From an uncultured Pelagibacteraceae bacterium (GTDB lineage: Bacteria > Pseudomonadota > Alphaproteobacteria > Pelagibacterales > Pelagibacteraceae): DNA of 46,921 nt. The stretch is taken from assembly GCA_902583295.1 (NCBI GenBank), contig CACHUY010000007.1, forward strand, positions 1 through 46,921, given 5' to 3'. Each line of letters begins with the position of its first letter. Position 1 is the stretch's first letter. Below the pieces are notes generated by a model. It worked only from the letters and a program-made list of their open reading frames with translations. It was not told the DNA's origin and made no database searches. Shown here piece after piece: positions 1-46,921 of this stretch. The translations under genes and the position numbers were made by a program.

Positions 1-357
1 TTTATTCAGGTTAATTTAGATAAAAGTATAATGATGAACTCCAATTTATCATTTGGAACATTTCCTGAGTCTACTTTTGTAAGAGCTAATCTTTATGAAA
101 CAGTTTCTATTGGTGCCAATTTTGAAAAAACGAACTTTACAAGTGCAAATTTAACAAGAGTTGATTTTATGGGAGCTACTTTAATTGAAGCTAATTTTCA
201 AAACGCAAATTTAATGGAAGCAAATTTTACATCCTCAAATATAACAAATGCAAATTTTGATGGCGCCAATTTAATCGGAGCAACCTGGACTAATGGTCAA
301 ACATGTGGACCAGAGTCTATCGGAAAATGTAACCTGATGATTGGAAAGAAAAATTAA
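1..357 (+). CDS. Pentapeptide-repeat protein, 5' end cut by the window
   Basis: The reading frame is already open at base 1, so the gene starts before the window and the ATG at 31 is probably internal. Nearly the whole visible product is made of A(N/D)LXX-type five-residue repeats (for example SANLT, QNANL, DGANL), which fold into a right-handed quadrilateral beta helix. The end, GATWTNGQTCGPESIGKCN, is the usual C-terminal cap of this family. Family members often stop at about this point, but here seven more residues (LMIGKKN) follow. These extra residues are read out of frame from the dehydrogenase remnant that begins at about 333. Repeats of this kind have no assignable enzymatic role, and the true function is unknown. 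Confidence 0.85.
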   Translation, partial: FIQVNLDKSIMMNSNLSFGTFPESTFVRANLYETVSIGANFEKTNFTSANLTRVDFMGATLIEANFQNANLMEANFTSSNITNANFDGANLIGATWTNGQTCGPESIGKCNLMIGKKN

Positions 358-1226
358 GTAAACATAATGCTATTTTTTTTGGCGCTGTTGGTATGCCTGA
401 TCAGGTTCCTGATCATATTTCATTATGGGGATCGCTACTCCAATTTAGAAGAGGATTTGATCAATACATAAATTTAAGACCAGTTAAACTTTTTCCAGGG
501 GTAAATCCTCCACTGGCAAACAAAAAACCTGGCGATATTGATATGATGATTGTTAGAGAAAACACTGAAGGAGAATATTCATCAGTTGGTGGCAGAATGT
601 ATCAAAATACTGACAGAGAAATAGCGATACAAGAAACTATTATGTCTGCTCACGGCATAGATAGAGTTCAAGAGTTTGCTTTTGAATTAGCAAAAAAAAG
701 AAAGAGAAAAAAACTAACTAATGCAACAAAATCTAATGGTATTTCAATAACAATGCCATTTTGGGATGAGCGTTTCAATAAAATGAAAAATAAATATCCT
801 GAAATTGAAACTGATCAATTTCATATTGATATATTAGCAGCAAGGTTTGTTCTTAATCCAGAATGGTTTGATGTGGTTGTGGCATCCAATTTATTTGGAG
901 ATATTTTATCTGATTTAGGTCCAGCATGTACCGGAACCATAGGAATTGCCCCATCAGGGAATATAAATCCTGAAAATAAACATCCATCATTATTTGAACC
1001 AGTGCATGGCTCAGCGCCTGATATAGCTGGAAAAGGGGTTGCAAATCCTGTTGGTCAAATTTGGTCAGGAGCAATGATGCTTGACTATTTAGGCGAAAAA
1101 GAAGCTTCGAATTCGATAGTCTCCGCTATTGAAAAGTCTTTAAGTGTTCAAAAAAATAGAACTAAAGACTTGGGGGGTGAAAGTAATACAATTGAGTGTT
1201 CAAATTCTATTTTATCTAATCTTTAA
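333..1226 (+). pseudogene. D-malate/tartrate dehydrogenase, N-terminally truncated
   Basis: This belongs to the isocitrate/isopropylmalate dehydrogenase family and is closest by eye to E. coli DmlA and TtuC, which oxidise and decarboxylate D-malate or tartrate with NAD. Family motifs include VRENTEGEYSS, the SATKSNG-like block (NATKSNG), SNLFGDILSDL and FEPVHGSAPDIAGK. Homology can be followed upstream of the first ATG (393): the frame from 333 reads PDDWKEKLSKHNAIFFGAVG, just as in DmlA, and then meets a TAA at 330. About 60-70 N-terminal residues, including the GDGIG segment, are missing. The rest has no stop or frameshift, so the loss looks recent. A product started at 393 would probably not be active. 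The gene is convergent with the oxidoreductase on its right, overlapping it by 4 bases. Confidence 0.8.
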
Positions 1227-2257
1227 ATTTTAATTTTTTTGCCAGTTTTTGCACTCTTTGTAATTGCCGCAAAAATCTTTAATGAATTTAATCCATCACT
1301 ACCATTTACTTTAGGCTTAACCTTTTTTAAAACAACATCAGAAAAATGATCAATTTGATTAACTAATGTATTGTCGTCTTTTTTATTAATATCAGATTTC
1401 AGAAATATCTTATTCCACCAACTTCTTTCTTTTTTATAAAACCAGTATTTTAAATTTGGAAATTGTATAGACCCTTTGGTACCACCTATCAAATACGCAG
1501 ATTGATTAGTGACAGGATAAGCAGGATTTTCCCCAGCGGTTAACTCATAACTCCAAGGAGCAACAATAGTGTCAGAAATATTTAACGTACATAAAGCGCC
1601 TGACTCAAAAATTAAACTTACAGTTGCCGTATCCTCAACTTTATGTTTTCTAGTTTTATTGGTTGTAAAAGCTTGAACATACCTAATTGAACCTAATAGG
1701 TAACAAATCATATCAATATCATGTACTAGGTTTATACCAAGTGGGCCACCTCCTCTGCTTATTCTCCAAGTTTCTTTAAAATATTCCTTATGCTTGTAAA
1801 GCCAACATAGTACATTAGCAGAAACAATATTTCCTAATTTACCAGATCTGATGATTGTTTTTACTTTAGAAACAATTGCATTATGTCTTCGGTGATAACC
1901 AATCAGTAAAGGGGTTTTGTTTTTCTTAGAGCTAATTATGATTTTTTTTGCAGATTTAATATTATCTGAGATTGGTTTTTCTAGGAGAACTGGTATTTTT
2001 TTTTTTAAAAAACTAATTGTATGTTTTTCATGTAATTGATTTGGAGTTGCAACTATTACAGCATCTAATTGATTTGACTTTAAAAGAGAAGATACGTCAG
2101 AATATAATGGAATTTTGTACTTATTTGATAGTTTTTTTGCATTATCGCTAATATCTACAATTGAATGTAAATTTGCTTTTTTTGATTTTGAAATTGCCTT
2201 TATATGCTGAAGGCCCATTAAACCTGTTCCGACAATTGATATATTAATTTTTTTCAT
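1223..2257 (-). CDS. Gfo/Idh/MocA family oxidoreductase
   Basis: This is a 344-residue NAD(P)-dependent sugar or polyol dehydrogenase of the Gfo/Idh/MocA family. The N-terminal Rossmann fold begins with GTGLMGLQH, the EKPIS motif with its conserved lysine lies near residue 93, and the second half carries GGGPLGINLVHDIDM, where the catalytic His/Asp of the family is found. It is the last gene of the minus-strand run that starts with the sugar-binding protein at 7288, 72 bases after the SDR gene. This placement suggests it oxidises the imported sugar or a derivative. The substrate cannot be read from the sequence. Three other members of the same family lie in this window. Confidence 0.85.
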   Translation of the reverse strand: MKKINISIVGTGLMGLQHIKAISKSKKANLHSIVDISDNAKKLSNKYKIPLYSDVSSLLKSNQLDAVIVATPNQLHEKHTISFLKKKIPVLLEKPISDNIKSAKKIIISSKKNKTPLLIGYHRRHNAIVSKVKTIIRSGKLGNIVSANVLCWLYKHKEYFKETWRISRGGGPLGINLVHDIDMICYLLGSIRYVQAFTTNKTRKHKVEDTATVSLIFESGALCTLNISDTIVAPWSYELTAGENPAYPVTNQSAYLIGGTKGSIQFPNLKYWFYKKERSWWNKIFLKSDINKKDDNTLVNQIDHFSDVVLKKVKPKVNGSDGLNSLKIFAAITKSAKTGKKIKI

Positions 2258-2329
2258 AATTAAGCTAAATTTACGTAATAGAAAATATATGAATATATCT
2301 TTTTTTGCTTTTAATAAACTTACTTAAAA

Positions 2330-3091
2330 TTAAGTAATACCGCCATCAACAACAAAACTTTGTTTCGTGCAACCTGATGATTGATCAGATGATAAAAATA
2401 AAACTAATCTAGCTACATCACCTGGTTTAAGTTGCCTTTTAATTGCCTGACTATCTAATATGAGTTTTTTATATTTAGGTGTAAGCCAGTGTTTTATCTG
2501 TCTTTCTGTAGCAATAGAACCTGGTATGACAGAATTAGTTCTAATATTATATTTTCCAAATTCTTGTGCAAAAGATCTTGTCAAACCGACAACAGCTGAT
2601 TTCGCTGTTTCATAAACAACTTTATCTCCTTCCCCTAACATCCATGATACTGAACTTAGATTTACAATTGATCCTGATTTTATTTTTTTCATACCCTTTA
2701 CAACTGCTTGTGCAGCAAAAAAATAATGTTTTAAGTTTATTCCCATCCTATTTTCCCAATACTTTTCATCTACCTGTTCTGTAGTGTGCCTATCATCATT
2801 TGCGGCACTATTAATTAGACAATGAATTGCACCTTTTTTAGAAATGATATCTTTAATAATATTTTGTAATTTTTTAACATCCAAAATATTACATTCAATA
2901 AATTTAGGAACTCTAAATCCATTTTTTTTTATCTTTTTAATTAATTTATTGGATGATTTAAGGTCAATGTCTATGAAGTAAACTTCACTTTTTTGTTCAC
3001 AAAAATATTCGACAATAGTAGCTCCTATCCCAGAACCACCTCCTGAAATAAATACTCTTTTATTTTTTAAATCAGAATATGTTACTTTCAT
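2330..3091 (-). CDS. Short-chain dehydrogenase/reductase (SDR)
   Basis: This is a classical SDR of 253 residues. The cofactor motif GGGSGIG lies near residue 17, the NxAG-equivalent appears as NSAAND, and the catalytic Ser-Tyr-Lys set is SSVSW...YETAK. A C-terminal VVDGGIT end is typical of the FabG-like and sugar dehydrogenase groups. It starts 2 bases after the ABC ATPase gene stops, so it is almost certainly part of the sugar transport operon and may oxidise the imported sugar. Specificity for NAD or NADP and the actual substrate are not evident. Confidence 0.85.
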   Translation of the reverse strand: MKVTYSDLKNKRVFISGGGSGIGATIVEYFCEQKSEVYFIDIDLKSSNKLIKKIKKNGFRVPKFIECNILDVKKLQNIIKDIISKKGAIHCLINSAANDDRHTTEQVDEKYWENRMGINLKHYFFAAQAVVKGMKKIKSGSIVNLSSVSWMLGEGDKVVYETAKSAVVGLTRSFAQEFGKYNIRTNSVIPGSIATERQIKHWLTPKYKKLILDSQAIKRQLKPGDVARLVLFLSSDQSSGCTKQSFVVDGGIT

Positions 3092-3093
3092 AA

Positions 3094-4188
3094 TTAAAGT
3101 CTTTCCTTTGTATTAAAATCAAATAAAGATGTATGTTCTAGATCAAAATATAATTTCATTTCTTTTTCAAGCTCAATCTTAATTGTAGATGGGAACTTTG
3201 CTAGAATTTCTTGATTTGAATAGTCTAATGTGACTATTTGTTCATGCCCAATATACTCACTTAAATCAGCTCGAAGATTAATATCAAAGTCATCTTCATT
3301 TAATTTTTTGAAATAAATATGCTCTGGTCTAATTCCAAAATATATTTCTTTATTATTTAAATCTGACTTCTCTTTGAAGTCATAATTATTGATTGGAACC
3401 TCTAAAGTAGACCCATCAGCAATAAAAGAAATATTATTTGAATTATGGATTATTTTACCTTTAATTAAATTCATCGAAGGAGAACCAATAAAATCTGCCA
3501 CAAAAGTATTGCTAGGTTTGTTGTAAATGATTTCTGGAGTATCATTTTGCTGAATTACTCCATGGTTCATTATGGCAATTTTTGTCCCTAAACTCATAGC
3601 TTCTGTCTGGTCGTGAGTAACATAAACTACTGTAGTTTTTAGTTGTTGATGAAGTTTTTTTATTTCTCTTCTCATTTCTACTCTTAATTTTGCATCCAGA
3701 TTAGATAATGGTTCGTCAAAAAGAAAAATTCTTGGCTCTCTTACCAAAGCTCTACCAATAGCAACTCTCTGCCTTTGCCCCCCAGATAACTGCGATGGTT
3801 TTCTCTCTAATAATTTGTCTACTTGTAAAAATGTTGAAACTTTTTGTAATTGTTCTTCTATTTTTTCTTTTGAAGTTTTGGCTTGTTTAAGGCCAAAAAT
3901 CATATTTTCTTTAACATTCATTGAAGGATAAAGTGCATAAGATTGAAAAACCATCGCAATATTTCTGTCTTTTGGCTCTACTTTACTGACATTATAATCA
4001 TCTATAAAAACATTTCCTTCATTGATTGTCTCTAAGCCCGCAATAATATTCAATAAAGTTGACTTTCCACATCCAGAGGGTCCTAATAGAACCAAAAAAT
4101 TTCCTTCATCAATTTCTAAATTAATTTTTCTTAATACCTCTGTTGTTCCAAAATTTTTTGATAGTTCTTCAATTTTTAAAGTTTTCAT
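3094..4188 (-). CDS. Sugar ABC transporter ATP-binding protein (MalK/UgpC type)
   Basis: This is the ATPase of a CUT1-type carbohydrate importer, 364 residues long. It has Walker A GPSGCGKST, the Q-loop region MVFQSYALYPSMNVKENM, the signature LSGGQRQR, Walker B IFLFDEPLSNLDAKLR and the H-loop YVTHDQTEA. The C-terminal third is a MalK-like regulatory (TOBE/MOP) domain containing GIRPEH. It energises the two permeases encoded just upstream on the same strand, 2 bases away. One ATPase gene serves as a homodimer in this family. Confidence 0.93.
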   Translation of the reverse strand: MKTLKIEELSKNFGTTEVLRKINLEIDEGNFLVLLGPSGCGKSTLLNIIAGLETINEGNVFIDDYNVSKVEPKDRNIAMVFQSYALYPSMNVKENMIFGLKQAKTSKEKIEEQLQKVSTFLQVDKLLERKPSQLSGGQRQRVAIGRALVREPRIFLFDEPLSNLDAKLRVEMRREIKKLHQQLKTTVVYVTHDQTEAMSLGTKIAIMNHGVIQQNDTPEIIYNKPSNTFVADFIGSPSMNLIKGKIIHNSNNISFIADGSTLEVPINNYDFKEKSDLNNKEIYFGIRPEHIYFKKLNEDDFDINLRADLSEYIGHEQIVTLDYSNQEILAKFPSTIKIELEKEMKLYFDLEHTSLFDFNTKERL

Positions 4189-4190
4189 GC

Positions 4191-5096
4191 TTATCCTTTC
4201 ACAGCTCCTGAAGTTAATCCTCTAATAAAATATTTTCCTGCTAAAACGTATACGATAAGTGTAGGAATACCTGCTATTATAGCTGAGGCCATATCAACAT
4301 TATACTCTTTAACACTTGTACTTGATAAAACCATATTATTTAAAGCAACTTGAATTGGTGCAGCCTCACCAAATGAAAAAGTTGATCCAAACAAAAAGTC
4401 ATTCCAAATTTGGGTGAATTGCCAGATAACTGTTACAACTATAATTGGTGCTGAAATAGGTAGTAAAATTTTAAAAAATATTTTAAAAAAACCTGCCCCA
4501 TCTATTCTTGCAGCTTTCACTAATTCAGTTGGTACAGAAATATAATAATTTCTAAAAAATAAAGTGGTGAATGGAATTCCATAAACTGTATGAACTAAAA
4601 CAAGTCCTACAACTGAATTTGATATTCCTAAAGTTCCCAAGGTTCTAGCCATAGGAAGTAATATTGCTTGGAAAGGGATAAAACATCCAAATAATAAAAA
4701 AAGAAAAACCCACTGATCTCCTTTAAATCTCCATTTAGTTAAAACATAACCAGTCATTGCTCCTATGAATGTCGAAAAAAATACTGCTGGCACTACCATC
4801 TTAATTGAATTCCAAAAATAGGGTCTTAAAAAAGTGTCTCCTGCTCCATAACCTCTTCCACCCCAAGCAACTAACCATGAGTCAAAATTTAACGAACTAG
4901 GCCAGGTTAAAAGTGTTCCTTGTCGAATTTCCTCCATTGTTTTAAGAGAAGTGACAACCATTACATAAAGCGGAAAGATAAAATACGAAGCAAAAAGAAT
5001 TAAAACAAAATACAAAAACCACCTCAAAAACATATTTGTATATTTAGATTTTTGCTCTAATTCTTTATAAGAGGATGATTGAAGATTATCTTGCAT
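4191..5096 (-). CDS. Sugar ABC transporter permease (MalG/GtsC type)
   Basis: This 301-residue inner-membrane permease has about six hydrophobic segments. The EAA loop that docks onto the ATPase is visible as VKAARIDGAGFFKIFFKILLP near residues 195-215. The first membrane span follows a short charged N-terminus. The start overlaps the end of the other permease gene by 11 bases, which points to translational coupling. With its partner it forms the membrane channel for the sugar delivered by the binding protein at 6032-7288. Confidence 0.92.
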   Translation of the reverse strand: MQDNLQSSSYKELEQKSKYTNMFLRWFLYFVLILFASYFIFPLYVMVVTSLKTMEEIRQGTLLTWPSSLNFDSWLVAWGGRGYGAGDTFLRPYFWNSIKMVVPAVFFSTFIGAMTGYVLTKWRFKGDQWVFLFLLFGCFIPFQAILLPMARTLGTLGISNSVVGLVLVHTVYGIPFTTLFFRNYYISVPTELVKAARIDGAGFFKIFFKILLPISAPIIVVTVIWQFTQIWNDFLFGSTFSFGEAAPIQVALNNMVLSSTSVKEYNVDMASAIIAGIPTLIVYVLAGKYFIRGLTSGAVKG

Positions 5097-5961
5097 TTTC
5101 TCTCCTTAGTTCGGAATATAGATAGGGAATTATTACAGCTGCTACCGCCATGAACATCATCATTGCACTCGCTGCAGACAATCCTACTTGACTTTTATGA
5201 AATGCAGCCTGTGTCATAAACAAAGCTGGCATAGTGGTTGATATACCTGGTCCACCTTGTGTTAAGGCAACTATAAGGTCATAACTTTTAATGGATATAT
5301 GAACTAAAATTACAAAGCTGGTGAAAAATACTGGCCTCATCATAGGAAGTAATATCTTCCAATAAACAGTAAATAAACCAGCACCATCAATTTTAGCGGC
5401 TTTAACAATTTCATCCTCAACAGATCTTAAACCCGCCAAAAATAAAGCCATTACAAAACCGGCAGATTGCCAAACACCCGCAATAACAATGGTGTAAATG
5501 GCCATTTCTCGATTAACTAGCCAGTCAAATGTAAAATTTTCAAATCCCCAATCAATGAACATTTTTTGGATACCAAGTGTAGGGTTTAAAATCCATTTCC
5601 AAGCAGTTCCCGTAACAATAAAAGACAAAGCCATTGGGTATAAATAAATTGTCCTTAATACACCTTCAGCTCTAATTTTTTGATCTAGAAAAATAGCTAA
5701 AATTATTCCTATAACGATGCAAAATATTAAAAATAATGCAGTGAATACTAATAAATTATCAACTGAAATGAGCCACTTTCTTGATGCCCATAACTTTTCA
5801 TATTGTCCAAAACCCCATAATTCATATTTAGGTAATATTTTTGAATTTGTAAAAGATATATATAAAGTCCAAAGCACAAAACCATATACAAACCATCCAA
5901 TAAGCCCAACTGCAGGAGCCATCACAATTTTAGGTAAATTTTTTTCTAACCACTTGAACAT
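5086..5961 (-). CDS. Sugar ABC transporter permease (MalF/GtsB type)
   Basis: This is the second inner-membrane permease of the CUT1 importer, 291 residues, with about six membrane spans and the EAA loop VKAAKIDGAGLFTVYWKILLP. It is a short MalF-type protein without the large periplasmic loop of E. coli MalF, as is usual for glucose-type GtsB proteins. It lies 70 bases beyond the binding-protein gene and behind an intrinsic terminator-like hairpin, so it is probably made at a lower level than the binding protein. Confidence 0.92.
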   Translation of the reverse strand: MFKWLEKNLPKIVMAPAVGLIGWFVYGFVLWTLYISFTNSKILPKYELWGFGQYEKLWASRKWLISVDNLLVFTALFLIFCIVIGIILAIFLDQKIRAEGVLRTIYLYPMALSFIVTGTAWKWILNPTLGIQKMFIDWGFENFTFDWLVNREMAIYTIVIAGVWQSAGFVMALFLAGLRSVEDEIVKAAKIDGAGLFTVYWKILLPMMRPVFFTSFVILVHISIKSYDLIVALTQGGPGISTTMPALFMTQAAFHKSQVGLSAASAMMMFMAVAAVIIPYLYSELRRENAR

Positions 5962-5983
5962 TGAATATATTTAATTTTGATTT

Positions 5984-6019
5984 AAAAAAAAAGGCCACTT
6001 ACTTAAAAGTGGCCTTTTT
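5984..6019 (-). terminator. Terminator-like hairpin between binding protein and permease genes
   Basis: A perfect stem pairs 5988-6000 (AAAAAGGCCACTT) with 6007-6019 across a 6-base loop. On the minus strand the stem is followed by a run of about nine T residues. It lies just after the stop of the sugar-binding protein gene and before the permeases, so it probably works as a partial terminator that lets the binding protein be made in excess. Confidence 0.8.
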
Positions 6020-6031
6020 AATTTTGTTTTT

Positions 6032-7288
6032 TTACATATTTGCTAAAACTGAGTCAGCTAAAGCATTAGCAGCATCTACTGAAGACATATCAGAGTTAAA
6101 ATGTTCTGTGATAATATCTTGTAGAGCGGCTTTCATAGTATTTCCTTGAGCCATACCATGAGCAAAACTTGGAACAAGTCCACCTTTTGCACCTGCAGTT
6201 TTGATATCTGCATTAGATGTTTTTGCACACTTATCAAATTCATCCATTGATACGTCTAGACGAGCTGGTATTGAACCTTTGTATAAGTTGAAAACTTTTT
6301 GAAAGTTTTTACCCATCATTAGTTTTGCCAATAATTGTTGGCCAGCTTGTTTGTCTGGATCACTAGATTTATAAAAAATAAAGCTATCTACGTTATATAA
6401 ATAACCGTTGTTTGAAGGAGTTGCGGCACAGTAGTAGTCTACACCTGGAACTTTACCAGCAGCTGTAAACTCTCCTTTAGCCCAGTCACCCATGATTTGA
6501 AAACCAGCTTTACCTTCGATAACCATACCAGTAGCAACGTTCCAGTCTCTTCCTGGGCTACCTTCGTCAGTATAACTTTGTAGTTTTCTCATTTGATCAA
6601 AAACTTTAACTGTAGTTTCACTTCTTAAACAGCTTTCTTTTAGATCTACATAACAATTTTTGTAATAGTTATTTCCACCTAAACCCATAGCAACTGCTTC
6701 AAAAACTGTAGCATCTTGCCAAGCTTGTCCACCGTGAGCAAAAGGAATAATACCAGCAGCTTTCAATTTTTCAGCAGCAGCATTTAATTCATCCCATGTT
6801 GTTGGAACTGAAATACCATTTGCATCAAACACAGCTTTATTTGCCCACATCCAGTCGATTCTATGAATATTTACTGGAGCAGCACAATAAGGTCCGCTGT
6901 TATTTTCACATTTGTGAATAGCTGCAATCATAGGATCTAATAAATTGTCCCAACCTTCAGATTGAGCAATTGAGTCTATATTGTATGGAGCTACTACACC
7001 TTCTTGGTCATACTCTTGAATTGTAGGACCTTTAATTTGTGAAGCAGATGGAGGATCACCAGCAACAATTCTTGCTTTTAAAGCAACGTTAGCAGCATCT
7101 CCACCACCACCAGTTACAGGCATGTCCAACCACTCACCACCATTAGCGGCAAAATCATCTTTTAAAACTTTTAAAGCAGCTGCCTCACCACCTGATGTCC
7201 ACCAGTGCAAAACCTCAATTTTTGGAGCTGCATAAGATGAAGTAGATGTAAATGCAAATGCTATTAAAGCGATTAATAGTTTTCTCAT
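6032..7288 (-). CDS. Periplasmic sugar-binding protein (GtsA-like)
   Basis: This is a 418-residue extracellular solute-binding protein of the CUT1 family. A signal peptide covers about residues 1-20 and ends near SSYA-A. The mature start, PKIEVLHWWTSGGEAAALK, is characteristic of glucose/mannose-type GtsA binding proteins, and the body matches that family along its length. It is the first gene of the transport operon and is preceded by AGGAAGAG as ribosome binding site. The 190 bases upstream hold its promoter, although I could not assign one clear -35/-10 pair. The exact sugar is uncertain; glucose or a related hexose is the best guess from family. Confidence 0.9.
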   Translation of the reverse strand: MRKLLIALIAFAFTSTSSYAAPKIEVLHWWTSGGEAAALKVLKDDFAANGGEWLDMPVTGGGGDAANVALKARIVAGDPPSASQIKGPTIQEYDQEGVVAPYNIDSIAQSEGWDNLLDPMIAAIHKCENNSGPYCAAPVNIHRIDWMWANKAVFDANGISVPTTWDELNAAAEKLKAAGIIPFAHGGQAWQDATVFEAVAMGLGGNNYYKNCYVDLKESCLRSETTVKVFDQMRKLQSYTDEGSPGRDWNVATGMVIEGKAGFQIMGDWAKGEFTAAGKVPGVDYYCAATPSNNGYLYNVDSFIFYKSSDPDKQAGQQLLAKLMMGKNFQKVFNLYKGSIPARLDVSMDEFDKCAKTSNADIKTAGAKGGLVPSFAHGMAQGNTMKAALQDIITEHFNSDMSSVDAANALADSVLANM

Positions 7289-7478
7289 ATCTTCTCTTCC
7301 TTTTTTGTTATTTAACGTTTTTTATATAAAAAAAGACTATAGGTAGATTGAAGGTCAATTGTAAATTAAAAAGATTTTTTACAACTCAAAGTTGATATAA
7401 TTTTATAAGTTTTTTTTAACTGTATTTTTAGGAAAAAAATTTATTGCTAAATTTATAATTCAATTTAAGGTTGTAATA

Positions 7479-8381
7479 TTATTTAGCCGAGTTCCTTCCT
7501 AAACGAGCAGCACCTCTTACACCACTTGCATCACCAAACTTAGGTTTTAAAAAAACTCCTTGGTATTCTTTACCGATAACAAATTTTTTTACCATCGACT
7601 CTACTTCACTTAAAAAATCAATTTCGTTTGACACTCCGCCACCAAATATAAATGCATCAGGGTCTAAAATATTTATAATACTTGAAAGTGACATTGCCAA
7701 ATTTACTTTAAAGTCATCTATAAATTTTTCTGCATCTAAATCATGTTTACGATTTAACTCGAAGATCTCATTTGTCTTTAAATTTTTTCCATAAATTTTA
7801 TTGAATCTTTTTGCTAAACCCAGCCCAGAGATAAAACTTTCTATTTCTGCCTCTCTTGAATTATTAGAGTCAAAATTTTCTTTTTTGGCTGCAAAATAAG
7901 GAATTTGATTATGTCCCCACTCACCAGCTACACCATTTGGTCCACTTATAATTTGTTTATCAATTACAAGCCCACCACCAGCTCCTGAACCTAAAATAAT
8001 ACCATAAACTATTTTATAATGTTTCCCTGACCCATCTATTGCTTCAGATAATGCAAAACAATTTGCATCATTTTCACAAAAAACCTCTTTACCAAGGGCT
8101 TTACGTAAATCATTTTGAAACGGTTTTTTTTCTAGCCAGTAACAGTTTGGAGCATTTTTAACTAAACCTGTTTGAGGAGAGTGAATACCAGGATGACATA
8201 CTCCAATGGGTAATTCCATTTTAAATTCTTTTTCTAATTTTTGGCTAATAGCTTTAATAGAATTTACTATTGATAGATAATCTTTAGGACATGATGTTCT
8301 TGACCTATGTTTTTCTTGGCCATTTTCTTCTAACACAACACTTTCTATTTTTGTTGCACCAACATCAATTCCTATTTGCAT
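7479..8381 (-). CDS. ROK-family sugar kinase without the zinc motif
   Basis: This 300-residue ROK protein is probably a hexose kinase such as glucokinase. The N-terminal ATP-binding motif is GIDVGATKIE, the catalytic stretch is CENDANCFALSEA, and GSGAGGGLVIDKQIISG and GEWGHN follow. ROK proteins normally carry CxCGxxGC shortly after GHN. Here that segment is replaced by ENFDSNNSREAEIESFISG with no cysteine at all, so the structural zinc site is absent. The gene follows the SDR gene by 2 bases in an operon with the TctCBA-type transporter. A repressor role is unlikely because there is no N-terminal helix-turn-helix. Confidence 0.87.
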   Translation of the reverse strand: MQIGIDVGATKIESVVLEENGQEKHRSRTSCPKDYLSIVNSIKAISQKLEKEFKMELPIGVCHPGIHSPQTGLVKNAPNCYWLEKKPFQNDLRKALGKEVFCENDANCFALSEAIDGSGKHYKIVYGIILGSGAGGGLVIDKQIISGPNGVAGEWGHNQIPYFAAKKENFDSNNSREAEIESFISGLGLAKRFNKIYGKNLKTNEIFELNRKHDLDAEKFIDDFKVNLAMSLSSIINILDPDAFIFGGGVSNEIDFLSEVESMVKKFVIGKEYQGVFLKPKFGDASGVRGAARLGRNSAK

Positions 8382-8383
8382 AA

Positions 8384-9133
8384 CTAATATGTGGCTCTAC
8401 CACCACTTAAGTCAAAAACAGCAGCTGTTGAAAAAGAATTTTCTTCACTGGATAACCATGTAACTAAAGATGCTAATTCCTCAACTTTTGCAAATTTATT
8501 TCTTGGAATTTTAGAAAGCATATAACTTATATGTTCTTCAGTCATTTGATCAAAAATCCTAGTTTTTGCAGCAGCAGGAGTGACACAGTTTACTGCGATA
8601 TTTTTTTGAGCAAGTTCTTTTCCAAGTGATTTAGTTAGACCAATTACCCCAGCTTTTGATGTGCTGTATGCACTTGCATTAGGATTACCTTCTTTACCAG
8701 CTATAGATGCTATATTTACAATTCTTCCGTAGTTATTTTTTTCCATAAAAGGAACAACAGCTTTACAGCAATAAAAAACTGCATTGAGGTTTAAATTAAT
8801 TACCTTATTCCACTCTTCTATTGGATACTCTGCAACTGTAGTATTCATGCCTGCCACTCCAGCATTATTTATGAAAATATCTATTCTTCCATGTGAGCTC
8901 TCAGTTTCAGTTAATTTCTCATTAATCTTTTTGAAATCACTGACATCTACTATTTGGTAAGATAAATTTTTAGAGTTTATTTTTTCTATAGCTTTTTTAG
9001 CTTCACTTTCGTCAATATCCCAAATAACAACTTTTGCTCCAGACTCTATAAATCTTTGTGTAATTGCAAAACCAAACCCTTGGGCTCCTCCTGTAACAAC
9101 TGCAATTCTGTCTTTTAGATCAAATTGTATCAT
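8384..9133 (-). CDS. Short-chain dehydrogenase/reductase (SDR)
   Basis: This is a classical SDR of 249 residues. It has the Rossmann motif TGGAQGFG, NNAG near residue 89, and the catalytic set NIASIAG...YSTSK. The ATG overlaps the TctA stop codon by 4 bases (ATGA), so it is translationally coupled to the transporter, and the kinase gene follows after 2 bases. Its substrate is probably the hydroxy acid or sugar acid brought in by the tripartite transporter, but this is inferred only from position. FabG-type activity is possible on sequence alone. Confidence 0.85.
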   Translation of the reverse strand: MIQFDLKDRIAVVTGGAQGFGFAITQRFIESGAKVVIWDIDESEAKKAIEKINSKNLSYQIVDVSDFKKINEKLTETESSHGRIDIFINNAGVAGMNTTVAEYPIEEWNKVINLNLNAVFYCCKAVVPFMEKNNYGRIVNIASIAGKEGNPNASAYSTSKAGVIGLTKSLGKELAQKNIAVNCVTPAAAKTRIFDQMTEEHISYMLSKIPRNKFAKVEELASLVTWLSSEENSFSTAAVFDLSGGRATY

Positions 9134-10608
9134 ATAATTTTTTTATTTTTTTTGGATCTTATTAAAGGAAAAGCAAGTGCAATTAAAGATAAAACAAAGA
9201 ATGTTAAGGCAATGGGTCTAGTTAAAAACATAAGCCAATTTCCATCAAATATTACAATTGATTGTCTCAGAGTTCCTTCAACGAGTTCGCCTAAAATTAA
9301 TCCAATAATAACTGGCACTACAGAAAAACCATATCTTCTCATAAAAAAACCTAGTACACCAAAAAATAACATTATCCATACATCAATTATTGATTGGCTT
9401 AGTGAGTAAGTTCCACAAACTGACACTGCAAATATCATTGGCCATAAAATTTTATTAGGTACAAGAGTAATTCTTGCAAAAAGTTTTGCACCAAAGAAAC
9501 CAAAAATAAAAAACAAAACATTAGCCACTAACATTGCACCAAAAATTCCATAAAGAAATTCAGGTTGTTCTTTAAATAAATCTGGTCCAGGTCTCACTCC
9601 ATGGATAATTAATCCTGTTAAAATAACTGCTGTAGTTGCACTACCAGGGATTCCAAGTGCTAAGGTTGGAACCATAGCACCGCCTGTAGCAGCATTGTTT
9701 GCTGCTTCTGCTCCTGCAATCCCTTCTACTGAACCTTTTCCAAATTCTTCAGGATTTTTTGAAAACCTTTTTGCCTCCGAATAACCAATTAAAGATGCAA
9801 CAGTTCCTCCCTCGGCTGGTAATACTCCTATAAATGATCCTATTCCACTTGATCTAAGAATTGTTTTCCAAGTTTTTTTATAGTCATCTTTAGTTGGAAG
9901 TTTTACAGCTTTTAAAGCCACTCTTTTAAATACTTGATCAAGTAATGTAGATTGAGTTAACATTTCGCTAATAGCAAATAATCCAACAACAACTGGTATA
10001 AATCCTATCCCTACTGAAAGTTCATTAATACCGTAAGTAAATCTATCTATTGATGTCATGAAATCTTTACCGACTGTTGAAATTAAAATTCCAAAAGCTC
10101 CTGCTATTAAATTTTTTATTGGACTACCATCCCCGATTGAAGCCAACATAGTTAAACCAAAAATTGCTAAAGCAAAATATTCAGGTTGACCAAATTCGTA
10201 TGCAAGATTTGCGAGTATTGGCGCGAAAAATACTAATACGATTACACTAAATATACCACCAACTGTGCTTGAAACCGTGGCCATACCTAAAGCTCTACCC
10301 GCCTCACCTTTTTGAGCCAAAGGATATCCATCCAAACATGTTGCTGCTGCTGCTGGAGTACCAGGTGTGTTAATAAGTACGGCTGTGATTGCTCCTCCAT
10401 ATGTTCCTGCACAATATATAGACGTTAATAAAATAATTGCAGAAAGTGGATCTAAAGTCATAGTGAAAGGTAATATTAATGCTCCACCTGTTGTGGGTCC
10501 TAAACCAGGCAGAACTCCTAAAACTAATCCAAACAAAGTTCCAAATAACAAAACTAATAATAGCTTTGAGCTAAACAAAGGAGCCATCATTAAAATTAAA
10601 TTATCCAT
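9130..10608 (-). CDS. tctA: Tripartite tricarboxylate transporter large membrane subunit TctA
   Basis: This is the large, about 12-span membrane subunit of a TTT transporter, 492 residues long. The N-terminal GTLFGLVLGVLPGLGPTTGG block and the internal GIPGSATTAV block are the two glycine/proline-rich TctA signatures. It carries organic acids across the inner membrane by a secondary mechanism, driven with TctB and fed by the periplasmic TctC. It starts 1 base after tctB ends. The family includes citrate, tricarballylate and many other carboxylate carriers, and the substrate here is not known. Confidence 0.93.
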   Translation of the reverse strand: MDNLILMMAPLFSSKLLLVLLFGTLFGLVLGVLPGLGPTTGGALILPFTMTLDPLSAIILLTSIYCAGTYGGAITAVLINTPGTPAAAATCLDGYPLAQKGEAGRALGMATVSSTVGGIFSVIVLVFFAPILANLAYEFGQPEYFALAIFGLTMLASIGDGSPIKNLIAGAFGILISTVGKDFMTSIDRFTYGINELSVGIGFIPVVVGLFAISEMLTQSTLLDQVFKRVALKAVKLPTKDDYKKTWKTILRSSGIGSFIGVLPAEGGTVASLIGYSEAKRFSKNPEEFGKGSVEGIAGAEAANNAATGGAMVPTLALGIPGSATTAVILTGLIIHGVRPGPDLFKEQPEFLYGIFGAMLVANVLFFIFGFFGAKLFARITLVPNKILWPMIFAVSVCGTYSLSQSIIDVWIMLFFGVLGFFMRRYGFSVVPVIIGLILGELVEGTLRQSIVIFDGNWLMFLTRPIALTFFVLSLIALAFPLIRSKKNKKII

Positions 10609-10609
10609 T

Positions 10610-11116
10610 TTAATAGTAGTAAAGATTAGTGATTATTCCAGGAGGAAATCTTAGTCCTAAAATCATTTCAAAAAAAATAAAGACAACTAAAGGAAAAATT
10701 ATACTTACTAGTAATAAATAAAATATTCTTCTTTCACCCCAATAATAAGAAACAAAAATTGATAATACTGAGATTGCTAGAAAAAAATCTAAAGTTTTTG
10801 AGATAGTTATAAAAATAATGAAACTTAAAATTGTAAGAAAAAAAGGCTTTGGTAATTTTTTTTCTTTTTTCCAAGGTTTTTTGAAAGATAAATAATAAAT
10901 GATTGAGGTTAACGCTATAATTAATACTAGTAGTCCCTTAGGGAATGTTGCTGGTTGAATACCTCTGTTTAAAATTGGTGGAACAGTATCAAATGAAAAA
11001 GTTGATATTAGTAAAATTGTTGAAACTAAAATAATTGTAAAAAAAACTTTAAATTCTGTTGTAAAAAAAAAGGGCAAACTTTTGTTTGCCCTTTTTTTAT
11101 CACGTACATTATTCAT
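10610..11116 (-). CDS. tctB: Tripartite tricarboxylate transporter small membrane subunit TctB
   Basis: This 168-residue small membrane subunit has four hydrophobic segments and the family's TM1-loop pattern, including GIQPATFPKG after the first span. Only the ATG at 11116 gives a start before the first membrane segment. With this start, codons about 7-19 are encoded by a strong terminator-like hairpin (11063-11098). No clear Shine-Dalgarno is seen in the 24 bases between the tctC stop and this ATG. The product partners with TctA in the membrane. Confidence 0.85.
   Translation of the reverse strand: MNNVRDKKRANKSLPFFFTTEFKVFFTIILVSTILLISTFSFDTVPPILNRGIQPATFPKGLLVLIIALTSIIYYLSFKKPWKKEKKLPKPFFLTILSFIIFITISKTLDFFLAISVLSIFVSYYWGERRIFYLLLVSIIFPLVVFIFFEMILGLRFPPGIITNLYYY
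11063..11098 (-). terminator. Terminator-like hairpin inside the start of tctB
   Basis: GGGCAAAC (11072-11079) pairs perfectly with GTTTGCCC (11084-11091) around a TTTT loop, and flanking A and T runs extend the stem and give the U tract on either strand. It lies just downstream of tctC but within the first twenty codons of tctB. It could lower transcription past the binding-protein gene, with translation of tctB opposing it. Confidence 0.75.
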
Positions 11117-11140
11117 ATTGAGAAATGTACTTAATTAAAA

Positions 11141-12115
11141 TTACTTGATGTAACCTAAAGCTTTAAGCTGAGCAGTCATTTCTGCAAGCATAGTTTCCAT
11201 TTGCGTGCCCCACTCATCAGCTCCAACTACACTAGTTGAATCAAGACCAATGTCAGTTAAAAAACTTTGGAAATATTTATGTTCCATAGCTTTTATCATT
11301 GCATCCTCTAATTGTTTTTTTCTATCTCCAGCAACACCTTTTTTTGTTACAAAGCCTCTAACTGTAGATAAAACAACTGGAATTCCTAATTCAGTAGCAG
11401 TAGGAACATTGCTTAATTTTTCCATTCTGTTACTTGCTAAAACAACTGACACACATAAAGTACCATCTTCTATTTCAGTAACAGCTTCACCTAAGTTTAA
11501 AACACCTACGTCAATATCTCCTTTGATAAGGTTAGTTTTAATAGGTCCTACACCTTTATAAGCGACGATTGTTGGATCTGTAAGTTTACCTTTTTTAGTA
11601 AAAGCAATAGCACTTACATCATCAATACCACCTACGTGTGTTGTTCCATACTTTAATGATTTTGATTTTTGAGCACTAATAAACTTCTTAGCATCCTTAA
11701 TATCGTTCTTACAGTTAACAACGAATAATTGAGGATCATCAGTTCCTCTTGCTAGTGGTTGCATGTCACTTAATTTAACTTTCGTTTTACCTAATGCCAT
11801 AGATACAGCATGACCAGTAGTCCAAGTTAAAGTATGATTTCCATCTGCTGGTAAAGTCATCATGTAATCCATAGATGCAGCTCCACCACCACCTTTTTTG
11901 TTAACTAATTGCATATCTTGTTTTAGATACCTTCTAGTTCTTAATAACATCATTCTAGTGGTTACATCTGTTCCACCACCAAAACCAGCATGTGTAATTG
12001 CTTGAATTGGGTGACCATCTGCTTTTGCAGACGTGATCATTAATGGAAGTGCAACAACAAAAAATTCAGTCACCAAAAAAGCGGCAGCTAAAAATAATTT
12101 AAAACTTTTTTTCAT
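11141..12115 (-). CDS. tctC: Tripartite tricarboxylate transporter substrate-binding protein TctC
   Basis: This is a 324-residue periplasmic binding protein of the Bug/TctC family. A long signal peptide covers about residues 1-32 (end near SAKADG). The mature part has the THAGFGGGTDVTTR block, where TctC proteins bind the carboxylate, and GTTHVGGIDDVSA in the middle. It is the first gene of its operon, preceded by AGGGGAA as ribosome binding site. A hairpin follows just after its stop, so it is probably the most abundant product. The ligand is not known. Confidence 0.92.
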   Translation of the reverse strand: MKKSFKLFLAAAFLVTEFFVVALPLMITSAKADGHPIQAITHAGFGGGTDVTTRMMLLRTRRYLKQDMQLVNKKGGGGAASMDYMMTLPADGNHTLTWTTGHAVSMALGKTKVKLSDMQPLARGTDDPQLFVVNCKNDIKDAKKFISAQKSKSLKYGTTHVGGIDDVSAIAFTKKGKLTDPTIVAYKGVGPIKTNLIKGDIDVGVLNLGEAVTEIEDGTLCVSVVLASNRMEKLSNVPTATELGIPVVLSTVRGFVTKKGVAGDRKKQLEDAMIKAMEHKYFQSFLTDIGLDSTSVVGADEWGTQMETMLAEMTAQLKALGYIK

Positions 12116-12225
12116 TTTTTCCCCTGTTGTTAGTTATATAATAATATATAATCACAATCTTGATAAAATAAAAAGTATGAAATCAGAAAAATAAGTAGAA
12201 TTTCTACATTAGAATAAGTTTAAAT

Positions 12226-13221
12226 ATGCAACAGAATAAAACAACCATCGCAATGCTTTTAGGAGATCCAGCTGGAATAGGACCTGAATTAATTTCAAAG
12301 CTTCTAAATGATGAGATTACTAATAAAGCGAACATAGTCCTTATTGGTGAGAGGCAAGTATTTGAAAATGGTAATAATATCACTGGAATTTCCCATAATA
12401 TAGATGTGGTTGAAAAATTTGATCAAATTGATTTTAATAAAACAAATAAAGTTTTGTTAGATATTTCAAAAGGAAAAAATCATAAATACAAATTGGCTGA
12501 ACCGTCTAAAGAATCTGGTGAAAGTGTTTTAGAAGCTTTAGATTTAGCTTTAACTCTTGCAAAAGAAAAAAAAATTGATGCTATTAATTTTGCTCCAATG
12601 AACAAAACAAGTTTAAAACTTGGAGGAAATAAACACTCAGATGAATTACAACTAATGGCTGAGAAACTTGAGGTAAATAGTTTTTGTTGTGAGTTTAATG
12701 TGATAGATAATTTTTGGACAGCAAGGGTAACATCTCACATTCCAATTAGAGAAGTTGCTCAACATATTACCAAAAAAAATATTATGAAACCAATCAAGCT
12801 AATAAATGAGATCATGGAACTTAATGGTGTAAAAAATCCTAGAATAGCAATTCAGGCACTTAATCCACATGCTGAGTTTGGTACAGAAGAAAAAGATGAA
12901 ATTATTCCTGCGATCGAGGAAGCAAAGACACTTGGATATAATGTAGATGGTCCATTACCTTGTGATACCTCATTTGTAGTTGCTTATAAGAATAAAAATC
13001 ATGATTGCATGGTTGGTATGTACCATGATGCACTACAATCAGGTCTCAAAGCATTTGGTTTTGATAGAGGGGTAACAGTTCAAGGTGGATTAACTGTGCC
13101 AGTAACTACTACAGCTCATGGATCTGCATTTGCTATTGCTGGAAAAAATGAAGCTAACTTAGATCCAATTTTAAATTCTTTTAAAATTGCTCTATCTATG
13201 GCTGAAAATAAAAAGAATTAA
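12226..13221 (+). CDS. PdxA-family 4-phospho-hydroxyacid dehydrogenase (PdxA2-like)
   Basis: This 331-residue member of the PdxA family oxidises a 4-phosphorylated hydroxy acid and decarboxylates it with NAD. The opening MLLGDPAGIGPEL and the three metal-binding histidines, in SHIP, NPHAEFG and MYHDAL, are present. The C-terminal block FDRGVTVQGGLTVPVTTTAHG resembles the catabolic PdxA2 group (4-phospho-D-threonate/erythronate dehydrogenase) more than biosynthetic PdxA. No partner DUF1537 kinase is in the window. It is divergent from the tctC operon across 110 bases, which suggests shared regulation and a role in using the imported acid. Vitamin B6 synthesis remains an alternative. Confidence 0.8.
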   Translation: MQQNKTTIAMLLGDPAGIGPELISKLLNDEITNKANIVLIGERQVFENGNNITGISHNIDVVEKFDQIDFNKTNKVLLDISKGKNHKYKLAEPSKESGESVLEALDLALTLAKEKKIDAINFAPMNKTSLKLGGNKHSDELQLMAEKLEVNSFCCEFNVIDNFWTARVTSHIPIREVAQHITKKNIMKPIKLINEIMELNGVKNPRIAIQALNPHAEFGTEEKDEIIPAIEEAKTLGYNVDGPLPCDTSFVVAYKNKNHDCMVGMYHDALQSGLKAFGFDRGVTVQGGLTVPVTTTAHGSAFAIAGKNEANLDPILNSFKIALSMAENKKN

Positions 13222-13222
13222 A

Positions 13223-14134
13223 TTAATAATTTACCAAATCTTTTGTAAAAGGCATGGAAGCAGCAGCACCTAATTTTGTTGTTGAAATTCCTGCTATTTT
13301 ATTTGCAAAATTTAATGCCTCTTTAATATTTAGATTTTTTGCCAAACCTACAGTAAAAGCACCATTAAATGCATCACCTGCTCCTGTTGTATCAAGGACA
13401 GGTTGTTTTAATTTAAAAGCATCTATGAAAAAATTTTCATCATTATTTGCAAAATAAATACCTCTTTCACCTAAAGTGATTATTATATTTTTTACACCTT
13501 TTTTTAAAAGTTCTTGCCCTGCATTTTTAATATCTATGTCAGTTTTAATTTTTTTATTTAGATAAAATTCAGCCTCAGTTTCATTGGGTGTAAAAAAATC
13601 AACTAATTTAAAATTTTCCTCATCAATTTTACGTGCAGGGGCAGGATTTAAGACAGTTGTACAGCCATTTTCTTTTGCTTTTTTTAAGGCATAAATTGTT
13701 GTTTCGTCAGGAGTTTCCATCTGGGTTAGAAATATTTCTGATTTTTTGATTGTTTCTATATGATTATCTATATCGCTATTAACTAGATGCTCTGCTGCAC
13801 CAGAAATAATATTAATTGCATTATTTCCATCTTCATCAATCATAATACCTGCAACTCCAGTAAATAATTTATCATCTTGAATAATTGAATGTGTTTTTAC
13901 TCCAGCTTCCTTGTAAAGATTAAAAGCCATTTCGGAATGACTGTCTTTGCCAACCTTGGTTATAAAACTTATATCCCCATTTAATCTTGCTGCTGCAATC
14001 GCTTGATTTGATCCTTTCCCACCGGGACCTACTATATGTTTTTTTCCTAAAATAGTTTGACCTTTTGTTGGAATTTTGCCTCCCACAAAGCACAGATCAG
14101 CAACAAAAACTCCAAAGATACAAATCGATTTCAT
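13223..14134 (-). CDS. rbsK: Ribokinase-family (PfkB) sugar kinase
   Basis: This 303-residue PfkB kinase is closest to ribokinase. It has the N-terminal sugar-binding signature GPGGKGSNQAIAAARL near residue 36, TLGERG for nucleotide binding, and the catalytic anion hole DTTGAGDAFNGAF with the base aspartate near residue 250. It would phosphorylate ribose or a similar sugar with ATP in the cytoplasm. It is the last gene of the minus-strand run and follows the FucU/RbsD gene by 11 bases, as in ribose operons. Other pentoses, or a deoxy-sugar derived from inositol, cannot be excluded because iolD lies in the same run. Confidence 0.82.
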   Translation of the reverse strand: MKSICIFGVFVADLCFVGGKIPTKGQTILGKKHIVGPGGKGSNQAIAAARLNGDISFITKVGKDSHSEMAFNLYKEAGVKTHSIIQDDKLFTGVAGIMIDEDGNNAINIISGAAEHLVNSDIDNHIETIKKSEIFLTQMETPDETTIYALKKAKENGCTTVLNPAPARKIDEENFKLVDFFTPNETEAEFYLNKKIKTDIDIKNAGQELLKKGVKNIIITLGERGIYFANNDENFFIDAFKLKQPVLDTTGAGDAFNGAFTVGLAKNLNIKEALNFANKIAGISTTKLGAAASMPFTKDLVNY

Positions 14135-14145
14135 TACTTAAATAT

Positions 14146-14610
14146 TTATGACCAAACCTTACCATCTGGTAAAATTACGCCTTTAGTTAATATAAAACAT
14201 CCAAAAGGTCTTGCATCAGTAGTTGTAACTATACAGTAAGCTTTTTTGGCTTCTTTATAAAAGTCTTGTCTTGAAATAGAACCAACATTCCAATTTTCAC
14301 CTGAAACTTTTTTAACTACTTCAATAAATTCTTTATGAGTTTCTGTTAATTCATCTGGTTTATCATCTACTTCCATTCTTAAAGCTGGTGATCCACCTTG
14401 TGAAACAACAAAACTATCAAGAGGAAAAACTGATAGAATTGCTGAACTAGCTTCTTTAATACTAACTCCATCTAATCTTATTACTTTATCATTAGATGTA
14501 TTTGCTGGAAAATTTGCATCTGCTAAGATTAATTTTTCTCCATGTCCCATCGATCTTAGATGAAATAGTAATTCAGGACTTAAGATTGGATTAATATTAA
14601 TTAACATCAA
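14146..14610 (-). CDS. RbsD/FucU family sugar mutarotase
   Basis: This 154-residue protein of the RbsD/FucU fold interconverts anomers or pyranose and furanose forms of a sugar after import. The start, ISPELL-like NPILSPELLFHLRSMGHGE, with the catalytic-site histidine of MGHG and ADANFP, is typical of FucU. GCFILTKGVILPDG closes the protein in the usual way. It sits between the transporter genes and the ribokinase gene, so it probably prepares the sugar for phosphorylation. It lies beyond a terminator-like hairpin from the binding-protein gene. Confidence 0.85.
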   Translation of the reverse strand: MMLININPILSPELLFHLRSMGHGEKLILADANFPANTSNDKVIRLDGVSIKEASSAILSVFPLDSFVVSQGGSPALRMEVDDKPDELTETHKEFIEVVKKVSGENWNVGSISRQDFYKEAKKAYCIVTTTDARPFGCFILTKGVILPDGKVWS

Positions 14611-14625
14611 AATATTATATTACAT

Positions 14626-14659
14626 AAAAAAAAAGGGTGGAATAAAAATCCCACCCTTT
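14626..14659 (-). terminator. Terminator-like hairpin after the ribose-type binding protein
   Basis: AAAGGGTGG (14632-14640) pairs with CCACCCTTT (14651-14659) around a 10-base loop. On the minus strand the stem is followed by nine T residues (plus-strand A run 14626-14634). It lies just after the stop codon of the binding-protein gene and before the FucU gene. Confidence 0.8.
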
Positions 14660-14681
14660 AATTTTGATTTTTTTCTAAAGA

Positions 14682-15614
14682 TTATTTAAAATCGTTAGCG
14701 TTTGCTTTAGTTACTAATTGAGTACCAGTATCAATATTAATATCAATACTTCCACCATTAGCTAACTCAAGTGCATATTTAACACCATAAGCACCCATGT
14801 TGTAAGAGAACTGAGCAATTGTTGCTGTCATTTCTCCTTTAAGGATACTTGTAGCTGCATCTGGAGTAGCGTCAAACCCAACAACTACTACATCATTCAT
14901 ATCTGCATCTTTAAGAGCTTGCATGGCACCTAATCCCATGTTGTCATTAGAAGCAAATATTGCTTTGATGTTAGGATTTTTTAAAATTATAGACTCTGTT
15001 ACAGATCTACCTTTTGCTGTATCCCACTCTGCAGTTTGTGTTGCTACAATGTTTAAACCACAATTTTTAAATCCTTTGATTGCACCATCTCTTCTAAGTA
15101 ACGCAGTCGACTGAGACTCGATACCCGTTAAAATTGCAACGTCAGAACCTTTTGGAGTTTTATCACAAATAAATTTTGCAGCTAATTCTGCACCATTCAT
15201 ATTGTTAGTTCCAATAAATGTTACACCTTCGTTTATTCCTTTAGTGTCAACAAATACTACTGGAACTCCACTTTTAATTGCATCATCAACAATTGGTGCA
15301 AAAGCATTTGGATCTCCTGGTGCTAGTGCTAATGCATCAACACCTTTTGCAAGTTGGTCTTCAACTTGATTTATTTGTGCCTGAACATCACCTTCTTGAG
15401 GAGGTGCAATTAAAATTAATTTAACTCCTAATTTTTTAGCTTCTTCCTCAGCACCTTTTGTTACAGAAGCCCAGAAAGGATTTCCAGATCCAGGACCCTT
15501 GATGCTAAACAAGATTTTTTTACCATGTCCATCAGCAAAAGAAACTGAACCTAAACTAATTGATAAAAATATTGCTGTAAAAAAGACAACAATTTTTTTT
15601 GTTAAGTTTTTCAT
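14682..15614 (-). CDS. Periplasmic sugar-binding protein (RbsB/CUT2 type)
   Basis: This 310-residue type-I periplasmic binding protein has a signal peptide over about residues 1-27 (end near VSFA-DG). The mature part shows the RbsB-like LFSIKGPGSGNPFWASVTKG opening, two Rossmann-like lobes with VPVVFVDTKG and FASNDNMGLGAMQALK, and VVGFDATPDA. It delivers a pentose or cyclic polyol to the permease encoded upstream, separated by 111 bases. The gene run also holds iolD, so inositol is as plausible a ligand as ribose. An AGGGGAATAA ribosome binding site precedes the ATG. Confidence 0.88.
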   Translation of the reverse strand: MKNLTKKIVVFFTAIFLSISLGSVSFADGHGKKILFSIKGPGSGNPFWASVTKGAEEEAKKLGVKLILIAPPQEGDVQAQINQVEDQLAKGVDALALAPGDPNAFAPIVDDAIKSGVPVVFVDTKGINEGVTFIGTNNMNGAELAAKFICDKTPKGSDVAILTGIESQSTALLRRDGAIKGFKNCGLNIVATQTAEWDTAKGRSVTESIILKNPNIKAIFASNDNMGLGAMQALKDADMNDVVVVGFDATPDAATSILKGEMTATIAQFSYNMGAYGVKYALELANGGSIDINIDTGTQLVTKANANDFK

Positions 15615-15700
15615 TTATTTATTCCCCTATTGTTATTTGAATAATCTGAATTAAATAAAAATTTAAGAAAAAATTCAACTGTTTATAAAGTTAAAACAAC

Positions 15701-15714
15701 TTTTACGTGTAAAA
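15701..15714. promoter_or_regulatory. Short palindrome in the spacer before the binding-protein gene
   Basis: TTTTAC and GTAAAA form perfect 6-base arms around a 2-base centre in the 111-base spacer between the permease and binding-protein genes. The spacer is long for this genome and may hold an extra promoter for the binding protein. The palindrome may be an operator, but no second copy or cognate regulator was identified. Confidence 0.3.
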
Positions 15715-15725
15715 ACTAATTATAA

Positions 15726-16739
15726 TTATTTTCTAGTTCCTAGGTCTCTTCTGAGAACATCGATGTAAACAGCTATTACAATAATTGAGCCAATTAAAAC
15801 CTGCTGCCAAAATGAACTTACATCCATTAAATTAAGTCCATTTCTTAGAATACCCATAATCATGACACCAGCAAAAACTCCTAACACTGTTCCTCTTCCA
15901 CCAAAAAAACTTGCTCCTCCTATAATACATGCTGCAATAGCATCCAATTCGGATTGTAAACCTGCATTTGGATAACCTGAGTCAGTTCTTCCTGCTAAAA
16001 TTAATGCTCCAATGCCTGATAAAAACCCACAAAGAGAATATACTATGATTAAAATTTTATTTACGTTTATACCTGAAGCTCTAGCAGCACTTGGGTTTCC
16101 ACCTATTGCGTAAATCCACTTTCCTGTTCTACTGTGATTAAGAAAAAACCAAAAAATAATATACACAACCGCGATTAAAACTAAGCTTACGGGCAAGTAC
16201 TGTGACTTTTCTAATCCAAGCCATGTTAAGTCAATTCTACCATGACCAAGATATCTTACTTCATCTGTAAAACCACTGATCGGAGTTCCACCTGATATTA
16301 AATTCCCTGTTCCTCTAAATATATAAAGTGTCCCTAAGGTCATTATAAATGGATGGGGCATCCTCAATAAGGTAATTCCTGCTCCGTTGAACAAACCACA
16401 TAAAAATCCTGCTATCAAAGGAGTTATGACAACTATAAACCAGGGCGCTCCTGCTTTAGCTACAATTGCTAAAACCATCAATGATAACATCATTATTGAA
16501 CCAACAGAAAGATCTATCCCAGCGGTTACGATAACCATGAAGACCCCTAAAGCCAACATTGACTGCCAAGAGATTTGCTTAAAAACGTTGGTTACATTTC
16601 TCCATGATAAGAAGACATCTGGCTGCAGAATGTGCATTACCAGTATCATAAGTACAAGCAATAAAAGGATGCCATACTTTTCAATGTAGGGCATTAATTT
16701 TAAATACAGACTGTCTTTATTATTATCTTTTTCTTCCAT
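15726..16739 (-). CDS. Sugar ABC transporter permease (RbsC/CUT2 type)
   Basis: This 337-residue inner-membrane permease of the ribose/xylose/inositol class has about ten hydrophobic segments. The family signature GIDLSVGSIMMLS lies in the first third. GGNPSAARASGINV is the cytoplasmic EAA-like loop, and ACIIGGASFFGGRGTVLGVFAG follows near the end. Its start abuts the stop of the ATPase gene with no spacer. The protein probably works as a homodimer with the single-domain ATPase. Confidence 0.92.
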   Translation of the reverse strand: MEEKDNNKDSLYLKLMPYIEKYGILLLLVLMILVMHILQPDVFLSWRNVTNVFKQISWQSMLALGVFMVIVTAGIDLSVGSIMMLSLMVLAIVAKAGAPWFIVVITPLIAGFLCGLFNGAGITLLRMPHPFIMTLGTLYIFRGTGNLISGGTPISGFTDEVRYLGHGRIDLTWLGLEKSQYLPVSLVLIAVVYIIFWFFLNHSRTGKWIYAIGGNPSAARASGINVNKILIIVYSLCGFLSGIGALILAGRTDSGYPNAGLQSELDAIAACIIGGASFFGGRGTVLGVFAGVMIMGILRNGLNLMDVSSFWQQVLIGSIIVIAVYIDVLRRDLGTRK

Positions 16740-17489
16740 TTATTTTTTACCCATAATCCATCCAATTACTTCATCCCTTGAAGTATTTGAAAGTTCAGAC
16801 TCTGCAAAATTTGTACCTTGAAATAGAGCCATTACTCGATCACAAACTGAAAATATATCATCCATTCTGTGACTTATAACTATCACACCAACACCTGTTT
16901 TTTTTAAACTATTAATAAGATCTAAAACTTTTCCAACTTCTTTAATTGCAAGGGCCGCTGTAGGTTCATCCATAATAACAACTTTTGCATTAAATGCAGT
17001 TGATCTTGCAATTGCAACGGCTTGTCTTTGACCTCCAGAAAGTTCTTCTACTTTTTGATCTGCACTCTTTACATTTATCTTAAGTTTTCCTAAGTGAGCA
17101 TTAGTTAATTCTTTAATTTTATTAAAATCTAAAAATTTCAAGAAACCCACATTTTTAGTTGGTTCCCTTCCTAAAAAAATGTTTTCTCCGATAGGTAAAT
17201 TTCCAGCTAGAGCAAGATCTTGATAAACCATTTCTAGTCCTAAGTTTTGCGAGTCCTTTGGACTTTCTAAAATTTCTTTTTTCCCCTGAAAAAATAATGA
17301 ACCTGAACTAGGTTTGTATAGCCCTGATAGAACTTTCATCAGAGTTGATTTGCCTGCTCCATTATCACCAACAACTCCCAAACATTCTCCTGCATGAACT
17401 TTTAGGTCAACATTTTCTAATGCAGTAATTGTTCCAAAATATTTTGTTATTCCTTTTGCTTCTAATAGTGGATTATTTAAAGTTGACAT
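16740..17489 (-). CDS. Sugar ABC transporter ATPase, single domain (CUT2 type)
   Basis: This 249-residue ATPase has Walker A GDNGAGKST, the signature LSGGQRQAVAIARS, Walker B VVIMDEPTAAL and the H-loop VISHRMDD. RbsA and most CUT2 ATPases are duplicated proteins of about 500 residues. This one has only one nucleotide-binding domain, like the FrcA fructose-type proteins of alphaproteobacteria, and would work as a homodimer. It is the first of the three transporter genes and lies 28 bases after the hydroxyacid dehydrogenase gene, so all are probably co-transcribed from the iolD promoter. Confidence 0.9.
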   Translation of the reverse strand: MSTLNNPLLEAKGITKYFGTITALENVDLKVHAGECLGVVGDNGAGKSTLMKVLSGLYKPSSGSLFFQGKKEILESPKDSQNLGLEMVYQDLALAGNLPIGENIFLGREPTKNVGFLKFLDFNKIKELTNAHLGKLKINVKSADQKVEELSGGQRQAVAIARSTAFNAKVVIMDEPTAALAIKEVGKVLDLINSLKKTGVGVIVISHRMDDIFSVCDRVMALFQGTNFAESELSNTSRDEVIGWIMGKK

Positions 17490-17517
17490 AAATATAAATT
17501 ACGAAATTATAAAAAAA

Positions 17518-18540
17518 TCAATTAATTGCAACAGGTTTTGATGCGAGAAGATTGACAGTTTTCTTGTTTGCTATTTTACAGAATTTTGGTTTTAAATTTT
17601 TTGTCATTAAACTCATATCTTTTAAAACAATGTTTCCCATTTCAAAAAAGGCTGACTTTAATGCTCCTGCTCTGTGAGCAGAAAACAATATATTCTTCAC
17701 TTTTCTTAACGAGCTTTCCTTTGAAACTGGTTCTTCTGGAAAAACATCAGTTGCAACAAGTATATTTCTTTTTTTAACTTGTTTTATCAAATCATTAAAA
17801 TTTACAACTGCTGCTCGACTCATTAAAATAAAACATGTCTTTGGTTTCATTTTATTTAAGAGTTTTTTATCAATAAAGTGTTTATTTTTGGTAGTAACAG
17901 TCGCCAATACATATATGACTTCACAACTTTCAAACATTTTATTCAAGCTAATACTTTTAAAACCTAACTTTTGAATATTTATTTTTGGTATCCATGGATC
18001 ATAAACATTAATATCTTTAGAAAATGGTAACAATAATGGGTATAAAGATTTAGCAAGGTCTCCAAAACCTAATAACCCTATTTTTTTTCCTGACAACAAA
18101 GATGCATTGTGATTGCTCTCTAATCCATATTTTTCTTTGCCTTTGATAAAATCTGAATGAGCGGTATGGATATTTCTAAGTAAAGATAAAGTCATCCCTA
18201 GTGCTATTTCAGCTACTGGTTTTGAAAAAACTGGTGAAGTTGCAATCACATAAATACCTTTTTTAAAACAATATTGATAATCCATATTATTCATAAAATT
18301 ACTTTCAACATTAATGACTGCCTTCAACTTTTTTGCTTTAAAGAGTAGATCTTTTGGCAAATCTGGTTGTCCTATAATAAATGAAGCTTTGTGAATATTT
18401 TTATCATAAAAATTTTTTTTATACTTTTTTGGAGCATAAATAAGTTCATATCTTGATTTTAATGCTTTGAATTTGTCTTTGGAAAAAATTAATTTAAGTG
18501 TTCTTGGAAAAGGATCCAGAATAGCAATATGTTTTTTCAT
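17518..18540 (-). CDS. D-isomer-specific 2-hydroxyacid dehydrogenase
   Basis: This is a 340-residue NAD-dependent 2-hydroxyacid dehydrogenase. The coenzyme motif GLLGFGDLAKSL lies near residue 153, and the catalytic Arg (SRAAVV), Glu (PEEPV) and His (SAHRAG) follow in the expected order. It acts in the cytoplasm on a 2-hydroxy or 2-keto acid. The stop of the upstream oxidoreductase directly abuts its start. There is no ACT or other regulatory domain, so a serine-pathway role is less likely than sugar-acid metabolism. The exact substrate is unknown. Confidence 0.82.
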   Translation of the reverse strand: MKKHIAILDPFPRTLKLIFSKDKFKALKSRYELIYAPKKYKKNFYDKNIHKASFIIGQPDLPKDLLFKAKKLKAVINVESNFMNNMDYQYCFKKGIYVIATSPVFSKPVAEIALGMTLSLLRNIHTAHSDFIKGKEKYGLESNHNASLLSGKKIGLLGFGDLAKSLYPLLLPFSKDINVYDPWIPKINIQKLGFKSISLNKMFESCEVIYVLATVTTKNKHFIDKKLLNKMKPKTCFILMSRAAVVNFNDLIKQVKKRNILVATDVFPEEPVSKESSLRKVKNILFSAHRAGALKSAFFEMGNIVLKDMSLMTKNLKPKFCKIANKKTVNLLASKPVAIN

Positions 18541-19695
18541 TTAAATAAGTAAACGCTTCACTTCTTCCTCAGTAAATTTTTTTGGTTTTTCACATTTAGT
18601 TATAATTTTTTGGGGGATCCCAGTATTAGCAGCTCTCATTGTAGATTGAATAATATCTAAAACATGAAGAGATAGTTCACCTGAGCATCTGTGCTTCTTT
18701 TTTTGTTGAATTGAATAAAGCATTTCAGATAAACCAACACTTCTATAATTAGCGTTGGTAGCAGACTCATTTGACCTGCCACTAGAGGCTGTAATATTTA
18801 TTTTTCCTAAATGCATTTTATCTGTTTTATGCTCTCCCCATCTGCCTCCCTCAGTAACTGATATATAAACTGACCCACCAAACATATTTGGGTCAGGCAC
18901 TATAATTGAGCCCTTAGTTCCATAAAGTTCCATGTGATTTCTTTGATGATTAACTACGTCGAATGATAGAGTGACCTGAATAATTGCTCCTGTATGAAAC
19001 TGAATAGTTGCTAAATAAGTAGTAGGTGTTTCTACTTTAAAAGATTTACTTTTTTTTGGCCCTGCCCCATAAATTCTTTTTTTAAAAGCTGTTAATGTTC
19101 TTCCCTGTACTTGTTTTGCTGGTCCTAGTAAATTAACAAGTGTTGTAAAAAAATAAGGCCCCATATCAATTACAGGTCCACCTTCTTTTCTATACCAGGA
19201 CTCTGGCTTTGGATGAAATGACTCTACTCCTGGAAAAGCAAAAATTGCATTACCAAGTTTTATATCTCCAATTAAATCAGAGTCGATTAAATCTCTTGCT
19301 TTTTGAATACCGCCTCCTAAAAAAGTATCTGGTGCGTTACCGATATAAAGTTTCTTTTTTTTTGCTAAAGCAACCAACTCTTTACCTTTTTCAAAATAAG
19401 TTGCTAAAGGTTTTTCGGAATAAACATGCTTACCAGAATTTAAAACTCTTTTAGATACTGAGTAATGAGATTGAGGAATTGTAAGATTAAGAATTGCATC
19501 TATCTCTTTATCTTTAAGAAGTTCGTTTACAGTTTTAGATTTAATATTATACAATTTCGCGCACTTATCTGCAGCTTTTTGGTTAATATCTGCACAAGCA
19601 ACAATTTTAAAATTATTAAAATATTGGTGTCCTCTGAAATAGGTCTCTGCAATATGTCCACACCCTATCAAACCAACCTTAAATACTTTGTTCAT
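18541..19695 (-). CDS. Gfo/Idh/MocA family oxidoreductase
   Basis: This is a 384-residue NAD(P)-dependent oxidoreductase. It has the Rossmann motif GLIGCGHIAETYFRGH, SEKPLATYFEKG with the conserved lysine near residue 95, and GGPVIDMGPYFFTTLVNLLG in the substrate domain. It starts 7 bases after iolD stops and is probably in the same transcript. A role in oxidising inositol or an isomer such as scyllo- or chiro-inositol would fit, but sequence alone cannot settle it. The Gly-Pro-Tyr-Phe variant of the catalytic motif differs from the HDFD form of the IolG-like protein at 32079. Confidence 0.85.
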   Translation of the reverse strand: MNKVFKVGLIGCGHIAETYFRGHQYFNNFKIVACADINQKAADKCAKLYNIKSKTVNELLKDKEIDAILNLTIPQSHYSVSKRVLNSGKHVYSEKPLATYFEKGKELVALAKKKKLYIGNAPDTFLGGGIQKARDLIDSDLIGDIKLGNAIFAFPGVESFHPKPESWYRKEGGPVIDMGPYFFTTLVNLLGPAKQVQGRTLTAFKKRIYGAGPKKSKSFKVETPTTYLATIQFHTGAIIQVTLSFDVVNHQRNHMELYGTKGSIIVPDPNMFGGSVYISVTEGGRWGEHKTDKMHLGKINITASSGRSNESATNANYRSVGLSEMLYSIQQKKKHRCSGELSLHVLDIIQSTMRAANTGIPQKIITKCEKPKKFTEEEVKRLLI

Positions 19696-19702
19696 TGAAA
19701 AA

Positions 19703-21547
19703 CTAGATGCCTTGTCTTTGTTTGGACTTACCGTCTTTATGAAGTTTTAAAGCCTCTTTATTTTCTTTTGTTGAAGGAATTTCTAAAGTTGGACTGTCCC
19801 AGAAAGCTGAACCTTCCACCCATTTGTAAGCGTGAGTTTTTATAGAAATTACGTAAGTCACATCAGACTTCTTTGCTCTTTTAAAAGCCTCTTCTAAATC
19901 AGAAATAGATGTTACGTGTTCTGATTTTGCTCCCATACTTTCAGCATGCTTTGCAAAATCAACGTCAACTAATCCAGGAGTTTTAGAGCTTTTCAATAAA
20001 TTATTAAACTCTTTTCCACCCTTGAACAATTGCAGTCTATTGATAACTGCAAAACCCCCATTATCACAAACAATTATAATCAGTTTATTTTTTGTAATTA
20101 CTGATGAATAAATATCTGTATTATTTAATAAATAAGAACCATCACCTACGAAAGAAATTACCTCTTTGTCAGGGTTAGCCATTTTTATACCTAGCGCACC
20201 TGAGATTTCATAACTCATACAGCTAAATCCCCATTCAGTTTCATGTGTATTTAATTCTTTTGGTCGCCAAACTTGAACTACCTCTCCTACCAGACCACCT
20301 GCGGCCGTAACCGCAATATCTGTTGGTTCAGAATTTCTATAAATAGCTCCTATTACTTGAATATAGCTTGGAACTTCCTGATTTGTTGGTGCACTTTCTT
20401 TATCAATATGTTGGTTCCAAACTTTTAATTCTCTTTGAGATTTTTCATTCCATTCATCTCCAACTTTCCAATCTCCTAATGCTTCAGAAAGCTCAATTAA
20501 TGAAACTTTAGCATCCCCTATTACTGCTTGAGCTAAATGTTTATTTGCATCAAATCTTGAAACGTTAATTGATAGAAGTTTAAAGTTTTCATTTTCAAAA
20601 TTAGCCCATGATCCTGTGGTAAAGTCAGCAAGCTTTGTTCCAACTGCAATTGCAAGATCAGTTTCTTTAGCAAGGTCATTAGTATTTTTTCCTCCAAGAC
20701 CTCCTATTTGTCCAGCATAATGAGAATGGTCTCTCTTCATTGTTGAATATCCCATTACAGTTTGAGTAACGGGTATATTATGTTTAATTGCAAAGTTACT
20801 TAATTCATCCATTGCATTAGAATAAAAAACTCCACCACCAGAAATAATAATTGGATTTTTTGATTTTTTTATTTTTTCAGCAGCCTCTTTTACTTGAAAA
20901 TCATCTGGTCTTGGCCTTCTTATCGAATGAACTCTTTCTTTAAAAAACTCTTCAGGGTATTCAAATGTCTGCCCTTGAATATCTTGACACAAAGATATGC
21001 AGGCTGGTCCGCAATCAGCTGGATCCAACATTGTTTGAACTGCATTTGGAAAAGACTGAATTATTTGTTCTGGTCTTGTTATTCTGTCAAAATATCTTGT
21101 TACTGGTTTAAACGCATCGTTTGCTGTAATTCCAGGATTATTAAAATGTTCCACCTGTTGTAAAACCGGATCTGGCATTCTATTAGCGTAAGTGTCTCCA
21201 GGTAAAAATAGAATGGGTAATCTATTACTCATTGCAACTGCTGCAGCTGTAACCATATTTGTTGCTCCAGGTCCAACTGATGAAGTTGCTACAAAAATTT
21301 GTTGTCTTCTTTTTCCTCTTGCATAACCTATTCCGGTAAGAGCCATATTTTGTTCATGATGTCCTCTGTATGTAGGTAACTCGTTTTGATTTTCCTCTAA
21401 AGCTTGTCCTAAACATGCAACATTTCCATGTCCAAATATCCCAAATACACCAGGAAATAATGGTTCTTTTTTGCCATCAATTAATATTTTTTGTGCGATT
21501 AAATATTTAACTATTGCATGGGCACAAGTAAGAGTAATTTTTTTCAT
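19703..21547 (-). CDS. iolD: 3D-(3,5/4)-trihydroxycyclohexane-1,2-dione hydrolase IolD
   Basis: IolD is a thiamine-diphosphate enzyme that opens the ring of the dehydrated inosose to give 5-deoxy-D-glucuronate in myo-inositol catabolism. This 614-residue protein is collinear with B. subtilis IolD. It shares FGHGNVACLGQAL, the TPP-activating glutamate in GHHEQNMAL, SSVGPGATNMV, NDAFKPVTRYFDRITRPEQ, and the pyrophosphate-binding GDGSYLLNNTDIYSS. It heads a long minus-strand run with an oxidoreductase and a CUT2 transporter, and it is divergent from an aldehyde dehydrogenase over 92 bases. Acetolactate-synthase-like enzymes are more distant and lack the N-terminal IolD block. Confidence 0.92.
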   Translation of the reverse strand: MKKITLTCAHAIVKYLIAQKILIDGKKEPLFPGVFGIFGHGNVACLGQALEENQNELPTYRGHHEQNMALTGIGYARGKRRQQIFVATSSVGPGATNMVTAAAVAMSNRLPILFLPGDTYANRMPDPVLQQVEHFNNPGITANDAFKPVTRYFDRITRPEQIIQSFPNAVQTMLDPADCGPACISLCQDIQGQTFEYPEEFFKERVHSIRRPRPDDFQVKEAAEKIKKSKNPIIISGGGVFYSNAMDELSNFAIKHNIPVTQTVMGYSTMKRDHSHYAGQIGGLGGKNTNDLAKETDLAIAVGTKLADFTTGSWANFENENFKLLSINVSRFDANKHLAQAVIGDAKVSLIELSEALGDWKVGDEWNEKSQRELKVWNQHIDKESAPTNQEVPSYIQVIGAIYRNSEPTDIAVTAAGGLVGEVVQVWRPKELNTHETEWGFSCMSYEISGALGIKMANPDKEVISFVGDGSYLLNNTDIYSSVITKNKLIIIVCDNGGFAVINRLQLFKGGKEFNNLLKSSKTPGLVDVDFAKHAESMGAKSEHVTSISDLEEAFKRAKKSDVTYVISIKTHAYKWVEGSAFWDSPTLEIPSTKENKEALKLHKDGKSKQRQGI

Positions 21548-21639
21548 GAACTAAGTTTGTCTTTAACTGTGTATAGTGTTTATATATAATTAAATTATAA
21601 ATTAAAAAACCCAGATTAGTAAACTTAAAAATAAATTCT

Positions 21640-23082
21640 ATGTATAGTAACTTTGGACAATTCATTGATGGTAAATGGCAACAAGCTGAAAAAAAAGAAA
21701 CATATGACGTTATAAATCCAGCTACTGAAGAAGTAATTGGAAAAGCATCAAAGGCTTCTTCTATAGAAGTTCAAAAAGCTCTTAAATCTGCTGAGAAAGG
21801 TTTAGAGATTTGGAAAAATACTGCCCCATGGCAAAGAGCTTATATCCTCAGAAAAATTGCTGACCTAATGAGAGAAAGAAAAGACGTTCTTGCAAAATGG
21901 TTAACACTTGAGGTAGGAAAACCTATTGCCGAAGCTGTTGGGGAAGTTGGTGGTGCAGCAGATATTTTTGAATGGAATGCTGAAGAAACTAAAAGAATTT
22001 ATGGACAAACCCAACAAAGTAGATTTCCAGATACAAGAGTTCATGTTTATTATCAGCCAGTTGGAGTAGTAGCTGCTTTAGTTCCTTGGAATTTCCCAAT
22101 TGTGTTAGCTGCAAGAAAGATTTCTACTTCTTTAGCTGCTGGTTGCTCTGTTATTTGTAAGCCAGATGTAATTACACCAGGGGCTGTAATGGAATTAGTT
22201 AATATATGTAAAGAAGCTGGTGTGCCAGATGGAGTAGTAAATCTTCTTTCAGGAGATCCTGCTGAAATATCCAACGAATTAATGGAGTCTGATATAATTA
22301 AAAAAGTTTCAATTACAGGTTCAACAAGAGTAGGCAAAATTATTTTAAAAAAAGCTGCTGACAAAGTTCAAAGAGTTACTATGGAGCTAAGTGGACATTC
22401 TCCTTTCATTGTATGTGAAGATGTGGATATGAATAAGGTAGCTGACATTGCAATTGCTGGTAAATTTAGAAATAATGGCCAAGTATGTATTTCACCTAAT
22501 AGATTTTATATTCAAGAAAATAGAAAAGATGAATTTGTAAGTGCTTTTATAGATAGAGCCAAAAAATTAAAAATTGGTAATGGTATGGATGAAGGTGTGG
22601 AATTAGGACCTTTAAGCACTGCAAAGAGATTAGAAGAAATAGAAAAATTAGTTGAAACTACAAAGAAAGAGGGTGCTAAAGTTTTAATGGGTGGGAAAAG
22701 ACCCTCAGGTTTCAATAAAGGATATTATTACGAACCAACAGTTTTCGATGACGTTAAGGACAACTATACAATCATGAAGGAAGAGCCTTTTGGTCCATTG
22801 GTTCCAATTTTAACATTCAAAAATTTTGATGAGGTGATTGAAAGAGCTAATGATAACGATCTAGGTTTATGCAGTTATCTCTACACAAATTCAATGGACA
22901 AAGCTCACATAGGTTCTGAAAAATTAGAAACAGGATGTGTTGCAGTTAATACAGGAGTGGTAGCACTTGCAGAAGCACCATTTGGAGGAATAAAACAAAC
23001 TGGTTATGGACGTGAAGGCGGCTCAGGAGCAATCAAAGACTATTTAAATGTAAAATATACTCACATGGGTTTAAAAATCTAA
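21640..23082 (+). CDS. NAD(P)-dependent aldehyde dehydrogenase
   Basis: This 480-residue aldehyde dehydrogenase oxidises an aldehyde to a carboxylate. The motif PWNFPIVLAARK carries the oxyanion Asn, VSITGSTRVG follows, the general-base Glu is in VTMELSGHSPF near residue 250, and the nucleophile Cys is in NNGQVCISPNRF near residue 285. It resembles the succinate-semialdehyde and 2-oxoglutarate-semialdehyde dehydrogenase branch. It is not a CoA-acylating IolA/MmsA type, judging by the NNGQVCISPNRF active site. It is divergent from iolD and lies 2 bases before an aldolase gene, so it probably works in the same sugar-acid pathway. Confidence 0.88.
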   Translation: MYSNFGQFIDGKWQQAEKKETYDVINPATEEVIGKASKASSIEVQKALKSAEKGLEIWKNTAPWQRAYILRKIADLMRERKDVLAKWLTLEVGKPIAEAVGEVGGAADIFEWNAEETKRIYGQTQQSRFPDTRVHVYYQPVGVVAALVPWNFPIVLAARKISTSLAAGCSVICKPDVITPGAVMELVNICKEAGVPDGVVNLLSGDPAEISNELMESDIIKKVSITGSTRVGKIILKKAADKVQRVTMELSGHSPFIVCEDVDMNKVADIAIAGKFRNNGQVCISPNRFYIQENRKDEFVSAFIDRAKKLKIGNGMDEGVELGPLSTAKRLEEIEKLVETTKKEGAKVLMGGKRPSGFNKGYYYEPTVFDDVKDNYTIMKEEPFGPLVPILTFKNFDEVIERANDNDLGLCSYLYTNSMDKAHIGSEKLETGCVAVNTGVVALAEAPFGGIKQTGYGREGGSGAIKDYLNVKYTHMGLKI

Positions 23083-23084
23083 TT

Positions 23085-23879
23085 GTGAGAAAAAATAAAA
23101 TTAAACAAATGATGAAAGACGGTAAGCCCGTCATTAATGGTTGGTGTGCGATTCCTAGCACTGCATCTGCTGAAGCAATGGCTCATCAAGGTTGGGACTC
23201 ATTAACTGTGGATATGCAACACGGGTTAGTAGATTACAGTAATGCACTACCAATGATGCAAACGATATCAACAACAGATGTAACTCCTTTAGCAAGAGTA
23301 AATTGGAACGAACCAGGTCAAATAATGAAAATTTTAGACGCTGGATGTTATGGAATTATATGCCCAATGGTGAGTAATAAAAAGGAGGCAGAAAATTTTG
23401 TTCAAGCATGTATGTATCCACCCGATGGTTATAGAAGTTTTGGCCCTGTAAGAGGTTTAATTTATGGAGGAGCTGATTATGCAGATCATGCTAATGAAGA
23501 AATATTAAAGCTGGCAATGATAGAAACCAAAGAATCTTTGGAAAATCTTGATGAGATTATGTCTACACCAGGTGTCGATGGTATTTACATTGGTCCAGCA
23601 GACTTAAGCTTAGCAATAGGTGAAAAACCTGGTTTTGATAGACCAGAATCTACAAAAGCTTATTCTCAAATTTTAAGAATCTTGGAACATGCGAAAAAAA
23701 ATAATATTTTTTCAGGAATTCATAACGGAACTACAGAGTATGCAACTAAGATGATTGAAAAAGGTTTCAATTTTGTAACTATAGCATCTGATTTGAGAGC
23801 TTTAAGTGCTGGTGCTAAATCTACTGTAGATAAAATGAAGGGATCTTTATCAAAAAAAGACGATAACGCTACTTACTAA
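23085..23879 (+). CDS. HpcH/HpaI family 2-keto-3-deoxy acid aldolase
   Basis: This is a 264-residue class II aldolase of the HpcH/HpaI family, which splits 4-hydroxy-2-oxo acids into pyruvate and an aldehyde. The catalytic His is in VDMQHGLVD and the pyruvate-binding Arg in ARVN. The metal ligands are the Glu of MIETKE and the Asp of GPADLS. The start is GTG at 23085, 2 bases after the aldehyde dehydrogenase stop, since no ATG is in frame near the conserved beginning. It overlaps the convergent PanB-like gene by 4 bases. Its aldehyde product could be a substrate of the neighbouring dehydrogenase, or the reverse. Confidence 0.88.
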   Translation: MRKNKIKQMMKDGKPVINGWCAIPSTASAEAMAHQGWDSLTVDMQHGLVDYSNALPMMQTISTTDVTPLARVNWNEPGQIMKILDAGCYGIICPMVSNKKEAENFVQACMYPPDGYRSFGPVRGLIYGGADYADHANEEILKLAMIETKESLENLDEIMSTPGVDGIYIGPADLSLAIGEKPGFDRPESTKAYSQILRILEHAKKNNIFSGIHNGTTEYATKMIEKGFNFVTIASDLRALSAGAKSTVDKMKGSLSKKDDNATY

Positions 23880-24691
23880 TTTAGTTGATCTAAAAATTCC
23901 TCAAATTGTTTTTTTTCTAAATTTGATGATTGGTTTTTTCCTGGAAATTTTCCATTCATTGAATCTTTTTTAAAAGCTTTTAGAGCTTTTACTCTTTCAT
24001 TTTTAATTTCATTTCTCAATTTTAATAAATTTCCATAAGCTTTGGAATGTCTTGGAGGGTTTTTAGTATCACCACAAATATCTTCCATAAATAAATACAT
24101 CACATCAGCGTTTTTGCCTGATCCTAAAGAAACTGTAACTATATCAGTGCGCTTTGAAATTTCACCCATAACATTTTCTGGTATAACTTCGCACTCTGCA
24201 GAAAATGCACCAGCTTCTTCTAATCTTTTAAACTTTTGAAAAAGTTCATACGCTTCATTTGCAGTTTTACCTACTGCTCGCAACCCACCAATCCAAGTCG
24301 ACTTTCTAGGTACTAAACCTAGATGACCCATCACTGGAACATCTTCTTTAGATAGCATTTCAACTATATGCATACTTCTTGGTGTCATAACTGCATCTGC
24401 CCCATTTTCTAATGCTTTAAATGCACCTCGCATAATATCTTCTTCTGTCACAAATTCATTTAATCCTAAAGCTGCAGTTAAAAATAAGTTTTTTGAACCT
24501 TCTCTTACAGAAATTACATTTTTTGCATTTGAGATTATCATATCAAAACCTGCTTTTTCAGCTGCATCAGCTTCCTCAATACTATTTGCCGTAACTTGTG
24601 TAAATTTTCTTTTTCCTTTTAATGTTTTTAAATCTCCAACAGTCAAAGTCCTTTTAGCTGGTTTAGCTGCCCATGTATAAATATTTTTCAT
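23876..24691 (-). CDS. PanB-like protein lacking the catalytic residues of KPHMT
   Basis: This 271-residue TIM-barrel protein is recognisably related to ketopantoate hydroxymethyltransferase (PanB), with VPVMGHLGLVPR and LEEAGAFSAECEVIPE in the right order. The residues that make PanB work are changed. The GDS metal-site motif is replaced by SNA, the second metal aspartate (LADLPF in E. coli) by LTAALGL, and the KIEGG segment by MTPRSM. Only the late glutamate survives. I infer a different reaction, perhaps as an aldolase or lyase of the wider phosphoenolpyruvate/ketopantoate superfamily. The gene overlaps the stop of the regulator gene by 4 bases, so the two are coupled. Confidence 0.72.
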   Translation of the reverse strand: MKNIYTWAAKPAKRTLTVGDLKTLKGKRKFTQVTANSIEEADAAEKAGFDMIISNAKNVISVREGSKNLFLTAALGLNEFVTEEDIMRGAFKALENGADAVMTPRSMHIVEMLSKEDVPVMGHLGLVPRKSTWIGGLRAVGKTANEAYELFQKFKRLEEAGAFSAECEVIPENVMGEISKRTDIVTVSLGSGKNADVMYLFMEDICGDTKNPPRHSKAYGNLLKLRNEIKNERVKALKAFKKDSMNGKFPGKNQSSNLEKKQFEEFLDQLN

Positions 24692-25104
24692 TTAATACCT
24701 TTGTAAAGAATATCTCTTCTATCAATAAACCCTTCAAAAGTTTTTATTGTAATTACTGATGGTAATATAAAAATTGATCTCTTATCTTTTTCATTTCTGA
24801 TTATTCTAAAAAAACCTTTTTTGATGGCTGTATCAATATAAATATTTGAAGTTAAATAGGATTTTTCTATTACTTTTAATAATTGGTTTTTAGTTATGGA
24901 TTTATTTTTATAATAAGCAAGCATAACCATGTGAAGCATAATCCAGTGCTGAGGTGTTAATGAAAACCAATTAAGTAATTCATTTTCCAATCTACCTTCA
25001 AAGTCTCCTAATGAAACTTCAGCTAATTTAATTCTTTTTTGAGTAATTTTAGGAATTTTTTTTTGTTCCTCAAAATGCTTAGGGTACTTAAACTGTTTCT
25101 TCAT
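24688..25104 (-). CDS. MarR-like winged-helix transcriptional regulator
   Basis: This 138-residue protein has the layout of a MarR repressor: a dimerisation helix, the LTPQHWIMLHMVMLAYYKNK helix leading into the recognition region, NQLLKVIEKSYLTSNIYIDTA as the DNA-reading helices, and a wing with the EKDKRSIF motif that corresponds to the DxR of MarR proteins. It lies between the DUF1907 gene and the PanB-like gene on the same strand. A natural target is the palindrome at 26145-26168 in the divergent promoter. The ligand is unknown. The match is by pattern and is moderately divergent. Confidence 0.68.
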   Translation of the reverse strand: MKKQFKYPKHFEEQKKIPKITQKRIKLAEVSLGDFEGRLENELLNWFSLTPQHWIMLHMVMLAYYKNKSITKNQLLKVIEKSYLTSNIYIDTAIKKGFFRIIRNEKDKRSIFILPSVITIKTFEGFIDRRDILYKGIK

Positions 25105-25139
25105 CTTAAAATATTATCTCAAAGAGTATTAATTTAATA

Positions 25140-26108
25140 TTATTTTTTATTACTCAATTCTTTATAAATATTATTAACTCTGTGTACTTCTTCGGCAGTA
25201 TTAAAATAACCTTCATATTCAATTTCCTCTGGAGTTACATCAAAATGATAGTGGCCAGCTATATTTTGTTTTGTATATGAGTGAAAATGGGTATGCTCAC
25301 CAGACTCTCTTAAGTTAAGATCTCCACCTGTTGGATCACCTGTCCATAAAACACTATAACCTTGTAGTTCTGGCCCGATAGGTTCATAAAATTGTAAAAA
25401 ATCCTTAACACACTTCATCTGTTTAGGATCATAATATTCATGCTTAATATCCGAATAATCAGGTTGAACATGAGATCTTATTTTTCCCTTTAAAATTCTA
25501 AATACACCAGCTAAAGCTAAATGTTCGTTTTTTTCAATTTTTAAATTATCTTTCAAAGCTTTTCTCATAGCTTGAGGAAGAGAACCCTGCTCACCAGATC
25601 TTCCATGTATTTTAATTTTGATAACTTTTCCTTTTACTCCATCTGTATAAAAAACGTTGCCTAAACCACCATGTTTTCTTGCTGTATATTTTTCAGCAAT
25701 ACATTCCTTATTTAGTCCAACCCGAGCTATTATAGATTTTGACTCAGATGTAATTAAATTTTCATTAATAATCAGTTCTCCACAATGGCCGTCCAAACAA
25801 GACATAGCACCTGAACCAGCACCTAATGCATATGATTTTTCTGAACCAATAATTTTTGAAATTTCTTCATAATCAAACTCAGCACCTATAAATTTAGGGT
25901 CATGCATGTAAGGCTCACCACCAACATCAATAATTTTTTGATTACCGCTTATACCTTCGGATGGACATCCCCAATTTCTTAAATTAGGGCAATCAACTAT
26001 AGAAACCTCAACAACTTTAAAATTATTTGATAATCCAACTTGTAGGGCCTTAGATATTTTTTCTAGTGAGTATTTTGTAAAGTTTGATTTTTCAATATTT
26101 AATTGCAT
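25140..26108 (-). CDS. DUF1907 metalloprotein, homologue of human C11orf54
   Basis: This 322-residue protein matches the DUF1907 family, whose best-known member is human C11orf54, a zinc-binding protein with reported ester hydrolase activity. Shared landmarks are VEVSIVDCPNLRNWGCP near the start, ALGAGSGAM in the middle, and the metal-binding end EHTHFHS...AGHYHFDVTPEEIEYEGYF. The histidines of HTHFxx and GHYHxD that bind the metal in the human protein are all present. It opens a minus-strand run with the MarR-like and PanB-like genes and is divergent from the PanE-like gene. The physiological substrate is unknown in bacteria. Confidence 0.82.
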   Translation of the reverse strand: MQLNIEKSNFTKYSLEKISKALQVGLSNNFKVVEVSIVDCPNLRNWGCPSEGISGNQKIIDVGGEPYMHDPKFIGAEFDYEEISKIIGSEKSYALGAGSGAMSCLDGHCGELIINENLITSESKSIIARVGLNKECIAEKYTARKHGGLGNVFYTDGVKGKVIKIKIHGRSGEQGSLPQAMRKALKDNLKIEKNEHLALAGVFRILKGKIRSHVQPDYSDIKHEYYDPKQMKCVKDFLQFYEPIGPELQGYSVLWTGDPTGGDLNLRESGEHTHFHSYTKQNIAGHYHFDVTPEEIEYEGYFNTAEEVHRVNNIYKELSNKK

Positions 26109-26144
26109 TGCTAATTAAGCTATATTTAATTTTGCATAATGTCT

Positions 26145-26168
26145 ATAGATAATATATATAATATCTAT
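26145..26168. promoter_or_regulatory. 24-bp palindrome, candidate operator
   Basis: The sequence ATAGATAATATA followed by TATAATATCTAT forms a dyad with 11 of 12 base pairs matching. It lies in the 87-base divergent promoter between the DUF1907 gene and the PanE-like gene. The nearby MarR-like regulator is the obvious candidate to bind it. The local AT-richness raises the chance of a random match, but the G-C pair inside the arms is also preserved. Confidence 0.45.
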
Positions 26169-26195
26169 ACATAAATTAATTTAAAGAAAGTCTAA

Positions 26196-27140
26196 ATGAT
26201 TAATAAAGATTTAAAAGTTGGTGTTCTAGGTGCCGGTGCTATGGGCTGTTTATTTGGAGGTTTGTTAGCAGAAAAAGGTTTAAATGTAACATTGATTGAT
26301 GTTTGGAAAGAACATGTAGATACCATAAATAAAAATGGTCTTAAGATGGATGGACATGGTGGCAATAGATTTATCAAAGTCAAAGCTACAAGTGACCCTT
26401 CAAGTGTAGGTGTAGTTGATGCAGTAATTGTTATGTGCAAAGCAACATCATTGGAGCCTGCTTTAAAAAGTGTAAAAAATATTATTGGTGAAAAAACTGC
26501 CTTCATGTCATTTCAGAATGGGTTTGGTCACGAGGCAATTATGCAAGAAATAGTTGGAACCGAAAAAGTTTTAGGCGGAACAACCACTCAAGCATCAAAC
26601 ATTTTAGGTCCTGGACATATTATGAACCATGCATCTCTACCCTCATGGATTGGTGAATATGAAGGAGGTATGAGTGATAGAGTGAAAGATATTGCTGATA
26701 CTTTTACAGCTTATGGATTAGAAACAATTGCAGCAGATGATGTTAAGAAGAGAAAGTGGATGAAATTATTTGCATTAACCGCAATAGGTCCACTTTCAGC
26801 TATTTTTGATCTCCATCATACTGATTTGTATATAAATAATACTGCAAATAAAATTTCTAGATCTCTTGGAAAGGAAATCATTCTAGAAACTAGAAAGGTT
26901 GCATTGGCAGATGGTGTAGAAGTATCAGAGGACGAATGTCTTTTCATGTTTAACAAGATTGTGGACTCTAACCAGACTAATAAATCTTCAATGGCTTTCG
27001 ATGTTCAATATAAACGAAAAACTGAAATTGACTTTATTAGTGGAGTAGTATCAAAAATGGGTAAAAAACACGGTATTAGTACACCTTTAAACGACCTGAT
27101 GTATAAAATGATTAAAGTAAAGGAGGGAATGTATAGCTAA
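26196..27140 (+). CDS. PanE/ApbA-like 2-keto acid reductase, altered active site
   Basis: This 314-residue protein has the ketopantoate reductase fold. The nucleotide motif GAGAMGCLFGG lies near residue 10, and MSFQNGFGHE and VLGGTTTQAS follow. The catalytic lysine is kept in RKWMKLFALTAIGPLSAIF. In E. coli PanE this helix carries two asparagines (KLAVNCVINPLT) that contact the substrate, and here they are replaced by Leu and Gly. A different 2-keto acid is therefore likely. It is divergent from the DUF1907/MarR/PanB-like run, which suggests one regulated unit. It is followed directly, with no spacer, by a Fe(II)/2OG oxygenase gene. Confidence 0.8.
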   Translation: MINKDLKVGVLGAGAMGCLFGGLLAEKGLNVTLIDVWKEHVDTINKNGLKMDGHGGNRFIKVKATSDPSSVGVVDAVIVMCKATSLEPALKSVKNIIGEKTAFMSFQNGFGHEAIMQEIVGTEKVLGGTTTQASNILGPGHIMNHASLPSWIGEYEGGMSDRVKDIADTFTAYGLETIAADDVKKRKWMKLFALTAIGPLSAIFDLHHTDLYINNTANKISRSLGKEIILETRKVALADGVEVSEDECLFMFNKIVDSNQTNKSSMAFDVQYKRKTEIDFISGVVSKMGKKHGISTPLNDLMYKMIKVKEGMYS

Positions 27141-28010
27141 ATGCTAAGAGTTGAAAAATTAAAAAAGTTTAAAAATAATTTTCCAATTTTAGTTGGTAAC
27201 AAAGCAATTTCAAATCATTTTTGCACGTCTTTAATTAAAGAAATAAGTTCTTCTGAAACATTTGATGATTTAATCATGGGCGGAAGAAGCAGAATTAACA
27301 AGGGCTCAAAAAACTTCAAAAAATATATCAATAAATCTAAAATTTCGAAAAAACTTTTTCAATTATTTAATAGTAAAAAGTTTTACAATAAAATTGAGAA
27401 TGTTTTTAAAAAAAATTTTAAAAATCAATCATGGGTAAATTTGTATCCACCAAAATTATTTAATACTAAAAAATTTACAATAAAAAAAAAGATCAATTCA
27501 ACCGAGCTTAAAGCTTTACTTGGTAAAAACTACAAACACACAAAAGTAAATTTGGATATTGATTTCTCAGTCTCAAAAGGTGGATACAGATTAAGACCAC
27601 ATCGTGATGATATAACCAGGTTATATAATTTTTTAATTTATTTAACAGATATTCCAAGAAAAAATGGGGGATCTTTGACAATTTATAAAAAAAAGGCAAA
27701 AAAAAATATTAGAAAAAGTTTTAAAAGATTTCCAAAAATGAGTGAACTTGAAATAGTAAAATCATTTACCCCTAGAAAAGGAACTGTAGTTTTTTTTCAA
27801 TCAACTCCAAATTCATATCATGGAGTTAAACGTTTTATAGAAAATAACTGTCCTAAAAGGTTTTTTATTTATGGAAGTTATGCACAAAATACCCCTGTTA
27901 TATGGAAATATAAAGATGCTACATATTATCCACATATAATTTATTCAAAAAAAAGAATGCTTACCTCTTTCCATGATGCAAACTATTTAACTTCAAAACC
28001 TAAATATTGA
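27141..28010 (+). CDS. Fe(II)/2-oxoglutarate-dependent oxygenase
   Basis: This 289-residue protein carries a prolyl-4-hydroxylase-like double-stranded beta-helix in its second half. The iron ligands are the His and Asp of RPHRDD near residue 153 and the distal His in SYHGVKRF near residue 230, followed by the RFFIYGSYAQ strand with the basic residue that binds 2-oxoglutarate. The lysine-rich first half is not recognisable. The ATG directly follows the PanE-like stop codon, and the PhyH-type gene follows after 30 bases, so the three are probably one transcript. The substrate is unknown. Confidence 0.75.
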   Translation: MLRVEKLKKFKNNFPILVGNKAISNHFCTSLIKEISSSETFDDLIMGGRSRINKGSKNFKKYINKSKISKKLFQLFNSKKFYNKIENVFKKNFKNQSWVNLYPPKLFNTKKFTIKKKINSTELKALLGKNYKHTKVNLDIDFSVSKGGYRLRPHRDDITRLYNFLIYLTDIPRKNGGSLTIYKKKAKKNIRKSFKRFPKMSELEIVKSFTPRKGTVVFFQSTPNSYHGVKRFIENNCPKRFFIYGSYAQNTPVIWKYKDATYYPHIIYSKKRMLTSFHDANYLTSKPKY

Positions 28011-28040
28011 TATTTTTTTGTGATAAAATAAAATTTAAAT

Positions 28041-29030
28041 ATGAAAAATAATCTTAAAAAAAAATTACATGAACAGGGTTATTTAATAGTTAAAAATATA
28101 CTTAACTTTAAAAAAGATCTTAAACCAGTTTTGAATGATATGGAATTTGTGATGGATTGCTTAATTCAAAAATATGCAAGAAAGAAAAATATACAGAAAA
28201 TTTTAAATTTGGATTTTAAAAAAAAATACTCATACGTTTCAAAATTAAATATTCATGATCTAGATCAATACTTCAATACCAGATTACCTAGAGATCATGT
28301 AAAACCAGAAAGTGATTATTTTGCTACTCAATCGCTGTGGAACTTAATTACAAATAAAAATATTTTAGATGTAGTTGAAAAGATTTTAGGTAAAGAAATA
28401 ATGTCTAATCCTGTGCAAAATACAAGAATTAAGCAACCAGAAAAAAAATTGCCAAAAAGTTCTGTGCGTGATGGATTAAGTGGAAGAACACCATGGCATC
28501 AAGATGCAGCTGTTCTAAATTCCAAAGGACAAAAGTTAACTGAAATGGTCACTGTTTGGATACCTTTTACTAAAACTACAAAAAAAAATGGCTGTATGAT
28601 TACAGTCAAAGAAATTAATAAAATGGGATTATTAAATCATGTACCAGGATATAGAGGCCAAGTTGAATTAAAAAATAGTAAATTATTAGATAAAATGAAA
28701 CATGTCCCTTTAGAAGCGGATGTGGGCGACATTATTCTTTTACACAAACATTCTATACATTGCTCATTACCAAATAGATCAAATGATTTTAGAATAAGTG
28801 CCGACCTTAGATATAATGTTGCTGGACAACCGTCTGGTAGAGAGCCACTTCCAAACTTTTATGTTAGAAGTAAAAATAAAAATAATATTAAAATTCAAAA
28901 TTTTAAACAGTGGTTAACACTTTGGGAGAAAGCTAAAGAAAAATGTATACCAAGAAAATATGCATTTAAATATCCACTCCCTACTTTCAAAAATAATAAA
29001 AGAGACCTTTCGAATTTAATTAACTCTTAA
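28041..29030 (+). CDS. Phytanoyl-CoA dioxygenase (PhyH) family protein
   Basis: This 329-residue Fe(II)/2OG oxygenase belongs to the PhyH family. The iron ligands appear as TPWHQDAAV near residue 153 and the distal His in HKHSIHCSLPNRSNDFRIS near residue 240, with the 2OG-binding Arg a few residues on. VTVWIPFTKTTKKNGCMI is the typical core strand of bacterial PhyH proteins. Family members hydroxylate varied small molecules, including phosphonates, quaternary amines and amino acids, so phytanic acid is not implied. It lies between another 2OG oxygenase gene and a dehydrogenase gene on the same strand. Confidence 0.82.
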   Translation: MKNNLKKKLHEQGYLIVKNILNFKKDLKPVLNDMEFVMDCLIQKYARKKNIQKILNLDFKKKYSYVSKLNIHDLDQYFNTRLPRDHVKPESDYFATQSLWNLITNKNILDVVEKILGKEIMSNPVQNTRIKQPEKKLPKSSVRDGLSGRTPWHQDAAVLNSKGQKLTEMVTVWIPFTKTTKKNGCMITVKEINKMGLLNHVPGYRGQVELKNSKLLDKMKHVPLEADVGDIILLHKHSIHCSLPNRSNDFRISADLRYNVAGQPSGREPLPNFYVRSKNKNNIKIQNFKQWLTLWEKAKEKCIPRKYAFKYPLPTFKNNKRDLSNLINS

Positions 29031-29070
29031 TTAAATATTTTATAAAACAAATATAAGTGTATAAGTGAAT

Positions 29071-30027
29071 ATGAAAAAAATTCTTGTCATTCAGCCTATT
29101 CATGAAGAAGGTATCAATCTTTTAAAAGATAATTCAGATTTTGAATATGAGGTTGTGGATAATATTGACACAGAATTTCTAAAATCAAAAATTAAAGACT
29201 GTGATGGTATTTCAATTCGTACCGCTAAACTTAGTGGGGATGTAATTGAAGCTGCTAATAATCTTAAAATTATTTCAAGACATGGTGTTGGATATGACAA
29301 TATAGATTTAAAGGTTTCAAAAAAAAAAGATATTACTTTAGCCATTACGGCAACTGCAAACGCAGTGGCGGTAGCTGAACATGTAATGTTCATGATTTTA
29401 AATATTTCTAAAAGAGGTAGTATGTATGATGACACTGTAAAAAGTGGAAAATTTAATGAAAGAAACAAATTACCTAAAACGGTAGAGCTTTGGAATAAAA
29501 ATATTTTAATTGCAGGATTTGGTAGAATAGGACAAGCCTTAATTAAAAGGTGTCTCGGTTTTGAAATGAATGTTTTTGTTTTTGATCCTTTTGTTTCTAA
29601 AGAATTTATAGAAAAACGTGGCGGTACAAAAGCGGACAATTTAAGCGAAGCCTCAAAAGATATGGATGCAATGTCACTTCATATTCCCTTGAATGATGAA
29701 ACAAAAAATATAATTAATTATGAATTACTTAAATCTATGAAAAAGAATTGCATTATAATCAATGCCGCCAGAGGAGGTATTGTAAATGAAGTGGATTTAG
29801 ATAGAGCTTTAAACGAAAATTTAATTTTTGGTGCTGGTTTGGATGTATTTGAAACTGAACCTCCTGCTGAAAACAATCCTCTTTTAAAAAATAAGAAAGT
29901 TTTTTTGAGTCCACATACTGCAGCTTTCACAGAAGAATGTATGACAAGAATGGGTAAAGAAACTATTCAAAATATATTTGATTTTTTTGATGGTAATTTA
30001 GAAAATTCAAAAAAAGTAAAACTATAA
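29071..30027 (+). CDS. D-3-phosphoglycerate-dehydrogenase-like hydroxyacid dehydrogenase
   Basis: This is a 318-residue D-2-hydroxyacid dehydrogenase. The coenzyme motif AGFGRIGQALIKR lies near residue 150, with catalytic Arg (NAARGG), Glu (ETEPP) and His (SPHTAAF) in order. It lacks the C-terminal ACT domain of serine-pathway SerA, so a role in catabolism of a 2-hydroxy acid is more likely. I chose ATG 29071; an in-frame GTG at 29065 would add two residues. The gene overlaps convergent iolE by 6 bases. It follows the two oxygenase genes, which could supply a hydroxylated substrate. Confidence 0.82.
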   Translation: MKKILVIQPIHEEGINLLKDNSDFEYEVVDNIDTEFLKSKIKDCDGISIRTAKLSGDVIEAANNLKIISRHGVGYDNIDLKVSKKKDITLAITATANAVAVAEHVMFMILNISKRGSMYDDTVKSGKFNERNKLPKTVELWNKNILIAGFGRIGQALIKRCLGFEMNVFVFDPFVSKEFIEKRGGTKADNLSEASKDMDAMSLHIPLNDETKNIINYELLKSMKKNCIIINAARGGIVNEVDLDRALNENLIFGAGLDVFETEPPAENNPLLKNKKVFLSPHTAAFTEECMTRMGKETIQNIFDFFDGNLENSKKVKL

Positions 30028-30921
30028 AGCTATTTTAAGATCAATGTCTGCACACACCTTTGATAAATATTTGAAACCTTTTTTTGCATATTCTAAAGGA
30101 TTTGCTTTGGCTGGATCTTGTTCTGCTTCTACAACTAACCAGCCCTTATAATCAATATTTTTTAAATATTTCAATAAAGGTTTATAATCAATATATCCGT
30201 CTCCAGGTACGGTAAAAGCTCCCTCTAAAAATGCTTTTCTGAAACTCCAATCTTTTTCAAGGGATTTATTTAAAATATCTTCTCTCATATCCTTACAGTG
30301 AATATGAATTATTCTATCTTTATAGTCTTTTGCTATTTTTACAGAATTACCTTTGGCAAATAGCATGTGACCAGTATCAAGAATTAATTTTACTTGGTCA
30401 CTTGTGTTATCTAACAGTCTTTTTGTGTCGTCCTCTGTTTCAATCACAGTACCCATGTGATGATGATATGCTAAAGGCATATCTTGGTCTTCTAAATATT
30501 TTCCCATCTCAGAAATTTTTTTACAATATTCATTCCATTCATCTTTATTCATTTGTGGTCTACTGGATAAAGGTCTGTTAGGGTCGCCAGCAATAGAGTC
30601 TGATACTTCGGCAAATACAATACATGGTGCTTTACAATCTTGAAAAAGTTTTAATTGTTCTTGAACTAACATAATTTCATCCTTTACAGAATTTTTTCTT
30701 AAATTTGCACTGTACCAGCCTGAACATAACTTTAAGTTATGTTTTTGTAACAAAGGAATAAGTTCCTCTGATTTTTTTGGAAACTTTCCTCCAGATTCTA
30801 TTCCTGAAAAACCTGCTTCACTTGCTTCTGATAAACACTGTTCCAATGGAGTATCACCACCAAGTTCAGGCATGTCATCATTACTCCATGCTATTGGTGC
30901 TATTCCTAATTTTACTGACAT
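30022..30921 (-). CDS. iolE: Myo-inosose-2 dehydratase IolE
   Basis: IolE removes water from 2-keto-myo-inositol to give the trihydroxycyclohexanedione that IolD hydrolyses. This 299-residue TIM-barrel protein of the xylose-isomerase-like fold matches IolE along its length: LGIAPIAWSNDDMPELGG at the start, YHHHMGT, LDTGHM, HIHCKD and VVEAEQDP, which carry the metal ligands. It stands alone on the minus strand, divergent from a Gfo/Idh/MocA gene and the iolG-like gene, across only 39 bases. Confidence 0.93.
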   Translation of the reverse strand: MSVKLGIAPIAWSNDDMPELGGDTPLEQCLSEASEAGFSGIESGGKFPKKSEELIPLLQKHNLKLCSGWYSANLRKNSVKDEIMLVQEQLKLFQDCKAPCIVFAEVSDSIAGDPNRPLSSRPQMNKDEWNEYCKKISEMGKYLEDQDMPLAYHHHMGTVIETEDDTKRLLDNTSDQVKLILDTGHMLFAKGNSVKIAKDYKDRIIHIHCKDMREDILNKSLEKDWSFRKAFLEGAFTVPGDGYIDYKPLLKYLKNIDYKGWLVVEAEQDPAKANPLEYAKKGFKYLSKVCADIDLKIAL

Positions 30922-30960
30922 AATACTTATATTTGTTATGATATATAAAATCTTAATCTA

Positions 30961-32097
30961 ATGAATACAAATAAATTATCCTTAGGTATTGTTGGTGGAG
31001 GTCCAAAATCTTGGATAGGTCATGTGCATCGAATTTCTGCAAGATTTGATGACAAGTACGAAATAGTAGCTGGTGTATTCTCAAGAAATTCAAAATTGTC
31101 TATAAACTTTGGAAAAACTTTGGGTATCGCTAAAGATAGATGTTATTCAACCTTTAAAGAGATGGCTTCAAAGGAGTCGAGAAGAAATGATGGTATTCAA
31201 GTAGTCTCAATAATGACACCTCCATCAAGTCATCAAATTATTGCTGAAAAATTTATTGAAAAAAATATAAATATTATTTCAGATAAACCATTTGCTGGTA
31301 ATCTAGATCAAGCAAAAAAACTTTATAAAAAAATAAAATCAAATAAAAAAATTAAATATGCTTTAACTCATAACTACTCAGCTTACCCAATGGTTAGAGA
31401 AGCTAAAGTTTTAATAGAAAAAGGTAAAATTGGAAAAATTGAATATGTGAATGTTGAATATATCCAGGATTGGTCTGGTGGAACAAAAATTAATGTAAGA
31501 AATGCTAAAAAAAAACTAAAATGGAAAATAGATAATAAAATAGTTGGTGCATCTGCTGTTCTTAATGAAATTGGAACTCATGCTTACCATTTAGCTACAT
31601 ATATTTCAGGACTAAAAGGAGAAAAAATTTTCGCTGACATTAAACAAATTTCAAAAAAAATAAAAATGGATGATAACGCACAAGTAATGATTAATTTTAC
31701 AAACGGTGCAAAAGGTATGTTTTGGACAAGCGTCATGGCTAAAGGTGGAGTTTATGGTCTTAGAATTAGAGTATTTGGTTCTAAAGGAAGCTTAGAGTGG
31801 GTTCAAAATGACCCAAATTATCTAAAATTAAATCCAGACAAGGGTGCAGTAAGATACCTTGAAAGAGGTTTTCATAATGCTGAGCTTTCAAAAAAATTCT
31901 CTAGAATAAAATTTGGACACCCTGAAGGATATTTAGATGCATTTGCAAATATTTATAGAGAATTTGCTGACTCTTTGAAAAATAAATCAAAAAAAAGATA
32001 TTTTTATCCAAATGAGGATGAAGGATTAGAAACAGCAAAATTTATATATGCTTGTAAAATTTCATCAAAAAATAAAAGATGGGTCAAAATCAAATAA
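30961..32097 (+). CDS. Gfo/Idh/MocA family oxidoreductase
   Basis: This is a 378-residue NAD(P)-dependent oxidoreductase. The N-terminus is VGGGPKSWIGHVHR, a variant of the Rossmann motif seen in a distinct branch that often accompanies iol genes. SDKPFAGNLDQAKK carries the conserved lysine (Asp replaces the usual Glu of EKP), and NEIGTHAYHLATYISG holds the catalytic histidine. Its end overlaps the iolG-like gene by 19 bases and it is divergent from iolE, so it is very probably an inositol or inosose dehydrogenase. The isomer it prefers is unknown. Confidence 0.85.
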   Translation: MNTNKLSLGIVGGGPKSWIGHVHRISARFDDKYEIVAGVFSRNSKLSINFGKTLGIAKDRCYSTFKEMASKESRRNDGIQVVSIMTPPSSHQIIAEKFIEKNINIISDKPFAGNLDQAKKLYKKIKSNKKIKYALTHNYSAYPMVREAKVLIEKGKIGKIEYVNVEYIQDWSGGTKINVRNAKKKLKWKIDNKIVGASAVLNEIGTHAYHLATYISGLKGEKIFADIKQISKKIKMDDNAQVMINFTNGAKGMFWTSVMAKGGVYGLRIRVFGSKGSLEWVQNDPNYLKLNPDKGAVRYLERGFHNAELSKKFSRIKFGHPEGYLDAFANIYREFADSLKNKSKKRYFYPNEDEGLETAKFIYACKISSKNKRWVKIK

Positions 32098-33092
32098 ATA
32101 TTGCATTACTTGGTCTTGGAAGAATAGGCCAAATGCATGCCTTAAATTTAACTTATCATCCAGAATTCAATTTAAAATATATATTTGATATTGATAAAAA
32201 TTTAAATAAAAAATTGGCAAAAAAACATAAGTCAATTCCTATCAACAATCCAAATATTGCATTCAATGATAAGAGCATTAAATGTATTTTTATAGCCACA
32301 AGTACTAAGACACATTTGAATTATATTGATAAAGCAGTTAGAAATAAAAAAGTTGTATTCTGTGAAAAGCCATTAGACTTAAGTTTAAAAAAAATTAATG
32401 AATACAAAAAAAAACTTTCTAAGTTAAATCCAAAGATACAAATAGGTTTTAATAGAAGATATGATGCGGGCCACAATTCTTTAAAAAAAAATCTTATTAA
32501 TGGAAAAATTGGAAAATTAGAAAAAATAATAATTACAAGTCGGGACCCTGCACCACCTTCAACTGATTACTTGAAAAATTCTGGTGGTATTTTTAAAGAT
32601 ATGATGATCCACGACTTTGATTTAGCAAGATACTATGTGGGTTCAGATGAGTTTAGATATTTATTTGCAACAGGTGAATACTTTAAAGATAAAAAATTTA
32701 AAAAAGTAAAAGATTTAGAATTAGCTACAGTGGTTATGAAAACTGGGAAAGGTGTCCAGTGTGTAATAACAAACTCAAGACACTGTAGCTTCGGTTATGA
32801 TCAAAGAGTTGAGTTATTTGGTGATAAAGGGATGGTAATTTCTGAAAATCAAAGAGATTTAGAAACAACATCCTATTTTAAAAATTCAACTGGTAGTAAA
32901 CAGTCTTTTAAAAATTTTTTTATTGAGAGATATTTAGAGGCATTTAAAAACCAATTAAGTGACTTAGCAAAATTTTGTAAAAAAAACATTAAACCAAGGG
33001 CAAATTTTGAGGATGGAAGAATGTCGGTGATATTGGCTGAGACGGCAAATAAATCTTTGAAAACAAAAAAATTTGAGCTCATTAAATTTTAA
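32079..33092 (+). CDS. iolG: Inositol 2-dehydrogenase IolG-like
   Basis: IolG oxidises myo-inositol to 2-keto-myo-inositol with NAD, the first step of the pathway. This 337-residue protein has GLGRIGQMHALNL near residue 12, FCEKPLDLS with the catalytic lysine near residue 100, GFNRRYDAGHN, and GGIFKDMMIHDFDLARYYVG, where the Asp and His of the IolG active site lie. It starts inside the end of the upstream oxidoreductase gene (19-base overlap). iolE is divergent next door, which makes the assignment firm for an iol function, though scyllo-inositol or other isomers remain possible. Confidence 0.87.
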   Translation: MGQNQINIALLGLGRIGQMHALNLTYHPEFNLKYIFDIDKNLNKKLAKKHKSIPINNPNIAFNDKSIKCIFIATSTKTHLNYIDKAVRNKKVVFCEKPLDLSLKKINEYKKKLSKLNPKIQIGFNRRYDAGHNSLKKNLINGKIGKLEKIIITSRDPAPPSTDYLKNSGGIFKDMMIHDFDLARYYVGSDEFRYLFATGEYFKDKKFKKVKDLELATVVMKTGKGVQCVITNSRHCSFGYDQRVELFGDKGMVISENQRDLETTSYFKNSTGSKQSFKNFFIERYLEAFKNQLSDLAKFCKKNIKPRANFEDGRMSVILAETANKSLKTKKFELIKF

Positions 33093-33137
33093 ACCGCCAC
33101 ATTGATTTTATAGATTTATAATATATTTAATTCATCT

Positions 33138-33728
33138 ATGAAAAATATTAAACCATTTGGTCCCTCAATTGGAAAAACAAAAATATCTAAAAGGTTTCTA
33201 AATAAACTAAATGAGGAATTTGATAAAAAATCAAATAACAAAAAAATTGATTACAGTTCAAAATTAGCTAGTCAAATAAAAAATGAAATAAAGATTTCAA
33301 ATAATTTTATTAAAAAATATTTATTTAAAGAGCTAAAAATAAATATAAAAAAATTTTTAGCCAACGAACAAATTAAAAATATAAAAGAGATTAGAATATT
33401 AAATCTTTGGGTCGTTAGACAATTTAAAGGTGAATATAACCCTATTCATTATCATGATGGTAATTTGTCAGGAGTTGGATATTTAACTTTACCTAAAAAC
33501 ATGACCAAAAATATTCTAGTCAAAAATAAAAAACTTAAAACCAATGGAACTATTGACTTTATAAACGGACAAAAAGCATTTCTTAGTAATAGTATTTATA
33601 ACCTAATTCCAAAAATTGGAGACCTAATAATATTTCCAAACTATCTTATGCATACTGCATATCCATTTAACATAAATGGAGAAAGACGATCATTTTCTTT
33701 TAATGTAAAAATTATTTTTAAAAAATAA
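33138..33728 (+). CDS. Putative Fe(II)/2-oxoglutarate oxygenase
   Basis: This 196-residue protein is of the small 2OG-oxygenase group common in marine bacteria and phage. The motif NPIHYHDGNLSGVGYLTLP corresponds to the NxxHxHxxxxxSGVYYL core with the first iron ligands. LIIFPNYLMHTAYPF carries the distal His, and RRSFSFN the 2OG-binding Arg. The stop codon directly abuts the ATG of the homocysteine methyltransferase gene, so the two are coupled. The substrate is unknown. This is the third oxygenase of the superfamily within 7 kb. Confidence 0.75.
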   Translation: MKNIKPFGPSIGKTKISKRFLNKLNEEFDKKSNNKKIDYSSKLASQIKNEIKISNNFIKKYLFKELKINIKKFLANEQIKNIKEIRILNLWVVRQFKGEYNPIHYHDGNLSGVGYLTLPKNMTKNILVKNKKLKTNGTIDFINGQKAFLSNSIYNLIPKIGDLIIFPNYLMHTAYPFNINGERRSFSFNVKIIFKK

Positions 33729-34646
33729 ATGGATACTGATTTTTTTAAAAATATTAGAATTTTGGATGGTGGTATGGGGCAACAACTATTAGCCAAAGGA
33801 TTAATTTCGAAAGGCACATTGTGGTCCGCCAGTGCTAATTTAGATAAAAAATTTCATGATCTGGTTGTTGACGTACACTTATCATTTATAAATGCTGGAT
33901 CTGAGGTGATACTTACCAATACTTTTTCGGCGAGAAAAATTAGATTAATACAAAATAAAGTGGATAAAGATTTTGTATATATAAACGAACAAGCTTGTTT
34001 GTTATCTATTAAAGCAAAGGAAAAATCTGGAAAAGATGTTTTAATTGCCGGTAGCTTACCATGTCAAAATGATACTTATGTAGAAGATCGAAGAGATAGC
34101 AAAGAATTAGAAAAGGCTTTTTATGAACAAGCTAAGGTAATCTCTCCCTATGTGGATTTTTTTTATTTAGATGTTGTTTCAAGTGGAAGAGAAATAGACA
34201 TAGCGTCAAACGTTGCAGTCAAATTAAATAAATCTGTTCTCTTAGGTATTCATGTTAAAAAAAATAACTTGCTACCCTCGAATGAGACTATTACTGAAGT
34301 TTTTAATAAATATAGAAGTAATAATTGGCTAGGAGTAATAACAGCATGCGTCTCTCCAAAAATTGCTGAGGAGTGCACCTCTGAAATTAAAAAGTTAGAT
34401 ATCCCGTTTGGATTTAAAGCCAACCTTTGGAAAGTAGAAGAACCAACTCCAGTTCAAACTTTTAATAAAGCTAAACCTGATGAAATAGGCACTAATCCGA
34501 ACCTCACTCTTGGGAAAAGAGACAACAATTCTGCTAAAAAATTCTATGATTTTTCGAAAAGACTTGTTGAACAAGGGGCAACAATTCTCGGTGGATGTTG
34601 CGAAACAACACCAGAGGATATTAGAGAAATTGCTAAACTAAGATAA
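33729..34646 (+). CDS. Homocysteine S-methyltransferase family protein
   Basis: This 305-residue TIM-barrel protein would transfer a methyl group to homocysteine to make methionine. It has the opening LDGGMGQQL, SEVILTNTFSARK, and the zinc-binding cysteines in ITACVSPK and LGGCCETTPEDI. It is the stand-alone type (MmuM/BHMT-like) that takes the methyl group from S-methylmethionine, betaine or a sulfonium compound rather than from folate. A donor such as DMSP would suit a marine organism, but that is inference. It directly follows the small 2OG oxygenase gene and overlaps a convergent gene by 9 bases. Confidence 0.87.
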   Translation: MDTDFFKNIRILDGGMGQQLLAKGLISKGTLWSASANLDKKFHDLVVDVHLSFINAGSEVILTNTFSARKIRLIQNKVDKDFVYINEQACLLSIKAKEKSGKDVLIAGSLPCQNDTYVEDRRDSKELEKAFYEQAKVISPYVDFFYLDVVSSGREIDIASNVAVKLNKSVLLGIHVKKNNLLPSNETITEVFNKYRSNNWLGVITACVSPKIAEECTSEIKKLDIPFGFKANLWKVEEPTPVQTFNKAKPDEIGTNPNLTLGKRDNNSAKKFYDFSKRLVEQGATILGGCCETTPEDIREIAKLR

Positions 34647-35525
34647 TTTTTTTCTATCAGCTCTTCGAACAAAATAAATACCTATGCAAACTGCAGTCAA
34701 AGAAATTAAGACTTTAATAGTTATTAATTCTTTTAAGAATATGTATCCTAGAATTGTTCCAAAAATTGGTATTAAATAAGACACCTGGGATTGAAAAATC
34801 AAGCCATTATCTTTTAGTATTTTAAACCTTAATAACCATGCAATTCCTGTTGGAACAATACCTAGATAAATTACAGATATTAATGAATCTATTCTTGGTA
34901 CTACCTGCCATGGTTGTTCAATAAATGATACCAATGGTATTAAAATAATTGTTGCCCAGATTAATATCGAGCCTGTTACATTTTCATTTTTTTTCTTACT
35001 AATTTTTAAAGTTAATACACCACCAATAACATAACATGTTGAGCCCAACAAAATTAACAAAGCTGAAGTAAAATTATTTTGATCAATTAAAAGATTGTCT
35101 GAAAATAAAAAAATTATTCCAGAAAAGCCGATTAAAATTCCAAACGTTTTAACTAAATTAAATTTTTCATTTTTTGTATAAAAATGACCTAATATAGTAG
35201 AACTGAGTGGTGTTGTTGACATTAAGATTGCAGCGAGATTACTTTGAACAGATTTTACTCCATAGGCAATTAGAAAGAATGGTGCAACCAAATTTATAAA
35301 CCCAATCATAGCGAACCAATGCCAATCTTTGGAAAAAGCCTCAATTTTTATATTTTTATAATAACAAAGAAGTAGAACTGGAATTGCTCCAAAAAATACT
35401 CGTAGGAAAGCGATTGTAACTGGACCAAATGAATAAGTTGCAATTTTTATATTAAAAAATGCAGATGCCCATATTAAAGACAATATAGTTAATAAAGTAT
35501 AATCTATTAATTTTGGTTGCCTCAT
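34638..35525 (-). CDS. DMT-superfamily (EamA) transporter
   Basis: This is a 295-residue inner-membrane protein with about ten hydrophobic segments arranged as two EamA repeats. SLIWASAFFNIKIA is at the start of the first repeat, and GIVPTGIAWLLRFKIL and PIFGTILGYIFLKE are in the second. Family members export metabolites such as amino acids; the substrate is unknown. Its start overlaps the stop of the YbaK-like gene by 4 bases, so the two are co-transcribed. Confidence 0.87.
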   Translation of the reverse strand: MRQPKLIDYTLLTILSLIWASAFFNIKIATYSFGPVTIAFLRVFFGAIPVLLLCYYKNIKIEAFSKDWHWFAMIGFINLVAPFFLIAYGVKSVQSNLAAILMSTTPLSSTILGHFYTKNEKFNLVKTFGILIGFSGIIFLFSDNLLIDQNNFTSALLILLGSTCYVIGGVLTLKISKKKNENVTGSILIWATIILIPLVSFIEQPWQVVPRIDSLISVIYLGIVPTGIAWLLRFKILKDNGLIFQSQVSYLIPIFGTILGYIFLKELITIKVLISLTAVCIGIYFVRRADRKKLS

Positions 35526-36004
35526 TCTGTTAAATCATCGACTTCTGAATTAGTTAATTTTTTTAATTCTATAAAAGTAATTCCGAAAACTGCGTTTGGA
35601 TGTCCTGCTGCAGCAAAAACTTTTGAAAATCTTTCTAAATGTTTATCCATATATACTTTTATATTCACTAAATGACCTATTGGGGATACACCGCCTATTG
35701 TGTAACCAGTAATTTGCTTAACCTCCTCGGGACTTGCCATTGACACATCTTTTTCGCTTAATTTTTTTTTCAACTTATTTAAAGAACATCTTTTGTCTCC
35801 CGATACTAAACAAAGACAAAATTTATTGCCTAATTTAAAAAGCAAGCTTTTTACAATTGCACCTACATTGCAACCTAAGGCTGTAGCAGCATCATTTGCT
35901 GTTCTTGCTGTTTGTTCTAAAATAATAACATTAAGATTTGGATCAAAGTCTTTAAGAATTTTCTCTGCTCTTTTAACTGGTTCTTTATCTAAAATGGAAT
36001 TCAC
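35522..36004 (-). CDS. YbaK/EbsC-family aminoacyl-tRNA deacylase
   Basis: This 160-residue protein has the YbaK/ProX editing fold, which hydrolyses mischarged tRNA such as Cys-tRNA(Pro) or Ala-tRNA(Pro). The core carries ALGCNVGAIVKSLLFKL with the conserved lysine, LCLVSGDKR, and the end GGVSPIGH before AAGHPNAVFGI. It is divergent from glnA over 137 bases and is followed by the EamA gene with a 4-base overlap. Whether it is specific for Cys, Ala or another residue cannot be read here. Confidence 0.88.
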   Translation of the reverse strand: MNSILDKEPVKRAEKILKDFDPNLNVIILEQTARTANDAATALGCNVGAIVKSLLFKLGNKFCLCLVSGDKRCSLNKLKKKLSEKDVSMASPEEVKQITGYTIGGVSPIGHLVNIKVYMDKHLERFSKVFAAAGHPNAVFGITFIELKKLTNSEVDDLTE

Positions 36005-36044
36005 TTATTTACTCGTATGATTAATAATATTGATTAAATACACT

Positions 36045-36083
36045 ACTTATGTGAAAATTGCATAAGTGTTATTTATTAAATAA
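36045..36083. promoter_or_regulatory. Two inverted repeats upstream of glnA
   Basis: ACTTATG (36045-36051) and CATAAGT (36061-36067) form perfect arms around 9 bases. A second dyad, TTATTTA-T-TAAATAA (36069-36083), follows at once. Both lie in the 137-base divergent spacer between the YbaK-like gene and glnA, 59-97 bases before the glnA start. They may be regulator sites for nitrogen control, though they do not match the NtrC or sigma-54 consensus. Confidence 0.4.
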
Positions 36084-36141
36084 GCAATATTTATAAGAGT
36101 TTATTTGCTAATTAATGCTCTGAAATTACATAGGAGACATA

Positions 36142-37548
36142 ATGAGTGCACAAAACGTTTTAAAATTTATTAAAGAAAAAGAAGCTGAATTTGTAGATTT
36201 AAGATTTACTGATCCAAGAGGAAAGCTTCAACATTTAACAATGGACTCAACTGTTGTTGACGCAGATATGCTTAATGAAGGTGTATTTTTTGACGGATCA
36301 TCTATCGCTGGTTGGAAAGCAATTAATGAGTCAGACATGATTTTAAAACCAGATACTTCTCGAATGTTTATGGATCCTTTTACTTCCCACAATACTGTAG
36401 TTTTGTTTTGTGATATTTTAGATGCAATTAAAAAAGACCCTTATGAAAGAGACCCAAGGGGTGTGGCTAAAAAAGCCGAAGAATATTTAAAAGCTTCAGG
36501 TATTGGCGATAAAGCATTCTTTGGTCCAGAACCAGAATTTTTTGTTTTTGATGATGTAAGAATTAAAAATGATATGAATGAATGTGGATTTAAGATTGAT
36601 AGTAAAGAAGGTCCATATAATTCAGGAAAAGAATATGAAAGTGGAAACATGGGACACAGACCTCCAATCAAAGGTGGATATTTCCCAGTGCCACCAGTTG
36701 ATAGTGAACAGGATATGCGTGGTGAATATCTAAAAAATTTAAAAGAAGTTGGAATTAAAGTCGAAAAACATCACCATGAGGTTGCTCCAAGTCAACACGA
36801 ACTTGGAATGTATTTTGGAACTTTAGTTAATCAAGCTGATAATGTTCAGTTATATAAATATGTTGTTCAAATGGTAACGCACTCGTTTGGTAAAACCGCA
36901 ACTTTTATGCCAAAACCTGTAGCAGGTGATAATGGTTCAGGTATGCATATTCACCAATCAATTTGGAAAGGTGATACGCCAGTTTTTTCTGGCGACGCTT
37001 ATGCAGGATTATCTGAAACTGCGCTGCATTACATTGGTGGAATTTTAAAACATGCTAAAGCTATTAATGCTTTTGCTAACTCTACTACTAATAGTTATAA
37101 AAGATTAATACCAGGCTTTGAGGCTCCAGTATTACTTGCATACTCTGCAAGAAACAGATCAGCTTCATGTAGAATTCCTATTACCTTAAGTAAAAAGGGT
37201 GCAAGATGTGAAATTAGATTCCCAGACGCATCTGGTAATCCATATTTAACATTTGCTGCAATGCTCATGGCTGGAATTGATGGTATTAAAAATAAAATTC
37301 ACCCAGGTGAGTCTTTTGACAAAGATCTTTACGAATTACCACCAGAGGAAGTTAAAACAATTCCAACAGTTTGTGGATCTTTGAGAGAAGCAATGGAAAG
37401 TTTAGATAAAGATAGAGAATTCTTAACTCAAGGTGGTGTATTTACAGATGATCAAATTGATGCATACATTGCTCTTAAATTTGAGGAAATTCATAAATTT
37501 GAACATGCACCTCATCCTGTTGAGTTTGAGATGTATTACAGCAGTTAG
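36142..37548 (+). CDS. glnA: Type I glutamine synthetase
   Basis: GlnA joins ammonia and glutamate to make glutamine with ATP. At 468 residues it matches the GSI-beta enzyme of E. coli along its length. It has [11 protein letters not shown], the metal-binding [24 protein letters not shown], and [14 protein letters not shown]. The adenylylation tyrosine is present in [11 protein letters not shown], so control by GlnE is expected. AGGAG lies 5 bases before the ATG. The spacer upstream holds two inverted repeats. I saw no glnA-type (glutamine) riboswitch there. Confidence 0.97.
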
Positions 37549-37555
37549 TAATTAG

Positions 37556-37726
37556 TTACTGTTTAGTTGTAGCTATTGTATTTTTGTTAATACCTTTTTT
37601 AACGACGTAGTCCTGTGTGCCGTTGGCACCAGTGTCTACTTCTTTTCTGAGGTCCTTGAAAAATGATTTCTCTTTCAAAGAATTTTTTAGGTTTTTAACA
37701 AGATTTTTAAACTCAAATGTATTCAT
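37556..37726 (-). CDS. Small hypothetical protein, 56 residues
   Basis: This open frame fills most of the 243-base gap between glnA and the sufA-like gene. The product is 56 residues, basic, with no membrane span: MNTFEFKNLVKNLKNSLKEK at the start, then FFKDLRKEVDTGANGTQDYV, ending in TIATTKQ. The GC content is higher in the middle (GACACTGGTGCCAACGGC) than in normal spacer of this genome, which supports coding. I do not recognise the family. It is convergent with glnA, 8 bases past its stop. Confidence 0.6.
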   Translation of the reverse strand: MNTFEFKNLVKNLKNSLKEKSFFKDLRKEVDTGANGTQDYVVKKGINKNTIATTKQ

Positions 37727-37791
37727 TGTTTAGCATTATCTTAGATATGCAAATAATGCAAATCTGGTATGCTCAAAATGGGATAATTAAC

Positions 37792-38127
37792 CTATGATGT
37801 TTTAAATGACTCGCCACAGCCACAACGCTCGGTTTCATTAGGATTATTAAAAACAAAAGTTGAAGATAATTCCTCTTTCTTATAATCCATTTCAGTTCCT
37901 AAAAGATACATAATGGCAGCAGAGTCTACGAATACCTTCACACCCTTATCTTCAATTATTTCATCATTTGGATTAATTTCTTTTGTATATTCCATAACAT
38001 ACGACATTCCTGCACAACCACCAGATTTAACTGATACTCTTACTCCAAGGGAATCTTTTTCTGCAATAGCCATTATCTCTTTAATTCTGGATGCAGCGTT
38101 ATCACTTAATTTAATTATTTGAGTCAT
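37792..38127 (-). CDS. sufA: Iron-sulfur cluster assembly accessory protein (SufA/IscA/ErpA type)
   Basis: This A-type carrier passes Fe-S clusters to target proteins. The protein of 111 residues from MTQIIKLSDNAASRIKE has the three conserved cysteines in SGGCAGMSY and ERCGCGESF. An open frame continues to 38190, but it has no homology there and runs through the upstream gene, so the ATG at 38125-38127 (TAATG overlap with the upstream stop) is the start. It is the last gene of the suf run. The sequence alone does not separate SufA from IscA or ErpA. Confidence 0.92.
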   Translation of the reverse strand: MTQIIKLSDNAASRIKEIMAIAEKDSLGVRVSVKSGGCAGMSYVMEYTKEINPNDEIIEDKGVKVFVDSAAIMYLLGTEMDYKKEELSSTFVFNNPNETERCGCGESFKTS

Positions 38128-38426
38128 TATAAATTTAATTCCAATTTGGCTGCCTCGGACATCATGTCTTTGGTCCATGGTGGATCCCATACCAATTCTA
38201 AATCAACTTCTTCAATTCCATCAACTTGCATTGCACCCTCTTTAACCTCTTTAGGTAGACTTTCGGCTACAGGACAATTTGGTGTTGTCAAAGTCATTTT
38301 AATTTTAGCAGATTTTTCATTTTCCACTATTATATCATAAATTAAACCTAATTCATAAATGTTAACAGGTAACTCAGGGTCATAAATTTTTCTTATTTCC
38401 TCTATGATTAGTTCTTTTTTTGACAT
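38127..38426 (-). CDS. sufT: SufT-like DUF59/MIP18 protein
   Basis: This 99-residue protein has a DUF59 (MIP18) domain, with IYDPELPVNIYELGLIYDI near the start and TTPNCPVAESLPKEV holding the conserved cysteine. SufT proteins of this size help in maturing Fe-S proteins. It sits between sufU and the sufA-like gene, 2 bases after sufU stops, which fits the typical SUF cluster of alphaproteobacteria. Confidence 0.9.
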   Translation of the reverse strand: MSKKELIIEEIRKIYDPELPVNIYELGLIYDIIVENEKSAKIKMTLTTPNCPVAESLPKEVKEGAMQVDGIEEVDLELVWDPPWTKDMMSEAAKLELNL

Positions 38427-38428
38427 AA

Positions 38429-38893
38429 TTAATTTTCTGTTTTTACTTCTTCTTTTTTATTATCAAATGCTGAAACCAATGTATGCCATGAAAGTGTAGC
38501 ACACTTCACTCTCATTGGATATTGTTTAACACCTGACAAGCACATTAATTTAGTTTTTTCATCTTCCTGTAAATATTCTGACTTTAATTCTGGATTTTCT
38601 TTAATCATTCCTAAAAAATCTTCGACGATTTCTTTAGCTTCATTTTCATTTTTACCTTTAATTAGATCTGTCATGATTGAGGCTGACGCCATTGAAATAG
38701 CACAACCACTTCCTTCAAATGAAATATCTTCAACTATTTTTTGACCATTTAATTTTAAATAAACATGAACATTATCTCCACATAAAGGATTGTTACCTTT
38801 TGCATCTTTATTAAAGTCATTTGTCTTCCCAAGATTTCTTGGATTTTTTCCATGCTCTAAAATAATTTCTTGATATAATTCTTTTAAATTCAT
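38429..38893 (-). CDS. sufU: SufU-type NifU-like protein
   Basis: This 154-residue protein takes sulfur from SufS and hands it on. The three ligand cysteines, in PLCGDNVHVYL, GSGCAISMAS and RVKCATLSWHTL, and the Asp of CGD are all present. The segment between the second and third cysteine is as long as in SufU rather than IscU. It overlaps the sufS stop by 4 bases. Whether it works as a scaffold or as a zinc-dependent sulfur transferase as in Bacillus is not settled by the sequence. Confidence 0.9.
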   Translation of the reverse strand: MNLKELYQEIILEHGKNPRNLGKTNDFNKDAKGNNPLCGDNVHVYLKLNGQKIVEDISFEGSGCAISMASASIMTDLIKGKNENEAKEIVEDFLGMIKENPELKSEYLQEDEKTKLMCLSGVKQYPMRVKCATLSWHTLVSAFDNKKEEVKTEN

Positions 38894-40110
38894 TTTAAGT
38901 TAAATATTTTTTTGCAGTTATTAATTGAGTCATTTAATTTATCTAGATCGTCTTTAGTATTATAAATTCCAACAGAAGCTCTTGCACTAGCAGGTATATT
39001 TAATTTATCATGTAAAATTTGACAGCAATGATGTCCTGCTCTTATTGCAACTCCGTCTTCATCAAGTATAGTTGCAATATCATGTGGGTGAACACCTTCT
39101 AAAGTAAATGATAAAACTCCACCTTTATTTTTTGGACTACCAATCAATTTAACAGAATTGTTTTTTTGTAATAATTCTTGTCCATATTCAACTAAATCAG
39201 CTTCGTGATGCATAATATTTTCTATACCAATACTTTCCATAAACTTAATTGACTCGTCAAAGGCAATAACTTGAGCAGTTGCCATTGTTCCAGCTTCATA
39301 TTTATTTGGTAATTCACCATAAGAAATACTATCTTTTTTAACTTCTCTGATCATTCCTCCACCACCTTGATAAGGGGGTAATTCCTCTAACCATTTTTTT
39401 TTACCGTATAAAACACCAAGTCCTGTTGGACCGTACATTTTGTGACACGATATTGCATAAAAATCACAATCTAGATCTTGCATATCAAGTTTAAGATGTG
39501 GAGCGCCCTGGCAACCATCAATCACAACAATTATTCCTTTTGAGTGGGCTAGTTCAGTTATTTCTTTAACAGGTAGTATTGCTCCTGTAACATTTGACAA
39601 GTGTGTAATTGCTATCACTTTGGTTTTGGGAGTTATTTTTTTTTCAATTTCCTCTAAAGAAACGTCTCCATCTTCATTCATTTCTGCAAAATTAATTATG
39701 ATGTTTTTTGATTTTCTTAAAAAATGCCATGGAACATAATTTGAATGATGCTCAAGTTCAGTAATTAAAATTTCGTCACCTTCCTTTAGATGATTTTGTC
39801 CTAAGGTATTTGCAACTAAATTTAATGCTTCTGTTGCTCCTTTAGTAAAAACTATTTCATTTTTATCTTTAGCATTAATATATTTTTGAACAGAGGACCT
39901 TGTATTCTCATATAAGTTTGTAGCTGCAACTGCAAGATAGTGAACACTTCTTCCAACATTTGAAAACTGCTTTGTATAAAATTCATTAATTTTATCTGCT
40001 ACAACTTTTGGTTTTTGTGAAGAGTTAGCACTATCAAGGTAAACTAAATCGTTATTTTGAATTTTTTCATCAAATATAGGAAATTCTTTTTTTATATTTT
40101 CTATTTTCAT
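38890..40110 (-). CDS. sufS: Cysteine desulfurase SufS
   Basis: SufS takes sulfur from cysteine with PLP and holds it as persulfide for Fe-S cluster assembly. This 406-residue protein has VYLDSANSSQKP, FTKGATEALNLVA, ELEHHSNYVPW, the PLP-lysine in AISCHKMYGPTGLG near residue 226, and the active-site cysteine in IRAGHHCCQ near residue 362. It is the class II type that pairs with SufU. It overlaps sufD and sufU by 4 bases each, so translation is coupled. Confidence 0.96.
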   Translation of the reverse strand: MKIENIKKEFPIFDEKIQNNDLVYLDSANSSQKPKVVADKINEFYTKQFSNVGRSVHYLAVAATNLYENTRSSVQKYINAKDKNEIVFTKGATEALNLVANTLGQNHLKEGDEILITELEHHSNYVPWHFLRKSKNIIINFAEMNEDGDVSLEEIEKKITPKTKVIAITHLSNVTGAILPVKEITELAHSKGIIVVIDGCQGAPHLKLDMQDLDCDFYAISCHKMYGPTGLGVLYGKKKWLEELPPYQGGGGMIREVKKDSISYGELPNKYEAGTMATAQVIAFDESIKFMESIGIENIMHHEADLVEYGQELLQKNNSVKLIGSPKNKGGVLSFTLEGVHPHDIATILDEDGVAIRAGHHCCQILHDKLNIPASARASVGIYNTKDDLDKLNDSINNCKKIFNLK

Positions 40111-41354
40111 TCCTTTATCCCAATCATATTTTTAATTAGGTTTTTAATCTCTGAGTCTGTAATTTTTTCTACTACATCAAGTAAAAAACCATTTATTAAA
40201 AGTTCTCTTGCTTGATTATAATTTAACCCTCTGGACATTAAGTAAAAAATAGAGTCTTCATTAAGACTTCCTGACGCTGATCCATGTGAACATTTGACAT
40301 CATCTGCATAAATTTCCAATTCAGGTTTAGCATTAAATTCAGAGTCTTTACTTAATAATATTGCTTTACTAAGTTGGTAACCATCTGTTTTTTGTGCGTC
40401 AGAATTTACAAATATTTTTCCTTGATATGCTGCTTTAGAATTATCTTCTAGAACACTTTTAATTAATTGGTAGCTTTTAGTATTCTCAGTTAAATGATTG
40501 ATAGTTGATCTAATCTCATGATGTTTATTTTTATCCAAAGAGAAAATACCATTAACAAAAGCTGATGAATGTTCTCCTTTTAAATTACAATTAACTTCAC
40601 TTTTAAAGAAATTTGATCCTGAAGATAAAATAAACGTCTCCGAAATTGTATTTTTATTTTGTTCAATATTATTAAAAGAATATTTAATATTTTTATTTTC
40701 TAGTTTATCTATTTTATAATTTTTAAGAATTGCATTTTCATTTAAATTAAAATTGTAAAAAATATTTAAAAAATTTTTTTCCGATGAATCGTTAAATAAG
40801 TCAACTAATCTTAAGCCACTATCTTCTTGCAAATCAAAATCTAATCTTAAATTAATATTTTTGGACCAAATTTTAGAGTTTGTTGTATGGTAAATAATAA
40901 GTGGTTTTGATAGCTGATAACCTTTTTTAATGACTATTTTAAAGGATTTATTGGTAAAAGCATTATTTAAATCAGATAAAGAATTATTGTTATCAAATTT
41001 ATTAATAATTTCTGACTGATCAATTATTTCTATTTGATCTTTTTTTTCATAATCAAAATCAATTTTTTCAATTCTTCCGTTTATAAAGACTATTTTATTG
41101 TGTTCCAATCCATCTACGAATACAGAAGTATCAACTTTATTGGTAGATGTATAATCATTATAGAAACTTAATTCCCCAATATTTTTTTTAATTATCTGAT
41201 TTAGATCTGAGAATTTCCAATCTTCTTCTTTTCTATCAGGAAAACCTTTGTTTATAAAATTATCCAAAGAAAATTTTTTTATTTCAATATCCTTTTGAGA
41301 TAAACTTAAATTTTTAATAATGTTGTCGAAATCTTTTTGTAATTGTTCTTTCAT
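40107..41354 (-). CDS. sufD: Fe-S cluster assembly protein SufD
   Basis: SufD forms the SufBC2D scaffold complex with SufB and SufC. This 415-residue protein has the N-terminal DRKEEDWKFSDLNQI motif and the well-conserved C-terminal beta-helix end CSHGSASGSLNEDSIFYL, followed by SRGLNYNQARELLINGFL. The middle is variable, as expected for SufD. It starts with no spacer after the sufC stop and overlaps sufS by 4 bases. Confidence 0.94.
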   Translation of the reverse strand: MKEQLQKDFDNIIKNLSLSQKDIEIKKFSLDNFINKGFPDRKEEDWKFSDLNQIIKKNIGELSFYNDYTSTNKVDTSVFVDGLEHNKIVFINGRIEKIDFDYEKKDQIEIIDQSEIINKFDNNNSLSDLNNAFTNKSFKIVIKKGYQLSKPLIIYHTTNSKIWSKNINLRLDFDLQEDSGLRLVDLFNDSSEKNFLNIFYNFNLNENAILKNYKIDKLENKNIKYSFNNIEQNKNTISETFILSSGSNFFKSEVNCNLKGEHSSAFVNGIFSLDKNKHHEIRSTINHLTENTKSYQLIKSVLEDNSKAAYQGKIFVNSDAQKTDGYQLSKAILLSKDSEFNAKPELEIYADDVKCSHGSASGSLNEDSIFYLMSRGLNYNQARELLINGFLLDVVEKITDSEIKNLIKNMIGIKE

Positions 41355-42089
41355 CTAATTAAAATTTTCATATCCTTTTTTTTCTAATTCAAAAGCTAGA
41401 TCTGGACCTCCAGATTTAACAATCTTACCATTCATTAAAACATGGACAAAGTCAGGCTTTATATAATCTAGCAACCTTTGATAATGTGTGATTATTAAAA
41501 ATGAGTTTTTTTCGTTTCTTAAAGTATTTACTCCATCTGCAACAATTCTTAAAGCATCTATGTCTAGCCCTGAGTCTGTTTCATCAAGAATTGAAAGTTT
41601 TGGAGATAGCATTGACATTTGTAAAATTTCATTTTTCTTTTTTTCTCCTCCAGAAAAACCAACATTTAATTGTCTATTTAACTTTTCCTCATCAAATTTA
41701 AGTTCTTTGGACTTTTCTCTAACCAATTTAAGGAATTCTATTGCATCAAGTTCTTTTTCTCCTCTTGCTTTTCTAACTGCGTTTAGAGAGGTTTTTAAAA
41801 ATATATTTGTATTTACTCCAGGAATTTCCAATGGATATTGAAAAGCTAAAAAAATACCTTTATGAGCTCTTTCCTCTGTTTCAAGCTCAAATAAATCTTT
41901 TTCTTCAAAAAGAACTTCACCAGAAACTTCATATCCTTTCTTTCCTGACAAAATATTTGATAAAGTACTTTTACCTGATCCGTTTGGACCCATTATAGCG
42001 TGAACTTCACCAGGATTAACATCAAGTGAAAATCCTTTCAAAATTTCTTTATTATCTATTTTAGCATTTAATTTATTTATTTTTAACAT
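41355..42089 (-). CDS. sufC: Fe-S cluster assembly ATPase SufC
   Basis: SufC is the ABC-type ATPase of the SufBCD complex. This 244-residue protein has Walker A MGPNGSGKSTLSN, LAFQYPLEIPG in the Q-loop region, the signature FSGGEKKKNEI, Walker B LSILDETDSGLDIDAL and the H-loop IITHYQRLL. It is soluble, with no membrane partner, as is normal for SufC. Its start overlaps the sufB stop by 1 base. Confidence 0.96.
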   Translation of the reverse strand: MLKINKLNAKIDNKEILKGFSLDVNPGEVHAIMGPNGSGKSTLSNILSGKKGYEVSGEVLFEEKDLFELETEERAHKGIFLAFQYPLEIPGVNTNIFLKTSLNAVRKARGEKELDAIEFLKLVREKSKELKFDEEKLNRQLNVGFSGGEKKKNEILQMSMLSPKLSILDETDSGLDIDALRIVADGVNTLRNEKNSFLIITHYQRLLDYIKPDFVHVLMNGKIVKSGGPDLAFELEKKGYENFN

Positions 42090-43531
42090 TAGCCCACACT
42101 TCCCTCTAAACTTATTCCTACTAACTTTTGTGCTTCAACAGCAAATTCCATTGGTAATTGTTGCAATACTTCTTTACAAAATCCATTTACAATTAAACCA
42201 ACTGCCTCCTCCGCACTTAATCCTCTTTGTTGACAGTAATGTAATTGTTCCTCACTAATTTTAGAAGTGGTCGCCTCATGAGCTATATTTGACTCTGAAT
42301 TCTTATTTTTAATGTAAGGAACTGTATGAGCACCACATTTATTCCCCATCAATAAAGAGTCACACTGAGTATAGTTATTTGAATTTGAAGCCTTTGAGGA
42401 AATATCAACCAACCCTCTATAGGTCATATCTGAAAAGCCAGCACTAATTCCCTTTGATATAATTTTACTTTTTGTATTTTTCCCTAAATGGATCATTTTA
42501 GTGCCTGTATCAGCTTTTTGGTAATTATTTGTAATGGCAATTGAATAAAATTCCCCAACAGAATTATCACCTTTTAAAATACAACTTGGATATTTCCAAG
42601 TGATTGCAGATCCAGTTTCAACTTGTGTCCAAGATATTTTAGAGTTCTTTCCTTTACATAAGCCTCGTTTAGTTACAAAATTGTATATACCGCCTTTTCC
42701 ATCTTTATCACCTGGATACCAATTTTGAACTGTTGAATATTTTATTTCAGCATCATCAAGAGCAACTAATTCAACATTAGCAGCATGCAATTGATTTTCA
42801 TCTCTCATAGGAGCTGTACAACCTTCTAAGTAGCTAACATAGCTTCCTTTGTCAGCAATAATTAAAGTTCTCTCAAACTGGCCTGTATTAGAAGCGTTTA
42901 TTCTAAAATATGTAGAAAGTTCCATTGGACATCGAACTCCCTCTGGAATGTATACAAATGAACCATCAGTAAAAACTGCTGAATTTAAAGTTGCAAAAAA
43001 ATGATCAGTTAAAGGAATTACAGATCCTAAATATTTTTTAACTAAGTCTGGATGTTTTTGAATAGCCTCTGAAATTGGACAAAAAATAATACCTTGTTTA
43101 ATTAATTCTTCTCTGAAAGTTGTTGCAACTGAAACCGAGTCAAAAACTGCATCAACTGCAATGCCATTTAATCTTGCTTGTTCTTGAAGAGGTATTCCTA
43201 GTTTTTTATATGTTTCTAAAAGTTTAGGATCTAGTTCATCTAAACTTTTCGGTTTATCATCCATGCTTTTAGGTGCAGAATAATAATATAAATCTTGATA
43301 ATCTATCTTTGGATATTTTGGTTTTTGCCAGTCTGGTTCTTTTAATTGTTTAAATCTTTCAAAAGCTTTTAATCTAAAATCAAGCATCCATTGAGGTTCT
43401 TTCTTAATATTAGAAATAAATTTTATTACATCCTCGTTTAAACCCTTGGGTGCTCTTGTATTTTCTATGTCTGTTGAGAAACCGTATTTATAATCTTTTA
43501 ATTTATCAATTTCCTTTTGTCTATTTTCCAT
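42089..43531 (-). CDS. sufB: Fe-S cluster assembly protein SufB
   Basis: SufB is the main scaffold subunit on which the Fe-S cluster is built. This 480-residue protein is of normal length and has [33 protein letters not shown], the [20 protein letters not shown] region, and the end [13 protein letters not shown], followed by [20 protein letters not shown]. It is the first structural gene after iscR, 1 base away, and is followed by sufC, sufD and sufS. Confidence 0.96.
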
Positions 43532-43532
43532 A

Positions 43533-43958
43533 TTAATTAACCCGTTCTGAATTATTTTTTAACAAATCCTGTAAACTTTTTTTTTCAAAAAAAGTATTAA
43601 TATGAGTTTCTAACTCATCCCATAGATTATGAGTTACACATTTGGTTGCTTTACCATTACACCCTTTTTTTGACTCTTTTTTACACTGAACAGTTTTAAC
43701 TTTTTCATCGACAGCGTTTAAAATATTTGTAAGTTTAATTTCATTTGGTTTTTTTGACAAAACATATCCACCTTGGGTTCCTCTAGTACTTTTTACAATT
43801 TGATTTTTTTTTAATTTTGAAAAAATTTGCTCTAAATAGTCTAGAGAAATTCCTTGTCTTAATGAAATATCTCTTAAAGACACTGGATTAATAGTGTCGA
43901 ATCTAGCAAGATCAACTAATGCCATAACTGCATATCTACCTTTTGAAGTTAATTTCAT
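43533..43958 (-). CDS. iscR: Rrf2-family Fe-S cluster regulator IscR
   Basis: IscR senses the Fe-S state of the cell through a [2Fe-2S] cluster and represses the cluster-assembly genes. This 141-residue protein starts with [18 protein letters not shown], has the Rrf2 winged helix with [15 protein letters not shown], and [14 protein letters not shown] in the wing. The three cluster cysteines are present, but with wider spacing (C-x7-C-x6-C) than in E. coli. It heads the suf operon, and an IscR-type box lies over its own promoter, so autoregulation is very likely. Confidence 0.94.
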
Positions 43959-43981
43959 ATTACCCTTTAAATTGTGGGCTT

Positions 43982-44009
43982 TTTATACATACCTGACTAA
44001 AATGGTCAA
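43982..44009 (-). promoter_or_regulatory. Promoter of the iscR-suf operon
   Basis: Read on the minus strand, TTGACC (44004-44009) as -35 and TATAAA (43982-43987) as -10 are separated by 16 bases. The ATG of iscR follows 23 bases beyond the -10, after an AAAGGG ribosome binding site. The IscR box covers the -35 element and the spacer. Confidence 0.7.
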
Positions 44010-44013
44010 GTTT
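43989..44013. promoter_or_regulatory. IscR-type operator
   Basis: The 25 bases starting ATACCTGACTAAAATGGTCA match the E. coli type-1 IscR consensus (ATASYYGACTRWWWYAGTCRRSTAT, from memory) at 23 of 25 positions. The site overlaps the -35 element and spacer of the iscR-suf promoter, so binding would block transcription. It fits the usual feedback loop of IscR with its own operon. Confidence 0.8.
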
Positions 44014-44095
44014 AGACTTTAAAAAAAAACTAACATTTTGTCGCTCAGTTGTGATAAACGTAACTTTTTTTTGAGAATAATAATCAATTGCGCTT

Positions 44096-44752
44096 ATGGA
44101 TAATAAAATTTTAGAAATCTTTATTCCAGGTCCTGCTGGACGTCTTGAGGCTAAATATTTTAAAAGTAAAAAAAATACATCTCCTGTAGCGCTAGTATTA
44201 CAACCTCATCCACAATATGGGGGGACCATGAATAATAAGGTTGTAGTAGATACATTCCACACATTTATGGAAAATGATTTCTCTGTTTGTAGAGTCAACT
44301 TTAGAGGTGTTGGAAAAAGTGATGGAGAATTTGATAATGGCCAAGGAGAACTAGCTGATGCAGCAGCTGCTTTAGACTGGTTGGAAAGAGAAAATTTTGA
44401 TAATTCTCAATGTTGGGTATCTGGTTTTTCTTTTGGATCATTGATAGCTATGCAGCTACTAATGAGAAGACCTGAAATAAATAGATTTATAGCTATTTCA
44501 CCTCAACCTAATGTTTATGATTTTTCTTTTTTATCACCCTGTCCTACATCTGGAATGGTAGTTTATGGAAAAAAGGATGAATTAGTTCCAGTAGAGTATA
44601 TTGCAGAACTTGATAAAAGACTGAGTTCACAAAAAGGAATTAAAGTTGAATTTCACGCTATAACAGATGCCAATCATTTTTTTTCTAAAACAGATAACGT
44701 GTTAATTAAAAGTCTTGATAAATATATTAAAAAAGAGACCGCTCTTTATTAA
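44096..44752 (+). CDS. Alpha/beta hydrolase of the KANL3/Tex30-like type
   Basis: This is a 218-residue alpha/beta hydrolase. It has LVLQPHPQYGGTMNNKVV near the start, the RVNFRGVGKSDGEFDNG loop, the nucleophile serine in GFSFGS near residue 116, Asp in YGKKDELVP and His in TDANHFFSK. The HPQYGGTMNNKV motif is shared by a broadly conserved group of bacterial hydrolases of unknown substrate. It is divergent from iscR over 137 bases and overlaps the convergent anmK by 4 bases. Confidence 0.83.
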   Translation: MDNKILEIFIPGPAGRLEAKYFKSKKNTSPVALVLQPHPQYGGTMNNKVVVDTFHTFMENDFSVCRVNFRGVGKSDGEFDNGQGELADAAAALDWLERENFDNSQCWVSGFSFGSLIAMQLLMRRPEINRFIAISPQPNVYDFSFLSPCPTSGMVVYGKKDELVPVEYIAELDKRLSSQKGIKVEFHAITDANHFFSKTDNVLIKSLDKYIKKETALY

Positions 44753-45585
44753 AAATTTTTTACTAGTTTGCCACCAACTGTAGGCTGTGCACATCCTGTT
44801 GTATTTGGAAATGAAATAGGTAAATCCAAAAAAGATCTAATAGCTAAATATCCAAATGCCTGAGATTCAATATAATCTCCATTTAAACCATAGTTATCAA
44901 TATTATCTAAAATAAAATTATTTTTATTATTAAGATTTTCTTTAATACATTCTATTAAAGCAATATTTTTTCTTCCTCCGCCAGAAATTAAGTATTTAAT
45001 TTTACTATCAGTGCCTACATTTTCTATACCTTTAGCTATTAGATAACCTGTAAAATTAGTTATTGTTGAGCAACCATTTTCAAATGTAAGACCTCTAGCA
45101 AATGAGTTGTCAAAATCTTTAATATCTAAAGATTTTGAGAATGTATCTATGTTAAAATTTTCAATGATTTGATTAGTAATTAATTGATCAATTTTTCCTG
45201 TTTTTGATATGTTCCCATTTTCATCAAATTTTTTATTAGATTTTTTTCTAACCCAATCATCTATCAAACAATTTCCAGGCCCAATATCATAGGCTGTAAT
45301 ATTATCCTCAAAATTATCTGAAATACTGATAATCTTAGTAAGGTTTGTTATTCCTCCAATATTTATAAATCCTATCGGAAATCCTGTTTTGAATTTTTCA
45401 TTCACTATATTGGATATGAGATAGTGAAATATTGGTGTTAAAGGGGCTCCTTGTCCATCATTTTCAATATCTTTTTGTCTAAAGTCATAAACTACCTTTT
45501 TTTTTAATAGTTGAGATAGCAACTTTCCGTCTCCAAGCTGTTTTGTGATTTTTTTTTTGTGGTTGGTGAAATATTGTTTGGCCAT
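44749..45585 (-). CDS. anmK: Anhydro-N-acetylmuramic acid kinase, C-terminal part (frameshifted)
   Basis: AnmK phosphorylates 1,6-anhydro-MurNAc during peptidoglycan recycling. This frame carries the larger part of the protein: QLGDGKLLSQLLKKKVVYDF, DGQGAPLTPIFH, NIGGITNLTKI, YDIGPGNCLIDDW and the end SGGGRKN. The apparent ATG at 45585 is an accident. True homology begins at KKITKQLGDG, right after a ten-T run (45549-45558), and joins the N-terminal part in the other frame. Loss of one base from the run would restore one frame of about 380 residues, the usual length. Confidence 0.85.
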   Translation of the reverse strand: MAKQYFTNHKKKITKQLGDGKLLSQLLKKKVVYDFRQKDIENDGQGAPLTPIFHYLISNIVNEKFKTGFPIGFINIGGITNLTKIISISDNFEDNITAYDIGPGNCLIDDWVRKKSNKKFDENGNISKTGKIDQLITNQIIENFNIDTFSKSLDIKDFDNSFARGLTFENGCSTITNFTGYLIAKGIENVGTDSKIKYLISGGGRKNIALIECIKENLNNKNNFILDNIDNYGLNGDYIESQAFGYLAIRSFLDLPISFPNTTGCAQPTVGGKLVKNF

Positions 45586-45892
45586 GAAAACCTATTAGAT
45601 CAATTTCATGCTTATATTTTAATAATAATTGGTTTATTTTTTCTGCATGAAAAACTGTGATTTTTCTCTCTAGATTTCCCAATTCTTTAGAATATTTAAA
45701 TAAATCATTCTCACCTGAAACTAAGTTTCTTAATCTAATTAACTCTGCTTGAAGTTCGACGTCATACTCAAAATACTCATCTAAAATGTTGTAAAATTGA
45801 TATTGCCCATCAGATTGTATTATTGACATATCCACTCCATCCATTGAAGTTCCACTCATTAATCCAATGGATGTATATAATTTTTGTTTCAT
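45485..45892 (-). CDS. anmK: Anhydro-N-acetylmuramic acid kinase, N-terminal part (frameshifted)
   Basis: This frame carries the start of AnmK: SIGLMSGTSMDGVDMSII, the nucleotide-binding opening of the family, and LIGFHGQTIFHQPQKK about 110 residues later. After the poly-A run the frame becomes nonsense (NHKTAWRRKVAIS) and stops. Together with the C-terminal frame it makes one gene from 44749 to 45892 with a +1 insertion in the run. It is divergent from tyrS over 45 bases. Whether the break is real, a sequencing error, or corrected by slippage is discussed in the findings. Confidence 0.85.
   Translation of the reverse strand: MKQKLYTSIGLMSGTSMDGVDMSIIQSDGQYQFYNILDEYFEYDVELQAELIRLRNLVSGENDLFKYSKELGNLERKITVFHAEKINQLLLKYKHEIDLIGFHGQTIFHQPQKKNHKTAWRRKVAISTIKKKGSL
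45549..45558 (-). other. Ten-base A run at the anmK frameshift
   Basis: On the minus strand ten A residues separate CCAC from TCACAAAACAGC. With nine A residues the frame would read HQPQKKITKQLGDG, exactly the AnmK family sequence. With ten it runs out of frame. Confidence 0.85.
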
Positions 45893-45937
45893 AGATATTC
45901 TTTTTATTAAAAATTTGTATATTGTAACTATAGACTT

Positions 45938-46921
45938 ATGAATAAATTTTTAAAAGAATTTAAAGATCGTGGATATTTCTACCAATGTACTAGTGAGGAT
46001 GAACTATCAAATCTATTAGATAAAGAAAAAATTAAAGCTTATATTGGTTTTGATTGTACCGCAGAGAGTTTACATGTTGGTAGCTTACTGCAAATAATGT
46101 GTTTGAGATTACTTCAAAAGAATGGACATCGTCCTATAGTTTTACTTGGTGGTGGAACCACAAGAATTGGTGACCCATCAGGAAAAGATAAAACTAGAAA
46201 AATTTTAAGCGAAGAAGAAATTGAAAAAAATATTCAAAACATTAAAAATATTCTTAAAAAATTTTTAGATAATAATGATCCAAACACAAAACCAATATTT
46301 GTAAATAATTTTACTTGGTTAAAAAATTTGAATTACATATCTTTCCTAAGAGATATTGGAAAACACTTTACTATCAATAAAATGTTAACATTTGATAGTG
46401 TCAAATTAAGATTAGATAGAGAACAATCACTAAGTTATATGGAATTTAATTATATGATTTTGCAAGCATATGATTTTTTAGAATTAAATAAAAAAAAAAA
46501 TTGTGTTTTGCAAATTGGTGGTTCTGATCAGTGGGGTAATATTGTTAACGGTGTTGAGCTTATTAAAAGACACTCTAATAATCAAACTTTTGGTTTAACT
46601 ACTCCACTAATTACTTTAGCTACAGGTGCAAAAATGGGCAAGACAGAAAATGGTGCAGTCTGGTTAGATGAAAAGTTTTTATCAGCCTATGATTACTGGC
46701 AATTTTGGAGAAATATTGATGACAGGGATGTGATCAAATTTATAAAAATGTTTACCGATCTTGATATTAGCGAAATAGAAAAATTAAAAAAAAAAAATAT
46801 AAACGAATTAAAAATATTACTTGCAAATAAAACCACATCTTTGCTTCATGGCGAAAAAGCGGCGAAAAATTCAGAACAAGCTGCTAAAGAGGCATTTTCT
46901 GGGAATTCACTTGGTTCAAAT
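45938..46921 (+). CDS. tyrS: Tyrosyl-tRNA synthetase, 3' end cut by the window
   Basis: TyrS charges tRNA-Tyr. The frame from ATG 45938 is open to the last base (328 codons), so the C-terminal S4-like domain lies mostly beyond the window. It has the class I HIGH-type motif in GFDCTAESLHVGS, LLGGGTTRIGDPSGKD, QAYDFLEL, GGSDQWGNIVNG and the KMSKS-type loop AKMGKTENGAVW. The length and motifs fit the bacterial TyrS of the E. coli type. It is divergent from anmK. Confidence 0.95.
   Translation, partial: MNKFLKEFKDRGYFYQCTSEDELSNLLDKEKIKAYIGFDCTAESLHVGSLLQIMCLRLLQKNGHRPIVLLGGGTTRIGDPSGKDKTRKILSEEEIEKNIQNIKNILKKFLDNNDPNTKPIFVNNFTWLKNLNYISFLRDIGKHFTINKMLTFDSVKLRLDREQSLSYMEFNYMILQAYDFLELNKKKNCVLQIGGSDQWGNIVNGVELIKRHSNNQTFGLTTPLITLATGAKMGKTENGAVWLDEKFLSAYDYWQFWRNIDDRDVIKFIKMFTDLDISEIEKLKKKNINELKILLANKTTSLLHGEKAAKNSEQAAKEAFSGNSLGSN

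Follow-up and report, generated by a model that had tools for sequence, protein, structure and literature searches.

An optional six-gene cassette encoding a predicted DUF1907 decarboxylase in the inositol cluster of Pelagibacter (SAR11) genomes

An optional insert within the inositol gene cluster

Genome comparison showed that a six-gene block in a Pelagibacteraceae contig is an optional cassette of approximately 5.2 kb that a group of Pelagibacter (SAR11) genomes carries within its inositol cluster. The cassette probably enables use of a modified inositol-like compound. Our main reading, to which we give a probability of about one half, is that of a locally regulated catabolic cassette in which oxygenase, dehydrogenase and decarboxylase would together remove one carbon from an inositol-related compound and pass the product to the Iol pathway. 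As no other cells are as numerous as SAR11 in the surface ocean, a conserved, regulated cassette in part of this group suggests that some dissolved compound is important. A limited literature search, which is not proof of absence, found no published account naming inositol breakdown in SAR11. The cassette supplies a bacterial gene context for the newly assigned DUF1907 decarboxylase, of a family otherwise best known from animals, and links PanB-like proteins with oxygenases and inositol genes, in contrast to their annotation as vitamin enzymes.

An open reading frame check of the window (the whole stretch analysed, 46,921 nucleotides) located two divergent runs, six ORFs in all, where a preliminary description of this DNA had placed them, along with their shared promoter of 87 bases and its palindrome. 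The frame of a stand-alone module used in that description was too narrow, as the six genes are an insert enclosed by a larger inositol gene cluster (19703–33092). Pfam matches supported five of the six cassette proteins, the exception being the MarR-like one. The features were as follows.

19703–21547, minus strand: IolD (TIGR04377, 800.6 bits, over the cut-off of 715)
21640–23082, plus strand: aldehyde dehydrogenase, SSADH-like (TIGR01780, 497.5 bits, below the cut-off of 646.35)
23085–23879, plus strand: HpaI-type aldolase (PF03328; 7o5i, 1.4e-59)
23876–24691, minus strand: PanB-like protein, divergent member of the ketopantoate-hydroxymethyltransferase family (PF02548, 4.4e-36); optional member
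24688–25104, minus strand: MarR-like protein, putative winged-helix regulator (weak family match to TIGR01889, 2.7e-4)
25140–26108, minus strand: DUF1907 protein, homologue of human C11orf54/PTD012 (PF08925, 4.2e-58); predicted metal-dependent beta-keto-acid decarboxylase
26109–26195: divergent intergenic region, exactly 87 bp
26140–26171: palindromic putative operator TGTCTATAGATAATATATATAATATCTATACA, 32 bp, arms kept in 46/46 distinct promoters with a MarR-like gene
26196–27140, plus strand: PanE/ApbA-family dehydrogenase (TIGR00745); predicted NAD-dependent hydroxyacid dehydrogenase
27141–28010, plus strand: Fe(II)/2OG oxygenase, 2OG-FeII_Oxy_3 (PF13640, 1.3e-10); usually present
28041–29030, plus strand: Fe(II)/2OG oxygenase, PhyH family (PF05721, 3e-18)
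29065–30027, plus strand: D-2-hydroxyacid dehydrogenase (PF02826); right edge of the empty site
30022–30921, minus strand: IolE (TIGR04379, 408.8 bits, over the cut-off of 290)
32079–33092, plus strand: IolG-like inositol 2-dehydrogenase (TIGR04380, 349.9 bits, slightly below the cut-off of 355)

Also in the cluster are genes for a ribokinase, scoring over its cut-off, and a fucose-mutarotase-like protein, scoring below.

Linkage was counted over 96 SAR11 loci, including five contigs present twice (once per collection) and two more pairs with identical central 600 bases; a gene was scored only where the contig was long enough on that side. At every locus with room, DUF1907 was accompanied by the divergent PanE-like gene (89/89), the PhyH oxygenase (82/82), the HpaI-type aldolase (87/87), the aldehyde dehydrogenase (83/83) and IolD (78/78). 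The 2OG-FeII_Oxy_3 oxygenase was present at 79 of 82 such loci, the MarR-like gene at 86 of 95 and the PanB-like gene at 76 of 92. At all 93 loci where the aldolase was seen, no more than 115 bp separated it from the closest gene of the cassette. Linkage beyond the source genome, which the earlier proposal of a conserved module called for, was thus searched for and found. Its PanB-like member is not core, being missing in 16 of the 92 loci, with at least 10 changes on the tree. The tight linkage could in part be an effect of recombination or hitch-hiking inside a single genus.

The block is present in some genomes and absent between the same flanking genes in their sisters, and is therefore an optional insert. 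Of 17 genomes that have IolD but not DUF1907, 16 showed a gap of −1 to 28 bp from the aldolase gene to that of the 2-hydroxyacid dehydrogenase; the same gap in the window is 5,185 bp. The fetched stretches of these 16 insert-free loci contained none of the cassette genes. Genome G005 (locus L140), with a PanB-like gene at a contig end, was excluded from the 16 empty sites. In genome G050, DUF1907 was found on a 3.7-kb contig without IolD.

Compared with the canonical IolG-IolE-IolD-IolB-IolC-IolJ-IolA pathway, SAR11 IolD and IolE scored over their cut-offs and IolG slightly below. Unlike the canonical pathway, IolD is followed in SAR11 by an aldehyde dehydrogenase, an HpaI-type aldolase and a 2-hydroxyacid dehydrogenase, and IolB, IolC and the DUF2090 aldolase were not found in the genomes examined. 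IolB was detected in 0/20 and then 0/17 further genomes, IolC over cut-off in 0/20 (kinase matches under cut-off in 19) and the DKGP aldolase DUF2090 in 0/34; many of these genomes are incomplete. Among solved structures, those closest to the neighbouring aldolase are of the hydroxyketoacid aldolase SwHKA from Sphingomonas wittichii (PMC10099721). The SAR11 aldolase belongs to the host cluster, outside the cassette.

Outside SAR11, DUF1907 was found in none of 384 other genomes in a class sample and none of 397 in an overlapping phylum sample. Plasmids and viral contigs yielded no match either. The best 80 of 268 stretches encoding DUF1907 relatives were all titled Pelagibacter or Pelagibacteraceae. 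That the gene was acquired by transfer from eukaryotes is a guess.

A putative operator retained with the MarR-like gene

The inverted repeat in the shared promoter (I9) has arms at 26144–26156 and 26157–26169 that are 92% complementary. It is one among 74 inverted repeats in 5.3 kb of AT-rich sequence, at least one of which is longer. A single palindrome sequence says little, because its loose form (two TCTATA 8–16 bases apart) appeared in 8 of 100 shuffles. The exact 30-mer, a pattern copied from the site itself, occurred once in the window at up to three mismatches and in 0/100 shuffles. The palindrome is beyond chance because both arms were conserved in all 46 distinct promoters with the MarR-like gene. 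It was broken in all seven distinct promoters lacking this gene, and 25 of 32 columns were invariant inside the palindrome versus 8 of 55 outside. The MarR-less rows form a single clade with one change on the tree, and the joint absence of the MarR-like gene and the intact palindrome is one evolutionary event.

Retention of the palindrome with the MarR-like gene and its loss without it make it likely that the local MarR-like protein controls both runs via this site, as the preliminary description had suggested. No second operator copy was present in the window, and the MarR-like protein was therefore taken as a local regulator, not one of IolD and the aldehyde dehydrogenase. The protein had no Pfam match at 1e-3 and scored 21.2 bits to TIGR01889, below the cut-off of 62.6. 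Its structure model, too poor for use (pLDDT 42.7), showed the order helix-helix-helix-strand-strand, in keeping with a winged helix.

Families and conserved residues of the cassette proteins

The DUF1907 protein matched PF08925 with 197.4 bits (cut-off 25) over profile positions 1–285 of 285, and 1xcr over residues 10–313 (7.1e-36) with the EHTHF...GHYHxD histidines aligned. H272, H274, H286 and H288 were each at least 98% conserved among 85 distinct DUF1907 sequences. The human member C11orf54/PTD012 has been reported to decarboxylate 3-dehydro-L-gulonate (EC 4.1.1.34), to act after L-gulonate 3-dehydrogenase, to bind zinc through three histidines and to resemble acetolactate decarboxylase in structure (PMC12435205; for the decarboxylase role also PMC12921845). 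In rotifers, DUF1907 is fused to 3HCDH dehydrogenases (PMC12435205). We predict that the SAR11 protein is likewise a metal-dependent beta-keto-acid decarboxylase. It shares with C11orf54 the family, a near full-length 1xcr alignment with the histidine motif, and the pairing with a dehydrogenase having a Rossmann domain. In SAR11, however, the partner dehydrogenase belongs to the PanE family, the set also includes two 2OG oxygenases and a PanB-like protein, and the gene is bacterial and lies within an inositol cluster.

The PanE-like protein scored 237.2 bits to TIGR00745 (cut-off 141.35). The catalytic K176 and E256 of E. coli PanE were kept in 71/71 PanE-like sequences. The positions of N180 and N184, which we take to be the substrate asparagines, and of R31, presumably for NADPH, were L, G and V, respectively, in all 71. 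Members of this family mostly act on 2-keto acids, not 3-keto acids. A score of 22.8 bits to 3HCDH_N (cut-off 22) was also obtained, the best score being to the PanE family. In plasmids, 273 records matched the PanE-like protein, with 34–35% identity among the 15 matches listed.

Both oxygenases carried the HxD...H metal triad. Among 74 distinct sequences, H154, D156 and H227 of the 2OG-FeII_Oxy_3 protein, and H153, D155 and H240 of the PhyH protein together with R251, were at least 98% conserved. The catabolic role with oxygenation proposed earlier fits these data. The PhyH protein had one plasmid match, in Pantoea, where the annotated neighbours included no inositol gene.

The PanB-like protein scored 94.9 bits to the NCBIfam panB equivalog, under the cut-off of 207.55. 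The PanB positions D45, D84 and K112 correspond to A56, A74 and M102 in the window's protein; D45 and D84 are presumably the Mg ligands of PanB. Of 98 distinct PanB-like sequences, 35 were retained in the alignment (6 of 69 from SAR11 and all 29 others); among these, D45 was D in three, its stretch being poorly aligned, D84 was D in one and K112 was K in none. H136 and E181 were kept in 35/35. The structure model (pLDDT 37.9) was too poor for use. The same genome encodes a separate canonical PanB (G000:C10, 305 bits).

Proposed function and alternatives

In the proposed mechanism, the MarR-like protein would repress both runs at the palindrome until a substrate-derived ligand arrives. The PhyH and 2OG-FeII_Oxy_3 enzymes would then act on an inositol-related substrate, oxidising it at a CH or CH3 position, and the PanE-like enzyme would use NAD+ to convert a hydroxyl to a ketone, yielding a beta-keto acid with an alpha-hydroxyl. 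The DUF1907 protein, like human C11orf54, could remove CO2 to give a ketose or inosose, which would pass to the Iol, aldolase and aldehyde dehydrogenase enzymes encoded alongside. The PanB-like protein may serve as a dispensable auxiliary lyase or transferase that handles a one-carbon unit derived from the oxidised group. Substrates that would fit are C- or O-methylated inositols and inositol-derived aldonic or uronic acids; singling out C-methyl or O-methyl inositol is a guess. Several results weigh against this scheme: the metal ligands lost from the PanB-like protein, the 11 of 20 non-SAR11 PanB-like loci with neither kind of oxygenase, the single event behind joint loss of MarR-like gene and palindrome, the weak MarR match, and the leaning of the PanE-like family towards 2-keto acids.

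The glucuronate-xylulose route of animals starts from inositol. A similar step in SAR11, which we consider unlikely, would have the PanE-like enzyme replace L-gulonate 3-dehydrogenase (CRYL1) and the DUF1907 protein turn 3-dehydro-L-gulonate into L-xylulose; inositol-derived uronic or aldonic acids would be handled, with the oxygenases making or trimming the precursor. The human DUF1907 protein is reported to have this exact activity, and the rotifer DUF1907-3HCDH fusions point the same way (PMC12435205), as do the marginal 3HCDH_N score of the PanE-like protein and the ribokinase and fucose-mutarotase-like genes of the cluster. However, the partner best-scores as PanE family, not 3HCDH, and the route has no place for two 2OG oxygenases. 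A place downstream of IolD is a distinctly doubtful alternative: the aldehyde dehydrogenase would convert 5-deoxy-glucuronate to 5-deoxy-glucarate, which the cassette would oxidise and decarboxylate to bypass the missing IolB and IolC. It draws on the failure to detect IolB, IolC over cut-off and DUF2090 in the genomes surveyed, and on the position of the cassette beside IolD, aldehyde dehydrogenase and aldolase at every locus with room. Yet a bypass needs no oxygenases, and 16 IolD genomes do without the cassette, so the host aldolase, aldehyde dehydrogenase and 2-hydroxyacid dehydrogenase are the more likely bypass.

The preliminary description had read the genes as a sequence of oxygenation and keto acid reduction or cleavage, with DUF1907 hydrolysing an ester or lactone. 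The last step is outdated and the scheme as a whole very improbable: the older esterase label of the human protein traces to a p-nitrophenyl acetate assay, whereas both decarboxylation and the acetolactate decarboxylase-like structure are described in the same paper (PMC12435205). The family names PF02548 and TIGR00745 would suggest a second pantothenate gene set (PanB, PanE) or pantoate salvage. This role was rejected as scarcely credible in view of the separate canonical PanB, the metal ligands and substrate asparagines lost from the PanB-like and PanE-like proteins, and the 10 tree changes required by PanB-like absence.

PanB-like relatives beside oxygenases

MocDEF demethylates rhizopine. 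The rhizobial mocDEF loci belong to the catabolism of rhizopine (O-methyl-scyllo-inosamine) and the FixV/Msi119 loci are linked to an inositol derivative (PMC3538637). As in the SAR11 cassette, oxygenase genes adjoin the PanB-like gene in these loci (L145, L146, L147 and L148) and the presumed substrate is an inositol derivative. In contrast, the SAR11 cassette has 2OG oxygenases, and six query proteins gave no tblastn match to MocD, MocE or MocF in the window at 1e-3. Conversely, neither DUF1907 nor the PanE-like gene was matched within 9 kb in the four rhizobial loci at 1e-8.

PanB-like relatives elsewhere often adjoin MocD-type or PhyH oxygenases. PanB-like matches occurred in 641 plasmid records; eight loci were read among the 30 records listed, two of them unannotated and read by tblastn, and all eight had oxygenases near the PanB-like gene. 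Outside SAR11, one locus was taken from each of 20 genomes (the extra copies L171 and L172 in one genome were left out), and nine of these loci had a MocD-type or PhyH gene, as judged with a PhyH model whose seeds were the very PhyH proteins that it went on to detect. These 10 oxygenase genes all lay within 2.5 kb of the PanB-like gene. Three of the nine loci (L188, L190 and L191) come from one genus. The other 11, including the closest relative L174 (63%), had no MocD-type or PhyH neighbour.

A broader and rather speculative view, which we hold to be improbable, is that the cassette serves oxygen-dependent dismantling of substituted inositols (C-methyl or O-methyl cyclitols) with a decarboxylase family otherwise mainly eukaryotic, and that PanB-like proteins would be a separate family across Alphaproteobacteria that frees a one-carbon unit in concert with two unrelated kinds of oxygenase, MocD-type and PhyH. 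Within the 11 loci lacking either oxygenase, L175 and L193 are close to the end of their contigs, and L192 has a MocE ferredoxin and its PanB-like gene stands among inositol genes.

Gene content of the block and its inositol surroundings

The preliminary description had placed six open reading frames at 23876-29030 with an intergenic gap of 87 bases, and both were confirmed on this contig, number 7 of a 1.04 Mb genome in 42 contigs. Within the block, Pfam matches were obtained for PanB, DUF1907, ApbA/PanE, 2OG-FeII_Oxy_3 and PhyH, and the MarR assignment was weak at the sequence level. Among the best 80 of 268 matching stretches, the closest relatives of the DUF1907 protein came from Pelagibacteraceae genomes (97-99% identity), which places the organism in SAR11 as a Pelagibacter. 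The catabolic module described previously was retained, but not its limits, since 23876-29030 cuts through an inositol cluster:

19703-21547, IolD, over the equivalog cut-off
between IolD and the block, aldehyde dehydrogenase; best model SSADH, score under its cut-off
between IolD and the block, HpaI-type aldolase; the solved structures closest to it are those of SwHKA hydroxyketoacid aldolase
23876-29030, the block: PanB-like, MarR-like and DUF1907 genes (-); PanE-like, 2OG-FeII_Oxy_3 and PhyH genes (+)
26140-26171, palindrome in the divergent gap 26109-26195
30022-30921, IolE, over the equivalog cut-off
32079-33092, IolG-like, score 349.9 against a cut-off of 355

The MarR-like (24688-25104) and 2OG-FeII_Oxy_3 (27141-28010) genes had GC fractions of 0.25 and 0.24, below the 0.28-0.36 of the remaining block and host-cluster genes. 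An additional small 2OG-FeII_Oxy_5 protein was encoded immediately after the IolG-like gene (33138-33728). A kinase that we take to be AnmK-like (44749-45892, -) apparently consisted of two overlapping reading frames, which may reflect a frameshift or a sequencing error.

IolB was found neither in 20 genomes (17 with DUF1907 and three without IolD over the cut-off) nor in 17 further IolD genomes. IolC did not exceed its cut-off in any of the 20, 19 of which had weaker kinase matches, and the DUF2090 aldolase was found in none of the 34 genomes searched. Of 14 control genomes put through the same searches, Caulobacter gave both IolB and DUF2090, and Bacillus subtilis and Corynebacterium gave IolB. 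IolE exceeded its cut-off in 16 of 17 DUF1907 genomes versus none of the three others searched, and methylmalonate-semialdehyde dehydrogenase did so in 18 of 23 genomes, including two without IolD over the cut-off. As the genomes searched yielded no IolB, no DUF2090 aldolase and no IolC over its cut-off, the lower inositol pathway of these cells seems to be replaced by the aldehyde dehydrogenase, the SwHKA-like HpaI aldolase and a 2-hydroxyacid dehydrogenase. These enzymes could form a non-phosphorylated route after IolD (window 19703-23879 and 29065-30921; cassette-free loci L124-L139).

Conservation and optional presence

DUF1907 was present in 17 of 150 relatives, all of one genus. Gene order was the same, except for absent members, across 16 loci from these genomes and 80 named loci (the best 80 of 268 stretches); five contigs enter the locus counts twice. 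At loci with room on the contig, DUF1907 was accompanied by the PanE-like gene (89/89), PhyH (82/82), 2OG-FeII_Oxy_3 (79/82), MarR (86/95) and the PanB-like gene (76/92), and by the host genes for the aldolase (87/87), aldehyde dehydrogenase (83/83) and IolD (78/78). The PanE-like gene was seen in 94 loci and always ran divergently to DUF1907, and the aldolase gene, seen in 93 loci, lay at most 115 bp from the closest cassette gene. The region past PhyH differed between loci.

IolD over the cut-off was detected in 33 of the 150 relatives. Of these, 16 belonged to the set of 17 genomes with DUF1907, and 17 had no DUF1907. In all but one of the 17 without DUF1907, the 2-hydroxyacid dehydrogenase gene followed the aldolase gene at -1 to 28 bp, with no cassette genes in the fetched stretch; the seventeenth (G005), with a PanB-like gene at its contig end, was set apart. 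The corresponding distance in the window was 5,185 bp. The block is therefore either an optional insert or cleanly lost elsewhere. One insert-free locus (L126) encoded an IolD 95% identical to that of the window. Thus, the proposed module was upheld in its conserved linkage across SAR11 loci, not as a free-standing unit.

By eye, a sugar-type ABC transporter followed IolG in most cassette-free loci (L124-L139, except L126), and was mostly missing from cassette-bearing loci with IolG nearby (L020, L026-L032; exception L024). Cassette-bearing genomes could take up a different substrate.

A putative operator shared by the two runs

The palindrome is one among 74 inverted repeats of an AT-rich stretch, and a loose form of it arose in 8 of 100 shuffles; it carries weight because it is conserved, not from single-sequence statistics. 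The 94 loci yielded 53 distinct intergenic forms. Both arms were present in all 46 forms from loci with MarR, and 25 of 32 columns were invariant inside the palindrome versus 8 of 55 outside. Nine loci without MarR gave seven forms of 63-64 bp, all lacking the left arm and three keeping the right. On the DUF1907 tree, these loci formed one clade explained by one change (support 100/97), so the joint absence of operator and regulator counts as a single evolutionary event; absence of the PanB-like gene required at least 10 changes. The operator accompanies the regulator gene, within this limit of one event. No second copy of the palindrome was found in the window. The suggested MarR control of both runs agrees with this pattern, and the runs are probably controlled jointly through the putative operator.

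PanE-like and PanB-like proteins

All 71 SAR11 PanE-like proteins matched E. coli PanE at K176, E256, N98 and S244, but N180, N184 and R31 were replaced by L, G and V. With the roles that we assume for these seven residues, the replacement of N180, N184 and R31 argues for a different substrate and for NAD as the cofactor. The PanB-like proteins kept H136 and E181 of E. coli PanB (35/35), with D45, D84 and K112 mostly or wholly replaced; a canonical-scoring PanB (305 bits) was encoded elsewhere in the same genome.

Beyond SAR11, PanB-like relatives reached 63% identity. In eight plasmid loci (seven rhizobial, one roseobacter) picked from 641 records with a PanB-like match, a desaturase- or hydroxylase-type oxygenase gene was always adjacent or in the same run. 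Nine of 20 genome loci from a sample of the taxonomic class contained MocD-type or PhyH genes, all ten within 2.5 kb, and 11 did not. The PhyH model was partly seeded with the genes it then found; the MocD-type model, not seeded with them, gave six matches, all within 2.5 kb and three from one genus. One of these 11, an alphaproteobacterial locus (L192, 5346-15113 and beyond) in which no MocD-type or PhyH gene was found, had PanB-like and MocE ferredoxin genes in line with inositol genes: IolG, a fusion of IolC with an aldolase, and a homologue of IolD (42% identity). PanB-like genes thus tend to occur beside an oxygenase gene, sometimes with inositol genes. For a TIM-barrel gene near similar rhizobial mocDEF loci, one paper concludes that it serves an inositol derivative (PMC3538637). 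Unlike those loci, the SAR11 cassette has 2OG oxygenases in the corresponding place, and MocD, MocE and MocF were absent from the window. A 31% GC locus (L177, 9231-12558) carried a tandem pair of PanB-like genes beside two PhyH genes, in a 1.6 Mb alphaproteobacterial genome with four PanB-like copies.

Proposed function and alternatives

The preliminary description had tentatively assigned DUF1907 to ester or lactone hydrolysis. The "ester hydrolase" family label stems from a p-nitrophenyl acetate assay, and a 2025 commentary reports human C11orf54 as a 3-dehydro-L-gulonate decarboxylase, structurally related to acetolactate decarboxylases and fused in rotifers to a 3HCDH-type dehydrogenase (PMC12435205); a second paper gives the same reaction (PMC12921845). 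The SAR11 protein aligned with 1xcr over residues 10-313 (7.1e-36), including the histidine motif. It is therefore a probable decarboxylase rather than a hydrolase, and its divergent pairing with a dehydrogenase would fit oxidation followed by decarboxylation. The original observation holds, and its interpretation does so in part: the catabolic module is conserved and probably under joint control, without the hydrolase route.

Besides that route, an animal-like gulonate-to-xylulose step, as the C11orf54 reaction may suggest, and a bypass downstream of IolD were considered as rivals. We favour a scheme with a place for every part, in which the oxygenases would attack a carbon of an inositol-related substrate, the PanE-like enzyme would oxidise a hydroxyl with NAD, and DUF1907 would remove CO2, the product entering the Iol and aldolase reactions. 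The PanB-like protein would be a dispensable one-carbon helper and MarR the switch. Genome comparison shows the block, its linkage and the putative operator; we infer the order of the reactions, the kind of substrate and what the PanB-like protein does.
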